Positions 1 through 64,000 of a stretch of DNA of 64,000 nt are shown here, one piece after another. Made by a program: the position numbers and the translations under genes. Source of the DNA: Bdellovibrionales bacterium. GTDB lineage: Bacteria; Myxococcota; XYA12-FULL-58-9; SYDY01. Location: the NCBI GenBank assembly GCA_005801425.1, contig SYDY01000063.1, positions 7,683 through 71,682 of the forward strand. The letters are read 5' to 3'. A model generated the notes under the pieces. That model had not been told where the DNA came from. It saw nothing but the letters and a program-made list of their open reading frames with translations, and did not search any database. Within the stretch, counting starts at the first letter, position 1, and every line of letters begins with the position of its first letter.

Positions 1-1289
1 GCTGGCGCTTTTCCCAAAGGGCCAACAGTTTCGTCGCCACGGTGAATCGATGGGACTTCTGTACGAATAGGGCGTTTATGCGCAGGCTCTTGAGCTGCTT
101 CGGCATCGGTAGCCGTTAATGTCTCAAGTGCTTGTCCCGATTTGAGGGCCGCAAGCAGGGATTCAGCTTTTTTGTGAGCCGCAACCTCACGAATTTCTTG
201 GGTAATCATTTCTGAAGCAATCTCACGTTTCGACTCATCATATTCCCGTTGACGTGGCTGAACGATTTTATCCACACGCAACAGGTGAAGACCCATACGC
301 GTTTTGACGAGAGCCGAAAGTTCACCTTCTTTAAGTGAAGCGACAGCAGCATCAAGGGCTGGGACCATCTCACCAGGCTTGAACGTTCCCAAAACACCGC
401 CATTTTCTTTGGTTGCGGTGTCATCGGAATCCGTTTTTGCCAGATCTGCAAACTTTGCTCCGGCTTCAATTTTAATTTTAATTTCCACAAGAGATTTTTC
501 TGCGGCTTTAAACGCTTCTTCAGGCGCATCGGCTGCGACACTTTTGAGGATCTGGCTCACCGTGACTGTTTTGGGAATACGGTACTTGAGTTTGTCAGCA
601 TCAAAGGTTTCTTTGATGCGCTTTTCGTGGGTGGTTAAAAAAGCGGTGATAGCAGCCTCATCTGGCCTCCCCGCTTCTTCGTCGGCTGGATCAAAGCGAA
701 CCACATTGGCCGATACACGGTCATGATCATAATTGTACTGATCGTGGATCTCGGCCTCGGTAATGGCAATGGGATCGGAAACCACACGACGCATTTTATC
801 GGCGAGAAGTTGTTGGCGAACGGAATTTTCAAACTGTGCCACGTCTGTTTGGAACGTACGTTGGACCCATCGGCGATACACTTCAAACTCGACGCTGTCG
901 ACTTTGTAGCTCGCTTTAAGGTGCTTAAGCAGTTCTTCGTTGCTGACTTCCAGACCCCGCTTGGCGGCTTCTTCGGCCAATACTTTTTCATTGACCAGTT
1001 GGTCCATGATTTGCTCACGCAATTTCATGGTTTTTAACAATTCTGGAGTGAGCTCAATGCCTGAAGATTGGGCACTGCGGCGCATATACTCAAGCCGTTG
1101 ACGGTATTCGGCCGTAAACAACTGCTGGGGAATGGCCTCACCATTCACCCGCGCCGCCCAGGTATGGGCTGGCCCCTCGCAATTGGTACCCGAGCCCGGC
1201 CCAAAGTTCACCGCGAACACAAAAATAATGGCCCCAAACATGAGGTACACGAGATACGACTGCGATTGCTTGCGCATGAAGTCCAGCAT
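1..1289 (-). CDS. SurA/PpiD-like peptidyl-prolyl isomerase, 3' end outside window
   Basis: Periplasmic folding factor anchored in the inner membrane. Reading leftward from the ATG at 1287-1289 the frame stays open to the window edge, so the C-terminus is missing. Residues about 12-30 form one membrane segment (YLVYLMFGAIIFVFAV). A SurA_N/PpiD-like helical chaperone region follows (EQIMDQLVNEKVLAEEA). A parvulin-type rotamase stretch comes next (GGVLGTFKPGEM, then TRMGLHLLRVDK). The layout of N-terminal anchor plus parvulin domain is that of PpiD. No good Shine-Dalgarno is visible before the start. Family assignment is secure; the choice between PpiD and SurA is inference from the anchor. Confidence 0.85.
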   Translation of the reverse strand, partial: MLDFMRKQSQSYLVYLMFGAIIFVFAVNFGPGSGTNCEGPAHTWAARVNGEAIPQQLFTAEYRQRLEYMRRSAQSSGIELTPELLKTMKLREQIMDQLVNEKVLAEEAAKRGLEVSNEELLKHLKASYKVDSVEFEVYRRWVQRTFQTDVAQFENSVRQQLLADKMRRVVSDPIAITEAEIHDQYNYDHDRVSANVVRFDPADEEAGRPDEAAITAFLTTHEKRIKETFDADKLKYRIPKTVTVSQILKSVAADAPEEAFKAAEKSLVEIKIKIEAGAKFADLAKTDSDDTATKENGGVLGTFKPGEMVPALDAAVASLKEGELSALVKTRMGLHLLRVDKIVQPRQREYDESKREIASEMITQEIREVAAHKKAESLLAALKSGQALETLTATDAEAAQEPAHKRPIRTEVPSIHRGDETVGPLGKAP

Positions 1290-1373
1290 AGGGGGCGTAT
1301 ATCGCGCTGGGAGGTGTCCGGCAATGTGTTGTAAACAGGGCATAAAATGCGCTCGTTATCGCACTGTCATTTA

Positions 1374-1483
1374 TCACAATTGATTGATTGTTGCAGATTT
1401 TGGCTCACATACCTCAGTGGCTGCATTAAGCCGTTTTTCAAGCCCGGCCGGACCCATTTCAATATTTTCCAGCATGGGTGTGA
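1374..1483 (-). pseudogene. 3'-terminal remnant of a large membrane-protein gene
   Basis: Read on the minus strand this segment encodes TPMLENIEMGPAGLEKRLNA and then ATEVCEPK, ending at TGA 1374-1376. The intact membrane protein at 12041-14086 ends TPMLQNIEMGAEGLEKRLNS then AIEVCE. Homology stops abruptly at about 1483, and the same frame has a stop codon just upstream, so only the last 25-35 codons survive. It lies between the foldase gene and rfbF and marks a recombination boundary of the polysaccharide cassette. Homology was read directly from the translation; the recombination history is inferred. Confidence 0.75.
1421..1481. repeat. Left copy of a 61-bp direct repeat flanking the sugar cassette
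   Basis: Aligned by eye without gaps to 12061-12121 in the same orientation, 47 of 61 positions match. This is the 3' coding end of the membrane-protein gene family also found at 12041-14086. The two copies bracket about 10.6 kb. Confidence 0.7.
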
Positions 1484-1529
1484 TGTGCAACTTTCTTTAC
1501 GCATCCCCAAAAATCAAATTAGAAGACGT

Positions 1530-1538
1530 GGGGGGGGG
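1530..1538 (+). promoter_or_regulatory. G9 tract acting as ribosome binding site of rfbF
   Basis: Nine consecutive G residues lie 5 nt before the rfbF ATG (1544), where a Shine-Dalgarno is expected; no ordinary AGGAGG is present. G tracts of this length can slip in replication, so translation strength of rfbF could vary between cells. The tract is visible; the effect is inferred. Confidence 0.5.
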
Positions 1539-1543
1539 ATATC

Positions 1544-2323
1544 ATGAAGGCCGTAATTCTCTGTGGTGGTATGGGAACGCGAATCAAAGAAGTTGACGAA
1601 AATCTTCCCAAGCCTCTCCTCGACATTGGGGGAAACCCCATTTTGCTGCATATTATGAAATCATACGCAGCACATGGGATTACTGATTTTGTGCTATGCC
1701 TCGGATACAAAGGGCACGTGGTTCGAAATTATTTTCTGAACTATCGTTCGTTCAATCGCGACTGCACTATTTCGCTCAAAGAAGGAAATGTCCGTTTTCA
1801 TGGACACGATGCCATTGAGGACTGGAACGTAACCCTTGCCGACACGGGAGAATCAACCCAAACGGGTGGTCGCATCTTTAAGATCCGAGACTATGTGGGG
1901 GATGAGACATTCCATCTCACTTATGGTGATGCAGTGTCAGATGTAGACATCAAAGCGCTTGGAAAACATCATGCCCAATCAGGTGCCATCGCAACAGTGA
2001 CGGCGGTGAAGTCGGTAGGACGATTTGGCGAGCTGACCTGTCGACCTGATGGCATCGTTCAAACATTCTGTGAAAAACCAGCAGCATCCGCCGGCCGCAT
2101 CAGTGGCGGTTTTTTTGTACTCGATGGCCAACGTTTGTGGTCGTATTTCGATAACAATCCCGATCTCGTGTTTGAATCAGGACCGCTGACAAAACTGGCG
2201 ATGGATAGCAAGCTAACCGCTTATGCACATGATGGTTTTTGGCAATGCATGGACACCCCGCGTGAACACGAACTGCTCAATAAGCTTTGGAAAGAAAAGA
2301 AAGCACCATGGAAAACATGGTAA
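1544..2323 (+). CDS. rfbF: Glucose-1-phosphate cytidylyltransferase
   Basis: Makes CDP-D-glucose from CTP and glucose 1-phosphate, the first step to CDP-linked 6-deoxy and 3,6-dideoxy sugars of O-antigen. The 259 residues match the usual family length. The nucleotidyltransferase loop is at the N-terminus (LCGGMGTRIKE, about residues 6-16), followed by the family-typical PKPLLDIGGNPILLHIM and a conserved TYGDAVSDVD. The ATG follows a G9 tract. The next gene, rfbG, starts inside the last codons, so the two steps are coupled. RfbF/DdhA identity is confident from motifs, length and gene order. Confidence 0.95.
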   Translation: MKAVILCGGMGTRIKEVDENLPKPLLDIGGNPILLHIMKSYAAHGITDFVLCLGYKGHVVRNYFLNYRSFNRDCTISLKEGNVRFHGHDAIEDWNVTLADTGESTQTGGRIFKIRDYVGDETFHLTYGDAVSDVDIKALGKHHAQSGAIATVTAVKSVGRFGELTCRPDGIVQTFCEKPAASAGRISGGFFVLDGQRLWSYFDNNPDLVFESGPLTKLAMDSKLTAYAHDGFWQCMDTPREHELLNKLWKEKKAPWKTW

Positions 2324-3435
2324 ATACAACGAATAGGGATCCTCTTCAGGCTTTGTCCGGCCGTCGTTGCCTTGTTACAGGTCACACAGGCTTTAAGGGA
2401 AGCTGGCTTACGCTCTGCCTGCAACGACTGGGCGCTCAGGTATTTGGCTATGCATTAGAGCCGCCCACAATACCCAGTTTATTTTATGCTGCGCGGATCA
2501 TCGATCGTTGTGCAGGGCATACCATTGGCGACATCCGGGACAAAGAAGCACTGCGAATGGCTGTAGAGATTGCACGGCCTGAAGTCGTGTTTCACCTTGC
2601 TGCACAAAGCCTCGTCGGTCATGGGTTAGCACATCCTAACGAAACGTTTGATGTCAACCTAATGGGGACCGTGACACTTTTAGATGCGCTCCGAAACTCT
2701 CCGGATCTTAAAGCCCTGGTGGTAATAACAACGGACAAGTGCTACCGACCGAATGGCGGCGAATATGCTTTTAGAGAGAGTGATCCACTTGGCGGCGAGG
2801 ACCCTTATTCAGCAAGCAAAGCATGTACGGAGATTGCGGTAGAAGCATATCGCGCGTCCTATTTTCGTGAATCAGCGGCATCGATTACGACGGTGAGGGC
2901 TGGTAATGTGATCGGGGGCGGCGACTGGGCCACACATCGCCTGGTGCCGGACATGATCCGTTTTTTATCAGGAATTGATGCACACTTTAGTGTGCGCAAT
3001 CCTGACGCGATTCGTCCATGGCAGCATGTATTGGATCCGCTCTATGGCTACATGCAACTAGCAAGTCAGATGCTGGAAGGAAATCCAAAGGCTGAGGGAG
3101 CATTTAACTTTGGTCCAGATCTGTTGTCGCATGTTGCAGTCAGAAATCTTGTTACTTCCGTGTTTTCACATTGGGGTCGAACGGATGCGAACACCTGGTT
3201 GGAAGACGCAGCAGCCAGTTTTAAAGAAACACAGATACTTCGGCTTGCTTCTCATAAAGTAAATTCGACCATCGGGTGGGTACCACGATGGGATCTGAAG
3301 CAAATGATAAGAAGAACATCAGATTGGTATCAATCCCATGCACAAGGGATGGATGCTACACTACTTTGTGAGGCAGATATTGCGGCGTATTTTGCAACGC
3401 ATCCAGCTGCGTGTGAATTCAAAACAGCGGCCTAA
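2308..3435 (+). CDS. rfbG: CDP-glucose 4,6-dehydratase
   Basis: Short-chain dehydrogenase-type enzyme converting CDP-glucose to CDP-4-keto-6-deoxyglucose with bound NAD. The Rossmann motif TGHTGFKG lies at about residues 24-31 and the catalytic Y-x3-K (YSASK) at residues 167-171. I chose the ATG at 2308, which sits behind a purine-rich AAAGAAAAGAAAG and overlaps the rfbF stop by 16 nt; an upstream TTG at 2287 is in frame but less likely. The protein is then 375 residues, normal for RfbG/DdhB. The pathway enzyme that would follow (RfbH/AscC-type 3-dehydratase) is not in the window. Confidence 0.94.
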   Translation: MENMVNTTNRDPLQALSGRRCLVTGHTGFKGSWLTLCLQRLGAQVFGYALEPPTIPSLFYAARIIDRCAGHTIGDIRDKEALRMAVEIARPEVVFHLAAQSLVGHGLAHPNETFDVNLMGTVTLLDALRNSPDLKALVVITTDKCYRPNGGEYAFRESDPLGGEDPYSASKACTEIAVEAYRASYFRESAASITTVRAGNVIGGGDWATHRLVPDMIRFLSGIDAHFSVRNPDAIRPWQHVLDPLYGYMQLASQMLEGNPKAEGAFNFGPDLLSHVAVRNLVTSVFSHWGRTDANTWLEDAAASFKETQILRLASHKVNSTIGWVPRWDLKQMIRRTSDWYQSHAQGMDATLLCEADIAAYFATHPAACEFKTAA

Positions 3436-3523
3436 AGCGTTAGTTTTTTATTTTGATTAGAAGTCAGCTTCATTCGCATACTATTGAACTTTTATTTCCT
3501 ATTCCGAAATATGTGGAACCATC

Positions 3524-5341
3524 ATGAAAATATTTGGCCACTTGAAATCAGATTTTTCCTATCCAATTTCCCTTCTCGGCATAGTCGCTCTTTACAATTT
3601 GACATTTTTCAGATCCTACGTCCCCCTCACTGAAGGATGGTTTAGCTCCTATGCTTGGTGGCTTAACGAAGGACACCCTATTTACTCAGGATTTCACTTT
3701 TTTTTAACTCCTCTTTACCCTGTTTTACTTGCGATCTTCACTCGAATTTTTGGGTATGAATTTATTTATTTAAGAATATTGGGAATTGCCATTATATGCA
3801 TTTTCTCTCTTGGAATTTTTAAGGTCTTTTCTCTCTACTTTTCAAAAAGAATCAGTTTATTTGCTGCTATTGCAACCACTTTTTATTACCAATCAGGGGG
3901 CGCACATCTCACTTACGACTTTATACAAGTCATGAGTGCCTTTCGTATTTGGTGCCTCTACTTTCTGATTCGTTCTCTGGGTGAAACATCCCATCATGTA
4001 AAATCCTATTTCTCCCCTTCTTCAGGTTTCATGATTGCCGGTATACTTTCTGCGCTTGCGTTTTTGACAAAGCAAAGCAATGGCACGGTTTTATTTGGGT
4101 CAGATCTAGTTTTGATTTGCTTAGGATTTTTACTGTATAGGCGCGAGAACCCCTTAAAGCCGCTCATGTGGTACCTAGGTGGCTTCTCACTCATTGTGGG
4201 AATATGTCTTATTGTTATTGCCTGGAAATCGTCTATTCCCTACTTTATTAGAGACGCATTTCAGGCAGCTGCCCAAGCAAAAGGGACCTCATTAAAATTA
4301 ATCCTTTTTCGTGGGCTCAGAACATTACTCTTCAATTCAATGACCCCAATTTTTTTAGGGTGGTGGTTAGTCTACTGTGGATCATGCGGATATATCGTCA
4401 TGGAAGGCATGAAATCCCGTTTTCCAAGTTTATATAATAAGCTACATCCTGCTCTAAGTATCCCTCTTCCAAGCCCCACACTGATCGTTCTTTCTTTTAT
4501 CGCGGTCATTTTTTTTCCAAATATAATTCCTATGCCTGTACTTATTAACCATCACGGCTTAATGATTATTTGCTTTTTCGTATCAGCTCTGGCTGCCATT
4601 CCCATTCAAAGCAATTCGAAGAATCAAATAACGCTTTTCCTTATCGCCCTTGGAAGTCTAGCATTTATGGCGGGCACAGGGACGTCCGCAGGTGTCTCGG
4701 AGGCTGGGGCATTTTTAGGATTTGGACTGACTATCTGTCTTTTAATGTATTTGAGTTCCTGGTTTTATATTGGCCAGGCAGTGACCATTATTTTCGTTTT
4801 TATTGCTTCTCTTCAGTTTGTTGAACTCAAGTTGAAAAGACCCTATTCTTGGTGGAATATTGAGGTGCCCGACTTAAGAAAAGGACATTATATCCAATCA
4901 CAAGAACCTCTTCTTAAGGGTCTAAGAGTAGATTCTGAGACCGAAAAAATAATCTCACAAATAACCAGGATCATCAGAACCCATACACAACAGAATGACA
5001 TCATTGTAGGTTTTCCAAATATTCCCATTTTTAATATCTTGACAGGCAGGCCATTTTTAGATCGCGCCATTGTTCATTGGTTTGATTTCCTACCAGATTC
5101 CTTAGCATTAGAAGAAGCACAGAGTATCCTTACATTAAAGCCCAAGGTATTTATTTATTATGATACCGGCGATGCCGTTTGGACTCGACATGAATCCCTT
5201 TTTCGAGGTGGACAACCTTCTGGACAGAGAAAAATTCTTTCAAATGCATTGCTTCTTTTTAAACAAGAAAACTATCAGAAAGAAATAATTCCTTACGGGG
5301 AACAGGCTAATTTTCATGTTTGGTACCGAACTGAATTCTAG
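3524..5341 (+). CDS. Polytopic membrane protein, GT-C (GT39/ArnT-like) glycosyltransferase candidate
   Basis: 605 residues with about ten or more hydrophobic segments, then a C-terminal soluble part of about 170 residues. The N-terminal stretch LTEGWFSSYAWWLNEG followed by a FFLTPLYPVLL helix resembles the first periplasmic loop of lipid-linked-sugar transferases of the GT-C fold, where the acidic residue is catalytic. This suggests transfer of a sugar from a polyprenyl carrier on the periplasmic side. It lies 88 nt after rfbG. The DNA is visibly more AT-rich than its neighbours, pointing to separate acquisition. Acceptor and donor are unknown; a Wzy-like role cannot be excluded. Confidence 0.6.
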   Translation: MKIFGHLKSDFSYPISLLGIVALYNLTFFRSYVPLTEGWFSSYAWWLNEGHPIYSGFHFFLTPLYPVLLAIFTRIFGYEFIYLRILGIAIICIFSLGIFKVFSLYFSKRISLFAAIATTFYYQSGGAHLTYDFIQVMSAFRIWCLYFLIRSLGETSHHVKSYFSPSSGFMIAGILSALAFLTKQSNGTVLFGSDLVLICLGFLLYRRENPLKPLMWYLGGFSLIVGICLIVIAWKSSIPYFIRDAFQAAAQAKGTSLKLILFRGLRTLLFNSMTPIFLGWWLVYCGSCGYIVMEGMKSRFPSLYNKLHPALSIPLPSPTLIVLSFIAVIFFPNIIPMPVLINHHGLMIICFFVSALAAIPIQSNSKNQITLFLIALGSLAFMAGTGTSAGVSEAGAFLGFGLTICLLMYLSSWFYIGQAVTIIFVFIASLQFVELKLKRPYSWWNIEVPDLRKGHYIQSQEPLLKGLRVDSETEKIISQITRIIRTHTQQNDIIVGFPNIPIFNILTGRPFLDRAIVHWFDFLPDSLALEEAQSILTLKPKVFIYYDTGDAVWTRHESLFRGGQPSGQRKILSNALLLFKQENYQKEIIPYGEQANFHVWYRTEF

Positions 5342-5406
5342 ACCGATTTCAGATCGACAAGATCCTGTTTTCGTGATCTGACCCTGCGCTGTTTTTTAGT
5401 TGACAC

Positions 5407-5540
5407 CTACGCTGCTATTTTCATCTGTGCCTGTACTTTTTGTTGTTGCCAATAGTTTTCTTCAAATTCCATCGGTGACAAATCTGACATGCCTGGTTTC
5501 TTCGGTCCAAGAATTCCTAGAAAATGGCCTCTATGTTTAA
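5407..5540 (-). pseudogene. C-terminal remnant of a different IS3-family transposase
   Basis: The minus strand reads LGPKKPGMSDLSPMEFEEN followed by YWQQQKVQAQ and ends at TAG 5407-5409. The L-SP-x-EFE block is typical of the extreme C-terminus of IS3-family OrfB proteins. It is not in frame with the neighbouring orfB, which already stops at 5565, so it is a leftover of another element or a recombination scar. Confidence 0.55.
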
Positions 5541-5564
5541 TGTCTTTGCCCCTTGCCGTTTAAA

Positions 5565-6366
5565 TTAATGAGGCGTCAAGTATTTTAAGCTCGAATGTGG
5601 TCGAATAACATTATAATGTTGACGCCACTGCTCAATAACTGCCGCTGCTTCAACACGATTTCTGAAGCATTCTAAATTCAAGCACTCATCACGAAATTTC
5701 CCGTTGAAGCTTTCGTCCGCACCATTTTGCCATGGCTTGCCGGGCGCGATGTGCGCTGTTTCAATTCCGACCTGCGTAAGCCAGCGCAAGATGGCATTCG
5801 AAACAAATTCAGGTCCATTGTCTGAACGTAAATGCTTGGGGGCGCGATGAATACTGACGAGTCTTCCAAGCACATCGATAACCCTTGATGAGCGAATGCT
5901 ACCCCCAACGTCAATGGCCAATGCTTCACGCGTCCATTCGTCTATGACTGTGAGGCACTTGATTTGCTGGCCAGTGGCGCATGTTTCGTAAACAAAATCG
6001 TATGCCCAGACATGATTACGAGCCATCGGTGGACTTGGGCGCGGTCGTTTTGCTGCAGCCCGGCGCCGCGGTCTTTTACGCGGCACCTGAAGGCCTGCCA
6101 AACGCTAAAGACGATGCGCTCGATTCGCACTCATAGACCACCCATCGCGCGCTAAAAACACTCGAATGCGCCGATAGCCGTAACGTGGGTACTGCGCCCG
6201 CAAGCGGGCGCATACGCTCCAACACAGCTATATCACGTGTGTGACGTGTCGGTGTGTAGTGCAGCGCTGAACGAGCGACATTGAACAAGCCACATGCGCG
6301 CCGCATCGATATGCCGCGAGACCGCGCGTATGCCACCTGCTTCCGCCGGGCGCACGCGCTCACCAT
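5565..6366 (-). pseudogene. IS3-family transposase orfB, frameshifted and with an internal amber
   Basis: DDE integrase of the IS407 group. The N-terminal part (MVSACARRKQVAYARSRG) runs from 6366. Near 6205-6215 the frame shifts by one base, after which YPRYGYRRIRVFLARDGWSM continues in the new frame. An in-frame TAG at 6105-6107 replaces the Trp expected in HRLWRLAGL. Downstream the catalytic core is well preserved: AYDF (Asp), RSDNGPEF (Asp) and DESFNGKFRDECLN (Glu). The C-terminus stops after HSSLKYLTPH, slightly short for the family. Two independent lesions make this a pseudogene. Confidence 0.85.
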
Positions 6367-6385
6367 TTTTTTGCGGCTATCTCCT

Positions 6386-6625
6386 TCATATCACCTCAAT
6401 TTCGAGATCACGATCCACCAAGAGCTTCTTGAGTCGCTGATTCTCGATTTCAAGTGATTTCAGTCGCCGCGTTTCGTCAGCCGCCATGTTGCCGAAGCGC
6501 TGACGCCACGCATACAGGGTTGCTTCGCTGATGCTGTACTTTTTGGCGACCGATGACACATGGGTCTGCTCGACCTCTCGAAGCATTAGCACCATTTGCT
6601 CTTCGCTGAATCGACCCTTACGCAT
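6386..6625 (-). CDS. IS3-family transposase orfA (helix-turn-helix)
   Basis: 80-residue OrfA with a helix-turn-helix (VAKKYSISEATLYAWRQRFG) and a leucine-rich coiled coil at the C-terminus (RLKSLEIENQRLKKLL). The start is the ATG at 6623-6625, preceded by GGAGAGGTT. The frame ends after LEIEV-I because of what looks like a 2-base insertion; in the shifted frame the usual family ending MKEIAAKKW follows directly. OrfA is thus probably truncated, unless recoding restores the frame. Confidence 0.75.
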   Translation of the reverse strand: MRKGRFSEEQMVLMLREVEQTHVSSVAKKYSISEATLYAWRQRFGNMAADETRRLKSLEIENQRLKKLLVDRDLEIEVI

Positions 6626-6759
6626 AACCTCTCCTTGCCCTTGGAAAGGCCATTTCTCAAGATTCACATGGTCCGAATTTTCCGGGGCAGGTCAGAGCCA
6701 CAAGAGAGTGGAATGCCAGCGACTCGCTTCTTGAGACAAAGATCGTTTTATACGTATTC

Positions 6760-7704
6760 CTATTTTTCAAAATTTATTCTCTCACTCTCCACAACCACCG
6801 GCCTTCGCTGAAGATACGTATGAATTGAACCAATATATTCCCCAAGAATGCCCATGAATAAAAAGAGCATCCCGAAAATAAAAAACATGCTGATGATCAA
6901 GGGTGCCATTCCGAATGGAAAATAATCCCAGTAAATCATTTTCAACACAAAAAACACCATCGCAGCAATGATGCTTAAAAAACCTATGGCATAACCCGCA
7001 AAGGCGGCCAACCGAATTGGCACTTTGGAGTGACTCACAATTCCCAGCATTGCGATATCATACAATGTGTAGAAATTATTTTTTGAAATGCCACGCAATC
7101 GCCTGGGCTGTTCAAAAGGAATCGTTTTAATCTCATAGCCCAACTCACAAATCAGGCCACGCAAAAAAGGGTAGGGGTCGTCTATCTTCCTTAGGTGAGA
7201 AAGAACTTCTCGGTCGTATAGGCCAAAACCTGTTGCATCCTTAACAAGTGAGATGTCTGAGATCCCATCGAGAAAGCGATAATAGGTTTTGCGTAGGGCA
7301 TGTACCCAAGCAACCCCTTGGCTAACAGGCTTGGTCGCCATGACCAGTTTGTAACCCTCTTCCCAGTACTGAATAAACTGGGGGATCATCTCCGGCGGAT
7401 CTTGTAAATCAGATGCCAAGTAAATCGTTGCAGATCCGGACGATTGCAGGATCCCATAATAAGGCGAACGAATGTGGCCAAAATTGCGGGTGTTAATAAT
7501 CACTTTAACCGTAGGATCTATCGCAGCCAGATGTTTCAATTTGGCCACCGTACTATCCTGCGAGTGGTTATCAATAAAAATTAACTCAAATTTGTATTTT
7601 GTTAGGTCGGCAATGGTTGCCTTGATCCGAGCATAGAGTTCGTCGATGTTATCTTCCTCGTTGTAGCAAGGCGTGACGATACTTAGAAGTAAGCGTTCTG
7701 ACAT
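6760..7704 (-). CDS. GtrB/ArnC-like polyprenyl-phosphate glycosyltransferase
   Basis: GT2-family enzyme that loads a sugar from a nucleotide donor onto undecaprenyl phosphate at the cytoplasmic face. The 314 residues start with LSIVTPCYNEEDNIDELY, have FIDNHSQDST and the metal-binding ASDLQDPPEM. Two C-terminal membrane helices follow at about 230-300, the standard layout of GtrB, ArnC and DPM1-like enzymes. The start overlaps the stop of the methyltransferase (TAATG), and a GtrA-like protein lies two genes upstream, so the pair probably delivers a side-chain or modifying sugar for periplasmic transfer. The sugar is not known. Confidence 0.88.
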   Translation of the reverse strand: MSERLLLSIVTPCYNEEDNIDELYARIKATIADLTKYKFELIFIDNHSQDSTVAKLKHLAAIDPTVKVIINTRNFGHIRSPYYGILQSSGSATIYLASDLQDPPEMIPQFIQYWEEGYKLVMATKPVSQGVAWVHALRKTYYRFLDGISDISLVKDATGFGLYDREVLSHLRKIDDPYPFLRGLICELGYEIKTIPFEQPRRLRGISKNNFYTLYDIAMLGIVSHSKVPIRLAAFAGYAIGFLSIIAAMVFFVLKMIYWDYFPFGMAPLIISMFFIFGMLFLFMGILGEYIGSIHTYLQRRPVVVESERINFEK

Positions 7705-8636
7705 TATTTTGCGCCGTTTTTAGGAGTTGCGATCGTCAACATGTTGCCCAGTTTAAGGCCCAGTGTGATCTGACCGAAACTCGGCACAGATTTGACTTTC
7801 AAGCCAAAAGCCCAAAGCAAGTGCTTAAGAAGAAAACTCGCCTGAAAATAATTGACCGTTTTTTTCTGCTGAACAACTTCAAATCCTGCCGCTTCCAGCA
7901 CCACACGCATGCTTTTCTTGTTATAGAGTTGCGGATGCTGAAGGCAGAATGCTGGCCACCTCCACCCAATGAGACGCCGTAAAAGAGAAGATTCGTCATG
8001 AGTTACCAGCAGCAACTTAGCACCGGGCTGAAGCTTCTGCCTAAGTTCACGCAAGGTGGCTATAGGATCGAGGAGGTGATCTAAAACATGAATAAGCACT
8101 GCCGCCGATGCCGAATGATCAGGGACATGAGAGAATCCGAACATATCATGGATGATGTGAAATTTCCGCCCCTCAACGATTTTACTGAGCGCTGGCCCCA
8201 CGTCACGGTTCGGCTCAAAGAGCCAGTATTCATTGTATGAGCCTTCACGTACGCAATTCTCGGTGAACAGACCAATATCCGGCCCCACCTCGATGAATCC
8301 ACCTTCGAGACTGGAGCATTTTTTCAATGCATCGAAATAACCACGCTGCGTTCGGCGAAGTGCTTCCAATGGCACTTCCGCCATATTCGGTGGCATTTGG
8401 CCGTAGAGATGCTCCAACTGAGAAGCGTTGAAAAATGTCGGTGCGTAAAGAAGTCTGCAACCACGACAGCGTGTATAGGAGAAAAACACCTTGTCTTTAA
8501 AAAAACCGTTCCAATAAGGAACCAAGGTATCGAATTCAAGAGACTCTGCCGTCATTTCGGAATGCACAGTGTCTTGTGAAGCCGATTTTACGTCGCATAC
8601 CGGACAGGCACGGTTGGAGAAACTGATTTCATTCAT
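7704..8636 (-). CDS. SAM-dependent methyltransferase with N-terminal zinc-binding cysteines
   Basis: About 310 residues. The N-terminus has CPVCD and, near residue 60, CRGCRLLY, a four-cysteine arrangement as in sugar C-methyltransferases. A class I methyltransferase fold follows (GGFIEVGPDIGLFTENCV and VLIHVLDHLLDP). The start at 8636 overlaps the gtrA-like stop (ATGA); an ATG two codons upstream is also possible. Its place in the coupled operon with the TPP enzyme and the sugar dehydrogenase suggests methylation of a nucleotide-bound deoxysugar. It is shorter than the roughly 400-residue TylC3-type enzymes, so an O-methyltransferase is equally possible. Confidence 0.75.
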   Translation of the reverse strand: MNEISFSNRACPVCDVKSASQDTVHSEMTAESLEFDTLVPYWNGFFKDKVFFSYTRCRGCRLLYAPTFFNASQLEHLYGQMPPNMAEVPLEALRRTQRGYFDALKKCSSLEGGFIEVGPDIGLFTENCVREGSYNEYWLFEPNRDVGPALSKIVEGRKFHIIHDMFGFSHVPDHSASAAVLIHVLDHLLDPIATLRELRQKLQPGAKLLLVTHDESSLLRRLIGWRWPAFCLQHPQLYNKKSMRVVLEAAGFEVVQQKKTVNYFQASFLLKHLLWAFGLKVKSVPSFGQITLGLKLGNMLTIATPKNGAK

Positions 8637-9082
8637 GAGCATGTCACTTTTGATGAAGAAAATGTAATACGACTGTGCCAAAAATAGCTGGTCACGATGA
8701 CTAGAACGGCAAACAACGTCTGTGCCAAAACGGGATTCATACCTGCAAACTCCACGAGGGCCGGTAGTGCTGCAAGATTCACGAGGAAATACAGCACGTG
8801 AAACGTAAGAAACCCCCCGGACTCTCGTAGATAATTCCCTGAAGTTCTAAACACCAAAAATTTGTTGGTTAAAAAAGAGAATGCCACACAGAGCACTTGG
8901 CTGAGGACCAAGATTGTTAGGTAATGAAGCTTCAAGGGTTTCGTAAAAAAATAAAGTACAGGATAGGTTGTTAAACCTATGGCCGTGTTAAGCGCACCCG
9001 CCAAGAGAAATCTTATTTTTGTTTGATGCTCGCTTGCAAAATGTCTACAAACGCCCATGAAATTTCGCCATCGCCCCATCAC
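8633..9082 (-). CDS. GtrA-family membrane protein
   Basis: Small polytopic protein of about 149 residues with four hydrophobic helices and the family-like KIRFLLAGALNTAIGLTTY and SFLTNKFLVFR. GtrA proteins are thought to flip polyprenyl-phosphate-linked sugars made by GtrB. A GTG at 9080-9082 overlaps the TAG of the TPP enzyme gene, and an ATG at 9077-9079 is the alternative. The GtrB-like partner is at 6760-7704 in the same coupled operon. Confidence 0.88.
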   Translation of the reverse strand: MMGRWRNFMGVCRHFASEHQTKIRFLLAGALNTAIGLTTYPVLYFFTKPLKLHYLTILVLSQVLCVAFSFLTNKFLVFRTSGNYLRESGGFLTFHVLYFLVNLAALPALVEFAGMNPVLAQTLFAVLVIVTSYFWHSRITFSSSKVTCS

Positions 9083-10884
9083 TAATCCTCGATCATGTCT
9101 ATCAGCATGTTCTCTCGCAACTCTTCCCGAGAAAGAAATGGTGACAAATCTTCAAGGGGTGGGGAAGTAATGCGTCCATCCGGCCACTGCTTGGCCCCAA
9201 GCTTCGGTGCAAAGGACAGATTTTCGTCCAACATCACTTCACATACTGCCGGACCACTCACCGCCAGGGTGCCAGCAATGGCCTGAGCCATGTCTTCATG
9301 ATTCGCACAACGACGGAAAGGCAAACCGAAACCTTCACTGAGGCGAGCAAAGTCAGGGAACGTCACGCCGCTCTTGGGGCCACCGCCCACTTCTACACCG
9401 CCAAAGAAATTGCGATGTGTCTGAAAAATGGAAACGTAACCACTGTTATTGAGAATGAAGATCTTAATCGGCAGATGGTTACCCACGATGGTTTGAAGTT
9501 CCTGAAGATTCATCATGATGCTGCCATCACCGGCAAGACAAACGATAGGCTTATTGCCCGAACCCTTGCATGCACCAATCGCTCCCGGCAGATCATATCC
9601 CATGGTTGCACATCCGGAATTTGTCCATAGGCGCTGGCCATGTTTTATTTCAGCCGTCTGAAAACTGACGACACACGCGGAGCCATTCGCCGATACAACG
9701 ATTTGATCTTCTTCGAGTTGCCCAAACAGAGTTTTCATAAAGCAGTAAGGATTAACCCGATCATTGTTCCAATACTCTGGTAAAACCACCGGAAATCGAC
9801 GCTGCCGTTCTTTGCACCATGCCATCCATGATTGTTGATCCTGCGTAGGACCATCATAGGCCTGATTCGCAAGTACTGGCAGGAGATCGGCAAGATTTGC
9901 GAGTACAGGCATATCCGCCTTGACGGTGGGCTTGCGCATTTCGTTCTCGTCGATATCCACCCAGATCTTGTAGGCTTCACGTGCGAACGATTTCCAATTG
10001 TAGCTTACTTGACGAATGTTAAGTCGGCTGCCCAGGATAAGCAGAAGATCAGCATTTTGCACGGTAAAGTTACCAGCGCGATCCCCTATGGTGCCAGGAC
10101 GCCCTGCATAGTTTGGGTGTGCATCCCAAAGCACGTCATGGGCATTCCAACCCGTAACAACCGGTATACCAAGCTTGTCCACCAAACGAATAAAGGCTTC
10201 GTGCTGGCCACTCAGGCGCACGCCACCGCCAGCGAATATAACGGGGCGTTTGGCTGTCGCTACTTTATCGAGAATAGCAGCGCTCGTTGCAGAGAGATCA
10301 GTGCGCTTCCAAGGCTCTTCAAGCTCTGCAGGATCGAACCCAGGCAAAGACTCAGGATCGATCTGTGCACCTTGGACATTCAATGGAATATCCAACCAAC
10401 AAGGACCTGGACGTCCCGACGTAGCCAGATACATGGCTTTTTCCAAGTGGTAACGAATGGTTTGAGGATCGGTCACCATGACGCAGTATTTCGTGATCGG
10501 ACGCACCAATTCTTCGATGTCGAGTTCCTGATCACCATACTGACGAAGAGGAAGACCGGTGCTGCGTACCGTTGTTTCCCATTTTACTTGACCAGACAGC
10601 ACCAACATTCCAATCGAATCAACAAAAGCACCGTAAACCCCGGTGATGGCATTGGTGCCGCCTGGTCCGGAAGTAATATTGACCACGGGCAAGCGGTTGG
10701 TGAGGCGATAGTAAGCTTCTGCTGCAATAGAACACGCCTGCTCATGATGGTTGAATATGCACTCAAGTTCTTTGTGGGTGCCAAGGGAGTGATTGAGGTG
10801 CATCGCACCACCACCGGTCACCATGAACACATGGCGGATCCCGTGTTCAACAACTTTTTGAGCAACATAGTCTGACAACTTCAT
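9082..10884 (-). CDS. Acetolactate-synthase-like thiamine pyrophosphate enzyme (YerE-like candidate)
   Basis: 600 residues with the three domains of the acetohydroxyacid synthase family. The N-terminal pyrimidine-binding domain has the activating Glu in NHHEQACSIAAEAYYR (about residue 48). A central domain is followed by a C-terminal pyrophosphate-binding domain with GDGSIMMNLQEL and the closing NN (IFILNN). No valine/isoleucine genes are nearby; instead it sits among CDP-sugar genes. This is the setting of YerE, which adds a two-carbon unit to a CDP-4-keto sugar to make a branched sugar. Start at 10884 forms an ATGA overlap with the upstream gene. Fold certain; sugar-branching role inferred. 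Confidence 0.8.
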   Translation of the reverse strand: MKLSDYVAQKVVEHGIRHVFMVTGGGAMHLNHSLGTHKELECIFNHHEQACSIAAEAYYRLTNRLPVVNITSGPGGTNAITGVYGAFVDSIGMLVLSGQVKWETTVRSTGLPLRQYGDQELDIEELVRPITKYCVMVTDPQTIRYHLEKAMYLATSGRPGPCWLDIPLNVQGAQIDPESLPGFDPAELEEPWKRTDLSATSAAILDKVATAKRPVIFAGGGVRLSGQHEAFIRLVDKLGIPVVTGWNAHDVLWDAHPNYAGRPGTIGDRAGNFTVQNADLLLILGSRLNIRQVSYNWKSFAREAYKIWVDIDENEMRKPTVKADMPVLANLADLLPVLANQAYDGPTQDQQSWMAWCKERQRRFPVVLPEYWNNDRVNPYCFMKTLFGQLEEDQIVVSANGSACVVSFQTAEIKHGQRLWTNSGCATMGYDLPGAIGACKGSGNKPIVCLAGDGSIMMNLQELQTIVGNHLPIKIFILNNSGYVSIFQTHRNFFGGVEVGGGPKSGVTFPDFARLSEGFGLPFRRCANHEDMAQAIAGTLAVSGPAVCEVMLDENLSFAPKLGAKQWPDGRITSPPLEDLSPFLSREELRENMLIDMIED

Positions 10885-11978
10885 GTTTTTTTCCCCATCC
10901 AACCATTCCACATTGCCGTTCTGGATATTGCATCGTCTAAGGAAACGGTTTTGTGCAATCCAAGATCTTTACCGATAAGAGAAGTATCCGGTACGTACCG
11001 ACCAGGATTCCAGCCCGTATCTTGGGCGCCTAAAACTTGGTGATCCCCATTTCCAAGCACATGAGAAATTTTTTGGGCCAAATCACGAATAGAGATCGAT
11101 TGATCAGATCCCACATTGTAAGGCTTGCCTGATTGCGCCCTCACCAGCATATGCCAAAGCCAAACCGTCAGATCAGATGCGTAAAGATAAGATCGACAGG
11201 GCAGGCCATTGCCATTCACGATCACAGGCTCGCCTTGCATGGCGTTGCGAATAAAATTTCCTGCCGCAAAATGAATGTCCAAAGATAAATACGGACCAAG
11301 CAAGGCAAAAATACGGGCAATCGCAATCTGAGTACCAAACTGTTTGGCATAAATCGCACACAACATTTCAGCCGCACGCTTGCCCTCTGCGTAGGCCGCA
11401 CGTGGATCGGTACAACTGGGGGCACCTATCCAGTCCTCTGCGACCCGCTCCATTTCCCAGGGCTGCTGACCATACACTGCACCAGAACTTAAGAAGAGCG
11501 TACGATCCACTTTTTTTTCCACAGCGAAATCCAAAGCCATACGCGTCCCTTGGATGACAGTGTCGAACATGCGTCGTGGATTTGTTTCATTGAGGTGGGC
11601 ACTCGCATCCGTGGCGGCATGAATAAGATGCGTAAACTCACCCTTCGGCATCTCAAAATTACAAACATCACCTGCGATAAAATGGAACCCGGGATAATCG
11701 GCCAGGTGGGGCGCCTTACAACGAAATACTTGGGGATCCCGTGTCAGGATGGTGGCATGCACACCAAGGTCAAGACGATTGTTAACATAGCGCAAACTTT
11801 CCAGAAGCCAACAACCGATAAAACCAGTACCTCCCGTAATAAACAGGCGCGCTCCACGCAATGCCGGCCAAAGAGAAGCCGTCTTCTCAAACACATCGTT
11901 AAGATCGTTGCTAAAGGACCAATATGCCGCATGAGAGCTTTCACCGCGTAATGGCTGGATAGACTCTTCCTGGAGCAT
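10881..11978 (-). CDS. NAD-dependent epimerase/dehydratase (SDR, nucleotide-sugar type)
   Basis: 365-residue extended SDR. The Rossmann motif ITGGTGFIG is at residues 47-55 and the active-site Y-x3-K at YAEGK, with the preceding Ser in LSSGAVYG. It opens the coupled minus-strand operon with the TPP enzyme, gtrA-like, methyltransferase and gtrB-like genes. By analogy to yersiniose synthesis it could reduce the acetyl branch or the 4-keto group of the product of the TPP enzyme. It could also be an ordinary nucleotide-sugar 4-epimerase or reductase; the sequence alone does not decide. Confidence 0.8.
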   Translation of the reverse strand: MLQEESIQPLRGESSHAAYWSFSNDLNDVFEKTASLWPALRGARLFITGGTGFIGCWLLESLRYVNNRLDLGVHATILTRDPQVFRCKAPHLADYPGFHFIAGDVCNFEMPKGEFTHLIHAATDASAHLNETNPRRMFDTVIQGTRMALDFAVEKKVDRTLFLSSGAVYGQQPWEMERVAEDWIGAPSCTDPRAAYAEGKRAAEMLCAIYAKQFGTQIAIARIFALLGPYLSLDIHFAAGNFIRNAMQGEPVIVNGNGLPCRSYLYASDLTVWLWHMLVRAQSGKPYNVGSDQSISIRDLAQKISHVLGNGDHQVLGAQDTGWNPGRYVPDTSLIGKDLGLHKTVSLDDAISRTAMWNGWMGKKT

Positions 11979-12040
11979 TGATTCGCTTATTACTCGAACG
12001 TGTCATACATTACCAAAATCGTGCGAATGCAAAATATCGC

Positions 12041-14086
12041 TCATTCACAGACTTCGATTGCGCTATTGAGCCGTTTTTCAAGACCTTCTGCACCCATTTC
12101 AATATTCTGTAACATGGGCGTTCCAAATGCATACATTGCAAACAAAGATGATTCGCTCAATTTCGGTAGCGGAATATCCCTTGAATGTGGGTATTCTTTG
12201 CGCACCAAATAGTGTGTCCATCCCAGTTGTTTTGCGTAGCACAAGATAGAATCGTCCCAAAGTGTGGCACCTAGTACTCTTTCTTGAAGTGCGACAGCAT
12301 GATCAACCGCCGGAGAGTTACCCGTCGCGTTACTTGCAAACATGGCATGCCCATAGATGCTGGTAGGCTCTTCAAAAGATAACTTGCGCTTGGTCTTGTA
12401 TGGCCTTTGGAGACTGTTGGATACTATAAGGCTTCCCTCGTATGGGATCACAGAAAGTACCGTTGCCAGTTTTGTTTCGAAACGAAATAGGGTTGTTCTC
12501 AATGGTTTTTGTGATGCGTATACACGGAAATGTGCTCGCAAGGACAATACAGCCATACATATCGCCAGTATTTTGAACAAGCCGATAGCGTAAGGTTGCA
12601 ATCTATTCTTGGATAGTGTGAGACGTTCGATGCATAATGCAACATAAAGCGGCCACCCAATACGAAAGGCCGGAAGTGATGCTTGCAAGATATTGTAATC
12701 AGAGATCGGGATCTCAGCGCCATAATCCATGAAAATGAACATGTTAGGGAAAAGCATAGGAAATGCCAGGAGGCTGAGAATTAACGCACGCTGGGATTCT
12801 TTCGTGCGCCAGCGCTTGATGACCAAATCCAGCACGACAACGCCTAAGAAAGCGTAGCTGACCATCAAAGCCAATATGCGTGGCGAGGTAAACGGCGCAA
12901 AGGATCGCAGATGGTATCCTAAATACAGTTCTAGGTGTATGTCACCTCTTTGACTTGAGGATGTGAGCCATATTGTCGCAATCGCGGTCCCGATCGACAC
13001 CATGAGAGGCCATGCACTCGCAAAGCGTGGTATCGTGGTTGAATACCTTTTGCTATACCAATAAAGAAGCGACCAAGCTCCAACAGCAGCACCCATCCCA
13101 GGAAATTGAGGCTGTTTCGCCAGTGCAATTCCAAAAAGAAAAAAAGATAAACGGCCCAGGCACACCCATTGTTCACGTGCTTTCTTTTCCGTTTGAAAAC
13201 AATCAATGGTGAGAACAACCACCATACAAAGAAACAAACCATACATAGTGACAGGTGCATGATACTGGACCCACAATGGAGATATTGTCGGTCCGAAGGC
13301 ATCGTGATTGGAACTAAACAAATCGATGACTACATTTTTAATTTCGCTCAATCTTTCCATCGGGAGTAGCCACCCGATGAGAGGTACACACCATCGCATG
13401 CGATCACTTATTTTCCAGCGCTCCAGAATGACATAGAGAACAGCGGCTGATGCAAATATGGTAGTATACACAGAGGTCATCAAATACACCGTTCGAGGTG
13501 CTGCCTGAGTCATTTGTGCAATCGTGACTGCCCAAATTTGAACCAAGAAATGTCCCTCATTAAGAAACCCCTGATTGACGAGGGACTTGGGCGGGTAACC
13601 TGTGTTGTGTAAGAAAGACAGCCCTTGTTGGAGATGCGTGATATTGTCTCCCGTTTTAAGCGGATAGTGGGTAAGCGCTGGAGCACCTTCCATGGATGCG
13701 TAAATATATCCCGCGAACGCGACCAAACACGTGAACGCATACAATGCATCCCATGGCGTAATATTGATCCGGTTCGTTATGTTAAACGGACGAGATAAAG
13801 CGAGAGCCACACCTACGACAGTCAGTGCTGTCGCTGCGTGGCCTATTTCAATGCCAAACTTTGCGCATACAATAGCCAGCCCGCCCATGGGCAAAACGCC
13901 AAGGCCGAGAGAGACCATCGCTTTTACGAAGCTTAGGTCTTCCTGCCAACCCATGAACCAAGCACTCGGCACCAGCATACCAAACATCATGACCAGGAAA
14001 AGTTTGCAAGCGACGAGAACGCCTGTACCTGATGCAATGGATGTCGACCCGGCAAGAAATAAAACCACTGCGATTGCCATGGTCAT
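12041..14086 (-). CDS. Large polytopic membrane protein, possible GT-C glycosyltransferase
   Basis: 681 residues with about 12 hydrophobic segments and a C-terminal soluble part of about 150 residues. The loop LKTGDNITHLQQGLSFLHN near residue 140 has the acidic/His character of the first periplasmic loop of GT-C enzymes, but no family could be named. The last codons are duplicated as a remnant at 1374-1483. No wzy or wzx gene is otherwise evident, so an O-antigen polymerase role is possible. Confidence 0.5.
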   Translation of the reverse strand: MTMAIAVVLFLAGSTSIASGTGVLVACKLFLVMMFGMLVPSAWFMGWQEDLSFVKAMVSLGLGVLPMGGLAIVCAKFGIEIGHAATALTVVGVALALSRPFNITNRINITPWDALYAFTCLVAFAGYIYASMEGAPALTHYPLKTGDNITHLQQGLSFLHNTGYPPKSLVNQGFLNEGHFLVQIWAVTIAQMTQAAPRTVYLMTSVYTTIFASAAVLYVILERWKISDRMRWCVPLIGWLLPMERLSEIKNVVIDLFSSNHDAFGPTISPLWVQYHAPVTMYGLFLCMVVVLTIDCFQTEKKAREQWVCLGRLSFFLFGIALAKQPQFPGMGAAVGAWSLLYWYSKRYSTTIPRFASAWPLMVSIGTAIATIWLTSSSQRGDIHLELYLGYHLRSFAPFTSPRILALMVSYAFLGVVVLDLVIKRWRTKESQRALILSLLAFPMLFPNMFIFMDYGAEIPISDYNILQASLPAFRIGWPLYVALCIERLTLSKNRLQPYAIGLFKILAICMAVLSLRAHFRVYASQKPLRTTLFRFETKLATVLSVIPYEGSLIVSNSLQRPYKTKRKLSFEEPTSIYGHAMFASNATGNSPAVDHAVALQERVLGATLWDDSILCYAKQLGWTHYLVRKEYPHSRDIPLPKLSESSLFAMYAFGTPMLQNIEMGAEGLEKRLNSAIEVCE
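12061..12121. repeat. Right copy of the 61-bp direct repeat
   Basis: 3' coding end of the membrane-protein gene at 12041-14086, in the same orientation as 1421-1481. Homologous recombination between the copies would remove the 10.6 kb in between and leave one membrane-protein gene next to the foldase gene. Confidence 0.7.
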
Positions 14087-14148
14087 GACTGCGTTCTAAA
14101 TGCGCAGCATAGCAAAAAAATTGCTAAAAATTGCTCCTTCAAATTTTT

Positions 14149-15150
14149 TTATTTTTGGCTGAAAAATGAGGATGATTCGAGAGAATCAAAACGCTTAAAG
14201 GTTGGTTTGACGATGTCACTATTGAGTATCGTGCTAAATTTAGAAGCCCCGATGGCATTGAGATGATCGACCATATATGTGAAGTCTTCAAGGGCAAATC
14301 GCGGATCATCGGAATAATCGTGAAACTCAATCTGATGTTTTTCAGCGAAATCACCCAATGATTTTTTAAATAGAGCATAAAGATCTGGATTTAAATTTTC
14401 GCGATAAGAGCCATGAGTCGGCATCTCGATTATGATTGGCATAATCCCACGTGCTTTTGTGGCGACGATAATCTTTTTCCAGTATTCGAGATTCTTTGTA
14501 TAGAGATTGCTTTGCGTCATACTGTGTGCCTTGGCTGCATCCGGCCCCACATTCGCTTTAAGTGATCCGAATTCACGCCCGCCATCAAACCAGCCACTGG
14601 GTTGTGGCTCATTATCTACCTTGGTGTTAAAACGATCCAGGACATATCGGTAGACGTTGTCGCCAAAGAGAGCGATCTTGCTGAAATTCTTGGCGTCGAA
14701 GAGATATCCCCAATGCATCAACTGCTCAGCGGATGGCTCAAGACGAAGTCCATAATACTGGCTGTAAAAATACATTCGAAAATCTTGTGATGAGGTGGGT
14801 CCAAGTTCGGTGCCCATCGTATAGAAAATGGCTGGAAGAATGATGATCTTTAGGTTCGGCATTCGTGGCATATATTTCATCGCCAATGCTTGGTCGTAAT
14901 ACATGCTCTGGGCGAGGTTTGCGAGATTGTAACCTTTTCTTTCGAAGCGATCGGGATTGATTCCATAGTATGCATTTGAAGAACCAAGGGTCAGAATTTC
15001 AATTTCAGAAAGTTGATTTTCTAAAGCAATTCGCTTGGTAAAATAACTTGTGTTCATCGAATATAGATGGAATTCAAGAATGCCAAGTATGACTGCGGCT
15101 GGCAGTAACAATAATACGATTTTGTAAACAAGTGCTCTTTGCATGGTCAT
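14149..15150 (-). CDS. SGNH-hydrolase-like membrane-anchored protein, partner of the MBOAT protein
   Basis: 333 residues with an N-terminal membrane anchor (IVLLLLPAAVILGIL, about 11-25) and a periplasmic domain. The domain starts with LTLGSSNAYYGINP, a GSSN block like the first SGNH motif, and near the C-terminus has MVDHLNAIGASKF, resembling the last catalytic Asp/His block. Such proteins (AlgJ/AlgX/DltD-like) work with an MBOAT protein to acylate an exported polymer, and the MBOAT gene lies 9 nt upstream. A second ATG two codons in (15144) is an alternative start. Catalytic residues were assigned by eye. Confidence 0.7.
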   Translation of the reverse strand: MTMQRALVYKIVLLLLPAAVILGILEFHLYSMNTSYFTKRIALENQLSEIEILTLGSSNAYYGINPDRFERKGYNLANLAQSMYYDQALAMKYMPRMPNLKIIILPAIFYTMGTELGPTSSQDFRMYFYSQYYGLRLEPSAEQLMHWGYLFDAKNFSKIALFGDNVYRYVLDRFNTKVDNEPQPSGWFDGGREFGSLKANVGPDAAKAHSMTQSNLYTKNLEYWKKIIVATKARGIMPIIIEMPTHGSYRENLNPDLYALFKKSLGDFAEKHQIEFHDYSDDPRFALEDFTYMVDHLNAIGASKFSTILNSDIVKPTFKRFDSLESSSFFSQK

Positions 15151-15159
15151 CCGGTTCCG

Positions 15160-16626
15160 TTAAAATTGAAAGTAGATGAAGTCTTGCTTCTTGAACCAAA
15201 TCCCGAAGAGCACGAGTGCAAATACCGACCCCTGATAGATTGGCCAGCGGACCCACCACGGACGATCTGCAATGATGACATCGAAGTTGAGCCGTGGTTT
15301 GAGCATCATGAAAAACTCAAGCCCCAAAAGCGCAGACATTAGGCCAAGGCAAAAATAGAAGTCAGTTCTTGCGCTTAAAAATTCATGGGCCTTACGTAGA
15401 GACAAAAATTGATAGGCATTTTGATTGGGTTTAAATAGATGCGTAAGAATGTAGGACGCATCGCCCAAGGTTTTCGCGCGAAAAAAAATATAAGTGAGGC
15501 TCACAAAGCAAAACGTGAATGCGATGCTTAAGCCGTCAAAGAGTGCGGATGGTAGGACCTTTGCCAATTTTTTCCGAGGCTTGGCCCAGAGCATCTCGAG
15601 CGAGAGAGCCGTACCATGCAAGAGACCCCAAAATACAAAATTCCAACTTGCGCCGTGCCACAGGCCGCTGATGAGAAAAGTCGTCATCAGTGCGACAATG
15701 ATCCCTGTCTTCCCCCAATCGCGCAAATGCAGCGAAATAGGCTCGTAGATATAATCACGCAACCAGGTTGAGAGAGATATATGCCAACGCTTCCAGAACT
15801 CGGCGAGAGTTTTGGAAGTGTAAGGTCGGTCGAAATTTTTCATGAGTGTAAAACCCATGGTTCGGGCTGTGCCAATCGCGATGTCAGAATAGCCTGAGAA
15901 ATCACAATAGATTTGCACTGTAAAAAATGCTGTTGCTAACAAAAGTGGTAGACCGGCAAAAGTTCCCGGTTTATCGAAAATGGGATTCACAAATTGTGCC
16001 AGACGATCGGCGATCACAACCTTCTTGAAAAGTCCCCAAGCGATGAGTCTGAGGCCGCTCGTGAACATCTGGTAATTAAAATCGTGCTTTTCATGAAACT
16101 GATGCAAAAGATTTTGAGGTCTTTCAATCGGTCCGGCAACAAGCTGTGGATAGAACATCACATAGAGTGCGTAGATACCGAAATGTCGTTCAGGCTTAAA
16201 ATTCCCGCGATAGACTTCAATGACGTAGCTCAAGCTCTGGAAGGTATGAAATGAAAGCCCAATGGGAAGAATAATTTCGAGTACTGGGAGGGAGTAGTTC
16301 CAATGCAGAAGCTTGGCCACGTCATTAACGTTTAAAACAAAGAAATTAAAATACTTGAAGAAAAAGAGAATCAAACACGTAACAACAATGCTGACGAAGA
16401 AAAGCAACTGACGCACGCGTCCATGAGTTTTAACGATCCACAGGGCTGCAAAGTAATCAACGATTATGGTGGCAGCCAGAATCAAAATGTATTTCGGCAC
16501 GAACGACATATAAAAAAAGCAACTCGCACTGAGCAGGATCGGCCAACGAAAGCGATGCGGTACCGCAAAGTAAAGTATCGTGACGATGGGAAAAAAAACG
16601 CAGAACGCCCAGGAATTAAATAACAT
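15160..16626 (-). CDS. MBOAT-family O-acyltransferase (AlgI/DltB-like)
   Basis: 488-residue polytopic protein that moves an acyl group across the inner membrane for transfer to a polysaccharide. Both conserved histidines are present: WHISLS (His282) and LWHGASWNF (His324). Family blocks FFYMSFVPKYILIL, LPIGLSFHTFQSLSYVIEVYRG and YPQLVAGPIERP also match. The ATG lies inside the end of the upstream SDR gene (11-nt overlap). With an acyl carrier protein and acyl-processing genes upstream, the acyl donor here may be a carrier-bound, non-acetyl group, as D-alanine is for DltB; that is inference. Confidence 0.93.
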   Translation of the reverse strand: MLFNSWAFCVFFPIVTILYFAVPHRFRWPILLSASCFFYMSFVPKYILILAATIIVDYFAALWIVKTHGRVRQLLFFVSIVVTCLILFFFKYFNFFVLNVNDVAKLLHWNYSLPVLEIILPIGLSFHTFQSLSYVIEVYRGNFKPERHFGIYALYVMFYPQLVAGPIERPQNLLHQFHEKHDFNYQMFTSGLRLIAWGLFKKVVIADRLAQFVNPIFDKPGTFAGLPLLLATAFFTVQIYCDFSGYSDIAIGTARTMGFTLMKNFDRPYTSKTLAEFWKRWHISLSTWLRDYIYEPISLHLRDWGKTGIIVALMTTFLISGLWHGASWNFVFWGLLHGTALSLEMLWAKPRKKLAKVLPSALFDGLSIAFTFCFVSLTYIFFRAKTLGDASYILTHLFKPNQNAYQFLSLRKAHEFLSARTDFYFCLGLMSALLGLEFFMMLKPRLNFDVIIADRPWWVRWPIYQGSVFALVLFGIWFKKQDFIYFQF

Positions 16627-17344
16627 CAGCGCCTCCGTTCATGATGATGTTGGCGCCATTGATGTGTGGACTTGCACGAACTAGAAATTCGATCGTGTCG
16701 GCCACCTCTTGTGGGGTGATCAGGGCTTTTAAGGGATGCGCTTCGATCATCTCGGCGATGACTCGTTCGTCGACATCAGATGTCAGCTGAGTTTGCATTA
16801 AAGAAGGGGATACGCAGCATGAGGTGATATTGTGGCGCGCATTCTCCACGCACCAAGATTTACTCATTGAGGCCAAATAGGCCTTGTTGGCGACGTACTC
16901 GGCAAGACCCGTCGGTGGTCGGTTAATCAAGTAAGACGTCAGCACGTTGATTATTTTTCCTGATTTTTTCTTACGAAAAGCCAAAATGGCCTGCTGCGTG
17001 ATCTGCACTGTCGGCAGAACATTATGAACAAAGCTGGTTTGAAATGCGGCAGGTTCAGTTTTGTGAAAATGCTTGGTTATCAAGCCTGTCCACGCATTAT
17101 TGATCAGTACATCAAGTCCTAGATCGGGGATCTGCATAAGGAGAAGATGGAGACTTTCTGGGTCTGTAAAGTCACAGTGCAAAGCTTTGGCTTGAGGGAA
17201 CTCATGTTCAATTCGTGTCGCAGCTTCAAGGGAACGATTGTAGGTGAAAAATACCCGGTTGTCAGATGAGCGCACGAGACTTCTCGTGATCGCTTCACCA
17301 AGACTGGAAGCTCCCCCAGTAATGAGTATTCTTCTCGAGTACAT
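16616..17344 (-). CDS. Short-chain dehydrogenase/reductase (FabG-like)
   Basis: 242 residues, classical SDR. The cofactor loop is ILITGGASSLGEAI (residues 6-19), the NNA motif is LINNAW, and the catalytic Tyr/Lys are in YVANK with a Ser in VLTSYL. It starts in a TAATG overlap with the MaoC-like gene, and the MBOAT start is inside its end, so the three are translated together. Neighbouring ACP, FkbH and MaoC-like genes suggest it reduces a keto group on an ACP-bound intermediate. Substrate not determinable from sequence. Confidence 0.85.
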   Translation of the reverse strand: MYSRRILITGGASSLGEAITRSLVRSSDNRVFFTYNRSLEAATRIEHEFPQAKALHCDFTDPESLHLLLMQIPDLGLDVLINNAWTGLITKHFHKTEPAAFQTSFVHNVLPTVQITQQAILAFRKKKSGKIINVLTSYLINRPPTGLAEYVANKAYLASMSKSWCVENARHNITSCCVSPSLMQTQLTSDVDERVIAEMIEAHPLKALITPQEVADTIEFLVRASPHINGANIIMNGGADVI

Positions 17345-17736
17345 TATGAAAGAACTCCCACTTGCAGTCGCCCTTTGGCAACGTTGGTTCCGCTTTCATT
17401 TTGAAATTGAAATTTAAACTCCAGTGCACCGACAGAATCGAAGATACCTGAAATTTCGGCTTGTAGCTTCAGCCGGTCGCCCATGTAGACCGGTTTTGCA
17501 AATTTGATTTCTTGTGAATGGATAATAACATTGCGGATCGGAAGGCATTCTCCGACGAAATAGGACAGGAAACCGTTGAGAATATTTCCATGCATGACTT
17601 CGCTTTGAAATCCCTTGGCTCTTGCGAACGCGCCATCCGTGTGAAGTTCATTGCGATCGCGGAATATTTCGATAAAGCCGTGATAGACGACTTTGGTGAT
17701 TTCGAAGTCCTGCGTAAATCGATCACCTAGCTTCAT
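17344..17736 (-). CDS. MaoC-like hot-dog dehydratase/hydratase
   Basis: About 130 residues, a single hot-dog domain. The (R)-hydratase motif D-x4-H is at Asp27-His32 (FRDRNELHTDGAFARAKGF), followed by the substrate-binding VMHGNILNGFLSYF. I chose ATG 17736 (MKLGDRF), 13 nt after the ACP gene; the frame is open further upstream but would overlap acp heavily. In MaoC proteins the pair catalyses reversible hydration of a trans-2-enoyl thioester, so dehydration of a hydroxyacyl-ACP is the natural guess here. Ends in a TAATG overlap with the SDR gene. Confidence 0.82.
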   Translation of the reverse strand: MKLGDRFTQDFEITKVVYHGFIEIFRDRNELHTDGAFARAKGFQSEVMHGNILNGFLSYFVGECLPIRNVIIHSQEIKFAKPVYMGDRLKLQAEISGIFDSVGALEFKFQFQNESGTNVAKGRLQVGVLS

Positions 17737-17749
17737 TTTCGTCGTCCAG

Positions 17750-18004
17750 TCATGCGCTGATCGCTCTGAGCGAATTTGCGAGTGCATCGCACATTTCACC
17801 GACATTTTTCCAAGATCGGATCTCTTGTGAAGTAAATTTCACTTTGAAATGTTTCTCAATTCCAACCACAAGCTGAATGTGATTGAGTGAGTCCCAATCC
17901 TCAACGTCTGCTGCGGTTGTCTCGCGTGATAATACGATGGCCTCATTGTCGAGGACATCAATGAAAATTTTGTTCACGTCCTGCATCACTTGTTCGCTAT
18001 TCAT
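17750..18004 (-). CDS. Acyl carrier protein
   Basis: 84-residue four-helix carrier. The phosphopantetheine attachment Ser is residue 39 in EDWDSLNHIQLV, matching the DSL motif, here D-S-L-N. The start overlaps the stop of the FkbH gene (TAATG), as is common for dedicated glyceryl carriers. It would carry the acyl group built by FkbH and handled by the MaoC-like and SDR proteins before transfer through the MBOAT protein. It is not the housekeeping AcpP, judging by sequence and neighbours. Confidence 0.93.
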   Translation of the reverse strand: MNSEQVMQDVNKIFIDVLDNEAIVLSRETTAADVEDWDSLNHIQLVVGIEKHFKVKFTSQEIRSWKNVGEMCDALANSLRAISA

Positions 18005-19734
18005 TAGAGACTCCCAGAATATTCGATAAAGGTAGCACGGGCCTGGCTTTGCGGCACATCAAGAATCCATCTTCCATCTGCCATGGGGGTAAAGTCGAGC
18101 TTGAGGTAGTGATCTTTCACCAAAGCATTTTTTGGCGTTGGAAGATATTCTCCGATGATTTCGTTGAACCCAATCTCTTTCGCTGCCTGTATTATTTTAT
18201 TGAGCACCAGACATTCAACGCCGCGCTTAAGAACTCGGCAGCTCATGATCCAAGTATCAATAAAAAGACTTTTCTCAATTTTTTTGAGAATTACGGCGCT
18301 GATCAATCCATGGTCGCCAAACTTGTCTTTGAGGCTAAACGATCCATGGAAATACTCATTTGATTTAGCCACTTTCCTGACTTCGTCTTCTGAATACCTG
18401 ACCGTACGCAAATTGAATTGGTTAGATCTTTGAATCAGTTGAGCGACACGTGGAATATCAAAATCAAGAAATGGCTTGATTGTGCAGGTCATGTTGAGAC
18501 TTTTTAAAAAATCATTTTCGTTCGTAAACGACTTTTGAAGTACAACACGTTTGGCTTCTTCGTGAAATTGTCGGGTCCGATGTTCATCCTCATCAGTGAA
18601 TGATGCCGTTTCAAAGAGGTTGAGACTTCGGAGAAACGGCATGTATTCAGCCGGATCTTCGGGGAGCTCGGGCACAGTGACGTCAGGCAGGTGTTCCCGA
18701 ACGACGTTTCTTTCAAATGGATTGTCGTCGACAAAGACCATCGAATCATAGCCGATGTTGAGAAAATTTTTGATAGAGTTGATATTGTCAACTTTGCTGT
18801 CCCAGTTGGCCACGAAGATGGATATATCCTCTAAGCGCAAAACCATATCGGGATGTTTTTCAAACGGTTCTTTGGCGATTTCTTCATTGTTCTTGCTGCA
18901 GACGGCGAGCAGGATGCCGCGTTCTTTGAGTTGCTTGGCCCAGGCTTGAAGTTCAGAAAAGGCTTTGCCCATGCCGAGATCGCCAATTTCAATGGATTGG
19001 ATCCCATCATCACCAATGATTCCACCCCAAATCGTATTGTCCAGATCGAGAATCAGACATTTTTTAAAGACGCCGCTATTGGCCAGCATGATATCGAGAA
19101 TGCTTTTGGCAAGGGAAGGGATGAAATCCAGGCTAAAAACCATATCAGCTTCGATATAATTTCTCATATCAAAAACGTGATTTATTCCGAAGCGGTTTTG
19201 AAGAAGCGAGACATCGCAAATAAAGAGATTCTTCGTTTCGCGGGCCAGCTCCATGAGCTCAAAATTGAGTTTACGCAATTGATAGATGAATGATGTCGAA
19301 GTCTTGTTTGAGAAATTCCCAAAAACCGAGTCGTCCAGTTCTGGAAAGTTAAAGCAAATAACTTTTGCTCGTAAACCCTTGTCGCGCATGATTTCGAGCC
19401 AGTCAGAAACTTTATTTTTCTGATTCTCGGCGAAACTCGTCTTCCCTGCCTTATCCTCTTGGTAGAATGATTTTAAAAGTTTGGTTGTACTTTGAAATAA
19501 GACCAAAAATTCCGGGTCAAACTGATAGAGCTCAGAAGAGTTATCGGTGATCTGCTGTTCTATCTGATTGTAATCGGCCTCAAAAATTTCAAGGTTCTGA
19601 CCCACTTCATAGCCATAGCCGCGCAGCGCTTGATTAAGAAACTGCGTTGAACTATCACCCAAGAGAGCAACGCGTGTTTTCTTGAGGCCAGAAAAATCTT
19701 TTTTGAGATTTTTTTTAAGCTCAAAGAATCGCAT
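18004..19734 (-). CDS. FkbH-like protein (HAD-IIIC phosphatase/acyl-ACP loading)
   Basis: 576 residues. An N-terminal SGNH-like region (RVALLGDSSTQFLNQALRGYG) precedes the HAD domain with the nucleophile motif LILDLDNTIWGGIIGDDG (Asp230 and Asp232) and VFVDDNPFERN. A GNAT-like C-terminal domain follows (IDTWIMSCRVLKRGVE, about residues 490-510). Known FkbH proteins take 1,3-bisphosphoglycerate, remove a phosphate and load glyceryl onto an ACP. The directly coupled ACP gene fits that role. Some FkbH proteins in O-antigen loci load other three-carbon units, so glyceryl is the best but unproven guess. Confidence 0.9.
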   Translation of the reverse strand: MRFFELKKNLKKDFSGLKKTRVALLGDSSTQFLNQALRGYGYEVGQNLEIFEADYNQIEQQITDNSSELYQFDPEFLVLFQSTTKLLKSFYQEDKAGKTSFAENQKNKVSDWLEIMRDKGLRAKVICFNFPELDDSVFGNFSNKTSTSFIYQLRKLNFELMELARETKNLFICDVSLLQNRFGINHVFDMRNYIEADMVFSLDFIPSLAKSILDIMLANSGVFKKCLILDLDNTIWGGIIGDDGIQSIEIGDLGMGKAFSELQAWAKQLKERGILLAVCSKNNEEIAKEPFEKHPDMVLRLEDISIFVANWDSKVDNINSIKNFLNIGYDSMVFVDDNPFERNVVREHLPDVTVPELPEDPAEYMPFLRSLNLFETASFTDEDEHRTRQFHEEAKRVVLQKSFTNENDFLKSLNMTCTIKPFLDFDIPRVAQLIQRSNQFNLRTVRYSEDEVRKVAKSNEYFHGSFSLKDKFGDHGLISAVILKKIEKSLFIDTWIMSCRVLKRGVECLVLNKIIQAAKEIGFNEIIGEYLPTPKNALVKDHYLKLDFTPMADGRWILDVPQSQARATFIEYSGSL

Positions 19735-19773
19735 GTCTATTAACTACCCAGTTGATAATTTCTTGGCCGATTG

Positions 19774-20592
19774 CTAAGCAACATGCCGCGTAACATTGGT
19801 TTTCAATAAATTCCAACGGGCTTCAAGCATCTCAATTCGTTTATTATCCTCCCGCTCGATCAACCCATAGTACTCACGTTTATTCAAAAGCCACAAAAGT
19901 TCGAAGTGCACAGCAAGCAGGAGTCCTTGCTCTAAATTTTTGATATCGAGCGCGTTGCTTGAAAAAATCACTTTGCGTGTCTCGAAGCGGGTGAGATGAA
20001 CACTCTCCATTTTTCGAAGTGCAGGGAGCGCATCAATTCCCACGCCTCCGCCCACAACATAATCAAAGTTCTTTGCCTTGCATGCCTTCGCCACATTTAA
20101 CACATAATTGGTAATAGGATCCGTATTGATTGCTTCACGTGTCAAATTATGGGAGAGCGAAAAATCCACACGACCAAAGACCACACCATCCACGCCATCT
20201 GGACGTGAAGCTTCTGCCATCAACGCATCCAATTGATTGTAGGCATTAATCGTTTCTAGATTAAAGAGGAACTGGGTATCCTCCCGCTCCTCAGCCGAGT
20301 AAACTTTATTTTTTGCATCAATAAATTTTGATAGTGCGTAGGGAGATTCAATCATAGGCGCGATAATGTATTCGACACCAAGCTGCTTGCTTTCGAGCAA
20401 ATCACGAACAGCCTCGCATCCCCCGATTTTCAGGCCAACATTAAGCCCTGCTTTTCTCGAAATTTCATTTAAGCGAAGAAATTCTTCAATGCGCGTTCCT
20501 TCTGCTTCAAACTCAGCCTTAACCCCATCATAGCCGTATTCTTCTTTGCCTCTTCGAAGAATATTCAGCATGTCTCTTTCATATTTGTTCAC
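19774..20592 (-). CDS. HpcH/HpaI-family aldolase/citrate-lyase-like protein
   Basis: 272 residues resembling the TIM-barrel HpcH/HpaI family, which makes or breaks C-C bonds of 2-keto acids or CoA esters using a divalent metal. Visible family blocks are [30 protein letters not shown] (metal-site Glu) and [15 protein letters not shown] (Asp). The start is GTG at 20590-20592, 5 nt after a G7 tract. Between a cyclase-like and an FkbH gene, it may add or remove a pyruvate-type unit. Function in this cluster unknown. Confidence 0.75.
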
Positions 20593-20597
20593 AGCAA

Positions 20598-20604
20598 CCC
20601 CCCC
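20598..20604 (-). promoter_or_regulatory. G7 tract acting as ribosome binding site of the aldolase gene
   Basis: Seven G residues on the minus strand end 5 nt before the GTG start at 20592, the same arrangement as the G9 tract before rfbF. No other Shine-Dalgarno is visible. Confidence 0.45.
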
Positions 20605-20648
20605 ATAATACAGTGTCCAGTCTGTTTTAGGAGAAAGAGCGGAAAAGT

Positions 20649-21764
20649 CTATTTTATCGCCAGATAATTTTTTATTAAGGTAGGGTCGGCAAGCCGATGA
20701 ATAGCGGCACGGAAAGCCGCTTTAATCGCTGAGCGTCCTTCTTCGGTACGCGCAATTGACACAAGCTCAAGGGAACCATCACCTTTAGGTATTACGATAC
20801 GATATTGATCTGCGTGGTGCTTTTTGTCGTTGTCGAATTTTTCCATAAAGACGTCAATATCCAATCTACGCAATTCTTCGGCAAGCGGTGGCAACTCTCT
20901 CAGCAGTTGTTCTATATGAGTAGTAAGTTGCAGAACACATTCGGATCCCGTGGCAGTTAGAAATCCACGTTGTTTGGCATACTCATGCGCCACCACCATA
21001 CCTACGCCAACAGCAACGCCATGGGTAATTCTGAATTCTGTTGCAGACTCAATCGCATGGCCAAAAGTATGACCAAAATTGAGCAATAAACGTTCCTTTT
21101 TGTCAAACTCGTCAATCTCAATAAACCACTGCTTGGCTTTAATACTACGAACGATAATTCGCTCGGCTTGAAGTGCTGACATCTTAATGGCAGGCGATTC
21201 AGCCAAATAAAGATCATACTCGTGAGAAGAACGTGCATAGCAAATTTTGGCTGCCTCACAAAGACCGCCAACGATCTGTTCTGCGTTAAGGCTACGCAAG
21301 AAATCCAGATCAATCATCACTTCGGCAGGCGGGTAAAAATTGCCGACCAGATTTTTATAACTGTACACATTGATTGATGATTTACCGCCCACGCATGAGT
21401 CAACCATACTAAGCAGCGTTGTCGGAAAATAGGTCCAAGCAATGCCACGCATGTAAATAGAGGCAACGAAGGTCGCAATATCTTGGATAACTCCACCGCC
21501 AAGAGCCAGAAGATGCGTGCGGCGATGTGCACCCAATTCACGAAGTTTTGCAATGATTGGCGCGATTTGCTCAAGCGACTTGCTGCCCTCAAGCGCAGGG
21601 ACAGCAATCACCTTTCCAATACCTGTTGGCAATATGCCCGAAAAATACGCATCCGTTAAAATGACCACGTCTTCACGTGCCCGCAATGCTTCAGTCAGAA
21701 GACCTCTTCCAGTAGACACGCGGTAGCAACCTGAAGAAGTGCTAATGTCAAAGGATTCGGGCAT
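20649..21764 (-). CDS. 3-dehydroquinate-synthase-like sugar phosphate cyclase
   Basis: 371 residues with the NAD-binding [19 protein letters not shown] and [20 protein letters not shown], the Zn-ligand region [13 protein letters not shown] and a late H (THGVAVGVG). The true AroB of this organism is the fusion at 34839-36467, so this is a paralogue for special metabolism. It departs from AroB at the phosphate-binding loop: [10 protein letters not shown] replaces TGVN-x-x-x-GKN, losing the Gly before Lys-Asn. ATG 21764 is preceded by GAGG and overlaps the upstream SDR by 17 nt. Product may be a carbocycle or cyclitol for the glycan; which one is unknown. Confidence 0.82.
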
Positions 21765-22461
21765 AGGAAAAACCTCTATCGGCAGCAATGAATTGACCTG
21801 TAATGCCTGTGTTCTCCGCAGAACACAGAAATCCAACCATGTTACTTACATCTTCAAGTGTGGGCAGCTTCCCCAGTGGCGTAAGCGCCTCCAGATTAGA
21901 CACCTGTTCCATGCTCAGATTTGCATGCGTCATAGGCGTATCCAGTGCGCCAGGAAGAACGGCATTCACCAAATGTCCTTCCCTGCCAAGATCAATGGCA
22001 AGCGACTGAACCAGGCCTTGTAAAGCAGACTTGCTCACGGTGTATGAGAGTTTGTTTTGACGGGCAATATTTTGCCAGATGGAACTGATGACACAAAGTC
22101 GAGATGGCGCGGCTAGCGAGCCATGTGCAAGTAATGCGTGCAGTGTCTTCATAATATACACCACATTGACACGATAAATGTCTTCGTGTGATGCCACATC
22201 AAACGTATGAATGTTATCATTTAAATTTTGGCCTTGTGCCCATACGATGGCATTGAACGGCTGACATATTTCATTGGGTATTCCTTTATTTTCCGAAAAA
22301 GGATCCCACGATATCCAGTCCCCCCCCGATTTGGCATCCATCGGAGAAATAGATCGGGCAATCGCCGTGACTTCCCAATCGTGAACAAGAAACCACTTGG
22401 CAAGTGCTTTGCCTATTGATCCAGATGCACCAAATATAAGTGATCTTTTCTTTCCGTTCAT
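21748..22461 (-). CDS. Short-chain dehydrogenase/reductase
   Basis: 237 residues, classical SDR: cofactor loop IFGASGSIGKALAKW, catalytic Ser in VISSIWQN and Y-x3-K in SYTVSKSALQG. It begins the minus-strand modification operon, and the dehydroquinate-synthase-like gene starts inside its end. A G8 run at 22320-22327 falls in the coding sequence (Ser-Gly-Gly). Its likely job is oxidation or reduction of the cyclase product or another intermediate of this cluster. Confidence 0.83.
   Translation of the reverse strand: MNGKKRSLIFGASGSIGKALAKWFLVHDWEVTAIARSISPMDAKSGGDWISWDPFSENKGIPNEICQPFNAIVWAQGQNLNDNIHTFDVASHEDIYRVNVVYIMKTLHALLAHGSLAAPSRLCVISSIWQNIARQNKLSYTVSKSALQGLVQSLAIDLGREGHLVNAVLPGALDTPMTHANLSMEQVSNLEALTPLGKLPTLEDVSNMVGFLCSAENTGITGQFIAADRGFSYARIL
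22320..22327 (-). repeat. G8 homopolymer inside the SDR gene
   Basis: Eight C on the plus strand (eight G in the coding strand) spanning the codons for Lys-Ser-Gly-Gly-Asp about 45 codons from the start. A one-base slip would truncate the first gene of the operon. Confidence 0.5.
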
Positions 22462-22477
22462 TCAAATACCATAACCG

Positions 22478-22549
22478 TCAATCTATTGCTGACACCTGCT
22501 CACTGCAAACAAATCTCGCCCGCGTACAGTATGGCTTCCTGATTGTCAT
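22478..22549 (-). CDS. Possible 23-residue leader peptide ahead of the SDR operon
   Basis: An exact AGGAGG (plus-strand 22555-22560) lies 5 nt before ATG 22549. The frame codes MTIRKPYCTRARFVCSEQVSAID and stops at TGA 22478-22480, 16 nt before the SDR start. The ribosome site is the best in this region, yet the peptide has no recognisable family. It may be a regulatory leader, a true micropeptide or a gene remnant. Confidence 0.35.
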   Translation of the reverse strand: MTIRKPYCTRARFVCSEQVSAID

Positions 22550-22567
22550 GATGTCCTCCTGTGTGAG

Positions 22568-23500
22568 ATGCGTAGATCAATGATTGACGTCATGTGTTTG
22601 GGGAAGTCATACGACGGAACACCGGCGCTTACAGACGTAAGTTTTAGTTTGCGTCCGGGCGAGCGTGTTGGGCTTGTAGGGGTCAACGGCGCAGGGAAGA
22701 CAACGCTGCTACGTATACTTGCGGGCGCAAGCATGCCCACGTCAGGAAGCGTCACCGTCTTTGGTGCGGATATCTCGCGCGATAGAGAACACGTTGCAGG
22801 CATGGTGGGTTTTTTGCCTGAAGTACCTCCCCTGTACCCTGATTTAACCGTTCGTGAATTTCTTCAATACGTGCTTGCGCTTCGTGGGATCGAAACCACA
22901 GGGACACTCATTGATGTGGCACTTCATGCCGTTGATATGATACCCGCATCCAACAAACGCATCGGTACACTCTCCTTGGGACAACGAAAACGCGTCGGCA
23001 TTGCACAAGCTTTTGTGCATCGTCCCAAATTGCTTTTGCTTGATGAACCGGGTTCAGGGCTTGATCCTATTCAGCTCGACCATTTGCGCACGATGTTACG
23101 ACGATTGCATGGCATCACTATGCTCATATCGAGCCATTTGCTCGGCGAGGTCCAAGAAACCTGCGATCGTGTTTTACTGCTCCACGAAGGACGCCTGGTT
23201 GAAGATATTTCATTGCATGATATGCGTCAGCGGTGTCTGATGATGCTGGATGTTGTCTCGTCCTGCGATGCAGCCATCGACGTGTTGCGCGCAATCCCTG
23301 AATGCCATGTGCTGTCGATCATGAACAAATCGCGTGCTACATCTGAAATACGGATTGTGATCCCCAAAAAAATGCGCACAGCATTGTTGCAACATTTGAT
23401 AACATCCGGTGTTGTTTTAGAAGGCTATCGTGCCGATCCCACCGAATTGGGGGACCGTTTGCGCGATGTCGCCAAGGGGAGAATGCCTGCATGCGCGTAG
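22568..23500 (+). CDS. ABC transporter ATP-binding protein (GldA/NatA-like)
   Basis: 310 residues with Walker A GVNGAGKTT (38-46), signature LSLGQRKRVGIAQA, Walker B LLLLDEPGSGLDP and the switch His in LISSHLL. A C-terminal extension of about 90 residues is as in ABC-2 exporters. Start 22568 is the first ATG; ATG 22580 in frame is possible. It overlaps the permease gene by 10 nt and is followed by GldG-like and DUF4340 genes, the usual gliding/ABC-auxiliary set. Transported substrate unknown. Confidence 0.9.
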   Translation: MRRSMIDVMCLGKSYDGTPALTDVSFSLRPGERVGLVGVNGAGKTTLLRILAGASMPTSGSVTVFGADISRDREHVAGMVGFLPEVPPLYPDLTVREFLQYVLALRGIETTGTLIDVALHAVDMIPASNKRIGTLSLGQRKRVGIAQAFVHRPKLLLLDEPGSGLDPIQLDHLRTMLRRLHGITMLISSHLLGEVQETCDRVLLLHEGRLVEDISLHDMRQRCLMMLDVVSSCDAAIDVLRAIPECHVLSIMNKSRATSEIRIVIPKKMRTALLQHLITSGVVLEGYRADPTELGDRLRDVAKGRMPACA

Positions 23501-24210
23501 TTCGTGCGATTTGTGAACGTGAACTCTGGGGTTACCTGCGCACGCCCATGGGATATGGGGTGATGCTGACGGTCCTTTTGATAGACGGTATTTTATTCAA
23601 TGTTTGGGCCATTGGTGATGGGCATCGGCGATCGGCAGAAGCACTCGAAGTCTTTTTCTTTGTGGCCAGCGGCCCCACAGTTGTTGCCTCCGTGCTTTTG
23701 GCCATGCATTTGATCGCCGATGAGCGTCAGCGCGGTACCCTTATTATTTTAGAAACCGCCCCACTTTCAGGATGGCAAATTGTGGGTGGTAAATTCCTCG
23801 CAGCGTTAACCATATTGGGAATTATTCATTTGCTCTCCATCACGATGCCAGCGCTTATCTATGCGTATGGCCGTGTATCCATCATGCATATCGTCATGGG
23901 CTATCTTGGACTTACGCTGCTAGGCGCTGCCACTTTGGCCATTGCGCTTTGCGCTTCGGCATTTGCACAAACATCCTTGATTGCAGCCATTACCGGTGGC
24001 GCACTCGTGGTGGTCCTTGTCTGTTTGCATGGCGTGGCACAACTTGCATCGCCACCTATGGATAGTGTGTTGTCGTATCTTTCGCTGATCCATGAACATT
24101 ATAGGCCGTTCATGCGTGGTGTTTTAAGCATACGTGCGATGGCATTTTACATTTCACTGACGCTGCTTGCGCTTTTGGTTGCGGCACGACGCATGGAGTG
24201 GCGAACGTGA
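23491..24210 (+). CDS. ABC-2 type permease (GldF-like)
   Basis: 239 residues with six membrane helices. The N-terminal VVRAICERELWGYLRTPMGYG and the loop LIADERQRGTLIILETAPLSGWQIVGGK are characteristic of ABC-2 permeases of the GldF/NosY kind. Overlaps the ATPase gene by 10 nt and the GldG-like gene by about 4 nt. Confidence 0.9.
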   Translation: MRVVRAICERELWGYLRTPMGYGVMLTVLLIDGILFNVWAIGDGHRRSAEALEVFFFVASGPTVVASVLLAMHLIADERQRGTLIILETAPLSGWQIVGGKFLAALTILGIIHLLSITMPALIYAYGRVSIMHIVMGYLGLTLLGAATLAIALCASAFAQTSLIAAITGGALVVVLVCLHGVAQLASPPMDSVLSYLSLIHEHYRPFMRGVLSIRAMAFYISLTLLALLVAARRMEWRT

Positions 24211-25934
24211 AACATGGTCATTGGATTTTTCCTCTTGTACTCACTGGATTGCTAACATGGCTCCTGGGTGGCCGAATATTCAACGAAGCGCCATGGTCGG
24301 ATGGGCTCGTTGATGTTGGGGGTGTGATTCTTCTTGTGGCTGCGCTGGCCAGCACATGGCGAGCCACGCTCTTGCGCGGCCCAGTTCAAGGATTTGCGGC
24401 TGCCGTTTCTGGATTGTTGTGGGTGTGTGGCAGTGCGTGGATAGCAAGTGAGTTACTTTATCGCTCACCCGAAACATGGTCACCTGCTGTTCTTGTTGCG
24501 TTGCAATGGATATGGCCTGCGTTGCTGATGATCGGCCTCATCCCATTTTGTATCGGCGAAGTACTATTACAGCGGTTGTTACGGCACACCGAACCCGATG
24601 TTGGGATGTCCTTGCGTGCGCTTGCATCGGCCATGGCAATCACCATGGGCATCATCACATTTGGCGGAATCAACCGCGTGGCCGATCTGTGGGATCACCA
24701 ATGGGATCTAAGTGGCCAGGGTTCTTCGCTTCCAAGTGAATCAACCATGACGTTGGTGCATGCGCTGGATACCCCCGTCGTTTTTCACGGATTTTTTCCG
24801 CCAAGTCATGCGCTCTTGCGTCCCTTGCAGTCTTATTTTGAGGCACTGCAACAAGCGTCGTCACGCGCCAAGTGGCGTGTTTTGGACAGCGCCCTTGAGC
24901 CTTCAGAAGCGCGCACGCTCGATGTACATCACAATGGCGTCATTGCCGTGACCTACGGCAAACGTACCGAGCGTATAAGCTTAAGTTTAAATCCAGAAGA
25001 CATGCGACAGGTGCTGCGCGAATTGGACGCAAGGGTACAAACGGCGGTGCTTTCAGTGAGCAGGCCTACGCGCGTATTGTATGTTACAGCAGGTCATGGT
25101 GAGCGCACATGGGCCCCAAATCCAGAAGGTCAAGAGTCGGGCCTGGTGTTGTTGCGACGCATTGCAGAGCGATCTGGCATGGAAACAAAACAGCTTACCT
25201 TGCTTGATGGAGCGTCATCCACGATCCCATCCGATGCGACGATTGTTGCTATTATCGGTGCAACGGCTGCACCACTGCCTGCGGAGATCCTTGCGTTGCA
25301 ACGTTTTCGTGCACAAGGCGGTTCGATCATCTTGGCACTCGAACAAGAGGGATGGCATGGTGAGGAACTTTTAGAACCCATGGGCCTCACCCTCCAACCG
25401 GGTTTTATTGCCAACGATCGTTACCAAGTCACATTGCCTGGCGGAGGCGGAAGCCCTTATGTCTGGGGCAGTTCACGCACCGCGCTGCATCCATCCACAC
25501 GCGCCATTGGACGAAGTGATGGCCGTTTGGCGATGATAGCAGGCAACGCTGCACCGTTTGCAATGCGCGATGATGCAACGCTTGCACCTATTGTATATCC
25601 AATGCCAGGATCGGTTGTGGATAATGTGGTATATGAGGGTGGATGGATTTTTGCAGGTGACACCCCTTCACGCACCATGGTGCTAGGCGACGCAGATCTC
25701 TTGGGCAACATGTGGATGCGCAATCCAGGCAACGAAGCGTTTGCGCATGATGCATTTGCGTGGCTTTCCCATGACGATCAACCTTCAGGATCAGCGGACA
25801 TATCAGACGATGTGGCGATGATCTCTCGAACAGGCACACGAAGGAGATGGTTTTACGGAACAACCTTTGGATTGCCCTTTGCGGCATGCTTTCTCGGTCT
25901 CTTCTACGTGCGCCAAACACGAGGCTTCGGATGA
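24207..25934 (+). CDS. GldG-like ABC transporter auxiliary protein
   Basis: About 575 residues. Four hydrophobic helices at the N-terminus are followed by a large periplasmic domain of the GldG/ABC_transp_aux type (TPVVFHGFFPPSHALLRPLQ and RVLYVTAGHGERTW) and a single C-terminal helix (TFGLPFAACFLGLFYV). The GTG at 24207 overlaps the permease stop (GTGA) and has GGAG 9 nt upstream; GTG 24198 is an alternative. Forms one complex with its neighbours by analogy to Gld systems. Confidence 0.82.
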   Translation: MKHGHWIFPLVLTGLLTWLLGGRIFNEAPWSDGLVDVGGVILLVAALASTWRATLLRGPVQGFAAAVSGLLWVCGSAWIASELLYRSPETWSPAVLVALQWIWPALLMIGLIPFCIGEVLLQRLLRHTEPDVGMSLRALASAMAITMGIITFGGINRVADLWDHQWDLSGQGSSLPSESTMTLVHALDTPVVFHGFFPPSHALLRPLQSYFEALQQASSRAKWRVLDSALEPSEARTLDVHHNGVIAVTYGKRTERISLSLNPEDMRQVLRELDARVQTAVLSVSRPTRVLYVTAGHGERTWAPNPEGQESGLVLLRRIAERSGMETKQLTLLDGASSTIPSDATIVAIIGATAAPLPAEILALQRFRAQGGSIILALEQEGWHGEELLEPMGLTLQPGFIANDRYQVTLPGGGGSPYVWGSSRTALHPSTRAIGRSDGRLAMIAGNAAPFAMRDDATLAPIVYPMPGSVVDNVVYEGGWIFAGDTPSRTMVLGDADLLGNMWMRNPGNEAFAHDAFAWLSHDDQPSGSADISDDVAMISRTGTRRRWFYGTTFGLPFAACFLGLFYVRQTRGFG

Positions 25935-26812
25935 AAAAAAATCTTTATTTTCACGCACTTTTTATGTTCTTAGTTGTGGGTTTGGCCGTTGTTGCGCAAC
26001 GTATTTCGTTGGCCCCTAAAGATCCTCAAAAAATATTTGTGATGCATATTGAGCTGTCAGAGATCACATCACTGGCTTATGCAGAAGGCACTTCTCGTGT
26101 GGTCATAGAACGGGTAAACACGGGCTGGCGCGTGAGATTGCGCGATGTGTTTCCTGCATCCCAGGTTGCAACCACGTTGCTGGAAGACTTGGCACATCTG
26201 CCAGCAGTTCGTGATCTTGGCGTGCTTTCTGATGCCAAAACATTGGCCGAAATGGGACTTGCTCCTGCAAAGGGTTTACTACACATCAAACATGGGCAAC
26301 ACACCACGGTTTTTTCACTCGGCGACGTGGACGGATCAGGACGCACACAATACATGCAAAATGCGCAAGGACAGGTATTTACCGTCTTGGCGCGCTATTT
26401 GATGCCGCTCAAGCATAGTGTGAACGAATTGCAAGATCGCCGTGTGGCGTGGCTTGCACGCGATCACTTACGTCAAGTGGATATTGCATATCGAGGCCAA
26501 ACATTCAGCGTACTTAACCATGACGATGCATTGACGACTTCTCCAGGAAATCCGCCGGAGATCATGCCATGGGTGGAGTCGATATTTCGTATTCAGGTGG
26601 AGTCCATGGCCGACGACGTTGTGTTTCCTCCCTCCGATGACATTATTGAACTGTCGTTTCAAGGCGATATGCAGCCTGCAAAAGTACGCTTTTGGCATAG
26701 GGATGATGGTCGTGTGTTGGTTGAATCGTCACGAAGTCTTGAGCCTATGTGGCTATCAGTGCAGGCCTCAGAAAAAGTGTGGGAAGTAACATCTCTGTTT
26801 ACTCGCTCTTAG
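25931..26812 (+). CDS. DUF4340-like membrane-anchored protein
   Basis: 293 residues: one N-terminal helix (LYFHALFMFLVVGLAVVA) and a periplasmic beta-rich domain with VVIERVNTGWRV and ARYLMPLKHSVNELQDRRV. DUF4340 proteins commonly follow GldG in ABC operons. ATG 25931 overlaps the GldG stop (ATGA). The 3' end overlaps the convergent oligoribonuclease gene by 14 nt. Confidence 0.75.
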   Translation: MKKNLYFHALFMFLVVGLAVVAQRISLAPKDPQKIFVMHIELSEITSLAYAEGTSRVVIERVNTGWRVRLRDVFPASQVATTLLEDLAHLPAVRDLGVLSDAKTLAEMGLAPAKGLLHIKHGQHTTVFSLGDVDGSGRTQYMQNAQGQVFTVLARYLMPLKHSVNELQDRRVAWLARDHLRQVDIAYRGQTFSVLNHDDALTTSPGNPPEIMPWVESIFRIQVESMADDVVFPPSDDIIELSFQGDMQPAKVRFWHRDDGRVLVESSRSLEPMWLSVQASEKVWEVTSLFTRS

Positions 26813-27404
26813 CGGGGGCGATCACAGGCGCATCGACGGGATCCTGACGCATGATGTGACGTCGGTAATAACGCAACTCTTCGATGGATTGCTGCACATC
26901 ATGCAATGCGGTGTGTTGACCTTCGCTTGGTTTGCGAAATTTAAGACCGTACCACCACTCGGCAAGTTCTTTGAGAGACGACACATCGATCTGTCGATAA
27001 TGCAAATAGCGTTCAAAGGTCGGCATGTACTCAATCAGGAAACGTCGATCTTGTCCGATCGAATTTCCGCACAACCGTGCGGTGTGATATGCACAATGCG
27101 AAGAAACCAGCTCCAGTGCTTTCTTTTCAGCATCCGCAACCGACGTTCGTGATCTGCGAACCTGCTCTAGAAGCCCCGATTTCTCATGCATGTTTCGAAC
27201 ATAAGGGCTCATGGTTTCAAGAACCGATTCGGGCTGCCAAATGCTGATTTCCAGGGGCTCAGCCACGGGATTCAGCTGAACATCCGTAAGAATAATGGCA
27301 AGCTGCACGATGGCACAGCTGTTGGGTTCGAGGCCTGTCATTTCAAGATCGAGCCAAACCAACGTTCGTGCATCTTTCGCCACGCTTGTCTCCTTAGGGG
27401 CCAT
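26799..27404 (-). CDS. orn: Oligoribonuclease
   Basis: DEDDh 3'-5' exonuclease that degrades 2-5 nt RNA and pGpG. Exo I motif VWLDLEMTGLEP gives Asp and Glu, Exo II is GNSIGQDRRFLIEYMP, and Exo III is HTALHDVQQSIEELRYYR with the catalytic His/Asp. At 201 residues it is close to the usual 180. The ATG is 27404; the start lies 43 nt from the divergent ThiF-like gene. It is also the last step of c-di-GMP breakdown, relevant in a pilus-bearing organism. Confidence 0.95.
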   Translation of the reverse strand: MAPKETSVAKDARTLVWLDLEMTGLEPNSCAIVQLAIILTDVQLNPVAEPLEISIWQPESVLETMSPYVRNMHEKSGLLEQVRRSRTSVADAEKKALELVSSHCAYHTARLCGNSIGQDRRFLIEYMPTFERYLHYRQIDVSSLKELAEWWYGLKFRKPSEGQHTALHDVQQSIEELRYYRRHIMRQDPVDAPVIAPAKSE

Positions 27405-27447
27405 AGGTATACGTCATCCAGTACGGGTGGGGGGTCGGAAAGTACAC

Positions 27448-28257
27448 ATGACTACGAGGGATCGATACAATCGACAAACCATTCTCCCCGAAGTGGGCGA
27501 GGTTGGTCAAGTGCGATTGCGGAATACGTCAGCACTTCTGGTGGGTGCCGGTGGTCTTGGCTGTCCGGCCTCTCTGTATTTGATTGCGGCGGGTTTGGGC
27601 CGGCTTGTTATTGTGGATCCTGATCGTGTGGAGCGCAGCAATTTACAACGCCAGGTGGGCTATACCGATGCAGATGTAGGGTTACCCAAGGCAGCGTGTC
27701 TTGCATTACGTCTTATGGCTCTTAATCCGGAGTCCGACGTGCAGGCGGTGACGGAACGATTTGATGAACGCAATGCGTCGTCGCTTCTCTCAGATATCGA
27801 TGTGGTGATCGACGGCACCGACAATTTTATCTCCCACTTTTTGATCGGTGATGCAGCCTGGCGCGCATGCAAACCGTTGTTCACGGCAAGCGTGCATCGT
27901 TTTCAAGGACAGTATGCTGCATTTATTCCAGGGCAAGGTCCATGCCATCGATGCTTGTTTGGCGAGCCCCCTCCGACCCATCGTGCCCCAAATTGTGCTG
28001 ATGCGGGGGTCCTTGGGGTCTTGCCGGGCATTATTGGCGTGCTTCAGGCCACCCAAGTACTCAAATTTATACTCGGCTTGGGTGCATCCGACATGAATCA
28101 GCTCACGATGTACAACGCACTTCAGGGTGGCTTTCGAACGGTGCGTATGACGCAAGATCCCAATTGCCCCCTGTGTGCCCCTCATGCATCGTGCCAATGC
28201 CCTTCGCATCCCCAGAACAAAACGGGCATTTTGTTTTCGGAAGGCTATAGCAGTTGA
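27448..28257 (+). CDS. ThiF/MoeB/HesA-family adenylyltransferase
   Basis: 269 residues. E1-like enzyme that adenylates the C-terminus of a ubiquitin-like sulfur carrier (ThiS/MoaD). It opens with RYNRQTILPEVGEVGQ, then the nucleotide loop LVGAGGLGCPASLYLIAAGLG and DPDRVERSNLQRQ. The Zn-binding Cys pairs are CHRCLFG and CPLC. The thiolating Cys is probably in RAPNCADAGVLGVLPG. ATG 27448 is used; the open frame upstream lacks family sequence. MoeB and ThiF cannot be told apart here. Confidence 0.9.
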   Translation: MTTRDRYNRQTILPEVGEVGQVRLRNTSALLVGAGGLGCPASLYLIAAGLGRLVIVDPDRVERSNLQRQVGYTDADVGLPKAACLALRLMALNPESDVQAVTERFDERNASSLLSDIDVVIDGTDNFISHFLIGDAAWRACKPLFTASVHRFQGQYAAFIPGQGPCHRCLFGEPPPTHRAPNCADAGVLGVLPGIIGVLQATQVLKFILGLGASDMNQLTMYNALQGGFRTVRMTQDPNCPLCAPHASCQCPSHPQNKTGILFSEGYSS

Positions 28258-28290
28258 TGTTGTCGCGCCTGCAGGATACGGATCCCTCCC

Positions 28291-28827
28291 ATGTCTGAAC
28301 TGTGGTGTGCACGCAATATCGATACTTTATTTAGCGCAACGCAAATCCAAGAACGGGTACGCGAATTGGGCCGTCAAATCACCCAGGATCATGCTGGGCG
28401 TGAGCTTGTGGTGGTCTGTGTGCTGCGAGGTGCTTTCGTTTTTATGGCAGATCTCGTACGTTCCATCGATCTCCCCATCACATGCGAATTCATCGGCATT
28501 TCAAGCTATGGCAATGACACCGAATCCTCAGGCGTGGTGCGCGTAACCCACGATCTTGCACATTCGATCGAAGGCAAGGATGTATTGGTTATTGAAGACA
28601 TTATAGATACAGGATTATCGATAGATTATCTCTTGCGTAACCTGAGGTTGCGTGGTCCACGAAGCGTACGCACCTGCTCGCTTTTAGACAAGCAGGGACG
28701 CAGACAGGTAAACTGCCCTGTCGATTACGTAGGGTTCACGATCCCCGACCATTTCGTGGTAGGCTACGGGCTCGACGTCGCACAAAAATTTAGAAATCTT
28801 CCGTTCATTGGAATTTACCATGCTTGA
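28291..28827 (+). CDS. hpt: Hypoxanthine phosphoribosyltransferase
   Basis: 178-residue purine salvage enzyme making IMP/GMP from hypoxanthine/guanine and PRPP. The PRPP loop is [18 protein letters not shown], the flexible-loop region is [14 protein letters not shown] and the base-binding end is [19 protein letters not shown]. It is very typical. The next gene begins inside its last codons. Confidence 0.95.
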
Positions 28828-29473
28828 ACAATCAGAACGCCCCAATAAAACGATGTTGACCCTCTTCGCTGTGGCGGGTGTTGTTGCCATCTTGGCAGTG
28901 GGTTTTTATTTTTTAAGTTTACGCAATCACAATATCTATCGTTTGGTCGTCGCCGAAGGGGAATTGCATGTTGAGCGTGGACGCATGCTCCCATCTGGTT
29001 TTGAACCCTATCAACCAGCGGATTCGGCTTTAAGACTCGCTTATGATCCTATCCCTGTTCATTCTGATGCTAAAATCATGCGCGAGGAATACAACGACCG
29101 TTTGACGTTAGACAAAGCGCTCTTTATGCAGCTGACCGGCTGGCTACGCCAAGCGACCGAGGGCGATACAGCTGTATCCAGCGAGGATGGCCAACGCTAC
29201 TTATTGCGTGCACGGCGTATCCCATCGCTTGTGGATGAACAGCTGCGTGAACTTCAGCGTTTGGAAGCAGATATGGAATATCGCAAAGGTAAATCGATCA
29301 TCGCGCAAATAGAGAAAATGCGCCAAGAGGCTCAGCTCTCCTTTAAGCGTGCCATTGATATGGGAACGCGTTTCCGCATGGAAGCTGAGCAAAGTATGAT
29401 GTTGCTTAATGCCGCCGCGCAACAACCGGTGATCATTCCTGCACCGATTGTCGTTGCTCCCCCAGAACCTTGA
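28820..29473 (+). CDS. Unknown single-pass membrane protein
   Basis: 217 residues. One N-terminal helix ([22 protein letters not shown]), then a mostly charged domain with a helical stretch rich in Glu/Lys/Arg ([30 protein letters not shown]) that could form a coiled coil, and a Pro/Val-rich tail. ATG 28820 overlaps the hpt end by 8 nt. No family recognised. Its end overlaps the convergent unknown gene by about 40 nt. Confidence 0.65.
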
Positions 29474-29999
29474 TCTCTCGCGGTATGTATTGGCCTATCT
29501 CCGCGGGTGGCTTGCCTATTTGTTTTGCCATCCATTGCGCATAATCGAACACCAGCGATGCAATGCGCGGCCACGCGTTGAGATCCGCATGGACGGTTTT
29601 AAAAACCTCCACAACATTCCATACATCCTCAGGATAAAGAAAAAACTCACGAAGGCCTTGATGGGCTTCCGCCAATGCATCGGGATTGTGATCCGAGACG
29701 ATGGCCAAAAACAAACGCGTCAATGCTTGATATCCTCTCGCCACAGGGACGCGGTGCTTAAGGGGTTCAAGTGCCGCAATCAATGCACGGGCTTGGCTTG
29801 TGTCACTATGGGACCCAATACGAAAGCCATAATCCAAATCGTAGGAAGGCATATCGGCGGCAGTGCCAAGAAATGCATCAATAGCTCCCATACATCGAAA
29901 ACGATCTTCGCCAAGCTCACCGGTATGCCCTGGCGGCCAGTAGGCGATGCGATCGTCATTTAAATCATCGTAGGGAGCTTCCGGGAAATTCTCAGCCAT
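29433..29999 (-). CDS. Unknown soluble protein
   Basis: 188 residues from ATG 29999 (MAENFPEAP). Probably cytoplasmic and mainly helical: no signal, no membrane segment, several Trp in the C-terminal half (AWPRIASLVFDYAQWMAKQIG). No family recognised. It faces the pilM gene, and a sigma-54-like promoter for pilM overlaps its start region. Confidence 0.6.
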   Translation of the reverse strand: MAENFPEAPYDDLNDDRIAYWPPGHTGELGEDRFRCMGAIDAFLGTAADMPSYDLDYGFRIGSHSDTSQARALIAALEPLKHRVPVARGYQALTRLFLAIVSDHNPDALAEAHQGLREFFLYPEDVWNVVEVFKTVHADLNAWPRIASLVFDYAQWMAKQIGKPPAEIGQYIPREIKVLGEQRQSVQE

Positions 30000-30009
30000 G
30001 AATTTCTTT

Positions 30010-30025
30010 TGGCACAATATATGCG
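30010..30025 (+). promoter_or_regulatory. Possible sigma-54 promoter of pilMNOPQ
   Basis: TGGCACAATATATGCG has GG at 30011-30012 and GC at 30023-30024, exactly 10 nt apart, as in -24/-12 promoters, and matches the TGGCAC half perfectly; the -12 half (ATGC for TTGC) is one base off. It is 50 nt before the pilM ATG. Sigma-54 control of pilus genes is known in related bacteria. Confidence 0.4.
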
Positions 30026-30074
30026 GATTGGCCTATTTCTTGCTTCAATAGGTCACATCAATAGAGGTTCTGAT

Positions 30075-31118
30075 ATGGCCCGCGAGAAACTATGTTTGGG
30101 TATCGACATCGGATCTTCGTCGATCAAGATGTGTGTGCTCAAAGGCGGCGGTGGGATCTATACACTTCGCCATGTAGGCCGTATCGAATTGCCTTCCGAT
30201 GCCATTGTTGATGGTTCAATCATGAATGCAGTGCAGATTTCCGAGAGTATGACCGAATTGGCCCGCTCCCTTGGAATTAAAAACAAAGACGCCGCCATCG
30301 CCATTTCAGGTCACTCGGTGATCATTAAAAAAATATCATTTCCACGCATGTCAGCCCAGGAGCTTGAAAGGGCGGTCATCGGTGAAGCTGAACAGTACAT
30401 CCCTTTCGATATTCAAGATGTGTACATGGACGTGCAAATTGTGAACGAAAATGCATCCCAGCAAGGATATATGGATGTCGTTTTGGTGGCAGCAAAGAAA
30501 GATGTGGTGAACGAATACACCCAGGTGGTTCGTGATGCCGGGTTTGAGCCCGTGATTTGTGACGTCGATCCCTTTGCCATGGAAACTGCTTTTTTACAGA
30601 ATTATGCCGTTTCGCCATCAACCTCGATGGCATTGATCGACATGGGAGCAGCCAAAACAAGCATCAACGTCGTTTCACGAGGCGTGTCATGCTTTACCCG
30701 TGATCTGCCATGGGGAGGCAACCATGTCACCGAAGAAATCCAGAAAAGAACAGGCATTAGCCGTTCCGATGCGGAACAGATCAAACGTGGTCTTCGCTTG
30801 GCGGATGATCCCGATGCCGTTGTTTTTGCCATGAATGCCGCATGTGAAACGGTCGCGGACGAAATCCAACGTACTTTTGACTTTTTTTCAGCAACAGCGA
30901 CAGACCCCCCCCCCTCCGTCATTTATTTATTTGGAGGAGGTGCAAACCTTTCAGCCTTGCAGAAGGCCCTTGCAACCCATTCACGCCTTCCTGTTGAGAT
31001 CGCAGATCCTTTCCATCGCATCACGATCCCCCAGAACAATATGAATGCCGTGGCAGAACTCGGCCCCGCAGCCACAACCGCTGTAGGGTTGGCGTTGCGG
31101 TATCCAGGAGACAGCTAA
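30075..31118 (+). CDS. pilM: Type IV pilus assembly protein PilM
   Basis: 347-residue cytoplasmic actin-like ATPase-fold protein that binds the N-terminus of PilN and links the inner-membrane platform to the motor. It begins LGIDIGSSSIKMCVLKGGGG (phosphate-1 loop) and has ALIDMGAAKTSINVV and IYLFGGGANLSAL of the actin fold. ATG 30075 follows AGAGG. A C10 run at 30905-30914 falls in the coding sequence (Asp-Pro-Pro-Pro-Ser), a potential frameshift hot spot. First gene of pilMNOPQ. Confidence 0.96.
   Translation: MAREKLCLGIDIGSSSIKMCVLKGGGGIYTLRHVGRIELPSDAIVDGSIMNAVQISESMTELARSLGIKNKDAAIAISGHSVIIKKISFPRMSAQELERAVIGEAEQYIPFDIQDVYMDVQIVNENASQQGYMDVVLVAAKKDVVNEYTQVVRDAGFEPVICDVDPFAMETAFLQNYAVSPSTSMALIDMGAAKTSINVVSRGVSCFTRDLPWGGNHVTEEIQKRTGISRSDAEQIKRGLRLADDPDAVVFAMNAACETVADEIQRTFDFFSATATDPPPSVIYLFGGGANLSALQKALATHSRLPVEIADPFHRITIPQNNMNAVAELGPAATTAVGLALRYPGDS
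30905..30914 (+). repeat. C10 homopolymer inside pilM
   Basis: Ten consecutive C in the codons for ATDPPPS, about 70 codons before the pilM stop. With ten residues the frame is intact. Gain or loss of one base would truncate PilM and could switch the pilus off. Confidence 0.75.
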
Positions 31119-31122
31119 AAAT

Positions 31123-31680
31123 ATGCCGCGCATCAATCTCCTGCCTGTAAAGGCCTCACGCAAACTCGAAAAAATTCAACGAGAATTTCTTGCACTCTCA
31201 CTCGGAGTCCTTGGACTTGTGATTGCTCTTGGCGTGGGACATTTTGTTCAACGTTCCAAGATCGTGGCACAGCAAGCGACCATTCAAACACGACTTGTCC
31301 ATGCGCAAAATCTAGCCAAAGAGGTACGCCGTGTTGAAGATTTTCGTGAACGTGCCAAATATTTAGAAAGTCGCCTGGATGTGATTGCTGCCCTTCAAAA
31401 AAAACAGCAAGGCCCTACGCGTATGCTTGACGCCATTGCGACCATTCTTTCAGAACGCGAACAGGTGTGGCTCACATCGCTTCGTCAAGTGGGCGATAAA
31501 TTGGTGCTTGAAGGTGAAACCATGAGCCATGCTGATTTATCGAATTTTCAAATTGCGCTGGATGGAGGATCTAAAATTTTCTCTATGGTGGCCCTGGATT
31601 TTGCAAAAACAATCGCTGGCCGAGACAATAGCGTTTTACAATGGAAAATTTCGTGCATGGTGGACCTGAATGCAAGTTGA
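31123..31680 (+). CDS. pilN: Type IV pilus assembly protein PilN
   Basis: 185-residue bitopic protein. The N-terminal PRINLLPVK is the conserved PilM-binding segment, followed by a membrane helix (FLALSLGVLGLVIALGVGHFV) and a periplasmic coiled coil plus ferredoxin-like domain. Follows pilM by 4 nt and overlaps pilO by 11 nt. Confidence 0.95.
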   Translation: MPRINLLPVKASRKLEKIQREFLALSLGVLGLVIALGVGHFVQRSKIVAQQATIQTRLVHAQNLAKEVRRVEDFRERAKYLESRLDVIAALQKKQQGPTRMLDAIATILSEREQVWLTSLRQVGDKLVLEGETMSHADLSNFQIALDGGSKIFSMVALDFAKTIAGRDNSVLQWKISCMVDLNAS

Positions 31681-32278
31681 CATTTTATTGAGCAAATACG
31701 CTTCGTTTCCACCCAAGATTCGCTATGGCAGCGTGGCGGGTATTTTCGTACTCCTGATTGTCGCATTTTATTTTTTATCGATAGAGCCCAATTGGCTTGA
31801 GTCAAAAGATCTTGATAAAAAATTGGCAAATTTAAAAGCACTCATCACGCAGCGAGAAATCTATCTCGCCAATCTTGCCCATTACGAGGAACGCATCAAG
31901 GAGCTCCAAAAAAGCCTCGATCTTGCCCGCGATATGCTTCCGAACACCGACAATGTACCCCAATTTCTCGCACAGCTCGGTGAGAAAGCAGAAGAAACCA
32001 ATGTACTGATCGATGAATTCACGCCACTTGCTGCTGAAGTCAAAGACAACGTTTCGGCAAAACGCTACCACATCAAAGCACAAGGTTCGTATCATGAAAC
32101 AGCGTCATTTATTGATGCTGTTGTCCATTTAAATCGCATTGTGAACGTCGGTGACATCACACTTTTAGACCCCCGGATCAAAAACAAAAAAGTGATATTA
32201 AGAAGCGATTTTACACTCACCACGTATCGCTACGTTCCGCCCTCCCCAGAGCCCATGGCTGAGGAGGAAAAGAAGTGA
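31670..32278 (+). CDS. pilO: Type IV pilus assembly protein PilO
   Basis: 202 residues: short cytoplasmic N-terminus, membrane helix (AGIFVLLIVAFYFLSI), coiled coil (about 45-100, KLANLKALITQREIYLANL) and a ferredoxin-like core. It forms a heterodimer with PilN. Overlaps pilN by 11 nt and pilP by 4 nt. Confidence 0.94.
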   Translation: MQVDILLSKYASFPPKIRYGSVAGIFVLLIVAFYFLSIEPNWLESKDLDKKLANLKALITQREIYLANLAHYEERIKELQKSLDLARDMLPNTDNVPQFLAQLGEKAEETNVLIDEFTPLAAEVKDNVSAKRYHIKAQGSYHETASFIDAVVHLNRIVNVGDITLLDPRIKNKKVILRSDFTLTTYRYVPPSPEPMAEEEKK

Positions 32279-32811
32279 GTAAAACACGAATTGCTGGATT
32301 GATGCTATTTGCAGGATTGGCGTGCAACAAAACACAACCTGCTCCTCCAGCAGTGATCCCTACGCCGGGGTCGTCTTCTAAAGTACTGGAAGAAAGTGCA
32401 CAGAAATCCATCGAAGCCAAAGAGGCCGCCATTGTATTAGAACAACAAGATTTTCAATACTCACCGATAGGCAAGCGTGACCCATTTCGATCTTATCTGA
32501 CGGCTGTCGCAGCAAGGCGTGAAGAAGAAGATCAAAGCCGAAAAAAACAACCGACCGAACGTTTCGAAATGGATCAATACCGGCTGACAGGTTTGCTCAC
32601 AGGGACAGGTCAACCGAGCGCATTGGTCGAAGATCCTGAAGGCAAAGGCCATACGCTTACCGTTGGAAATCGGCTTGGTCGCAATGGTGGCCGTGTGACG
32701 CGTATCACGTCGGACAAAATCGTTGTCGTCGAAGAATTTCGGGGCCCAAAAGGCGCAATCGTCAGAGTGCCCGTGGATATTAAGTTGAGACGAGAAGAAA
32801 ATCGGCGTTAA
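32275..32811 (+). CDS. pilP: Type IV pilus lipoprotein PilP
   Basis: 178 residues from a GTG that overlaps the pilO stop (GTGA), with GAGGAGG a few bases upstream. The N-terminus is lipoprotein-like (GLMLFAGLAC, Cys about 18), then a Pro-rich linker and the PilP beta domain (GKRDPFRSYL and RLTGLLTGTGQPSALVEDPEGKGHTL). It ties PilN/PilO to the PilQ secretin. The lipobox is imperfect but acceptable. Confidence 0.93.
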   Translation: MSKTRIAGLMLFAGLACNKTQPAPPAVIPTPGSSSKVLEESAQKSIEAKEAAIVLEQQDFQYSPIGKRDPFRSYLTAVAARREEEDQSRKKQPTERFEMDQYRLTGLLTGTGQPSALVEDPEGKGHTLTVGNRLGRNGGRVTRITSDKIVVVEEFRGPKGAIVRVPVDIKLRREENRR

Positions 32812-32823
32812 GTGGAGCTGTAG

Positions 32824-34827
32824 ATGATGGGTTTGAAAATTATACCAACGATGCAAGCGATCGCTGTGGTTGCGGTTGTGATCACATATTCTGCATGGGT
32901 TGATGCTGCTCCGACATCACGTCTTTTTGACATCTTTCAAGATGTTGCTGGCGCCATGCATCTGGAGATCCAAGGAAAACCGACCAAAGAGGTCGCGCGT
33001 TTAAACGATCCACCACGTCTTGTGGTCGATTTGACAAATACGAAACGTGACATTCCATGGAAAGTCCGTTCATTTGATTCCCATGGTGTGTTGCGTGTTC
33101 GGTTGGGTGATCATCAAGGTAAAACCCGGGTGGTCTTTGATTTGGAATCCTCCGAATGGATGCATGACATCAAAGAGACAGATCGTGGATTAACAATCGC
33201 ATTTGCAAAGGCAGCACCGCCGGTCACTCTTCCTGAAGTGCCTAAATATGAGGAAACATCACTTCGTGACGAGTCACTGATCCAAACTCCTTCGATGCCC
33301 TCGGGTGACAGCATCGTACAAACGCCCGCGACGCCCTCCGATGACAACCCCGTGCAAGCCCTTTTTCCGCTTCCCAATGATCCCACAACACAAGTTCCTC
33401 CGCCGATCCCTGATGAACCCATAGCGCAACCTCCCACGCCCGAACCTCCCACTCCGCAACCCCCGCCTAAAAAAGTAAGTGTGCAATATGTTCAGGACAG
33501 TGCTGAAGCGGAAGAGGTGCATGGCAAGCAGATCAAACCCATGTCACTCGATTATCAAGACGCAGATATTCGTGGTGTGATCCGTATGATTGCCGATCAT
33601 ACGGGAAGAAATATTATCACGAGCGAAGACGTCAAAGGGACAGTGAATATTAAGCTCCTGCATGTGCCTTGGTATGTTGCACTCGACACGATTTTGCGCA
33701 GCAAGGGATACGATCGCGTGACCCGAAACGGCATTATTCGTGTGGCCCCCGCCGAAGTGCTTCGCAAAGAAGCCGAAGTTGAAGTGGCGAAACGTGAAGC
33801 ACAAAAACAGGTGGAAGCAACGGCCATCAAAATTATCAATATCAACTATGCTGAAGCCAAAGAAATTTTGCTTCAACTCAAGCCGCTTCTTTCATCACGC
33901 GGCACCATACAACCTGATGAGCGCACCAACACATTGATTGTGGAAGATATCGAATCCAACATAGGTAAAATCGTGCATCTTGCGCAACGCTTGGACCGTC
34001 AAACACCCCAAGTATTGATCGAAGCGCGCATCGTAGAAGCCAACAGCAGTTTTCGCCATGAATTTGGTATTCAATGGGGTGGTCAGTCGCTCATGACATC
34101 GGCCGAAGGAAATCCCACGGGCCTTGTATTTCCAGGCGACGTGTCGATTGCCGGCGGTGCCGACGATGCAGCCACGCCACTTCGCGGCACGAGCAATCCT
34201 GGACGATTTGCAGTCAATCTTCCGGTGGGCGTAGGAACAGGCGCAGGCGGTGCATTGGGATTTCAATTTGGATCAGCGGGTGGGAGTCACTTGCTCAATT
34301 TGCGTTTGTCGGCCATGGAAGAAAGCGGCGAAGGACGCATTATCAGTTCTCCCCGCGTCACCACGCTCGACAATCGAACAGCGCGTATCTCTCAAGGCAT
34401 TGATATTCCCATTTCGGTTGTTTCGGCCTTGGGTGCCAATACGATTTTTGTGTCCGCAAATCTTGAACTCGAAGTCACCCCGCATGTCACCAACGATGGC
34501 AGTGTGTTGATGAAAATCAAAGCACAAAAATCCGAGCCGGATTTTGCGAACACTGGCGCTCGTGGCGATCCCACCATTGCGCGAAAATTAGCACAAACCG
34601 AAGTGTTGGTTCAGGACTCAAGCACCACCGTGATCGGCGGTATCTACACGCGCAACACGTCAAAACGAAGATCCGGTATTCCATTCCTTGCCGGTATTCC
34701 TATTTTGGGATACTTATTTCGTAATAACCGAAGCAATGACAACCGTGCTGAATTGCTGGTGTTCATCACACCACAAATCGTCAATCGCGATAAAGCGCTG
34801 GTGGCGGCTTCCACCGACATGCCTTAG
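32824..34827 (+). CDS. pilQ: Type IV pilus outer-membrane secretin PilQ
   Basis: 667 residues. Signal peptide to about residue 29 (SAWVDA-APTS). One AMIN domain follows (LEIQGKPTKEVARLNDPPRLVVDL). A Pro-rich linker comes next at about 150-220 (PTPEPPTPQPPPKK). STN and secretin N domains follow (ISLDYQDADIRGV-like block and IININYAEAKEILLQLKPLLS). The C-terminal secretin barrel has VLIEARIVEANSSFRHEFG and SGIPFLAGIPILGYLFR. It forms the pore for the pilus. Only one AMIN domain is visible, whereas some myxobacterial PilQ have more. Confidence 0.95.
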   Translation: MMGLKIIPTMQAIAVVAVVITYSAWVDAAPTSRLFDIFQDVAGAMHLEIQGKPTKEVARLNDPPRLVVDLTNTKRDIPWKVRSFDSHGVLRVRLGDHQGKTRVVFDLESSEWMHDIKETDRGLTIAFAKAAPPVTLPEVPKYEETSLRDESLIQTPSMPSGDSIVQTPATPSDDNPVQALFPLPNDPTTQVPPPIPDEPIAQPPTPEPPTPQPPPKKVSVQYVQDSAEAEEVHGKQIKPMSLDYQDADIRGVIRMIADHTGRNIITSEDVKGTVNIKLLHVPWYVALDTILRSKGYDRVTRNGIIRVAPAEVLRKEAEVEVAKREAQKQVEATAIKIININYAEAKEILLQLKPLLSSRGTIQPDERTNTLIVEDIESNIGKIVHLAQRLDRQTPQVLIEARIVEANSSFRHEFGIQWGGQSLMTSAEGNPTGLVFPGDVSIAGGADDAATPLRGTSNPGRFAVNLPVGVGTGAGGALGFQFGSAGGSHLLNLRLSAMEESGEGRIISSPRVTTLDNRTARISQGIDIPISVVSALGANTIFVSANLELEVTPHVTNDGSVLMKIKAQKSEPDFANTGARGDPTIARKLAQTEVLVQDSSTTVIGGIYTRNTSKRRSGIPFLAGIPILGYLFRNNRSNDNRAELLVFITPQIVNRDKALVAASTDMP

Positions 34828-34838
34828 CGAGATGTACA

Positions 34839-36467
34839 ATGCATAAAACGATACGTTTTGGCGATTTTTCACCTCACATCGCACTTGTTGGCCCCATGGG
34901 TGCGGGGAAATCTCGCGTGGGCGTGATGCTCGCCCAAAACCTTCATATCCCTTTTGTCGATCTTGATTCGCAGATTGAGATCCGATTGGGTCAACAGATT
35001 GCCGCATACTTTTTAAAACATGGTGAAGAAAATTTTCGTGATATCGAAGAAATGTGTTTACGCGACATACTGCGTACACAAACACCGCACGTGATCGCCT
35101 GTGGCGGCGGGGTGGTTTTGCGTGAAAACAATCGCATCCGTTTGCATGAGCGCGCTGTGAGTATTTATTTGCGCACAACCGTCCACGTCTTGGTGGAACG
35201 CTTATCAGCACAAAGCGAGAGGGACAAACGACCTTTGTTACATGATGGAGATCTTCATACATCGATTGAACGTATTCTTGCTGATCGTGCCGATTTGTAT
35301 ACGCAAGCCAACTTTACCGTAGATACCGACGATCATCATACGTCGCATAGTGTTGAAAACATCCTGGCCACGATGGACACCTCACCTGCGATGCATGCGT
35401 GTGTGAACGTTGACGTTGGCGCTGGATACGATGTGCTGCTCCGCGAGACAGCTGGCGCGTGGATTGCTGATGCCATCAAACTTCGCCACCCAGGACGGCG
35501 CTTGGCGGTGATCACCGACACAACCGTCAACGCGCACTATGGCGATGCCTTGTTGACGATCCTACATGATGCGGGATTTTCAGTGACCCGGTATATTGTG
35601 GAACCGGGGGAAGTATCCAAACAATGGCATATCGCCGGTGACTTGCTTGATGCATTGATTGCAGAAGAATGGACCCGTGACGACGCTTTAATCGCATTTG
35701 GCGGTGGGGTAGTGGGCGATCTAACCGGATTTGTTGCATCGGTTCTTTTGCGTGGGATTCCATTTTTTCAAATCCCCACCACAACGCTTGCCTGTGTGGA
35801 TTCAAGTGTTGGCGGAAAAACAGGGGTCAACAGCCCCCATGGCAAAAATCTCATCGGATCTTTTTATCAGCCAAAGGGCGTATTGATCGCATTGTCGTAT
35901 TTACACACGCAAGAAAAAATCGCCCATGCGGCTGGTCTTGCTGAGGCGTTAAAAATAGCGTTTACCCTTGATGAAAATCTATTTTTGGACATCGAGAAAT
36001 CCGCACCTCAATTATTAACTTATGATAGTGCTTCTATTTTATCGGTATTGATCCGAGCCATCGCATTAAAGGCTGATATCGTCCGCAATGATGAGCGCGA
36101 ACAAGGGCGCCGAGCCATTTTAAATTATGGACACACGATAGGACATGCCATTGAAAGCGGACAACATTTTCGCTTGCTGCATGGTGTAGCGGTAGCCTTA
36201 GGTATGGTCGCGGAAGCTGAGTGGGCCAAAAAACAAAGCGGAGGGGATGCGCCCTATTCGGCACTTTGCAAAGCATTGCGCGCATTGGATCTTCCGATCG
36301 ATTGGCGATCTTACGATTTAGATCTCAACGCCTTGAATATGGATAAAAAACGTTCTGGAAAAACGGTGCGAATGCCCGTGGTCACATCGTTAGGATCATG
36401 TGTGTTACAATCTGTTGCACTCGATGATGTACGAACTTTTGTACAACAGGAGCATGGCAAAATATGA
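34839..36467 (+). CDS. aroKB: Fused shikimate kinase / 3-dehydroquinate synthase (AroK-AroB)
   Basis: 542 residues joining two enzymes of the shikimate pathway. Residues about 1-175 are shikimate kinase: P-loop GPMGAGKS (18-25), VDLDSQIE, CGGGVVLRENNR and the lid RDKRPLL. Residues about 190-542 are dehydroquinate synthase: FGGGVVGDLTGFVASVLLRG, QIPTTTLACVDSSVGGKTGVN, GKNLIGSFYQP and LNYGHTIGHAIE. In many proteobacteria pilQ is followed by separate aroK and aroB; here one reading frame covers both. The two reactions are not consecutive, so channelling is not obvious. Frame is continuous with no stop. Confidence 0.95.
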   Translation: MHKTIRFGDFSPHIALVGPMGAGKSRVGVMLAQNLHIPFVDLDSQIEIRLGQQIAAYFLKHGEENFRDIEEMCLRDILRTQTPHVIACGGGVVLRENNRIRLHERAVSIYLRTTVHVLVERLSAQSERDKRPLLHDGDLHTSIERILADRADLYTQANFTVDTDDHHTSHSVENILATMDTSPAMHACVNVDVGAGYDVLLRETAGAWIADAIKLRHPGRRLAVITDTTVNAHYGDALLTILHDAGFSVTRYIVEPGEVSKQWHIAGDLLDALIAEEWTRDDALIAFGGGVVGDLTGFVASVLLRGIPFFQIPTTTLACVDSSVGGKTGVNSPHGKNLIGSFYQPKGVLIALSYLHTQEKIAHAAGLAEALKIAFTLDENLFLDIEKSAPQLLTYDSASILSVLIRAIALKADIVRNDEREQGRRAILNYGHTIGHAIESGQHFRLLHGVAVALGMVAEAEWAKKQSGGDAPYSALCKALRALDLPIDWRSYDLDLNALNMDKKRSGKTVRMPVVTSLGSCVLQSVALDDVRTFVQQEHGKI

Positions 36468-37489
36468 CACGATCATCGGTTGGCATACTTTGTCTTGTCC
36501 TCATGCAAACTGCGTGCTTGGCCAACAATGGCATCAGCATTGAAATGACCCGTCTTGTCTCGCCAACCAATACATGTACATTTGAAGTATCCAACACATC
36601 GCTACCCTCACTGACTTACGATCCCGCATTTGCATTGCGTGCCAAGCGGGCATTGATGGTGCCCATCGCCACCATTAACAATTTATCAACGAACACCTCA
36701 GATCCTATTCGTAATCCGGCAGGGCAAAATGTTCGTCCCAAAACCCACGATGTGACCATTTCAGGCGCAAGAGTTTGCTTTTACCGTCAATTGGCACCAC
36801 CAAGCCCTGCCGATGGTGCTCAAATCCAATGCAGTGATTTACCCCCCGGTCAAACGGATGTGGTGCCTGTCTCTGGCTATATTCCAGTCAGCGGATCGTC
36901 GGTGGTGCTGATAGACGGTGTTCTTACGCTTCCCGGCTTGCAAGCGCTGTATGGTGCAGATTTTAAGCCCGATGAGATCCCAATCATTGGCCGTACTGAT
37001 CTTGGATTTTTAACACATTTGAGTTCGGCCCAAGGATCGGCCCGTCATCCTGCTTGGGGAAATTTTCCTGAGAGCGGTGTCGATGTGGTGGTGATACAAG
37101 TTCGTCTTGTGGGGCAAACACAAGGTGATGTTTCAATCGAATCAAGTTGGTTTTCATTTCCCGTGCGCATAGAACCTGGGCTTGTCAATACAGCCTGCAC
37201 TGCTGCATCCTATCGTGCGTGCTCTGCCGATAACGCCTGCACAGGCACCAATGATTTTTGTATTGATCCCTGCAATTCCGCATCAAGCTCAGATCTTTGC
37301 AGCATGGACACAGGAAATTGTATTGTAAGCGGCCTTGCCTGCACACCCAGCCGCTGCAGCGTTTCCACCCAAGTCACCTGCTTGCCCTTTCGCGAAGATC
37401 ATGACGCTTTGACCATTGAGACCACATGTCGGCCCGACAGTGGCCTTGGGACAACGAAGTGTACGGTAGCGCGCGAGGCGTGCAAGTAA
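36464..37489 (+). CDS. Lipoprotein with Cys-rich C-terminus
   Basis: 341 residues. Signal with lipobox LMQTAC (Cys about 18). The middle is Thr/Ser/Pro-rich and probably beta. The last about 110 residues hold around 18 Cys in short spacings (CTAASYRACSADNACTGTND, then CIDPCNS), resembling the Cys-rich modules of myxobacterial surface proteins. ATG overlaps the aroKB stop (ATGA). Family unknown. Confidence 0.7.
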   Translation: MTRSSVGILCLVLMQTACLANNGISIEMTRLVSPTNTCTFEVSNTSLPSLTYDPAFALRAKRALMVPIATINNLSTNTSDPIRNPAGQNVRPKTHDVTISGARVCFYRQLAPPSPADGAQIQCSDLPPGQTDVVPVSGYIPVSGSSVVLIDGVLTLPGLQALYGADFKPDEIPIIGRTDLGFLTHLSSAQGSARHPAWGNFPESGVDVVVIQVRLVGQTQGDVSIESSWFSFPVRIEPGLVNTACTAASYRACSADNACTGTNDFCIDPCNSASSSDLCSMDTGNCIVSGLACTPSRCSVSTQVTCLPFREDHDALTIETTCRPDSGLGTTKCTVAREACK

Positions 37490-37555
37490 GGAACGATTTA
37501 TTATCAGGGAGTTCCTAAACTTGACGCCCCCTGCCCAAACGCATAGCCCCCACAT

Positions 37556-38107
37556 ATGACAGCAGTACTCTGGGAAACCGCAACCATGGCGGATCTTCTG
37601 GCACAGCAAGGACAGGTAGATCAGGCTCGGGCCATTTATCAGCGTTTGTTGGATCGCAATGCGAACGATCTGCGTGCAGCACAAGGGTTGCGTAAGCTTG
37701 ATGAAGCCTTGCATGGCGATACGCGCTTGCAATCTATCAAAGCCGCGTTGCTCTCAGTGCTTTCCCATATAGGCGGTGAAGCAGCTGCGTTGTTTTTTGG
37801 CCATGATGGGACGTTGATCGCATTATCCTGCCGTGATGCACCCTCTGAGCGCACTGAAAAGCTATTGCGTGCTGCTGTGCGTGGTACGGCATGGCATGGG
37901 TTATTGGCCGAAGACATGGGCGTTATACCAGGGCCTATGTCCCTTGAGACACGTACACCACCTGGAACCATCGTACTCTGGCCGATGGATCAGGCGGGGA
38001 TTTTGGCGATATGGTGCAATCCCCACGAACCCCAGGGTAAAGTGCGTTACGCATGCCGTGTAGAACAACATCAGTGGCTTGCGTTAAAAACGGAGATCTC
38101 CCCATGA
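37556..38107 (+). CDS. Unknown protein with TPR-like N-terminus
   Basis: 183 residues. One tetratricopeptide-like unit at the N-terminus ([21 protein letters not shown]), then an alpha/beta domain from about residue 60 ([18 protein letters not shown]), which could be a Roadblock/LC7-like fold; that is a guess. No membrane segment. Ends in an ATGA overlap with aroQ. Confidence 0.65.
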
Positions 38108-38532
38108 CACCCATGATCGATATTTTGCATGGACCCAATCTCAATATGCTGGGTACCCGGCAACCCGAAGTATATGGCCACGATACCCTTGAAGATATCA
38201 ACGAGCAGTTGATTGCCCTTGGCAGCGAATTGGGTGCAGTGGTCCGCTGTTTTCAAAGCAATCACGAGGGTCACTTGATCGACAAAATCCAACAACTGCG
38301 GGGTGCCAGCGACGGTATTGTGATCAATGCTGCGGCATTAACCCACATCTCGATCGGCATTCGAGATGCATTGTTGGCTGCCGAAGTGCCTTTTGTGGAG
38401 GTTCACCTATCCAACGTCTATGCAAGAGAACCCTTTCGGCACCATTCCTATTTGTCGGATATCGCCATGGGCGTTATTTCTGGCTTTGGCCCGACTTCAT
38501 ATGAGCTAGCCCTTCGGGCGCTTTTGGGCTAA
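38104..38532 (+). CDS. aroQ: Type II 3-dehydroquinate dehydratase
   Basis: 142 residues, normal for AroQ; acts between the AroB and AroE steps. Catalytic loop [18 protein letters not shown] (Arg and Tyr), [26 protein letters not shown] and the substrate His in [14 protein letters not shown] 38104 overlaps the previous stop. With aroKB 1.6 kb upstream, three shikimate activities lie in this region. Confidence 0.97.
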
Positions 38533-38543
38533 GAAAAGGCCGT

Positions 38544-39101
38544 ATGTATTCTACCGCTGAATTCCGAAATGGCCTCAAGATCGAATTTGAAGGGGTTCCC
38601 TACGTCATTGTAGAGTTCCAGCACGTCAAGCCCGGCAAGGGTGGTGCCTTCGTTCGTACCAAAATCAAAAACCTGATCACCGGTCGCGTGCTCGATCCGA
38701 CCTTTAAATCGGGTGATAAAGTTGGACGTCCTAATATGGACGAGCTCCAAATGCAGTACCTCTACCATGAGGGTGAGCACTACACCTTCATGGATACGGC
38801 CACTTACGATCAAGTGGTTATTGAACGCGATGCCCTAGGCGACCAAGCCCAATGGTTATCAGAAAGCTGCCCATGTTCCATTTTATTTTGGAACGGCAAA
38901 GCCATCGGCATTCAACTCCCCAATTTTGTGACGCTTAAAATTGTGATGTGTGAGCCTGGTGTGCGCGGCAACACCGCAACAGGGACAATGAAACCTGCGA
39001 CGCTTGAAACCGGCGCCATTGTGAACGTGCCGCTTTTCGTCAATCAAGATGAAAGCATCAAAATAGATACCCGTACCGGCGAGTATGCCGAGCGCGCTTA
39101 G
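38544..39101 (+). CDS. efp: Translation elongation factor P
   Basis: 185 residues, three beta-barrel domains. Relieves stalling at poly-proline, relevant to the Pro-rich proteins nearby (PilQ linker, matrixin). The modified residue is the Lys in KPGKGGAF (about residue 33). C-terminal SIKIDTRTGEYAERA is typical. Starts 11 nt after aroQ, a common gene order. Confidence 0.97.
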   Translation: MYSTAEFRNGLKIEFEGVPYVIVEFQHVKPGKGGAFVRTKIKNLITGRVLDPTFKSGDKVGRPNMDELQMQYLYHEGEHYTFMDTATYDQVVIERDALGDQAQWLSESCPCSILFWNGKAIGIQLPNFVTLKIVMCEPGVRGNTATGTMKPATLETGAIVNVPLFVNQDESIKIDTRTGEYAERA

Positions 39102-39174
39102 ACCCCTACAATTCATCCAAAATATCGCAGAAACAATGCTATCCTGAAGGTGTATAAATCCGACGGGCAGTAGC

Positions 39175-41139
39175 ATGGCATTGGATCGCGATAAAATATG
39201 GGAAGCCGCGCAGGGTTTTATTCAGCGCGGCATGCTCGACAAAGCCGTGCGAGAACTTGAGCGCATTGCCAAGGACGATCCCAACGATATCCGAAGTTTA
39301 TTGAAACTTGCGGAGCTTGAAGGCAAAAAAAGCGACCCATCCAAATCAATCCCGTATTTTCTTAGAGCAGCACAGGTGTATGTGGACCAAGGCTTTGGAT
39401 TAAAAGCGGTGTCCATTTACAAGCAGATCCTTGCCGCAGATCCCAATGCTTTCGATGTCGCAGAAAAACTGGCCGGCCTTTACGAATCGCAGGGACTTTT
39501 GTCCGACGCATGCACACAATACGACGCATTGCTGTCGGCTTTTCACGAACGTGGAAACCAATCCGACATTTTGCGCATTCTTGAAAAACTTGTGGCCATT
39601 GCGCCCGATGAGCCTGATTACCAGCTGCGGCTTGCAACCCGCTATCAGCACAGTAATCAAATCACGCAAGCCAAAGATTCGTTTTTGAAGGCATCACAAC
39701 AGTTGTTTGCAAGAGGTCGAATCGAAGCATTCACCCAAGTTGCTGAAACGACCTTGCGTATTGACCCAAGCCTTGTGGATTTATCCAAGCAACTCGCACA
39801 TATTTACATTCAAAGTCGAAAGTTCAAAGAGGCTTTGATTTGCCTGCGTGCGCCTTTTAGGGCTGAGCCACACGATCCCGAAACATTGCTCATGCTGTCT
39901 GATATTTTCGTAGGTTTAGACAAAAAAGCCAAGGCACTTCTTGTCTTGCATGAGCTTGGCGCAAAGTATCTGCGCGAAGAAAATTTACCAGGCTATCGTG
40001 ATACGCGACGTTTAATAGGACGTATTGAACCGAGTGACCCCGAATTTCAGCAAACTGTCCGTGAATGGGGTTCGGAACTTGAAAGTAATCAAGAGACTGT
40101 TAATTCAAACGATAGAATACAAAATAAGAATTCTTTTTCCGAAGATGACATCGACACATGGATGGCCGAAGCAGAGATTTACGCAAAATATCGTTTGTAT
40201 GACAAAGCAGCGGAAAAACTCGAATACATTGTTTCGGTTCATCCAAGCCATATCCCAGCAATCATTCGTTTAAAAGAAATTTATATTTCACAAGATAACA
40301 CAGAAAAAGCCATTGAGATCTTGTGGCAGCTTGTACAAATTGCGCATCGCTCTGGACGATCCGCCACCACCAAAGACACGTTGCGTGAATTGCTCAGTAT
40401 TCATCCCAGCCATGCGGAAGCAAAAGAGTTACTACAACGCCTGGAGCCTCAAGAACCACTTGTGGAGCCAATGACGGAAATTGATGGCCTCACATTTGAT
40501 ATTGATTTCACGCAAGAACAGGCAGTACAAAGTACAACCACGCCCGTCTTCCAGGCGTTGGAAGAACAGATAGGACCGATCGTCGAGCCTATGCCTGAAG
40601 TGCTTCAATCTACCGCACTTCCCGAAGATCATCCCATGGTTCCTGTGCCTGGCGAACATTTGTTTGATGATGCACGCACACGCCTTGTTGCAAAATTTGG
40701 CGATACAAATCCACTGGTGAATTACCATCTTGGCATCGCTTATTATGGGGTTGGGCAATACGATGCAGCGCTTGAGGCATTGGCTTTGGCCGTTTCCCAT
40801 GCACCGTTAGAATTAAGTGCACGCACGGCACGTGCATTGTGTTTTCTAGCACAATATGATGCACAGAAAGCACTTGAAGAATTATTTGAAGCACTACTCA
40901 TTCCAACAATAAGTGGATTACAAATGCTTGCGCTGCGTTTTGAAATCGCATGCACGTACGAATCGATGAAGCAGTGGGACCTGGCCCATCGGTATTTTGA
41001 TCAAGTGGCACAAGTGCGACCTGAATACCGCGATGTTCAAAATCGTTTGGAAAAAAGCCAAGCCCTGCGCTATGGCGTCGACGTGAATATGCCCCAAGGC
41101 GAGCAAGCACACGTCAGTGCGCGAATTGTGTATTTGTAA
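39175..41139 (+). CDS. Large TPR-repeat protein
   Basis: 654 residues, no signal. Many tetratricopeptide units, e.g. AQGFIQRGMLDKAVRELERI (residues about 13-32), IYKQILAADPNAFDVAEKLA, AEIYAKYRLYDKAAEKLEYI and, after an acidic Pro/Glu-rich spacer at about 430-500, LGIAYYGVGQYDAALEALAL. A scaffold by inference; similar long TPR proteins occur beside pil genes in deltaproteobacteria. Its stop abuts the convergent acyl-CoA dehydrogenase stop with no gap. Confidence 0.8.
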   Translation: MALDRDKIWEAAQGFIQRGMLDKAVRELERIAKDDPNDIRSLLKLAELEGKKSDPSKSIPYFLRAAQVYVDQGFGLKAVSIYKQILAADPNAFDVAEKLAGLYESQGLLSDACTQYDALLSAFHERGNQSDILRILEKLVAIAPDEPDYQLRLATRYQHSNQITQAKDSFLKASQQLFARGRIEAFTQVAETTLRIDPSLVDLSKQLAHIYIQSRKFKEALICLRAPFRAEPHDPETLLMLSDIFVGLDKKAKALLVLHELGAKYLREENLPGYRDTRRLIGRIEPSDPEFQQTVREWGSELESNQETVNSNDRIQNKNSFSEDDIDTWMAEAEIYAKYRLYDKAAEKLEYIVSVHPSHIPAIIRLKEIYISQDNTEKAIEILWQLVQIAHRSGRSATTKDTLRELLSIHPSHAEAKELLQRLEPQEPLVEPMTEIDGLTFDIDFTQEQAVQSTTTPVFQALEEQIGPIVEPMPEVLQSTALPEDHPMVPVPGEHLFDDARTRLVAKFGDTNPLVNYHLGIAYYGVGQYDAALEALALAVSHAPLELSARTARALCFLAQYDAQKALEELFEALLIPTISGLQMLALRFEIACTYESMKQWDLAHRYFDQVAQVRPEYRDVQNRLEKSQALRYGVDVNMPQGEQAHVSARIVYL

Positions 41140-42327
41140 TTATTGCAATTCAATATTCGGCATCAGCGGCTTAGTCGCCAATGTTTTAAGCACAAAATTA
41201 CTGCCTTCGCCCACACGGCATACAAACAAATCCCGATGATGCTGAATCAGTCCGAATTCATCGAGACAAGCAACACCACCACAAATTTCCATGGCCAGGG
41301 TAAGCAGATCAGAGGCGCGCCGTGTGCATTCGATCTTTATTTTTGCTGCGAGTTCACGGGGCATTGTTCCAGCCTCATACAATGCAAGACCATGCCAAAG
41401 CCATGCAAGGCCTTGGTGGAGTGCAATATCCATATCAAGGATCACATCCTGTACACGCTGAAAACGTCCAATGGGCTTGTCTGAAAATTGGGTGCGTTCT
41501 TGGGCATAATTGCGACAAAGATCAAGCGCACGCGCAAGCGACGACAATGCCAATGCAGCAATCAGCAAACGGCCGCCGTTGAGTGTATTAAGCATCACAC
41601 GAAAACCTTGATTCACTTCACCCAACACGGCGTCTTCACCCACAACAACACCGTCAAAACGAATGCTTCCTGTGGATGAAAGAGGCCATACCTGTTTGCC
41701 GCCCATTTCTTGTACAGTCACCGCAGAATGTTGGGTAGGAACAATGAAACATGTTGTACGTTGTCCGTTGGCACCTTGCGGATTTGTTAACGCATGAACC
41801 ACCACATGACTTGCCCAATGGGCATTGGTGGACCAACATTTTTCGCCGGTAATTTTCCAACCTTCGGCAACACGTTCTGCTTTGACTTCTGGATTGCCAG
41901 CATCCGATCCACGTCCTGGTTCCGATAATCCAAAAGCAAACATACGCTTTCCAGCTGCTAAATCAGGCAAATGTGCTTTTTTTTGTGCGCTGGTTCCTGC
42001 AATTTGTACAGGCTTGGTACCGAGACTGCTTGCAGCCCCTGTGGTGATGGCCACACTCTGGCTGTAATAACCCAGTGCAAGTCCGGCCAAAACCAATTCG
42101 GTGATTGATCCACCTTGTCCGCCGTATTCTTCAGAAACAGTCAACCCAAACAAACCCAGATGCGCCATTTTCGCAATGACAGCATCAGGCAAAAGCTTGT
42201 GTGCACGCTCCCAGGCCACCACATGCGGTGCAATTTCCCGATCGGCGAATTGGCACAAGGTTTTGTAAAAAGCGAAACGATCGGGGTCAACGAGATGAGC
42301 AAGATGCTGATCGATGTAACGTTCCAC
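41140..42327 (-). CDS. Acyl-CoA dehydrogenase family protein
   Basis: 395-residue FAD enzyme oxidising an acyl-CoA to the 2-enoyl form. Family signatures are FGLSEPGRGSDAGNPEVKAE and, at the C-terminus, AMEICGGVACLDEFGLIQHHRDL. The C-terminal region reads CRVGEGSNFVLK where most relatives have Y-E-G-T; the Glu is kept in a changed context, so substrate range may differ. Followed on the plus strand by the TPR gene, stop to stop. Confidence 0.9.
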   Translation of the reverse strand: MERYIDQHLAHLVDPDRFAFYKTLCQFADREIAPHVVAWERAHKLLPDAVIAKMAHLGLFGLTVSEEYGGQGGSITELVLAGLALGYYSQSVAITTGAASSLGTKPVQIAGTSAQKKAHLPDLAAGKRMFAFGLSEPGRGSDAGNPEVKAERVAEGWKITGEKCWSTNAHWASHVVVHALTNPQGANGQRTTCFIVPTQHSAVTVQEMGGKQVWPLSSTGSIRFDGVVVGEDAVLGEVNQGFRVMLNTLNGGRLLIAALALSSLARALDLCRNYAQERTQFSDKPIGRFQRVQDVILDMDIALHQGLAWLWHGLALYEAGTMPRELAAKIKIECTRRASDLLTLAMEICGGVACLDEFGLIQHHRDLFVCRVGEGSNFVLKTLATKPLMPNIELQ

Positions 42328-42339
42328 GGGTACTCTCCG

Positions 42340-43125
42340 TTAGTGGTGGTGTTCGGGTTCCATGGTATGATCTTCTACATCAATTCCATGGTGGAGATGC
42401 AATGCTGTGCCCACACGGGTCGCAAGGGCGTGGCTTTGCTCGCTACTGTCAAAGGCAAGTCCATTGAGCCATTGCGAATAATTCATACCAATCACAACAC
42501 TGTGATTTTGCCCATCGGCTTGAATATTGATGGGTGCATCAAACGCAAGATCCTGGACATAGCGTGACGCCAATCCCACAGCGGCGATTGTAAAATCACC
42601 TGCTGACGTCGTTCCTTGGAGATACACGCTTTTGCCCACCATATTCACATCGGCAGGAAGATTGCTTGTGTCGAAATCGGCCGGTCCTATGGTGACACGC
42701 AGCGCGCAATAATTGCCAGGAGGGGGTTCAATAGAACCAAGCAAACGTGCGCTTAAATCGGCTGAGAAAATATTTTCAACAGAAGGTTCGCTTATTTTTG
42801 TGGGCGATGCCTCGCTGTGCGCAAACGCGTGCCCAACGAACAAACTCATTGGCAAACGGTGCATAAATTTCTGCCATGCGGTCTGTGGGCATGCCATAAG
42901 TTCCACGGATTCAAATACCGCGTAGGCTTTGGTTAGCGTCACAGAAGTACCGCCCTCTGTTGTGAATGTTCGCGCTTCATTGGCTGCATGCGCAGGATAA
43001 TTGCCCGCAAGATCTTTACTCATGTGATGTGTGCTGTGGACTGCAAATTGTGTGCCTGCATGATCGGAACTGTTGCCAGAGCATGCTGCAAGTACTGCCG
43101 TGAGAGAAATGACGGTCCATCTCAT
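42340..43125 (-). CDS. Lipoprotein with His-rich C-terminus, possible metal binder
   Basis: 261 residues from ATG 43125. Lipobox LAAC (Cys about 14). Many His: near the N-terminus (AVHSTHHMSKD) and at the very end (HLHHGIDVEDH and EPEHHH). The core (SVTLTKAYAVFESVELMACPQ, PPPGNYCALRVTIGPAD) resembles beta-sandwich metal-response lipoproteins of the MbnP/DUF4382 sort, weakly. The following gene is a predicted outer-membrane protein with a CAIC motif, together suggesting copper or similar metal handling; inference only. Confidence 0.6.
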   Translation of the reverse strand: MRWTVISLTAVLAACSGNSSDHAGTQFAVHSTHHMSKDLAGNYPAHAANEARTFTTEGGTSVTLTKAYAVFESVELMACPQTAWQKFMHRLPMSLFVGHAFAHSEASPTKISEPSVENIFSADLSARLLGSIEPPPGNYCALRVTIGPADFDTSNLPADVNMVGKSVYLQGTTSAGDFTIAAVGLASRYVQDLAFDAPINIQADGQNHSVVIGMNYSQWLNGLAFDSSEQSHALATRVGTALHLHHGIDVEDHTMEPEHHH

Positions 43126-43138
43126 GTTGAAAATCCTC

Positions 43139-44029
43139 TTAGAGCGCCCAATCGTAGGCCATCGAAATATGGTACACAACGCTTTCGCTTTGGGTTCCGT
43201 TGTATGCGGACCAAACGGGCGCGCGCACCATAAATCGCACAAAGAAATCCGTGATTGGCATCAATGCGACCCCAGGTCCTAAAAACAACGCAATACCACC
43301 CGAGTTTGGAATATTCCCTGCATAATCAACCGCGGATGTGACATAACGAAAATCTGCACTGGCCTGCAATGCAATCCAAGTCCATGGCTGAAATTGCCCC
43401 ATGGTGGTTGCAAACATACCCAAACCATCACGTTCATCGTATTTTGAATGGACCGGAAAATCAGATCGCAGGGTGGTAAACATCGACAATTTTCCTCGAA
43501 AATAGGCGTACTGCAATCCTAGCGTTGGGGTCCATGTTCCTGTACCGGGTTGGATCTCATGAGGTGCAACATGCCCATTGGGTAATTTCAATTCGGGGCC
43601 CGTGGGGAATCGAAGGCCGCCGGAGAAACTCACGATGTGGCTTGAACTCCGATTATCTTGTTGCCAGAGAACAAACCGTGCCGCGAGCCAGAGATCGCCC
43701 AGGCCTGTGGCGGACTGCGTACGCTCACTTACGGTGGTGAGTTTTTTGTGGACAACGGGCAGCATGAGGGTAAATGCCCAGCGCCTGTGGGGGACGTAGC
43801 TCAAACCCAGATCCGTCCGAATTTCATCAACGCTTTGTCGATCAACCGCATTAACACCTTGGGAATAATTACGAAATTCAACAATGCTTGATGCGCGCAA
43901 TCGGCCTTGAAACAAACGTTCTACGCCGATGGACGTAAGCGTTGGATCACCTGCAGAGCAAATGGCACATGCGAAAACGTCGCGTCCTATGAAAGACGCC
44001 AAAACCCCCAAAAGTAGCCATAAACGCAC
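43139..44029 (-). CDS. Predicted outer-membrane beta-barrel protein with CxxC-type N-terminus
   Basis: 296 residues: signal peptide (LWLLLGVLASFIGRDVFA), then mature CAICSAGDPTLTSIG with two close Cys, then alternating amphipathic strands and an aromatic C-terminus (YHISMAYDWAL) as in outer-membrane barrels. The mature start CAIC-x-GDPTL recurs in my recollection in proteins beside metal-related genes, but I cannot name the family. It is first in a two-gene unit with the His-rich lipoprotein. Confidence 0.6.
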   Translation of the reverse strand: MRLWLLLGVLASFIGRDVFACAICSAGDPTLTSIGVERLFQGRLRASSIVEFRNYSQGVNAVDRQSVDEIRTDLGLSYVPHRRWAFTLMLPVVHKKLTTVSERTQSATGLGDLWLAARFVLWQQDNRSSSHIVSFSGGLRFPTGPELKLPNGHVAPHEIQPGTGTWTPTLGLQYAYFRGKLSMFTTLRSDFPVHSKYDERDGLGMFATTMGQFQPWTWIALQASADFRYVTSAVDYAGNIPNSGGIALFLGPGVALMPITDFFVRFMVRAPVWSAYNGTQSESVVYHISMAYDWAL

Positions 44030-44199
44030 GGGCGGGGTTTATCGTAGGGATTGCGAATCGTCTATCCTATTCTTGGGAAGTTATAGATGAGGCAAGAACG
44101 CGTGGGCATTTTATAGATAAATGCAATAAATGTTTTAGTGTGGCATGGCAAAAACTTTTGTTGCTAGAGTCAATGAAACACCCAACGAAAAGAATAAAT

Positions 44200-45150
44200 A
44201 TGACAAATATTGAAATGCAAAATCTCCGACCCACTTCGCGTGAAGCATCGTTGTATGCCCAGTTTCGTCAACAATTTATAACACACTTCGTAGAAAGTGA
44301 GTCCACGAAGATTTTTGATATATCACCACGTGATGAAAATAGTTTCACCGCGCAGGTGAAGGTTTCTACAATGTTCACTGGGGATTCAGTCATCGTCACA
44401 GGGCCTTACCCCATGTTGCTGCCGGGAACGGATCGGCCTATCCGCGCACCAGGGCTCCAAGAGCGCGAAGACTTTATTGCGGCCTTTCAAGATTTTGCTT
44501 TGTGCAATCGTCGTTTCCAATATCGATGGATTGAGTGGCCTGTGGTTAAACCGAGCGATGGGGCGGTCATTGCAGTTCGCAATGCGGTGTGGGTCTTGTG
44601 GGATCGTACATCAAACCGTGGGTACAGCGCATCACCCGGGTACACATGGGACAGCCAGATCGATTCCTGGGAGCGTGAGGATGGGTGTTGTGGCGTTTCC
44701 GTGCCACAAACACGATGGGTGGAGGATCATGGTTTTCCAGGATCATACGAGTCAAAGATTTTGCAAACAGAAGTGGAACGCGGTGATGTCAAATATGCTT
44801 TGAGCGCGAAGTTGACCGTGGGCCCGCGATTAACTGTCGATATAACGCGAGACATTGGACAAGAACTTTCTAGTGAAGAGCGCAATCCCTCGTGTCTTGA
44901 TTATCTCTGTTGTGGCTTTTTGTTCACGTCTTATAGCAAGAGGATCACGCTCGGCGGTGAGGGCTTGGCGATCGGTGTGGATTCTGGCGTGTTAGACGCT
45001 CCTTATGCAGAGGGCGCTGCCAACCAGCTGTGGATCGGCGAAGCCATCAACATGGCCTATGAACAATACGGAAAAGATCTACCCTATTGGATGCCTGGTG
45101 TTCCGGTCACAGAGGCACAAATCACCCTCCAAACGCGTTCAACCCCGTAA
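44200..45150 (+). CDS. Unknown soluble protein
   Basis: About 316 residues from ATG 44200; ATG 44173 and GTG 44140 are in frame, and none has a convincing Shine-Dalgarno. No signal or membrane segment; Trp-rich middle (FQYRWIEWPVVKPSDGAV, GYTWDSQIDSWEREDGCCG). A Cys-rich patch near the end (NPSCLDYLCCGFLFTSY). No family recognised. The 3' end overlaps the convergent dehydrogenase gene by 29 nt. Confidence 0.6.
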   Translation: MTNIEMQNLRPTSREASLYAQFRQQFITHFVESESTKIFDISPRDENSFTAQVKVSTMFTGDSVIVTGPYPMLLPGTDRPIRAPGLQEREDFIAAFQDFALCNRRFQYRWIEWPVVKPSDGAVIAVRNAVWVLWDRTSNRGYSASPGYTWDSQIDSWEREDGCCGVSVPQTRWVEDHGFPGSYESKILQTEVERGDVKYALSAKLTVGPRLTVDITRDIGQELSSEERNPSCLDYLCCGFLFTSYSKRITLGGEGLAIGVDSGVLDAPYAEGAANQLWIGEAINMAYEQYGKDLPYWMPGVPVTEAQITLQTRSTP

Positions 45151-46303
45151 GTGCACGCCCCACGGCCAGGGTATGGATTTCGTGGGTGCCTTCATAGGTG
45201 TACACGCTTTCAAGATTCATCATGTGGCGGATCACAGGATAGGCATCGGTGATCCCAATGCCACCGAGCATCCCGCGCGCCATGGAGGCGATTTCTCGGG
45301 CTGCGCGCACGTTGTTGCGTTTCATGAGGCTCACTTGGACAGGCGTAATTTTACCGTCGTCTTTGAGACGCCCATAGTGCAAGTTCATCAATTGCCCATG
45401 AACAATCTGATTCGCTATCTCGGTAAGTTGCTGCTGATACAATTGAAATTGCGCAATGGGTTTTCCAAAGGCGATCCGCTGAATACCATAATCCAACACA
45501 GTGTCGAAACAATCCATGGCCGCACCGATCACCCCCCAAGCAATTCCGTAGCGTGCTTGCGTAAGACACGACAACGGGCTTTTGAGTCCACCCGACTGTG
45601 GCAATAAATTTTCTGCAGGAATGCGACATTCATTGAGATGGATTTCACCGGTGGGCGATGCACGCAGTGAAAATTTGCCTTCGATTTCTGGCGTTTCAAA
45701 ACCGGGCGTTCCGCGTTCGACCACAAAGCCACGAATGTGATCATCTTCATTCGTTACTTTGGCCCAAACAACCGCAAGATGGGCCACAGGCGATGAGGTA
45801 ATCCACGCCTTCATGCCATCAAGAACATAATGGGACCCATCTTTGACCGCCGTCGTTTTCATGGCGGAAGGATCAGACCCTGCGCTCGGCTCTGTAAGCC
45901 CAAAGCATCCAATCATACGACCGGATGCAAGTTCAGGCAGCCACTTTTTGCGCTGTATTTCGTTGCCAAAGGCAAGAATGGGATACATGACAAGCGATCC
46001 TTGAACACTGCACATGGATCGCAATCCCGAATCGCCGCGCTCAAGTTCCTGCATCACGAGGCCGTAGCCCACGTTGCTCATGCCTGCACAGCCGTAACCA
46101 TCGATATTGGATCCAAACACGCCAAGCTCTGCAAGTTCAGGGATCACTTCCGCTGGAAATGTTCCTTGGCGATGGGCTTCGGTCAGCAGGGGCAAATAAC
46201 GTGTTTTAACCCACTGCTGCACAGCATCGCGCGCGGCGCGCTCATCGTCATGAAGAAGATGTTCGATATTCAGAAGAGAATCTAGCGAAAGACGATCAGA
46301 CAT
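45122..46303 (-). CDS. Glutaryl-CoA-dehydrogenase-like acyl-CoA dehydrogenase
   Basis: 393 residues. GCFGLTEPSAGSDPSAMKTTA and the catalytic Glu in YEGTHEIH with the following VGRALTGLNAF match the glutaryl-CoA dehydrogenase subgroup, which forms crotonyl-CoA from glutaryl-CoA by oxidation and decarboxylation. ATG 46303 (MSDRLSLD) fits the family start better than upstream codons. The decarboxylating Arg was not verified, so a general short-chain enzyme is possible. Confidence 0.88.
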   Translation of the reverse strand: MSDRLSLDSLLNIEHLLHDDERAARDAVQQWVKTRYLPLLTEAHRQGTFPAEVIPELAELGVFGSNIDGYGCAGMSNVGYGLVMQELERGDSGLRSMCSVQGSLVMYPILAFGNEIQRKKWLPELASGRMIGCFGLTEPSAGSDPSAMKTTAVKDGSHYVLDGMKAWITSSPVAHLAVVWAKVTNEDDHIRGFVVERGTPGFETPEIEGKFSLRASPTGEIHLNECRIPAENLLPQSGGLKSPLSCLTQARYGIAWGVIGAAMDCFDTVLDYGIQRIAFGKPIAQFQLYQQQLTEIANQIVHGQLMNLHYGRLKDDGKITPVQVSLMKRNNVRAAREIASMARGMLGGIGITDAYPVIRHMMNLESVYTYEGTHEIHTLAVGRALTGLNAFGG

Positions 46304-46381
46304 ACGCACGCATCTAATCGGTATGGTGTGGAGAGTACAAGGGCTGTCAATGCATGCGATCCACAAGCATGGCTTCTCATC

Positions 46382-47155
46382 TCAAGCACTTACGGAAACG
46401 GTCGCATATCGAGGAACAATCACTGTATCGCCGGTGTAGTCCAGGTAACTTCGATCGACCGCACTGCGCAACGCACGACACGCGGAAATAGTGAGCGAAT
46501 CGACACCAAAACGTGCCAGCTCAACAACAACATCGCTGAGATAAATGGATGGACCGTGTCTTGGTGCATTGAGAATCGCCACACACCCATGCGGCCCCCA
46601 AGAAGCACTCACAAGAGCACTGAGATCCCTCTTATCCAGTTGAGCGAGCTGTAAGTTTTGAACCCAATCACCTCGCTCACGAATATCCCTCGGCTCGTTT
46701 ATTTTTCCGCGACACGTAAAGGATTCGTACAAAGCCTCATCTTCGCCGCTGAGGATAAGCTTTGTGCCCAGTGGCGCTAAAAATTGGAGGCGAATGGGTG
46801 TTCGAAAACATGGCATACCTTCAATTTCCGTGCCATGCGCATCAAGCAAAGCATGAGACGATTTGATGGGATGCGAGAGTACGATGCAATATCTTCCGAC
46901 ATGGGCCGAAAGTTGAGAATAAGGCACAGGCATATGGAGAGGAAATGCCTGTCTGAGTGCACGTGGTGGATACTGTGGTGCAGGGGGCACAGCGGCATTT
47001 TTTGTTGGCGAGGGCCATAAGGGGTGCGATGGATAAAGCGCATGATACGTAACAGGGGCACTTTCAGCACATGGCAAAGGCCCTTGCGTAGGATGAGGTA
47101 TTTCTTGTGTATGTTTATTCGCGCCCGAAGCAATAGGGGCAATCTCGTTGTGCAT
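46382..47155 (-). CDS. Unknown protein with His-Gly / Ala-Cys dyad, paralogue A
   Basis: 257 residues. A Pro-rich N-terminal 75 residues precede a domain shared with the neighbour at 47249-48004. Shared blocks: LSHP, LDAHGTEIEGMPCFRTPIRL (His107-Gly108) and LSDVVVELARFGVDSLTISACR (Cys226). A hydrophobic strand ending in His-Gly and a second ending in Ala-Cys are the pattern of caspase-fold (clan CD) proteins and of the Stv putative adhesin/effector domain. No signal peptide seen. Either identity would be a hypothesis. Confidence 0.6.
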   Translation of the reverse strand: MHNEIAPIASGANKHTQEIPHPTQGPLPCAESAPVTYHALYPSHPLWPSPTKNAAVPPAPQYPPRALRQAFPLHMPVPYSQLSAHVGRYCIVLSHPIKSSHALLDAHGTEIEGMPCFRTPIRLQFLAPLGTKLILSGEDEALYESFTCRGKINEPRDIRERGDWVQNLQLAQLDKRDLSALVSASWGPHGCVAILNAPRHGPSIYLSDVVVELARFGVDSLTISACRALRSAVDRSYLDYTGDTVIVPRYATVSVSA

Positions 47156-47248
47156 GGTACGTCATATTATACGACGAATCTCATGGATTTCTTGTTGAAA
47201 AAATTCGTCTTCGTTTTCGAGAAATAAATAACGAATATGGAACAAGCA

Positions 47249-48004
47249 TCAGTGCCAGTATACTGGAGGCGCTGGCATAGGCACCCTTTCTGACCAACTG
47301 TTCGGAAAGATATCAAGATCTCCGAGATCCTTGATCGTATGGCTGGTATCTCCGTCTATGTGGGGTCTGCATGCTGAGATGGTCAGTGACGTAACGCCAT
47401 CAGCAGCCAACTCCCGAACAACATTGCTGAGAAATATGTGCTCGTTCTCATCGCTCGTATTGAGCACAACCATGCGTCCTTCATAACCAAAAGATGATGT
47501 GCAGATCTCTGTTTGGTTTACGCGACTGAGTTGGGACAAACACAGATTGTGAGCCCAATATCCCGGGGGTGTAATTTCCTGGGATTCAGGTGTGTATCTA
47601 TGTTGTGTGAACTCCTCATAGAACCAGTGGGCCATTCCCGTGTCATCGGCATTGATATTCAGGCTATAGCCTGAAAGGGTGAGAAATCGCAGCTCAATCG
47701 GCGTTTTAAATGGCGGTACGCCCTCAATTTCAGAACCATGGGCATCGACCATAGCAAAAGGTGCTTTGGCTGGATGGGAAAGCTGAAGACTGTACTTTCC
47801 AACCCCCACCTGGAGATGGGGCTGGTGGATGTGCACATCACAAAGAAAATCGGTATTTTCAATCCATGGTGTGACGATTGATGGTTCGCTCACCGGATGC
47901 GCCAACCAAGCAATTGGCAAGATTGGCGCATCAGCACCATCTGCTGGATAGGCAGAAGCAGGCTTGAAATGATCGGCATCAAATCGGGTACAAACGGGCA
48001 ACAT
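47249..48004 (-). CDS. Unknown protein with His-Gly / Ala-Cys dyad, paralogue B
   Basis: 251 residues, tandem paralogue of the gene at 46382-47155, 93 nt away. Blocks MVDAHGSEIEGVPPFKTPIEL (His89-Gly90) and NVVRELAADGVTSLTISACR (Cys212) align with it; the His-to-Cys spacing is 123 versus 119. The rest has diverged strongly, so the duplication is old and the dyad is under constraint. N-terminus differs and lacks the Pro-rich part. Confidence 0.6.
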   Translation of the reverse strand: MLPVCTRFDADHFKPASAYPADGADAPILPIAWLAHPVSEPSIVTPWIENTDFLCDVHIHQPHLQVGVGKYSLQLSHPAKAPFAMVDAHGSEIEGVPPFKTPIELRFLTLSGYSLNINADDTGMAHWFYEEFTQHRYTPESQEITPPGYWAHNLCLSQLSRVNQTEICTSSFGYEGRMVVLNTSDENEHIFLSNVVRELAADGVTSLTISACRPHIDGDTSHTIKDLGDLDIFPNSWSERVPMPAPPVYWH

Positions 48005-48055
48005 GAGAGCAGTTGTATCTACGAAAAGTCATATCACCTGGACTTTTATCAGGAA

Positions 48056-49867
48056 CTACGCCCGCACCGCATCAGCCGGTAAGGTCTCCGCTGCACGCAA
48101 TGCAGGATAAAGTGTTGCAAGGTGAGATATTGCCAACGTAGCAACGACCGTCGCCATCACTTCCCATGGATTGATCACAATACGAAGACTGTCGATCATG
48201 TACACATTGGCTGCAAGGCCGATGTGGACTTGCGCGAGAACCCATGACGTCACAAGGCCTAAGATCACCCCCAAGATGGCCCCCATGCCACCGGCCATCC
48301 AGCCTTGATAAACAAAAATACGCATCACACGGGCATCGTCGGCACCGATGGCTTTGAGGATCCCTATTTCTTGGGTGCGATCAATCACGTTCATGAAAAG
48401 TGTCGATGCAATGTTAAATGCAGCGACGATGACGATGCACAGAAGAACCAAAAACATCACTATTTTTTGCAGTTTGAGTGCGGTAAAAATGCTCGCATTA
48501 AGCTTACGCCAATCAAGCGCACGGTAGGGATAACCCCCCACGCTTTGCGCGAGCGATTCGCCAATCACAAGAGCGCGTGCTGGATTTTTGAGTTTGATTT
48601 CAATGCCAGTGACGCTTCCGTCAAGTCCGAGCAATTGCTGTGCGGCAGGCAACGCCATGTACAACAGGCGCGAATCAAATTCATACATGCCAGATGCAAA
48701 TACACCCCCGATTCGAAAGTTCATGCGTTTGGGTGCGTTGTTCGATTTTCCCGACATGCCCACTGGAGTAATCAATGAAAACACACTGCCGATGGGTTTG
48801 CCGAGTTTGCGAAATAATTCGATGCCAACGATGGTGCTTGGGATCCCATCCTGATCGGCTATATAAGCAACTACGGCCTTTTTCCCGTCTTCTGGACGTG
48901 CAAAATGCTTACAAGTATTTTCCACCATACGCTCGCACATATGCAAAGCCACAGAGGTGACATTGGGTGACGCATTGGGAACGATGCCTTTGATCAATAC
49001 GCGCAAGCCATCGGCGGCGCCTGCAAGCATCGCTTCGCTGAACACAAAAGGTGCAGTCGCAGCAACTTCTGGATGTTGGTCAAGCGCTCCCGTAATGGCA
49101 GGATATTCGACAAAATCAACACCATATTTTTGCAACACAACGTGCGCATTGGTGCCAAGAAGTTTGTCTTCAACTTCACGTTGATAACCGCTCATCACCG
49201 ATGTCACGGCGATAAGTGATGCAACACCAAGGGCAATGCCTGAAACCGTAACGACCGATTGTACAGACCAAAGTCCGCCATCATTTCCAATCAAATAACG
49301 CTTGGCCATATTCCATTCGAGTTGATCGTTGTTATTTTTCCCCGCAAACAAATACGACAACGAGCTTCCAATAAGACCAGCAAAAATGGCACACAATGCC
49401 CAGAGGATCACAAGCCGGTCCCACATCGGGCCTAAGGTTTGTAATCCCCACGTCAGATCAATATATGTTTTTGCAGATTCATCGCGAAACAAGGCATTAA
49501 GGCCATAAGCACCGTGAATAAAAATTGAGATGCCGGTAAAAATTGCCAACGAATAGGATTCCCATACAGCCAAGCTTTGGGAGATCTTGCCCATGATGGC
49601 GCCTGCGCCCGCAACAATGAAAAGTCCTGCGACAAACAAAATCAAAGGTCTGTCATCGGATGCGAGATAGGGCACACATAGCCATTCAAGCACAATACAG
49701 CCTGCAGCGGTAAATCCCATTCCAGCGAACCACGCATGCCAAGAAAAACGGCGGCGCCATAGACTCGTGATGAGACCAATCACCGTAATATAGCCAAAGC
49801 CAACCACAAGACGCAGGATCTGCGAAACAAACCAACGTCCGAAAGAAAAGGAACCACCTGTGCTCAT
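48056..49867 (-). CDS. LolC/LolE-like ABC permease with N-terminal membrane extension
   Basis: 603 residues. From about residue 205 the protein is a typical MacB/FtsX-family lipoprotein-release permease: TVSGIALGVASLIAVTSVMSGYQREVEDKLLG, a periplasmic domain, then three C-terminal helices with VIDRTQEIGILKAIGADDARVM. The first about 190 residues add around six hydrophobic helices not found in E. coli LolC/E. The cognate ATPase is not adjacent; ccmE follows upstream by 3 nt. Lipoprotein sorting is the likely role. Confidence 0.85.
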   Translation of the reverse strand: MSTGGSFSFGRWFVSQILRLVVGFGYITVIGLITSLWRRRFSWHAWFAGMGFTAAGCIVLEWLCVPYLASDDRPLILFVAGLFIVAGAGAIMGKISQSLAVWESYSLAIFTGISIFIHGAYGLNALFRDESAKTYIDLTWGLQTLGPMWDRLVILWALCAIFAGLIGSSLSYLFAGKNNNDQLEWNMAKRYLIGNDGGLWSVQSVVTVSGIALGVASLIAVTSVMSGYQREVEDKLLGTNAHVVLQKYGVDFVEYPAITGALDQHPEVAATAPFVFSEAMLAGAADGLRVLIKGIVPNASPNVTSVALHMCERMVENTCKHFARPEDGKKAVVAYIADQDGIPSTIVGIELFRKLGKPIGSVFSLITPVGMSGKSNNAPKRMNFRIGGVFASGMYEFDSRLLYMALPAAQQLLGLDGSVTGIEIKLKNPARALVIGESLAQSVGGYPYRALDWRKLNASIFTALKLQKIVMFLVLLCIVIVAAFNIASTLFMNVIDRTQEIGILKAIGADDARVMRIFVYQGWMAGGMGAILGVILGLVTSWVLAQVHIGLAANVYMIDSLRIVINPWEVMATVVATLAISHLATLYPALRAAETLPADAVRA

Positions 49868-49870
49868 AAA

Positions 49871-50332
49871 TTAATCTTGATCTTTTGCGAGTGTTTTATA
49901 GAGATCTTGCGGGCGTTGTCCGTCCACGGGCGCGCGGTATTCATTGGAGTGCTTTACCATAACGCGACTCGCAGCAAAAATCTCGCCGTTGAAACTGCCT
50001 TCCACCACCACACCCATGCCTTCTTGAAACATTTGAGGCGGTGTTCCATGGGACTGCACACGCACATGGGGCACATCGCCTTCTGCTGCATTCCCCATTG
50101 AAAATGCGAGATTTAAAGTTTCAGGCTGCCACACCACGCTGCCTTTGCGAACCAATCCACCCAAACGAACGACAGCGCCTTTCCCAGCATCACCGTGTGC
50201 GAGAAGCTCTGGAACATCCCAGTAATACACCAGATTTTTTTCAACATCACCGAGAAGGAGATAGGCCAAGAGTGCGCTTGCGGTGCCCAAAGCGCACAAT
50301 GCTGCAATCCGACTGTACTTGCGTGTACTCAT
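49871..50332 (-). CDS. ccmE: Cytochrome c maturation protein CcmE
   Basis: 153-residue periplasmic haem chaperone. Membrane anchor (IAALCALGTASALLAYLLLG), OB-fold, and the haem-binding His in VMVKHSNEY (consensus K-H-x-x-x-Y). ATG 50332 overlaps the ccmD stop (ATGA). Order here is ccmA-B-C-D-E on the minus strand, the normal operon order. Confidence 0.93.
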   Translation of the reverse strand: MSTRKYSRIAALCALGTASALLAYLLLGDVEKNLVYYWDVPELLAHGDAGKGAVVRLGGLVRKGSVVWQPETLNLAFSMGNAAEGDVPHVRVQSHGTPPQMFQEGMGVVVEGSFNGEIFAASRVMVKHSNEYRAPVDGQRPQDLYKTLAKDQD

Positions 50333-50457
50333 GGCAGTTTCTCTTGATTGGGGCGCGATTGTTTCCACGCGAATATGCCGTACGAAATCAATACAAACCA
50401 AACGATGCTGTAGGCTGCGTTGACGTAGTCCCATCCACCGTTGATCAGGCCGTTCAT
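50329..50457 (-). CDS. ccmD: Cytochrome c maturation protein CcmD
   Basis: 42-residue single-helix protein: MNGLINGGWDYVNAAYS then IVWFVLISYGIFAWKQSRP. CcmD stabilises CcmE-CcmC and is usually 40-70 residues with a W-x-Y-V-x-x-A-Y start, as here. Starts in an ATGA overlap with ccmC and ends in an ATGA overlap with ccmE. Found by reading the gap between the two larger genes. Confidence 0.9.
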   Translation of the reverse strand: MNGLINGGWDYVNAAYSIVWFVLISYGIFAWKQSRPNQEKLP

Positions 50458-51128
50458 CGTGGATCTCCTTCGTTCATCATCAAAATATCATTCTGTGCGC
50501 GCAATCGCAGGGCAACAACACGGCGCCGTACGAGCCATAGAAATGCAAAAAGAAACGCAAAAGCGCCAATACGCAAAGGTGTCACCATGGCAGGATCCAT
50601 GGTTTTGGGACTCGATTGCAGTTGATGCAAGCTGTTCCACATTTTCACGGAAAACCAGACGATTGGAATATCGGCATAGATAATGATCCCAACCACCGCG
50701 CACCAGGTGGAACGTCGCCTGTCATCATCGATAGCACCACGCAAGGCGAGATAACCCGCATAGGCAAAAAACATGATAGCCGCAGTGGTAAGACGTGGAT
50801 CCCATGTCCACCAAACGCCCCATGTAGGGCGTCCCCAAAGGGATCCAGTGATCAATAAAAGAGCGTTAAACACAAGTCCAACTTCCGCGCTTGCCGCGGC
50901 CACATGATCTGCACCCGATTTACCTGAAAATAAATAAATCACGCTGGCAACAAGACATGTAGTGTATGCCATGAGTGCGGCCCAAGCCGAGGGCACATGC
51001 ACAAACATAATGCGATATACATCACCCATCATGGCTTCAGGGGGGGCAATCCAAAGGCCCCAAATAGAACCCAAAAGAAGCAATCCTGATGCGATAATAA
51101 ACAAACCCAAATCCAAAAAACGTCCCAT
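50454..51128 (-). CDS. ccmC: Haem exporter/lyase protein CcmC
   Basis: 224 residues, six membrane helices. The Trp-rich WGVWWTWDPRLT motif binds haem and passes it to CcmE; conserved periplasmic His lie in FVHVPSAW and in the last loop (MWNSLHQLQSS). Three nt after ccmB. Confidence 0.95.
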   Translation of the reverse strand: MGRFLDLGLFIIASGLLLLGSIWGLWIAPPEAMMGDVYRIMFVHVPSAWAALMAYTTCLVASVIYLFSGKSGADHVAAASAEVGLVFNALLLITGSLWGRPTWGVWWTWDPRLTTAAIMFFAYAGYLALRGAIDDDRRRSTWCAVVGIIIYADIPIVWFSVKMWNSLHQLQSSPKTMDPAMVTPLRIGAFAFLFAFLWLVRRRVVALRLRAQNDILMMNEGDPR

Positions 51129-51131
51129 GGA

Positions 51132-51809
51132 TTATTCCTCTACGATCCGCTCAAACAAGACGATACCGAGAATGCTGTATACAAAGGCAAAGATCACAAG
51201 CACCGACATCCAACCGCCAAATTCATGCATGGGATCGCCAAACAATACCAGAGATGTCGCTTTCACCGAGGCAACCAACGCGGGCACCAAAACAGGAAAT
51301 AGCAGCATGGGAAATAAGATATCCCGCGCTTTAAGTTGTGTGGCCATGGTGGCGTAAATCGTTCCAGGTGCGCTGATGGCCATGCTGCCTGAAAGTACAA
51401 CACCGGCAAGGCGTGCAAACCCCAAAGTAGGTTTTACTTCAAACAATGCAAATGACATGGGAAAAAGGATCAGTGCGATGCAACAAAGAAACAATGCATT
51501 GGACACAAGTTTTCCAAGAAAAAATCCGCGCATGTCGACAGGCAGCAGTCGCAAACCTTCAAGCGCTCTGTCGTCCATTTCAACGCGCATGGACTCGCTG
51601 AGGCTTAGGGTGCTTGTGAGTAAAATCGCGAGCCATACATAACCAGGTGCATGGCGCCCCAAAGTGACTGCATCGGGCCCTGCTGCAAATGAGAAAAGTA
51701 ACAAAACCAGCGTCGCAAAACACAACGCACCTTGGGCACGCGCACGACCGCGCCATTCGATACGCATATCTTTTTGCAGCGTGGCCCATCCTGAACGTAG
51801 GAAATTCAT
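51132..51809 (-). CDS. ccmB: Haem exporter protein CcmB
   Basis: 225 residues, six membrane helices, starting with a Lys/Arg-rich cytoplasmic stretch (LQKDMRIEWRGRARAQGAL) and containing EMDDRALEGLRLLPVD, the coupling loop of CcmB. ATG overlaps the ccmA stop (ATGA). Forms the ABC complex with CcmA and CcmC. Confidence 0.94.
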   Translation of the reverse strand: MNFLRSGWATLQKDMRIEWRGRARAQGALCFATLVLLLFSFAAGPDAVTLGRHAPGYVWLAILLTSTLSLSESMRVEMDDRALEGLRLLPVDMRGFFLGKLVSNALFLCCIALILFPMSFALFEVKPTLGFARLAGVVLSGSMAISAPGTIYATMATQLKARDILFPMLLFPVLVPALVASVKATSLVLFGDPMHEFGGWMSVLVIFAFVYSILGIVLFERIVEE

Positions 51810-52447
51810 GGGGTTGCTCCCCTCAGAATGCCGCCATCAAGCCACAATTCACGATCGCACAATGCATAACCTCGGTCGTGATCGTGGGTGGACATGATGA
51901 TGGTCACGCCCCGTTGTTTAAAATCGGTAATGATCTCTTCTTGAAGCTGTACGCCATCCACATCCAACTGCCCAAAGGGTTCGTCGAGCAGTACCAGTTC
52001 GGGTTTTTGAAGAAGCATGCGCGCAAGACCCAAGCGTCGTCGCATTCCGGCTGAAAATTCAGAGACAGGGCGATGGGCATGTTTCTTTAAATTGACGCGT
52101 GCCAGTGCGCTTTGCAGTTCCTGGGTGGACAGGATAAGCCCGTAATTTTTAAGTAACACAAGATTTTCGTGGGCAGTAAGTGCTTCGTAAAGATGTGTGT
52201 GATGGGTGATCAAGGCCAGGCGCTGTCTTATTTCATGATAGTGCGTTTGGGCATCAAGCCCGAAAAGACAAAGTGTGCCTTGGCTTGGTTGTAATGCTGT
52301 GGACAACACACGCAAAAGTGTTGTTTTTCCTGCACCATTGGCACCTCGCAAAAAAACGGACTCACCCCGCTGAATGGTCAACGAGATCCCACGAAGGGCC
52401 CAATGACGACCATATCGTCGTGCCAAGTGATGGGCCTGAATGGACAT
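51806..52447 (-). CDS. ccmA: Haem exporter ATP-binding protein CcmA
   Basis: 213 residues. Walker A GANGAGKTT, signature FSAGMRRRLGLARM, Walker B LVLLDEPFGQLDVDG and the switch His in MSTHDHDRG. First gene of the ccm operon. CcmF, CcmG and CcmH are not in this window. Confidence 0.93.
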   Translation of the reverse strand: MSIQAHHLARRYGRHWALRGISLTIQRGESVFLRGANGAGKTTLLRVLSTALQPSQGTLCLFGLDAQTHYHEIRQRLALITHHTHLYEALTAHENLVLLKNYGLILSTQELQSALARVNLKKHAHRPVSEFSAGMRRRLGLARMLLQKPELVLLDEPFGQLDVDGVQLQEEIITDFKQRGVTIIMSTHDHDRGYALCDRELWLDGGILRGATP

Positions 52448-52535
52448 GGGGCTTTAATAGCGCGTTAGAACCAAATCGTCATCCCCGTGCCAAGTGGGGT
52501 CATGTGTTTACTGTTAACACTGCACTGCGTTATAT

Positions 52536-53852
52536 TTATACGTATTTTCGTCGCAATCGCATGCCCATGAAACCCACCGAAACAAGCCACGCCAAGGCCG
52601 ATGGTGCGAAGCCTGTTGTATTGCATCCACCACCGCCGCCATCACTGTGACCGCAATCAGTATCGCAGCTGCAGGAGGCCTCGCATGTGTGGGATGTATC
52701 GCATGCACATGAGTTGCTGTGCGGTACGACAGGGGGTGTTGAACACTCCCGATCGCATGCGCAGCTTACGTCACAACTGAATGACACATCACATGCACAG
52801 GTGGGCGCAGGAGGAACCGGCGGAGCAGGAGGTGTGGGTGGCGCAGGGGGCGTGGGCGGCGTGACACCACCAGGGGTTCCTCCTCCACCAAACAAACTAT
52901 CCGAGAGACATGCACCACCAGGCGCATTCGAAAAGCCAAGACAACGAAAGCCACTTGGGCAACTGGCCGTAATATTGGGATCGCATGTTTTTGAGCAAAA
53001 ACCACCCGCACTGGTGCCTTGGCAAAACATGTCATTGGCACAGTCCCTCTCGCTCGTGCACGTTTCGCCCAGTTGTTTCGTGCCTTGTGGCAATTGTTCA
53101 ACCCCACCGCAGACATTCGCATTGGTGCAGGTCAATTGACCTGAATAGAATTCTTCACCGTTGTTACTTTGGTCAATAATTTTGGGACAAGGTGTCGCTT
53201 GGCTACAGGTAAATGAAGCCGCGGACGGATAAAGAAAGCATGCGCCCAATTCATCGTCGCGGGTGAGATCGCGGGAACGAAGCCATGGATCCACAGCAGG
53301 AGACATGGTGGGTGGATCGCTCATGGAATTGCCTTCAAGCACATGGTTAAGGCCAAACATGTGTCCCATTTCGTGGATCACCACACTACGCACATCAATC
53401 GCATGTCGACTGCCTGCTGTGGACCACGTGTTTCCATAACCATTGAGCGCGATATCGGCTTCAGCAATTCGACCGTAACCATCAAAGACAGGCTGCGTAA
53501 CACCGAGTACGTAATCACCAAATTGCCATCGATTGTCTTCAACCCATACGATGCGATTAACACCGTCAGAACGATTGCTGGTCAGCGACGTTTCGCTCAG
53601 AGTCGTGGTCCCTGATTCTACGATATTCAAACCGCTGCAATCGACAGCATTCCATGCCTGTTGTGATGCACGCACTTGCGCCACATCACTTCCATCGGTG
53701 ATGCTGCCTACGCCATCACTATCAAGCTGATAGCTGAATGATTTCGTGGGCCATTTGACCGCGTAATTATTTTGGAGACTGACCGAATAAGCACCTGCGA
53801 CAGAAGCAAACAGTACCGAAGCAAGACATGCAAACCACGGGGTCATTTTCAT
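52536..53852 (-). CDS. Secreted matrixin-like metalloprotease with Cys-rich repeats and MYXO-CTERM-like tail
   Basis: 438 residues. Signal peptide (CLASVLFASVAGAYS), catalytic domain with zinc motif HEMGHMFGLNH (His160, Glu161, His164, His170) and a downstream Met (SDPPTMSPAVD). Cys-rich modules follow (TCTSERDCANDMFCQG), then a Pro-rich linker (PPTPPAPPTPPAPP) and two copies of a 19-residue repeat C-A-C-D-x-S-x-x-C-x-x-S-C-x-C-D-x-x-C. The tail is Gly5-Cys, a hydrophobic helix and RLRRK, as in MYXO-CTERM surface-sorting signals. Probably displayed on the cell surface. Confidence 0.85.
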   Translation of the reverse strand: MKMTPWFACLASVLFASVAGAYSVSLQNNYAVKWPTKSFSYQLDSDGVGSITDGSDVAQVRASQQAWNAVDCSGLNIVESGTTTLSETSLTSNRSDGVNRIVWVEDNRWQFGDYVLGVTQPVFDGYGRIAEADIALNGYGNTWSTAGSRHAIDVRSVVIHEMGHMFGLNHVLEGNSMSDPPTMSPAVDPWLRSRDLTRDDELGACFLYPSAASFTCSQATPCPKIIDQSNNGEEFYSGQLTCTNANVCGGVEQLPQGTKQLGETCTSERDCANDMFCQGTSAGGFCSKTCDPNITASCPSGFRCLGFSNAPGGACLSDSLFGGGGTPGGVTPPTPPAPPTPPAPPVPPAPTCACDVSFSCDVSCACDRECSTPPVVPHSNSCACDTSHTCEASCSCDTDCGHSDGGGGGCNTTGFAPSALAWLVSVGFMGMRLRRKYV

Positions 53853-54412
53853 TGGCGTGCTCCTTCCTTGGCGAATTGTCGCAATGTGGAAAGCAGCTGA
53901 GCGATGCTTTTAGGCATCACATCTTCAAACGGTTTTTCTTCCCCATGGGGATCTTTCACAAAATGCAAACTGCCCATGTTGCGATGTACTGTGCGTTCAC
54001 CATTTTTATTTTCAATACGAAACACACCTTGCTCAAGACCTATCGGGATGAAACGACCTTCCCCCGTGGATTCCAGCAACACCACCACTTCTTCACCCAT
54101 TTTAAATTGTGGCATGCCAGGAATACGCGCGATGCGTTCCCCAGATCGACCACCAGGGAAAACCACGCTAAGTTTGCTTCGGTCGGCTTGAGGACCTCGT
54201 AACACTTCAATGATATTAAAGTTAACGCGGGTTAAGAACGGCCCTGAAGCATCCGTAGACAAATCATCGTCAACGGCTCCCACCGTTGCATGAATCACCC
54301 AGGTTGACGCTTGGGTCAGTTCGCGAAGCGGTGCATGGCGTACCACGGTCGCATACGCTTCACTTGAAAGTGTTAAAAAGAGGTGACAGGCAAGTACGAT
54401 GGAGTAACGCAT
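53849..54412 (-). CDS. Secreted protein of the matrixin operon
   Basis: 187 residues with a signal peptide (VLACHLFLTLSSEAYA) and a beta-rich domain (FNIIEVLRGPQADRSKLSVVFPGG, MGEEVVVLLES). ATGA overlap with the matrixin gene downstream suggests the two are made together; the role is unknown. The start follows a G7 tract by 4 nt. Confidence 0.7.
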   Translation of the reverse strand: MRYSIVLACHLFLTLSSEAYATVVRHAPLRELTQASTWVIHATVGAVDDDLSTDASGPFLTRVNFNIIEVLRGPQADRSKLSVVFPGGRSGERIARIPGMPQFKMGEEVVVLLESTGEGRFIPIGLEQGVFRIENKNGERTVHRNMGSLHFVKDPHGEEKPFEDVMPKSIAQLLSTLRQFAKEGARQ

Positions 54413-54416
54413 GGAT

Positions 54417-54423
54417 CCCCCCC
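54417..54423 (-). promoter_or_regulatory. G7 tract acting as ribosome binding site
   Basis: Seven G on the minus strand end 4 nt before ATG 54412; no other Shine-Dalgarno is seen. Third case in this window after rfbF and the aldolase gene. Confidence 0.45.
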
Positions 54424-54483
54424 GCGTGCAGTTCCGTCGTTAGAGTGCTAAGTAATCACACTTTGTGTCAAGCGAGGAGCACA

Positions 54484-56145
54484 ATGCAGATCGAAGAAAT
54501 TGTTGAAGAATGGTTAGCGCACGACCCCGATCCCAACACGCGATTTGCGTTGAAGCGCTTGTTGGACGCCCATGATCTCAATACATTGCGTGCGCTTTTT
54601 GCAGGGCGTTTGTCCTTTGGCACTGCGGGTTTACGTGCAGAAGTAGGCCCAGGACCACTTCGCATGAATTGTTTGGTGGTTAGACAAACAACTGCAGGGC
54701 TCGCACAATATCTTGCCAAAACGGTGCCTGATGCTGAAAAACGCGGCATTGTGGTTGGTTGTGATGCGCGCATTGATTCAACACGTTTTGCATCCGAAGC
54801 TGTCGCTATTCTTTTAGAACATGGCTTTATTGTGCATCATTTCCAAACGCCTATGCCCACGCCCGTTTTGGCCTTTGCTGTACGCGATCTTGGTGCATCA
54901 GCGGGTATTGTAATAACGGCGAGCCATAATCCAAGCACCGACAATGGCATCAAAGTGTATTGGGGCGATGGAGCACAAGTCATTCCACCCCATGATACAG
55001 GCATTGCCTATGCCATTACCGCAGGGGCGCAACTTGCTGCGCCATCCCTCAATAGGGCCCAGCAAGCTACACACATACGGTATGACGAAGACAGTGTCGT
55101 CGAACGTGCCTATATTGCAACGATCTTAGGAAAGACCCATACAACGCACGTTCAGCCATCCATCGCCTATTCGCCACTCCATGGCGTAGGAGGCCGTATT
55201 GCGCAGCTCGTGTTGCAACGCGCGGGATTTTCACAGGTTCATGTCGTTGCCTCACAAATAAAACCCAATGGTCGCTTCCCCGGCATCCCTTATCCCAACC
55301 CTGAATATCCAGAAGCATTTCATGAAGTGGTCACATTGGCGGATCAGGTCGGTGCAGATCTCGCTTTGGCGAACGACCCCGATGCGGATCGTCTTGCCGT
55401 CGGGGTACGCGATGATGATGGCAATTTACGCGTTTTAACAGGAAATCAAATCGGTGTGTTGCTCGCCGATTATGTTTTGGGCGGCCATACGAATCATTGT
55501 GCAGTAGGAACAACGATCGTGTCATCGCGTATGCTATCGCGCATGGCAGAGCATGAAGGTGCAGATTACTTTGAAACCCTGACTGGCTTTAAGTGGCTCG
55601 CTGCCCATGCTGCTATTTTAGAAAAATCAGAAACACGTTGGCTTTTTGCTTATGAAGAGGCGCTTGGATACGGACTTCATTCTGAGATCCGAGATAAAGA
55701 CGGCATCAGTGCTTTGCTCGCATTTGCTCAACTGACGGCACGCTGTATGGAAAACAGCACCTCCCCATGGAAACGCTTGGGTGAACTGTATCTGCTTTAT
55801 GGTATGCATATCACAACACAGATCACCATGCGTTTGGAGAGATCGGGCGGTGAGATAATGCAAGAACTTCGCACGCGAACGGGCACGTCTGATTTTCCAT
55901 TGCTCTATGATTATCGCAATGCCATCAAAGGCCTTCCTACAACAGATCTGTTGGAGTTTTGTGCTGGCGATACACGTATTTTGATCCGTCCTTCAGGCAC
56001 AGAACCTATTCTTAAATGCTACGCCGAACGCGTGGTGCCTCTTGCATCGGATGATTTTTGGTTTACCGCCTATGCTGAATATGAAATCCAACTGAAACAA
56101 ACAGTACAAGCCTTCATGTCTAAATTGGTACATGTTTCTGCATGA
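54484..56145 (+). CDS. Phosphoglucomutase/phosphomannomutase (PGM2-like)
   Basis: 553 residues of the alpha-D-phosphohexomutase family. The phosphoserine loop is TASHNPSTDNGIKVYWGDG, the metal loop is NDPDADRLAVGV, the sugar loop is FAYEEALGYG and the phosphate-binding end is RPSGTEPILKCY. FGTAGLRAEVGPGPLRMN is typical of the long PGM2 branch. ATG 54484 follows GCGAGGAGC. It supplies glucose 1-phosphate, the substrate of RfbF, so it may feed the polysaccharide genes. Confidence 0.93.
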   Translation: MQIEEIVEEWLAHDPDPNTRFALKRLLDAHDLNTLRALFAGRLSFGTAGLRAEVGPGPLRMNCLVVRQTTAGLAQYLAKTVPDAEKRGIVVGCDARIDSTRFASEAVAILLEHGFIVHHFQTPMPTPVLAFAVRDLGASAGIVITASHNPSTDNGIKVYWGDGAQVIPPHDTGIAYAITAGAQLAAPSLNRAQQATHIRYDEDSVVERAYIATILGKTHTTHVQPSIAYSPLHGVGGRIAQLVLQRAGFSQVHVVASQIKPNGRFPGIPYPNPEYPEAFHEVVTLADQVGADLALANDPDADRLAVGVRDDDGNLRVLTGNQIGVLLADYVLGGHTNHCAVGTTIVSSRMLSRMAEHEGADYFETLTGFKWLAAHAAILEKSETRWLFAYEEALGYGLHSEIRDKDGISALLAFAQLTARCMENSTSPWKRLGELYLLYGMHITTQITMRLERSGGEIMQELRTRTGTSDFPLLYDYRNAIKGLPTTDLLEFCAGDTRILIRPSGTEPILKCYAERVVPLASDDFWFTAYAEYEIQLKQTVQAFMSKLVHVSA

Positions 56146-56224
56146 AAAAATCCACGCTTGCTATGGTCTCCCCATGCTTGTAAGAAAATACATGAGATGG
56201 GGCAGGGATGACCATGAACGATAA

Positions 56225-56257
56225 ATACTGTGCGCGGGTAAGATTTGCGCACAGTAT
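56225..56257. promoter_or_regulatory. Perfect inverted repeat upstream of the cold-shock gene
   Basis: ATACTGTGCGC at 56225-56235 and GCGCACAGTAT at 56247-56257 are exact reverse complements with an 11-nt loop. There is no T run after it, so it is not an obvious terminator for the mutase gene 80 nt upstream. It may be an operator or part of a structured leader of the cold-shock mRNA. Confidence 0.5.
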
Positions 56258-56379
56258 CTGCTGCAGGATATTCGTATTCGGACTTCCCAATGCCTCTCGG
56301 TGCGAACATATGCGAGCCGGATCATGAAGTGGCACGCACCAACGACAAATCAACCGAGCAGAGAAGAAGGAAGCGCAGC

Positions 56380-56607
56380 ATGAGTAGCCAAGACCAAAAT
56401 CAGCAACGTGGGACCGTCAAGTGGTTCAACGACAGCAAAGGCTTTGGATTCATCACACCAGAAGATGGCGGCGAGGATGTATTTGTTCATTTTTCGGCCA
56501 TTTTGTCTGATGGATTCAAATCGTTGGCTGAGGGTCAGCATGTTGAATTTGAAGTGATCCGGAGCGACAAAGGCTTGCAGGCAAAAGCTGTACGCGCACT
56601 CGCCTGA
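56380..56607 (+). CDS. Cold-shock protein, CspA family
   Basis: 75-residue single-strand nucleic acid chaperone. RNP1-like [12 protein letters not shown] and RNP2-like VFVHFSAI are present, and the N-terminus is [17 protein letters not shown] 56380 (MSSQDQNQ) is preceded by AGAAGAAGGAAG; the frame is open upstream but has no family sequence. The leader between the preceding gene and this start is 234 nt, consistent with a long regulatory 5' UTR. Stop abuts the convergent oxidase gene. Confidence 0.95.
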
Positions 56608-57870
56608 TCAATGCCCTTGCATCACCGCCCCATCAGGCATTCCCATCATCCAATTCATATCAAAATCATGGAAAATAATCAGGTAATCGCGATCAAGACG
56701 CATCTCTTCCTCAGGCGTTTTAACCACGATGGCTGAAAACAAACCTCGACCGATATTTTCTTGTGATCGTGCGTGATCATGCATTGGCCATGTTCCAGCA
56801 GTGTCCGCCGTCCATTCATACACAACATCGGAGCCACCCGGCCACGCCACATCATCAGGTGTTGTGCCATCGTTGTTGATATCGTAACGAACCCCATGAG
56901 GATGCAGTGACGCCGGTGCTTCTTTCATGACGTTACGCAAATGCACACGCACGTGGGTGCCAAGCCTCAACGCCAAAACCCATGGCATCCATGTGGTTTC
57001 TTGAGGCCGGATCATCTGCTGAATGGTAGATGATGTTGCTTGCCTAAACGTCGCTTCATCAGAAAAGGGAATATACAACCGCGCAAGGCGTTCAACCGAT
57101 TGTAGCGACGATGTAAACGTATCAAATTCACGGGCAACAGCCAATGGAACCTCTGCAGCAACCACCCATACATCCACCGTTTGCCCATCCCCCCCAAGAA
57201 GCGGCGGAAGTTCTGTGGGATAGCGCCCATCGACACCAACACCTGTGGTGTCGCCTGGTTCTGTCACGCGAAAGATCCCCCACATCCCTGAAAGCATATG
57301 AGGCTCCACATGACAGTGATACATCCAATCGCCTGCGCCGGCACGCGGTATTGCACTCAATGCACCGGCACCGGCATAAAACTCCGCACCATCATACACT
57401 TCGGCTGGCATCAATTCACGTGTGTCGATAAACCGATTTCCCTCAGGCCAGATGTGCCCATGCACATGAAAATCATGCATTTCCGGCCCGTATGATATCA
57501 CACGAATTTTCACACGTTCTCCCACGCTTGCGCGCAAAAGAGGCGTGAGAGGATCAGGTAACATCATGGATGCATGACTGCCTGAGCCCATCATGAGATC
57601 TGCTTCGCTGATGGGACTCACTTTTTTGGAATTAAGAAGCATCCATCGTGCGTAGAGATTTTCCGAACGAAAGTTGAGACTGTGTCCGTGATTGCACATC
57701 ACGTGGGCGTTATTACCACTCCCCATGGGCAAGCACCCAAGCTGAACCTGCTCACGGGTAAGCGGTGCCGTAGATAATTCGTGCGCATGATCATCATGCG
57801 CATCATCCCCATGCCCTTGCACGCAGGCACACGCCATCACATTCACAACACAAAATAAACGTTTTATCAT
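56608..57870 (-). CDS. Multicopper oxidase with swapped domain order
   Basis: 420 residues, signal peptide, His-rich mature N-terminus. Four HxH pairs for a trinuclear copper site: His135/137 (FHVHGH), His185/187 (YHCHVEPH), His323/325 (LHPHGV) and His364/366 (PMHDHA). Type 1 copper ligands are His132, Cys186, His191 and Met196. In ordinary laccases the HCH block is at the C-terminus; here it lies in the first cupredoxin domain, as in type C two-domain oxidases. Coupled (ATGA) to a small lipoprotein. Substrate may be metal ions or phenols. Confidence 0.88.
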   Translation of the reverse strand: MIKRLFCVVNVMACACVQGHGDDAHDDHAHELSTAPLTREQVQLGCLPMGSGNNAHVMCNHGHSLNFRSENLYARWMLLNSKKVSPISEADLMMGSGSHASMMLPDPLTPLLRASVGERVKIRVISYGPEMHDFHVHGHIWPEGNRFIDTRELMPAEVYDGAEFYAGAGALSAIPRAGAGDWMYHCHVEPHMLSGMWGIFRVTEPGDTTGVGVDGRYPTELPPLLGGDGQTVDVWVVAAEVPLAVAREFDTFTSSLQSVERLARLYIPFSDEATFRQATSSTIQQMIRPQETTWMPWVLALRLGTHVRVHLRNVMKEAPASLHPHGVRYDINNDGTTPDDVAWPGGSDVVYEWTADTAGTWPMHDHARSQENIGRGLFSAIVVKTPEEEMRLDRDYLIIFHDFDMNWMMGMPDGAVMQGH

Positions 57871-58334
57871 GAAATCGCGATATCATACGCCACAAGATCA
57901 GTAACGGCTTCTTCGACAATGTCGAGACTCAAAGACCAAAGTCCCCGCATACTGGCTGCAACATTCTTGATCACATATTTTCCATCACCCACTTCTTCGA
58001 CAAATGGAATCTTGCTTCCTCCATGACCCATTTCTTTATGAATAAACATCACCGAGATCGTAAGGCCTGAAACAGGCAATCCGTCTGTATTGCGTACCGT
58101 GAGATCCAAATTTTTTACCAAGCCCACGGCAAAAGGCTCAGGAATATCAAGCCATACGCGATAATACGCATCTTGCGTTGACTTCATGATACCCGCAGGC
58201 TCAGGTGTCGGCGTGACATCGGTGGGTTGGGTATTGTCATTCTCAGGCGGTAAATCAACCGTTGGTGCTTCATTGCTTCCACAGGCCCCAAATGCGATCG
58301 CAAAAACAAATACAGAAATTTTAGAAATAATCAT
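57867..58334 (-). CDS. Small lipoprotein, YtkA/FixH-like domain
   Basis: 155 residues from ATG 58334, preceded by GGGGAGAA. Lipobox FGAC, Pro/Thr-rich spacer, then a beta-sandwich (YYRVWLDIPEPFAVGLVKNLDLTV, MFIHKEMGHGGSKIPFVEEVGDGKYVI). The MGHGG with downstream GDGKY is typical of YtkA-like domains, which are often with copper proteins. Directly upstream of the multicopper oxidase in the same unit. Confidence 0.75.
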   Translation of the reverse strand: MIISKISVFVFAIAFGACGSNEAPTVDLPPENDNTQPTDVTPTPEPAGIMKSTQDAYYRVWLDIPEPFAVGLVKNLDLTVRNTDGLPVSGLTISVMFIHKEMGHGGSKIPFVEEVGDGKYVIKNVAASMRGLWSLSLDIVEEAVTDLVAYDIAIS

Positions 58335-58441
58335 GACTTCTCCCCGCACAGCATAGGCCTGCGCAGGGAAAACGTGACTTATATTTTAAGAAAAAGACAA
58401 AAAAACGATTCGCATACCTGATCTGCCTACAGTGTCAAAAA

Positions 58442-58480
58442 GTTCTGTTTCGGACAAATGTTGTTCGACTCTGACAGAAC
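58442..58480. promoter_or_regulatory. Long interrupted dyad upstream of the metalloprotease gene
   Basis: GTTCTGT ... ACAGAAC outer arms (7 of 7) and TCGGACAA ... TTGTTCGA inner arms (7 of 8) are centred on ATG at 58458-58460, with a bulge on the right side. It lies 62 nt before the start at 58542. It could be a regulator site or an mRNA hairpin. Confidence 0.45.
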
Positions 58481-58541
58481 CATCACAAATTCAAAAGCAC
58501 TCAAAATATCTCCGGCTATACTCTGGTATGGGGGTAATCAT

Positions 58542-60449
58542 ATGGAAGCAAAAGAAATTGTGCGACGTGTGGTTTGCTTCTCTGGTGTTGCTCTTGCTTG
58601 CTTGATTTCAATTCCAAGTTTTGCTGATACAACTCCGCTTCATGCCATGCCGTTACAATCGCAGATGCAGTTTCTAATGCTGCCCCAAGCAGCACAACGA
58701 GTGGCGCAAGAACAGCTTCAAAAGATGGGACATTTCGATGAGGCCCGTACCGTTTTGGACCACTCCGGGCGTTTCTTTATCGTTGAAGATCCTGTCCATG
58801 ATGGACCAACTTTTCGCGACATGCGTTCTCCCATGCGCACCATCTCCGACACACCTATTTCAGGGTTTACCGCACAAGGTGTTCCCATTTTTCACAGCTT
58901 TCCTGGGGCAACAAACGTCATTTATCTTAACTTTCTAGGTGGTGCTATTTCGGGTACTGCGTGGAACGATTACACCGGGGTGGCACGTTTTGATGCGCTT
59001 CCCTACGATCCCGACAATAACAACGGTTTTTCCGTGGCGGAACAAAATTCCATGGCCGGCATATGGCGCCGTGTTGCGGAGGATTATGCCCCCTGGAAAG
59101 TTGACGTTACCACGGAACGCCCTGCCAATTTTACCACCACCACATTGACTGCCATGATCACCAAGCATCTCACAGCATCGGGGGTACCCATGCCTTCGTC
59201 CGGTGCCGGTGGCATTGCATATGTTGATATATTCAATTTCAGTCAGTCCGCTTATTATGCACCTGCATTGATCTATTACGATAATTTGGCGGGTGGCCTT
59301 GAAAACATAGTGGCTGAAGCAACAACCCACGAACTCGGTCATAACTTTGGTCTTTCCCACGACGGTATCACAAATGGCAGCGCATATTATGGCGGTGCAG
59401 GTACCGGGAATAGTTCGTGGGGCCCGATCATGGGCGCGCCGTATTCTCGTTCTGTTACTGTATTTAACAATGGTGATTATGCCGGTGCCAACAACCACGA
59501 AGATGATTTGGCCATTCTTACCGCGCACATGGGTCTTAAGGTCGACGACGTTCCCAACACCGCCATCACTGCCGCACCGTTGACTAAAACCAATGGTACG
59601 TTCAGTCGCAGCGGGTTGGTCGAATGGTACACCGATATAGATGTGTTTGCCGTCGACGATATCAACTCGCTGACAGTTTCTGTCACACCGTACCGAAGCA
59701 CCACGAATACGCCAGGCAACAACGTGGACTTGGCGTTGGAGCTATTCGACACCGCGGGAAATCGCGTCGTTCTCTCCAGCCCCGATGATTCAAGCGCCGC
59801 ATCGCTGTCGGCCATCAATCTCGTTCCCGGAAGATATTATATTAGAGTGTTTCCCGTGGGCAATCCCGTCACACCATACTCTGTTTATGGCATGATGGGT
59901 CAGTATGATCTCGCAGGAACTTACACCAATGCGCCACCGCCACCAACATCCACTGTTATTTACCAAGCAACCATGGCCACCTATCCGACGGGGTGGACCG
60001 TCAACGTGGCGGGCACATGGCAATACGGAAAACCAAGTTCCATACCAGACCCCAAGGGCTTTGCGGTGGTTGGCACAGTGATCAATGGAACGGGTTTGTA
60101 TCCCGAACCCATTGCCAATGCGCAGCAACTTATTTCCAAGGGTTTTGCAACCGTAGGGTATACATCGGCGACGCTCACGTTTGATCGTTTTTTGGGTATT
60201 CAAGCGGACGATGTTGCAAGCGTCCATGCATGCGATGCGGCTGGGTGCACATTGCTGTGGAACAACAACAATGCTGCAGTCATCGATACGGCGTGGCAAA
60301 CCATCACTTACACCATTCCCGCCGCGAAGCTTGGCAAGGAGAAAGTCGCGATTCGATTTGGCATTGGCCCCGTCAAAAAACCTGCCGTTGGATCGAGCAC
60401 AAGCTTTGGTTGGAACATCAAGAATTTCAAGATCACTGGGAACAAGTAG
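58542..60449 (+). CDS. Secreted metzincin-type zinc metalloprotease
   Basis: 635 residues from ATG 58542. Signal peptide (CFSGVALACLISIPSFADT). Zinc motif HELGHNFGLSHD (His263, His267, His273) with the downstream Met-turn IMGAPYS. The adamalysin-like HExGHxxGxxHD pattern is clear. A pre-peptidase C-terminal-like beta domain follows (ITFSRSG-like SRSGLVEWYTDIDVF and LVPGRYYIRVFPV), and a second beta-sandwich closes the protein (WTVNVAGTWQYGKP). Likely extracellular, for degrading peptides or prey protein. Confidence 0.87.
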   Translation: MEAKEIVRRVVCFSGVALACLISIPSFADTTPLHAMPLQSQMQFLMLPQAAQRVAQEQLQKMGHFDEARTVLDHSGRFFIVEDPVHDGPTFRDMRSPMRTISDTPISGFTAQGVPIFHSFPGATNVIYLNFLGGAISGTAWNDYTGVARFDALPYDPDNNNGFSVAEQNSMAGIWRRVAEDYAPWKVDVTTERPANFTTTTLTAMITKHLTASGVPMPSSGAGGIAYVDIFNFSQSAYYAPALIYYDNLAGGLENIVAEATTHELGHNFGLSHDGITNGSAYYGGAGTGNSSWGPIMGAPYSRSVTVFNNGDYAGANNHEDDLAILTAHMGLKVDDVPNTAITAAPLTKTNGTFSRSGLVEWYTDIDVFAVDDINSLTVSVTPYRSTTNTPGNNVDLALELFDTAGNRVVLSSPDDSSAASLSAINLVPGRYYIRVFPVGNPVTPYSVYGMMGQYDLAGTYTNAPPPPTSTVIYQATMATYPTGWTVNVAGTWQYGKPSSIPDPKGFAVVGTVINGTGLYPEPIANAQQLISKGFATVGYTSATLTFDRFLGIQADDVASVHACDAAGCTLLWNNNNAAVIDTAWQTITYTIPAAKLGKEKVAIRFGIGPVKKPAVGSSTSFGWNIKNFKITGNK

Positions 60450-60479
60450 GGCGTGTCATACTGTCGCAATCAGGTCATA

Positions 60480-60902
60480 CTAACCCCGTAGCACGTGATA
60501 CTGCCGAGTCACCAAAGCACTTGCGCCTACGCCCATGGCAACCGCCAATATCGTGCCTAGGCCGAAACACGTGCAAACAAGTCCCGCCGTGGCAAGTGCG
60601 CTTGCAGAAGCGGTAACCCAATATTCGGCCGACAATCGCCATATCCCAGCACGACGTGCAATCACCATGCCTGCCAAAGCCCCGCCCGTGGCACACGCCA
60701 CAGAACACCACGACACGCAAAACAGACCAAACATTTGTGCATGGTCGTCTGCATGCCCATTGGCCAGAATCGCCACACCAGCCGGAATAAGTCCTGCGAG
60801 CAAACCTGATCGCAATCCCGCGTAAACGCCAAACCAAAATCGGCCGCGTTCGTAAGCCCGCAGAAGATCCGCTTCACGCGCGTTTTGTATTTTCGTGCTC
60901 AT
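60480..60902 (-). CDS. Membrane protein of the ECF sigma operon
   Basis: 140 residues, four hydrophobic helices after a charged N-terminus (IQNAREADLLRAYERGRFWFG). Overlaps the sigma-factor gene by 29 nt. DUF1109-type anti-sigma factors have a similar place, but it is shorter than those; an anti-sigma role is inference from position. Confidence 0.6.
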   Translation of the reverse strand: MSTKIQNAREADLLRAYERGRFWFGVYAGLRSGLLAGLIPAGVAILANGHADDHAQMFGLFCVSWCSVACATGGALAGMVIARRAGIWRLSAEYWVTASASALATAGLVCTCFGLGTILAVAMGVGASALVTRQYHVLRG

Positions 60903-61422
60903 GCTTCACCCACAAACGCTTTAACCGCGCCAAAGCCCGCTGACGACGTTTGCGAAATGCCGCCGTCCACGGATGTCCATGTTCACCCACCCCAATCTCC
61001 AAAGCATCTTTATCCGATGGAGATAAACGATCCATCAACATGTGCAATACCGACTCAAGATCCAATTTAAGTATTTCTTGTTCTGGAGAAAGAGGAGATA
61101 TCGATTCCGGTAAATGATATTTCTCACGCCGCAACCGTTGCGTTCGCCACGTCCGACATTCCCAACTGGCCAAAGTAAGCGCCCACGTCAGCACATCACC
61201 TGCAGGATCAAAACATGTGGCTTGAAAAAAAAGTTTATGAAGCGTCTGCTGTGCCAGATCTTCTGCGGCATCCTCATCGCCCACAAGCCGCGCGCACCAT
61301 AAGCGTACGCGCGGCCATAACTGCGCGAAAATCGGACTAAATGCCGAACGATCTCCGCCTGCGAGCTGCAGCATCAGCCCATTGAGACGTATACGATCTG
61401 CTGGGCTCAGCCGCTGAAGCAT
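60874..61422 (-). CDS. ECF-type RNA polymerase sigma factor
   Basis: 182 residues from ATG 61422, one nucleotide after the stop of the small CPC peptide gene. Region 2 is LVGDEDAAEDLAQQTLHKLFFQ; region 4 is RLSPSDKDALEIGVGEHGHPWTAAFRKRRQRALARLKR, with a less usual turn (GEHGHPW). The coupled downstream membrane protein may be its anti-sigma factor. Confidence 0.85.
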   Translation of the reverse strand: MLQRLSPADRIRLNGLMLQLAGGDRSAFSPIFAQLWPRVRLWCARLVGDEDAAEDLAQQTLHKLFFQATCFDPAGDVLTWALTLASWECRTWRTQRLRREKYHLPESISPLSPEQEILKLDLESVLHMLMDRLSPSDKDALEIGVGEHGHPWTAAFRKRRQRALARLKRLWVKHEHENTKRA

Positions 61423-61423
61423 G

Positions 61424-61555
61424 TCAACTGTCTGTATGGCACGGACATGGATCACAAGGACAGTCCTCACCGCACGGACATAATCCCGCAGACAAACCAA
61501 TGGCGGGCAACGCAAGTCCGAACAACATCGTCAACACATGAGAAAAACGTCGCAT
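61424..61555 (-). CDS. 43-residue secreted Cys-rich peptide with three CPC motifs
   Basis: Starts at ATG 61555 behind a good AAGGAG (6-nt spacing). Residues 1-24 are a signal peptide (RRFSHVLTMLFGLALPAIGLSAG). The mature part is LCPCGEDCPCDPCPCHTDS: CPC at 26-28, 32-34 and 37-39, then His40. Six Cys in 14 residues suggest metal binding or disulfides. The stop lies 1 nt before the ECF sigma ATG, so it may be the sensor or effector of that system. No known family. Confidence 0.65.
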   Translation of the reverse strand: MRRFSHVLTMLFGLALPAIGLSAGLCPCGEDCPCDPCPCHTDS

Positions 61556-61572
61556 CGCTGTCTCCTTTTAGA

Positions 61573-61592
61573 AAAGCCAGACGCCTGGCTTT
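61573..61592. promoter_or_regulatory. Perfect 8-bp palindrome between the ECF unit and dnaJ
   Basis: AAAGCCAG-ACGC-CTGGCTTT, exact inverted repeat with 4-nt loop, 18 nt upstream of the CPC peptide start and 88 nt from the DnaJ start. Placed as an operator would be; a short mRNA hairpin is the other option. Confidence 0.45.
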
Positions 61593-61679
61593 CGTATAGG
61601 CAGCCCATGCACCCGCGTGACATATTTTTTTCAGCCCTTGCCAGAACAGTCATGCAAAATCTACAATCGGTGCAAGCCT

Positions 61680-62768
61680 ATGAATACGCATTATGACATA
61701 TTAGGTGTTTCACCCGATGCAAGCATGGCCGATATCAAAGCGGCGTATCGGTATATGGCCAAAGCACTTCATCCCGACAAAGCAGGAGGCGATCCTGCTG
61801 CCGAAGAACAATTTAAAGCCCTATCTGCGGCCTATCGCATTTTGTCCAACCCTTTGCGACGTCGCCATTACGACGCAACACTCAAAATAAAAAATCCCAC
61901 GCCCGAAAATATTATTGCTGCAATCAAAGACATTGCTTGGGGCGTTTTTGAAAACATAACAGGACGCAAGCATTCGCTTGAACGCCATCATGGCATGGCT
62001 GGACGCGATCACAATTACACACTCACAATCGATCTTCCACTCGCTATGCTTGGTGGTGAAACATCGCTCGACGTCGCAATAAGCGGCCTATGTGAGACAT
62101 GCCATGGAACCGGTACTGCGCCAGGATCTATACAAAAACCTTGCCAACCTTGCCGTGCCACTGGAGAAATTCGCTTTCATCAAGGTCTATTTACCATGCG
62201 CAAACAATGCACAGTGTGCCGTGGTCAAGGGCGCGTGACCATGGCACCATGTATTTCATGTGAAGGCCATGGACGCATTCCTCGAACAACCACCATGCGC
62301 GTCAAAGTGCCAAAAAATACACGTTACGGCACAGTCTTGCGCTATGCAGGCCTGGGCACACCCGGGCCCCAAGGAACATGTGGCGATCTACGCGTAACAA
62401 TCCACATCAACGCCCATCCATTCTTCGACCGCCGAACCGACGGGATACATTGCACCGTGCCGATCACCTTCACGCAAGCAGCCCTTGGCGCAACTTTGGA
62501 CGTTCCGTGCATCACCGGAGAAATGCGAACCATTCAAATACAACCCGGTACCCAATCGGGCACCGTGCTCTCTTTGCACAATCCACCTTGTGATATTCCA
62601 CACAAAATTCGACTTCAGATAGAAACCCCCCAAGCCGCAGATCCACAGCTACGAGAAATTCTCGAGTCGCTTAAGAATATGGAACAAAATTTGGTGGGTT
62701 ATCCGCGCGTGAATAATTTTAAGAAATCTTCTTTGGAACGTGGGCGTCCCGCCAAACAAAATCATTGA
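61680..62768 (+). CDS. DnaJ-type Hsp40 co-chaperone
   Basis: 362 residues. J domain with the HPD motif at 31-33 (ALHPDKAGG), four zinc CxxCxG repeats (CETCHGTG, CQPCRATG, CTVCRGQG, CISCEGHG) and two C-terminal substrate domains. The Gly/Phe linker between J domain and zinc part is nearly missing; a Lys/Asn-rich stretch (KIKNPTPENIIAAIKD) is there instead. Probably a second DnaJ rather than the housekeeping one. Confidence 0.93.
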   Translation: MNTHYDILGVSPDASMADIKAAYRYMAKALHPDKAGGDPAAEEQFKALSAAYRILSNPLRRRHYDATLKIKNPTPENIIAAIKDIAWGVFENITGRKHSLERHHGMAGRDHNYTLTIDLPLAMLGGETSLDVAISGLCETCHGTGTAPGSIQKPCQPCRATGEIRFHQGLFTMRKQCTVCRGQGRVTMAPCISCEGHGRIPRTTTMRVKVPKNTRYGTVLRYAGLGTPGPQGTCGDLRVTIHINAHPFFDRRTDGIHCTVPITFTQAALGATLDVPCITGEMRTIQIQPGTQSGTVLSLHNPPCDIPHKIRLQIETPQAADPQLREILESLKNMEQNLVGYPRVNNFKKSSLERGRPAKQNH

Positions 62769-62821
62769 TCGCGCGACGAACATACAATAGCGATGGCATC
62801 CATTAAACTCGGGAGGGGAAG

Positions 62822-63379
62822 ATGTTTGCTCGCGTGATACTGTTCGTCACGTTGCTTATCAGTACAATCAACTGCGGAACGGACAATAGTTCATCTCACA
62901 ATCAACCGGAAACGCCCTCAAGCAGCAACAACATCGCCGTCGCCGCAGATCTTCAAACACAACAGAGACTCTGCGCGGAGGTATGTGAACATTTTCGGCA
63001 AACATGTAACTTTCAACCCAGTGACGGCGACTTCGAAGAATGCCTTGATGAGTGTAGACAAAAATCCAACAGCACACGATCCGAGTTCTTCAAACCACTC
63101 GCGGAATGCGTACTGAGTCTTTCAGCATGTCCCGACAAACATCTCGGACAGCAATGCGAGACATCGGCTTCCGTAGGGCTGAAGCCAACCGAGGCCCACT
63201 ACACCTATGCGAGGAGCTGCACAGCAATAGCGAACACATGTCACAATGTGAGTTTGAACCCTGAATGCGATATCGGTGGCAAAATCCTCACCTACACAGA
63301 CGAACGAACCAACGCAATGACAGCATGCTTCACACAAGCGTGTGAGTCGATACAAGCGTGTCTTTCTGCTTTAGACTGA
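62822..63379 (+). CDS. Cys-rich lipoprotein
   Basis: 185 residues, ATG behind GGGAGGGGAAG. Lipobox STINC (Cys about 18), Ser/Asn-rich linker, then about 14 Cys in helical spacings (CAEVCEHFRQTCNF, CLDECRQK, CTAIANTCHN) that could form a disulfide-linked bundle. Similar small Cys-rich lipoproteins are frequent in Myxococcota. Function unknown. Confidence 0.75.
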   Translation: MFARVILFVTLLISTINCGTDNSSSHNQPETPSSSNNIAVAADLQTQQRLCAEVCEHFRQTCNFQPSDGDFEECLDECRQKSNSTRSEFFKPLAECVLSLSACPDKHLGQQCETSASVGLKPTEAHYTYARSCTAIANTCHNVSLNPECDIGGKILTYTDERTNAMTACFTQACESIQACLSALD

Positions 63380-63385
63380 TCCCTT

Positions 63386-64000
63386 TTAAGAAATCTTCTT
63401 CAGGATCATATCGCTAACCAATTTAGGATTGGCTTTGCCTTGCGTGGCTTTCATCACCAAGCCCACCAAAAACCCTAGAAGATTGCTTTTCCCTGATTTA
63501 AATTTTTCGACAGACTCTTGATTGGCTGCCAAAATCTCATCCACAATCGGCTCAATGGTCGATACATCGCTTACTTGCTGCAAGCCCTTCGCATCAACAA
63601 TTTTCGATGGATCGGTGCCTGTCTTCAGCATCTCTTCAAAAATGTCTTTGGCGATTTTTCCTGAGATAACACCCGTATCAATAAGGGCCACCAATTCACC
63701 GATGGCTTCCGGTCCAAACTTAAGCGCCGTGAGCGGGCTGTCTTTCACTTCACGCAAGACATCGTTGATCACCCAGTTGGCCACCGACTTCACATTGTTG
63801 TGGCGCGCAAGGGCCGCCTCAAAAAAATGGGCGATTTCCGCATCGGCCGTGAGAATCGTCGCATCGTACTCTGACAGCGAGAGAGCTTTGGTGTAACGAA
63901 CACGCTTTGCACCTGGAAGCTCTGGCAAATGCTTCCGCACATCGGCCACTTCCGTATCTCCCAGTACCAAAAGTGGCAGATCGGGATCAGGAAAATAACG
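63386..64000 (-). CDS. gatB: Asp/Glu-tRNA(Asn/Gln) amidotransferase subunit B, 5' part outside window
   Basis: Only the C-terminal about 205 residues are here. The frame runs through the right edge and reads RYFPDPDLPLLVLGDTEVAD, the conserved end of the GatB catalytic domain, then the helical and YqeY-like tail domain (ANWVINDVLREV, GFLVGLVMKATQGKANPKLV). GatB contacts mischarged tRNA and channels ammonia from GatA. Family very clear. Confidence 0.95.
   Translation of the reverse strand, partial: RYFPDPDLPLLVLGDTEVADVRKHLPELPGAKRVRYTKALSLSEYDATILTADAEIAHFFEAALARHNNVKSVANWVINDVLREVKDSPLTALKFGPEAIGELVALIDTGVISGKIAKDIFEEMLKTGTDPSKIVDAKGLQQVSDVSTIEPIVDEILAANQESVEKFKSGKSNLLGFLVGLVMKATQGKANPKLVSDMILKKIS

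Follow-up and report, generated by a model that had tools for sequence, protein, structure and literature searches.

A stretch of 64,000 nucleotides of DNA from a Bdellovibrionales bacterium (the window) probably encodes two modules which both feed one surface glycan: Module 1 would supply a CDP sugar branched at C4, made without ring closure, and module 2 an acyl group. We assign a probability of roughly 60% to this overall reading. That the gene run holds two modules rather than one pathway is very likely; with only slightly less confidence we propose that module 1, consisting of rfbF, rfbG, an aldolase, a cyclase, the reductase SDR1, a ThDP enzyme, and an epimerase-like reductase, makes a YerE-like branched sugar. 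The genes, in the order of the run and followed by two genes of the opposite strand, are:

21748–22461, minus strand: SDR1 reductase, module 1 (adh_short_C2, 6e-27)
20649–21764, minus strand: AroB-like cyclase (TIGR04425-like), proposed phosphate lyase, module 1 (DHQ_synthase, 2e-37; TIGR04425, 4e-87)
19774–20592, minus strand: HpcH/HpaI-like aldolase of the PEP/pyruvate superfamily, module 1 (PF03328, 7e-7)
18004–19734, minus strand: FkbH, module 2 (FkbH_N, 9e-72; TIGR01686, 2e-92, above cut-off)
17750–18004, minus strand: acyl carrier protein (ACP), module 2 (PP-binding PF00550, 1e-4; DSL serine motif in the sequence)
17344–17805, minus strand: MaoC-like dehydratase/hydratase, module 2 (PF01575, 5e-10; likely start 17736 or 17805)
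16616–17344, minus strand: SDR2 reductase, module 2 (adh_short_C2, 7e-30)
15160–16626, minus strand: MBOAT acyltransferase, module 2 (PF03062, 1e-28)
14149–15150, minus strand: SGNH-like periplasmic partner of MBOAT, module 2 (LGSSN and DHLN motifs; 9 nt after MBOAT)
12041–14086, minus strand: membrane protein of 681 aa, possibly a GT-C type transferase, as judged from its position in the run
10881–11978, minus strand: epimerase-like reductase (EPI), pairing with the ThDP enzyme, module 1 (PF01370, 3e-34)
9082–10911, minus strand: YerE-like ThDP enzyme, module 1 (best solved relative JanthE, 8rph)
8633–9082, minus strand: GtrA-like flippase (PF04138, 3e-18)
7704–8681, minus strand: SAM methyltransferase, travelling with EPI-ThDP-GtrA (PF13489, 1e-24)
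6760–7704, minus strand: family 2 glycosyltransferase (GT2) of the polyprenyl-phosphate type (PF00535, 1e-24)
1544–2323, plus strand: rfbF-like glucose-1-phosphate cytidylyltransferase, module 1 (NTP_transferase; 43–52% identity to aldolase-adjoining rfbF elsewhere)
2287–3435, plus strand: rfbG-like CDP-glucose 4,6-dehydratase, module 1 (GDP_Man_Dehyd; at most 49% identity to aldolase-adjoining rfbG elsewhere)

The genes named in the initial annotation are intact ORFs at the stated positions, which bears out the minus-strand gene set described there; the run spans 22461 to 6760 and goes past the limits first given. Overlaps occur at the junctions SDR1/cyclase (17 nt), FkbH/ACP (1 nt), MaoC/SDR2 (1 nt), and SDR2/MBOAT (11 nt). 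ACP and MaoC overlap by 56 nt or, with the MaoC start at 17736, are separated by 13 nt; gaps of 56 nt and 39 nt precede and follow the aldolase gene, and 9 nt precede the SGNH-like gene. The longest ORF of the cyclase is 20649–21836 with a TTG start, the likely start being the ATG at 21764. The GTG start of the aldolase is backed by an alignment with 34 relatives. Pfam searches gave no match for the 681-aa membrane protein or for the SGNH-like protein, the latter being identified by its motifs only.

Module 2 corresponds to the part of the initial annotation that stands: FkbH, ACP, MaoC, SDR2, MBOAT, and SGNH look like one unit for a carrier-bound acyl group, whereas the assignment of aldolase, cyclase, and SDR1 to the same pathway is not supported. 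FkbH scored 309.6 bits against TIGR01686 (cut-off 146.65), and the ACP gene is adjacent. The order FkbH-ACP-MaoC-SDR recurs in other genomes of the same phylum; MaoC and SDR2 are likewise present in L148, L149, and L150, and in L148 and L150, MaoC is fused to the SDR2 homologue. FkbH and ACP would form glyceryl-ACP, which MaoC would dehydrate to pyruvoyl-ACP and SDR2 would reduce to lactyl-ACP; MBOAT and the SGNH-like protein would then transfer the acyl group to the outside. Loading of lactyl has a precedent of the bryostatin type, and we name lactyl as the product only tentatively. Possibly, the acyl group of module 2 is simply glyceryl or some other short one, and MaoC and SDR2 act on a different substrate, e.g. 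an external acyl-CoA. Glyceryl alone is conceivable, as FkbH-ACP-MBOAT sets lacking MaoC and SDR occur elsewhere; yet the fusion of MaoC and SDR and their fixed place beside ACP-FkbH in other genomes indicate action on the FkbH product. In the glyceryl units of Sinorhizobium meliloti pSymB and Rhodobacteraceae SC52, FkbH, ACP, and MBOAT are close together as they are here, whereas MaoC and SDR2 are additional in our run. The small ACP-bound acyl group made by module 2 would decorate the same surface glycan as the sugar of module 1.

The assignment of module 1 to branched sugars is guided by its ThDP enzyme, which scored 425 bits against JanthE (8rph), the next best match being acetolactate synthase with 241 bits. 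JanthE is YerE-like (PMC12188165), and ErwE, another YerE-like enzyme, favours 4-hydroxy-2-oxo acids (PMC12247030). The genes supplying CDP-4-keto-6-deoxyglucose (rfbF, rfbG) are present in the window, and EPI directly precedes the ThDP enzyme in L038, L041, L042, and in sphingomonads. The YerE-like pathways (yersiniose YerE, erwiniose ErwE, JanthE) share with module 1 a ThDP enzyme close to JanthE and the supply of a CDP-4-keto sugar; ErwE also uses a hydroxylated alpha-keto acid donor like the one proposed here. In contrast to these pathways, a dedicated aldolase, an AroB-like enzyme, and SDR1 are added here, which would make the donor; in the accessible literature on YerE-like pathways, an aldolase and an AroB-like enzyme are not described as parts. 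Yersiniose as the sole product was rejected, as pyruvate supplies its two-carbon branch, which makes an aldolase unnecessary.

The aldolase scored 29.2 bits against HpcH_HpaI, above the Pfam gathering score of 25. Its AlphaFold model (pLDDT 94.5) has as best Foldseek match AbHpaI-pyruvate (7e-8), and class II pyruvate aldolases are among the best folds; in the structure comparison, VIA reached Z values of 18–19, level with pyruvate kinase and SbnG. The aldolase was also sought in plasmids and phages: three plasmids matched, but no phage did. The relative on an Ilyobacter plasmid (32%) looks catabolic.

From gene content, linkage, protein families, and the interchangeability with phosphatases described below, we infer the following reactions and products. 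RfbF and RfbG would provide CDP-4-keto-6-deoxyglucose. The aldolase would join pyruvate to a phosphorylated aldehyde, probably C4, giving the phosphate of a 2-keto-3-deoxy sugar acid. The AroB-like enzyme would oxidize this product and eliminate the phosphate in the manner of dehydroquinate synthase; protonation of the elimination product would then take the place of ring closure. After reduction of the remaining ketone by SDR1, the chain would end in CH3 and still be an alpha-keto acid, which the YerE-like ThDP enzyme would decarboxylate, adding the acyl anion to the C4 ketone of the CDP sugar. Reduction of the new ketone by the epimerase-like reductase would yield a CDP-activated 6-deoxyhexose whose C4 bears a long branch, and GT2, GtrA, and the 681-aa membrane protein would bring the sugar to the other side of the membrane.

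The likely product of module 1 is a rare, branched, caryophyllose-type sugar, and the closest known system is the caryophyllose pathway of the M. marinum lipooligosaccharide (LOS; MMAR_2331 to MMAR_2336 region). LOS loci of mycobacteria carry cyclase-SDR1-aldolase-ThDP-GT2-rfbF/H/G, and a single locus of mycobacterial genomes matches the window in aldolase (about 60% identity), SDR1 (26–38%), cyclase (33–42%), and ThDP enzyme (33%); rfbF, rfbG, GT2, and GtrA are also common to both. M. marinum mutants in MMAR_2331, MMAR_2332, and MMAR_2333 all lack caryophyllose (PMC5706390); counted back by gene order from pks (MMAR_2340), not by named sequences, these would be aldolase, ThDP enzyme, and GT2, respectively. 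The branch of caryophyllose, 1,3,4,5-tetrahydroxyhexyl, is 2-deoxy and CH3-ended and therefore agrees with the prediction of the proposed route. The genome itself contains no RfbH 3-dehydrase (best match 133 bits, cut-off 423); therefore the product cannot be caryophyllose itself, and the sugar made here should keep its 3-hydroxyl group. Unlike the mycobacterial loci, the window thus lacks the 3-deoxy step, its ThDP enzyme belongs to a different subgroup and has EPI as its gene neighbour, and its run is interrupted by the FkbH acyl module.

The best family match of the AroB-like cyclase is TIGR04425 (AroB-related phospholyase) with 293 bits, below the cut-off of 400; against TIGR01357 (AroB) it scored 253 bits (cut-off 305). 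It is a second copy, as the housekeeping AroB is encoded separately at about 35499–36386 in the window; the role of housekeeping AroB was consequently rejected. In an alignment of 27 cyclases and 20 AroB-like sequences, it keeps the dehydroquinate synthase motifs GGG-D, the D of VDS, GGK, KN, and E-x-x-[18 protein letters not shown]. The cyclase thus shares its catalytic motifs with AroB, and the pair of aldolase and AroB-like enzyme mirrors DAHP synthase and AroB; it differs from AroB in its score, its neighbours, and the proposed stop after phosphate elimination. A Glu-to-Asp change in the DEFD motif of the cyclase was considered as an indicator that ring closure had been lost, and dropped: the change is present in the AroB-like L004 and missing from two divergent cyclases.

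For comparison, we compiled 81 loci with the aldolase from several phyla; note that the aldolase was the query, so that all linkage is conditional on it. Environmental strains carrying the module include Granulicella rosea (L052) and Pararobbsia silviterrae (L042). Each locus has at most one of three phosphate-removing types: The pair of SDR1 and cyclase adjoins the aldolase in 28 loci (SDR1 being next to the cyclase in 28 of 28), a HAD phosphatase is found in 19, and an inositol-phosphatase type in 16. Another 17 loci have none; contig ends clip some of these but leave about nine uncut. The aldolase tree requires at least 11 switches of type, its starred branches alone forcing at least five for the cyclase and at least five for the HAD label; switches occur within mycobacteria (L174 versus L167) and within Acidobacteriaceae. 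Since either of two phosphatase types can stand in for the cyclase, and neither ever accompanies it, elimination of phosphate is the role that we propose for this enzyme. Judged by these sequence comparisons, we somewhat favour an enzyme acting without ring closure, the methyl end arising after reduction by SDR1.

That the cyclase of an otherwise identical module 1 closes a carbocycle, giving a carbocyclic branched sugar similar to caryose or bradyrhizose, is unlikely. All mappable catalytic residues of dehydroquinate synthase are kept, the NCBIfam label of the nearest family reads "cyclizing", and carbocyclic bacterial sugars such as bradyrhizose exist (PMC4743980). However, closure would consume the alpha-keto group needed by the ThDP enzyme, plain phosphatases swap for the cyclase gene, and the cyclase is found in caryophyllose-type loci, whose sugar is an open chain. 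Furthermore, in the family of L044, which we take to be the one holding Bradyrhizobium, only one of 341 genomes, L044's own, has the aldolase; bradyrhizose makers probably do not use it, and bradyrhizose was set aside as product.

The separation of the modules follows from the partners of the aldolase. Within the 81 loci, a ThDP enzyme is within reach of the aldolase in 70 and rfbF/G/H are near it in about half; together with cyclase and SDR1, these are its recurrent partners, and FkbH, ACP, MaoC, MBOAT, or SGNH are near it in none. FkbH is absent from 13 of 15 whole genomes with module 1, and the FkbH-ACP-MaoC-SDR set stands without cyclase and aldolase in other genomes of the phylum. The initial annotation envisaged a single new acyl group, built on the ACP by cyclase, aldolase, and FkbH set together and placed on a glycan by MBOAT. 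This idea has the shared run and the short junctions in its favour, but was rejected on this linkage, an outcome that the annotation itself had named as refuting; each module has independent partners, and the idea is most improbable. A literature search with limited reach into subscription journals found no described pathway for TIGR04425, for FkbH plus dehydroquinate synthase, or for YerE plus aldolase.

Taken further, there is an even chance that a homologue of dehydroquinate synthase has turned into a non-cyclizing phosphate lyase which, with a pyruvate aldolase and a reductase, yields a methyl-ended alpha-keto sugar acid for attachment to a CDP sugar by a YerE-like ThDP enzyme; for branches with a CH2OH end, phosphatases would take the place of the lyase. 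The whole would be the complete donor route to caryophyllose-type sugars in several phyla. If true, it would account for the bacterial synthesis of their long methyl-ended branch, for which we found no enzymes described in the accessible literature. It would also provide a rule for reading genomes: An aldolase with an AroB-like enzyme and an SDR would signal a CH3-ended branch, an aldolase with a phosphatase a CH2OH-ended one. Finally, a textbook enzyme family would gain a new reaction outcome, and automatic annotations of polysaccharide loci, "3-dehydroquinate synthase" among them, would be corrected.

The gene run described in the initial annotation holds: all ORFs are intact and the families were upheld, with the exception of the SGNH-like partner, which has no family match. 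The junctions are short or overlapping, the longest gaps of that stretch flanking the aldolase on both sides. The run extends further on the unchanged strand, and two sugar genes accompany it:

to 6760, minus strand: 681-aa membrane protein, epimerase-like reductase (EPI), ThDP enzyme, GtrA, methyltransferase and family 2 glycosyltransferase (GT2)
1544-3435, opposite strand to the run: rfbF and rfbG

The space separating rfbG from the end of the run holds an ORF (5565-6101, minus strand) that resembles the C-terminal portion of an IS3-type transposase and may be a route by which modules are gained or lost. The FkbH acyl unit forms an insertion that lies after the aldolase and before EPI. The true AroB sits at a separate place in the window, away from the gene of the AroB-like enzyme (cyclase). 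The number of sites from a promoter and terminator scan was close to that obtained with shuffled sequence, which speaks neither for nor against one operon.

A genome collection was scanned with the aldolase as query; the resulting 80 loci plus one from a Novosphingobium plasmid were examined for up to 10 kb on either side of the aldolase. Among these 81 loci, a relative of the window's ThDP enzyme was found in 70, EPI in 57, rfbG in 46, RfbH (assigned by NF011936) in 44, rfbF in 41, SDR1 in 29 and the cyclase in 28; FkbH, ACP, MaoC, MBOAT and SGNH were found in none. FkbH was absent genome-wide from 13 of the 15 whole genomes that carry this module, the other two having a distant FkbH at another place. 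The proposal that cyclase, aldolase and FkbH set jointly make one new acyl group is thus not supported; in other genomes, the FkbH set occurs apart from the cyclase and aldolase. In Methylomonas (L041) and Pararobbsia (L042), the gene order is rfbF-rfbG-rfbH-aldolase-SDR1-cyclase-EPI-ThDP. The Sphingomonadales locus L091 (aldolase-SDR1-cyclase-GT2-EPI-ThDP-GtrA-methyltransferase-rfbG-rfbF) matches the gene content of the window's probable branched-sugar module. In sphingomonad loci L081, L087, L090, L092, L097, L098, L104, L109 and similar ones, an EPI-ThDP-GtrA-methyltransferase block lies about 7 kb from the aldolase; its EPI and ThDP enzymes are 53-71% identical to the window's, and RfbH is not nearby.

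Conversely, the FkbH set stands alone, independent of cyclase and aldolase. Within the window's phylum, FkbH, ACP, MaoC and SDR occur in identical order without these two enzymes in loci L148 and L149, and partially in L150 and L152; FkbH-ACP-MBOAT without MaoC and SDR is found in Rhodobacteraceae SC52, Sinorhizobium meliloti and L151. L148 (7305-8483) and L150 (7544-8893) encode MaoC and SDR as a single fusion protein. Both fusions adjoin ACP and FkbH; alongside are GNAT and acyltransferase-3 genes in L148 and a GSCFA protein in L150. In known systems, FkbH and ACP load glyceryl. MaoC could dehydrate glyceryl-ACP via the enol to pyruvoyl-ACP, SDR2 would reduce this to lactyl-ACP, and MBOAT plus the SGNH-like protein would move the acyl group to the outer side of the membrane. 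The bryostatin loading module has a comparable arrangement. A lactyl product is a tentative guess, to which we give rather less than even odds.

The aldolase has three types of companion: cyclase, every time together with SDR1 (28 loci), a phosphatase of the HAD family (19) and a protein of inositol-monophosphatase type (16); two types together were found in none of the 81 loci. For the loci lacking all three types, a profile search left the picture in the aldolase's neighbourhood as it was. Among these, L049, L051, L077, L088, L089, L095, L105 and L032 have full or near-full flanks. A tree built from 68 aldolases requires at least 11 changes between the three companion states; the starred branches alone force at least five for the cyclase and at least five for the HAD label. 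The switch is seen inside mycobacteria, inside Acidobacteriaceae and among Solirubrobacterales-like loci. Two contigs (L065, L067) bear the title Bifidobacterium breve; in the tree, which does not include L067, the aldolase of L065 falls among Solirubrobacterales sequences, and the title of L065 looks wrong.

The simplest reading of this interchange is that phosphate removal is the common role: the aldolase product bears a phosphate that has to be lost, through either hydrolysis or elimination. Hydrolysis by a phosphatase would give a CH2OH branch end, whereas elimination by the cyclase and reduction by SDR1 would give CH3. Dehydroquinate synthase chemistry includes exactly such an elimination, and an alignment with AroB-like sequences indicates that the residues for it are retained in the cyclase. 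Ring closure is not expected here, because it would use up the alpha-keto group which the ThDP enzyme requires.

The nearest solved relative of the window's ThDP enzyme is JanthE, a YerE-like enzyme (PMC12188165). ErwE, also YerE-like, rejects pyruvate and favours 4-hydroxy-2-oxo acids (PMC12247030), which are products of a pyruvate aldolase. The aldolase model (pLDDT 94.5) has the fold of the PEP/pyruvate superfamily. Its top matches include HpaI-type class II pyruvate aldolases, though tied by Z with pyruvate kinase and SbnG; pyruvate is a likely substrate and the reaction a predicted one.

An aldolase profile was run on 297 genomes from one PE-rich genus of actinobacteria, presumably Mycobacterium. 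The aldolase is present in eight, five of which combine it with SDR1, cyclase, ThDP enzyme, GT2, rfbF, rfbH and rfbG. L167 with its neighbours L175 and L176 spans the locus from a wecE-like gene to PKS, FadD, MmpL, PapA and PKS, the gene order of MMAR_2340 to MMAR_2344 in M. marinum (PMC4403928, PMC12507525, PMC5706390). As six genes lie between GT2 and the PKS (MMAR_2340), gene order would make GT2 MMAR_2333, the ThDP enzyme MMAR_2332 and the aldolase MMAR_2331. Mutants in each of these three genes accumulate caryophyllose-free lipooligosaccharide (PMC5706390), and MMAR_2332 has been assigned as the caryophyllose ThDP enzyme (PMC12247030). Caryophyllose is a 3,6-dideoxy-4-C-(1,3,4,5-tetrahydroxyhexyl)-hexose (PMC5706390). 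Under the proposed route, its deoxy branch carbon 2 would be the methyl carbon of pyruvate, and elimination plus reduction would leave the methyl group at branch carbon 6. In gastriose of M. gastri the terminal CH2OH is kept, as would be expected of the HAD type. In L167, a ROK-kinase-like ORF (6299-7573, minus strand) overlaps the end of the cyclase gene and could supply a sugar phosphate.

The window's pathway should not be classed as an instance of the caryophyllose pathway: RfbH, present in the mycobacterial loci, was not found in a profile search of the window's own genome. Unlike the caryophyllose loci, the window's run carries the inserted FkbH acyl unit. Its ThDP enzyme is a member of the subgroup that pairs with EPI and is 66-83% identical to the sphingomonad, Methylomonas and Pararobbsia copies. 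Given the lack of RfbH, the sugar predicted from the gene content should be a 4-C-branched 6-deoxyhexose retaining the 3-hydroxyl. The new point of interest is an AroB-like enzyme interchanged with phosphatases in a branched-sugar pathway. Within one mycobacterial genus, the cyclase and SDR1 of L167, L168, L170, L171 and L173 give way to a HAD phosphatase in L174; this switch predicts that the lipooligosaccharides of those strains differ in their branch ends.
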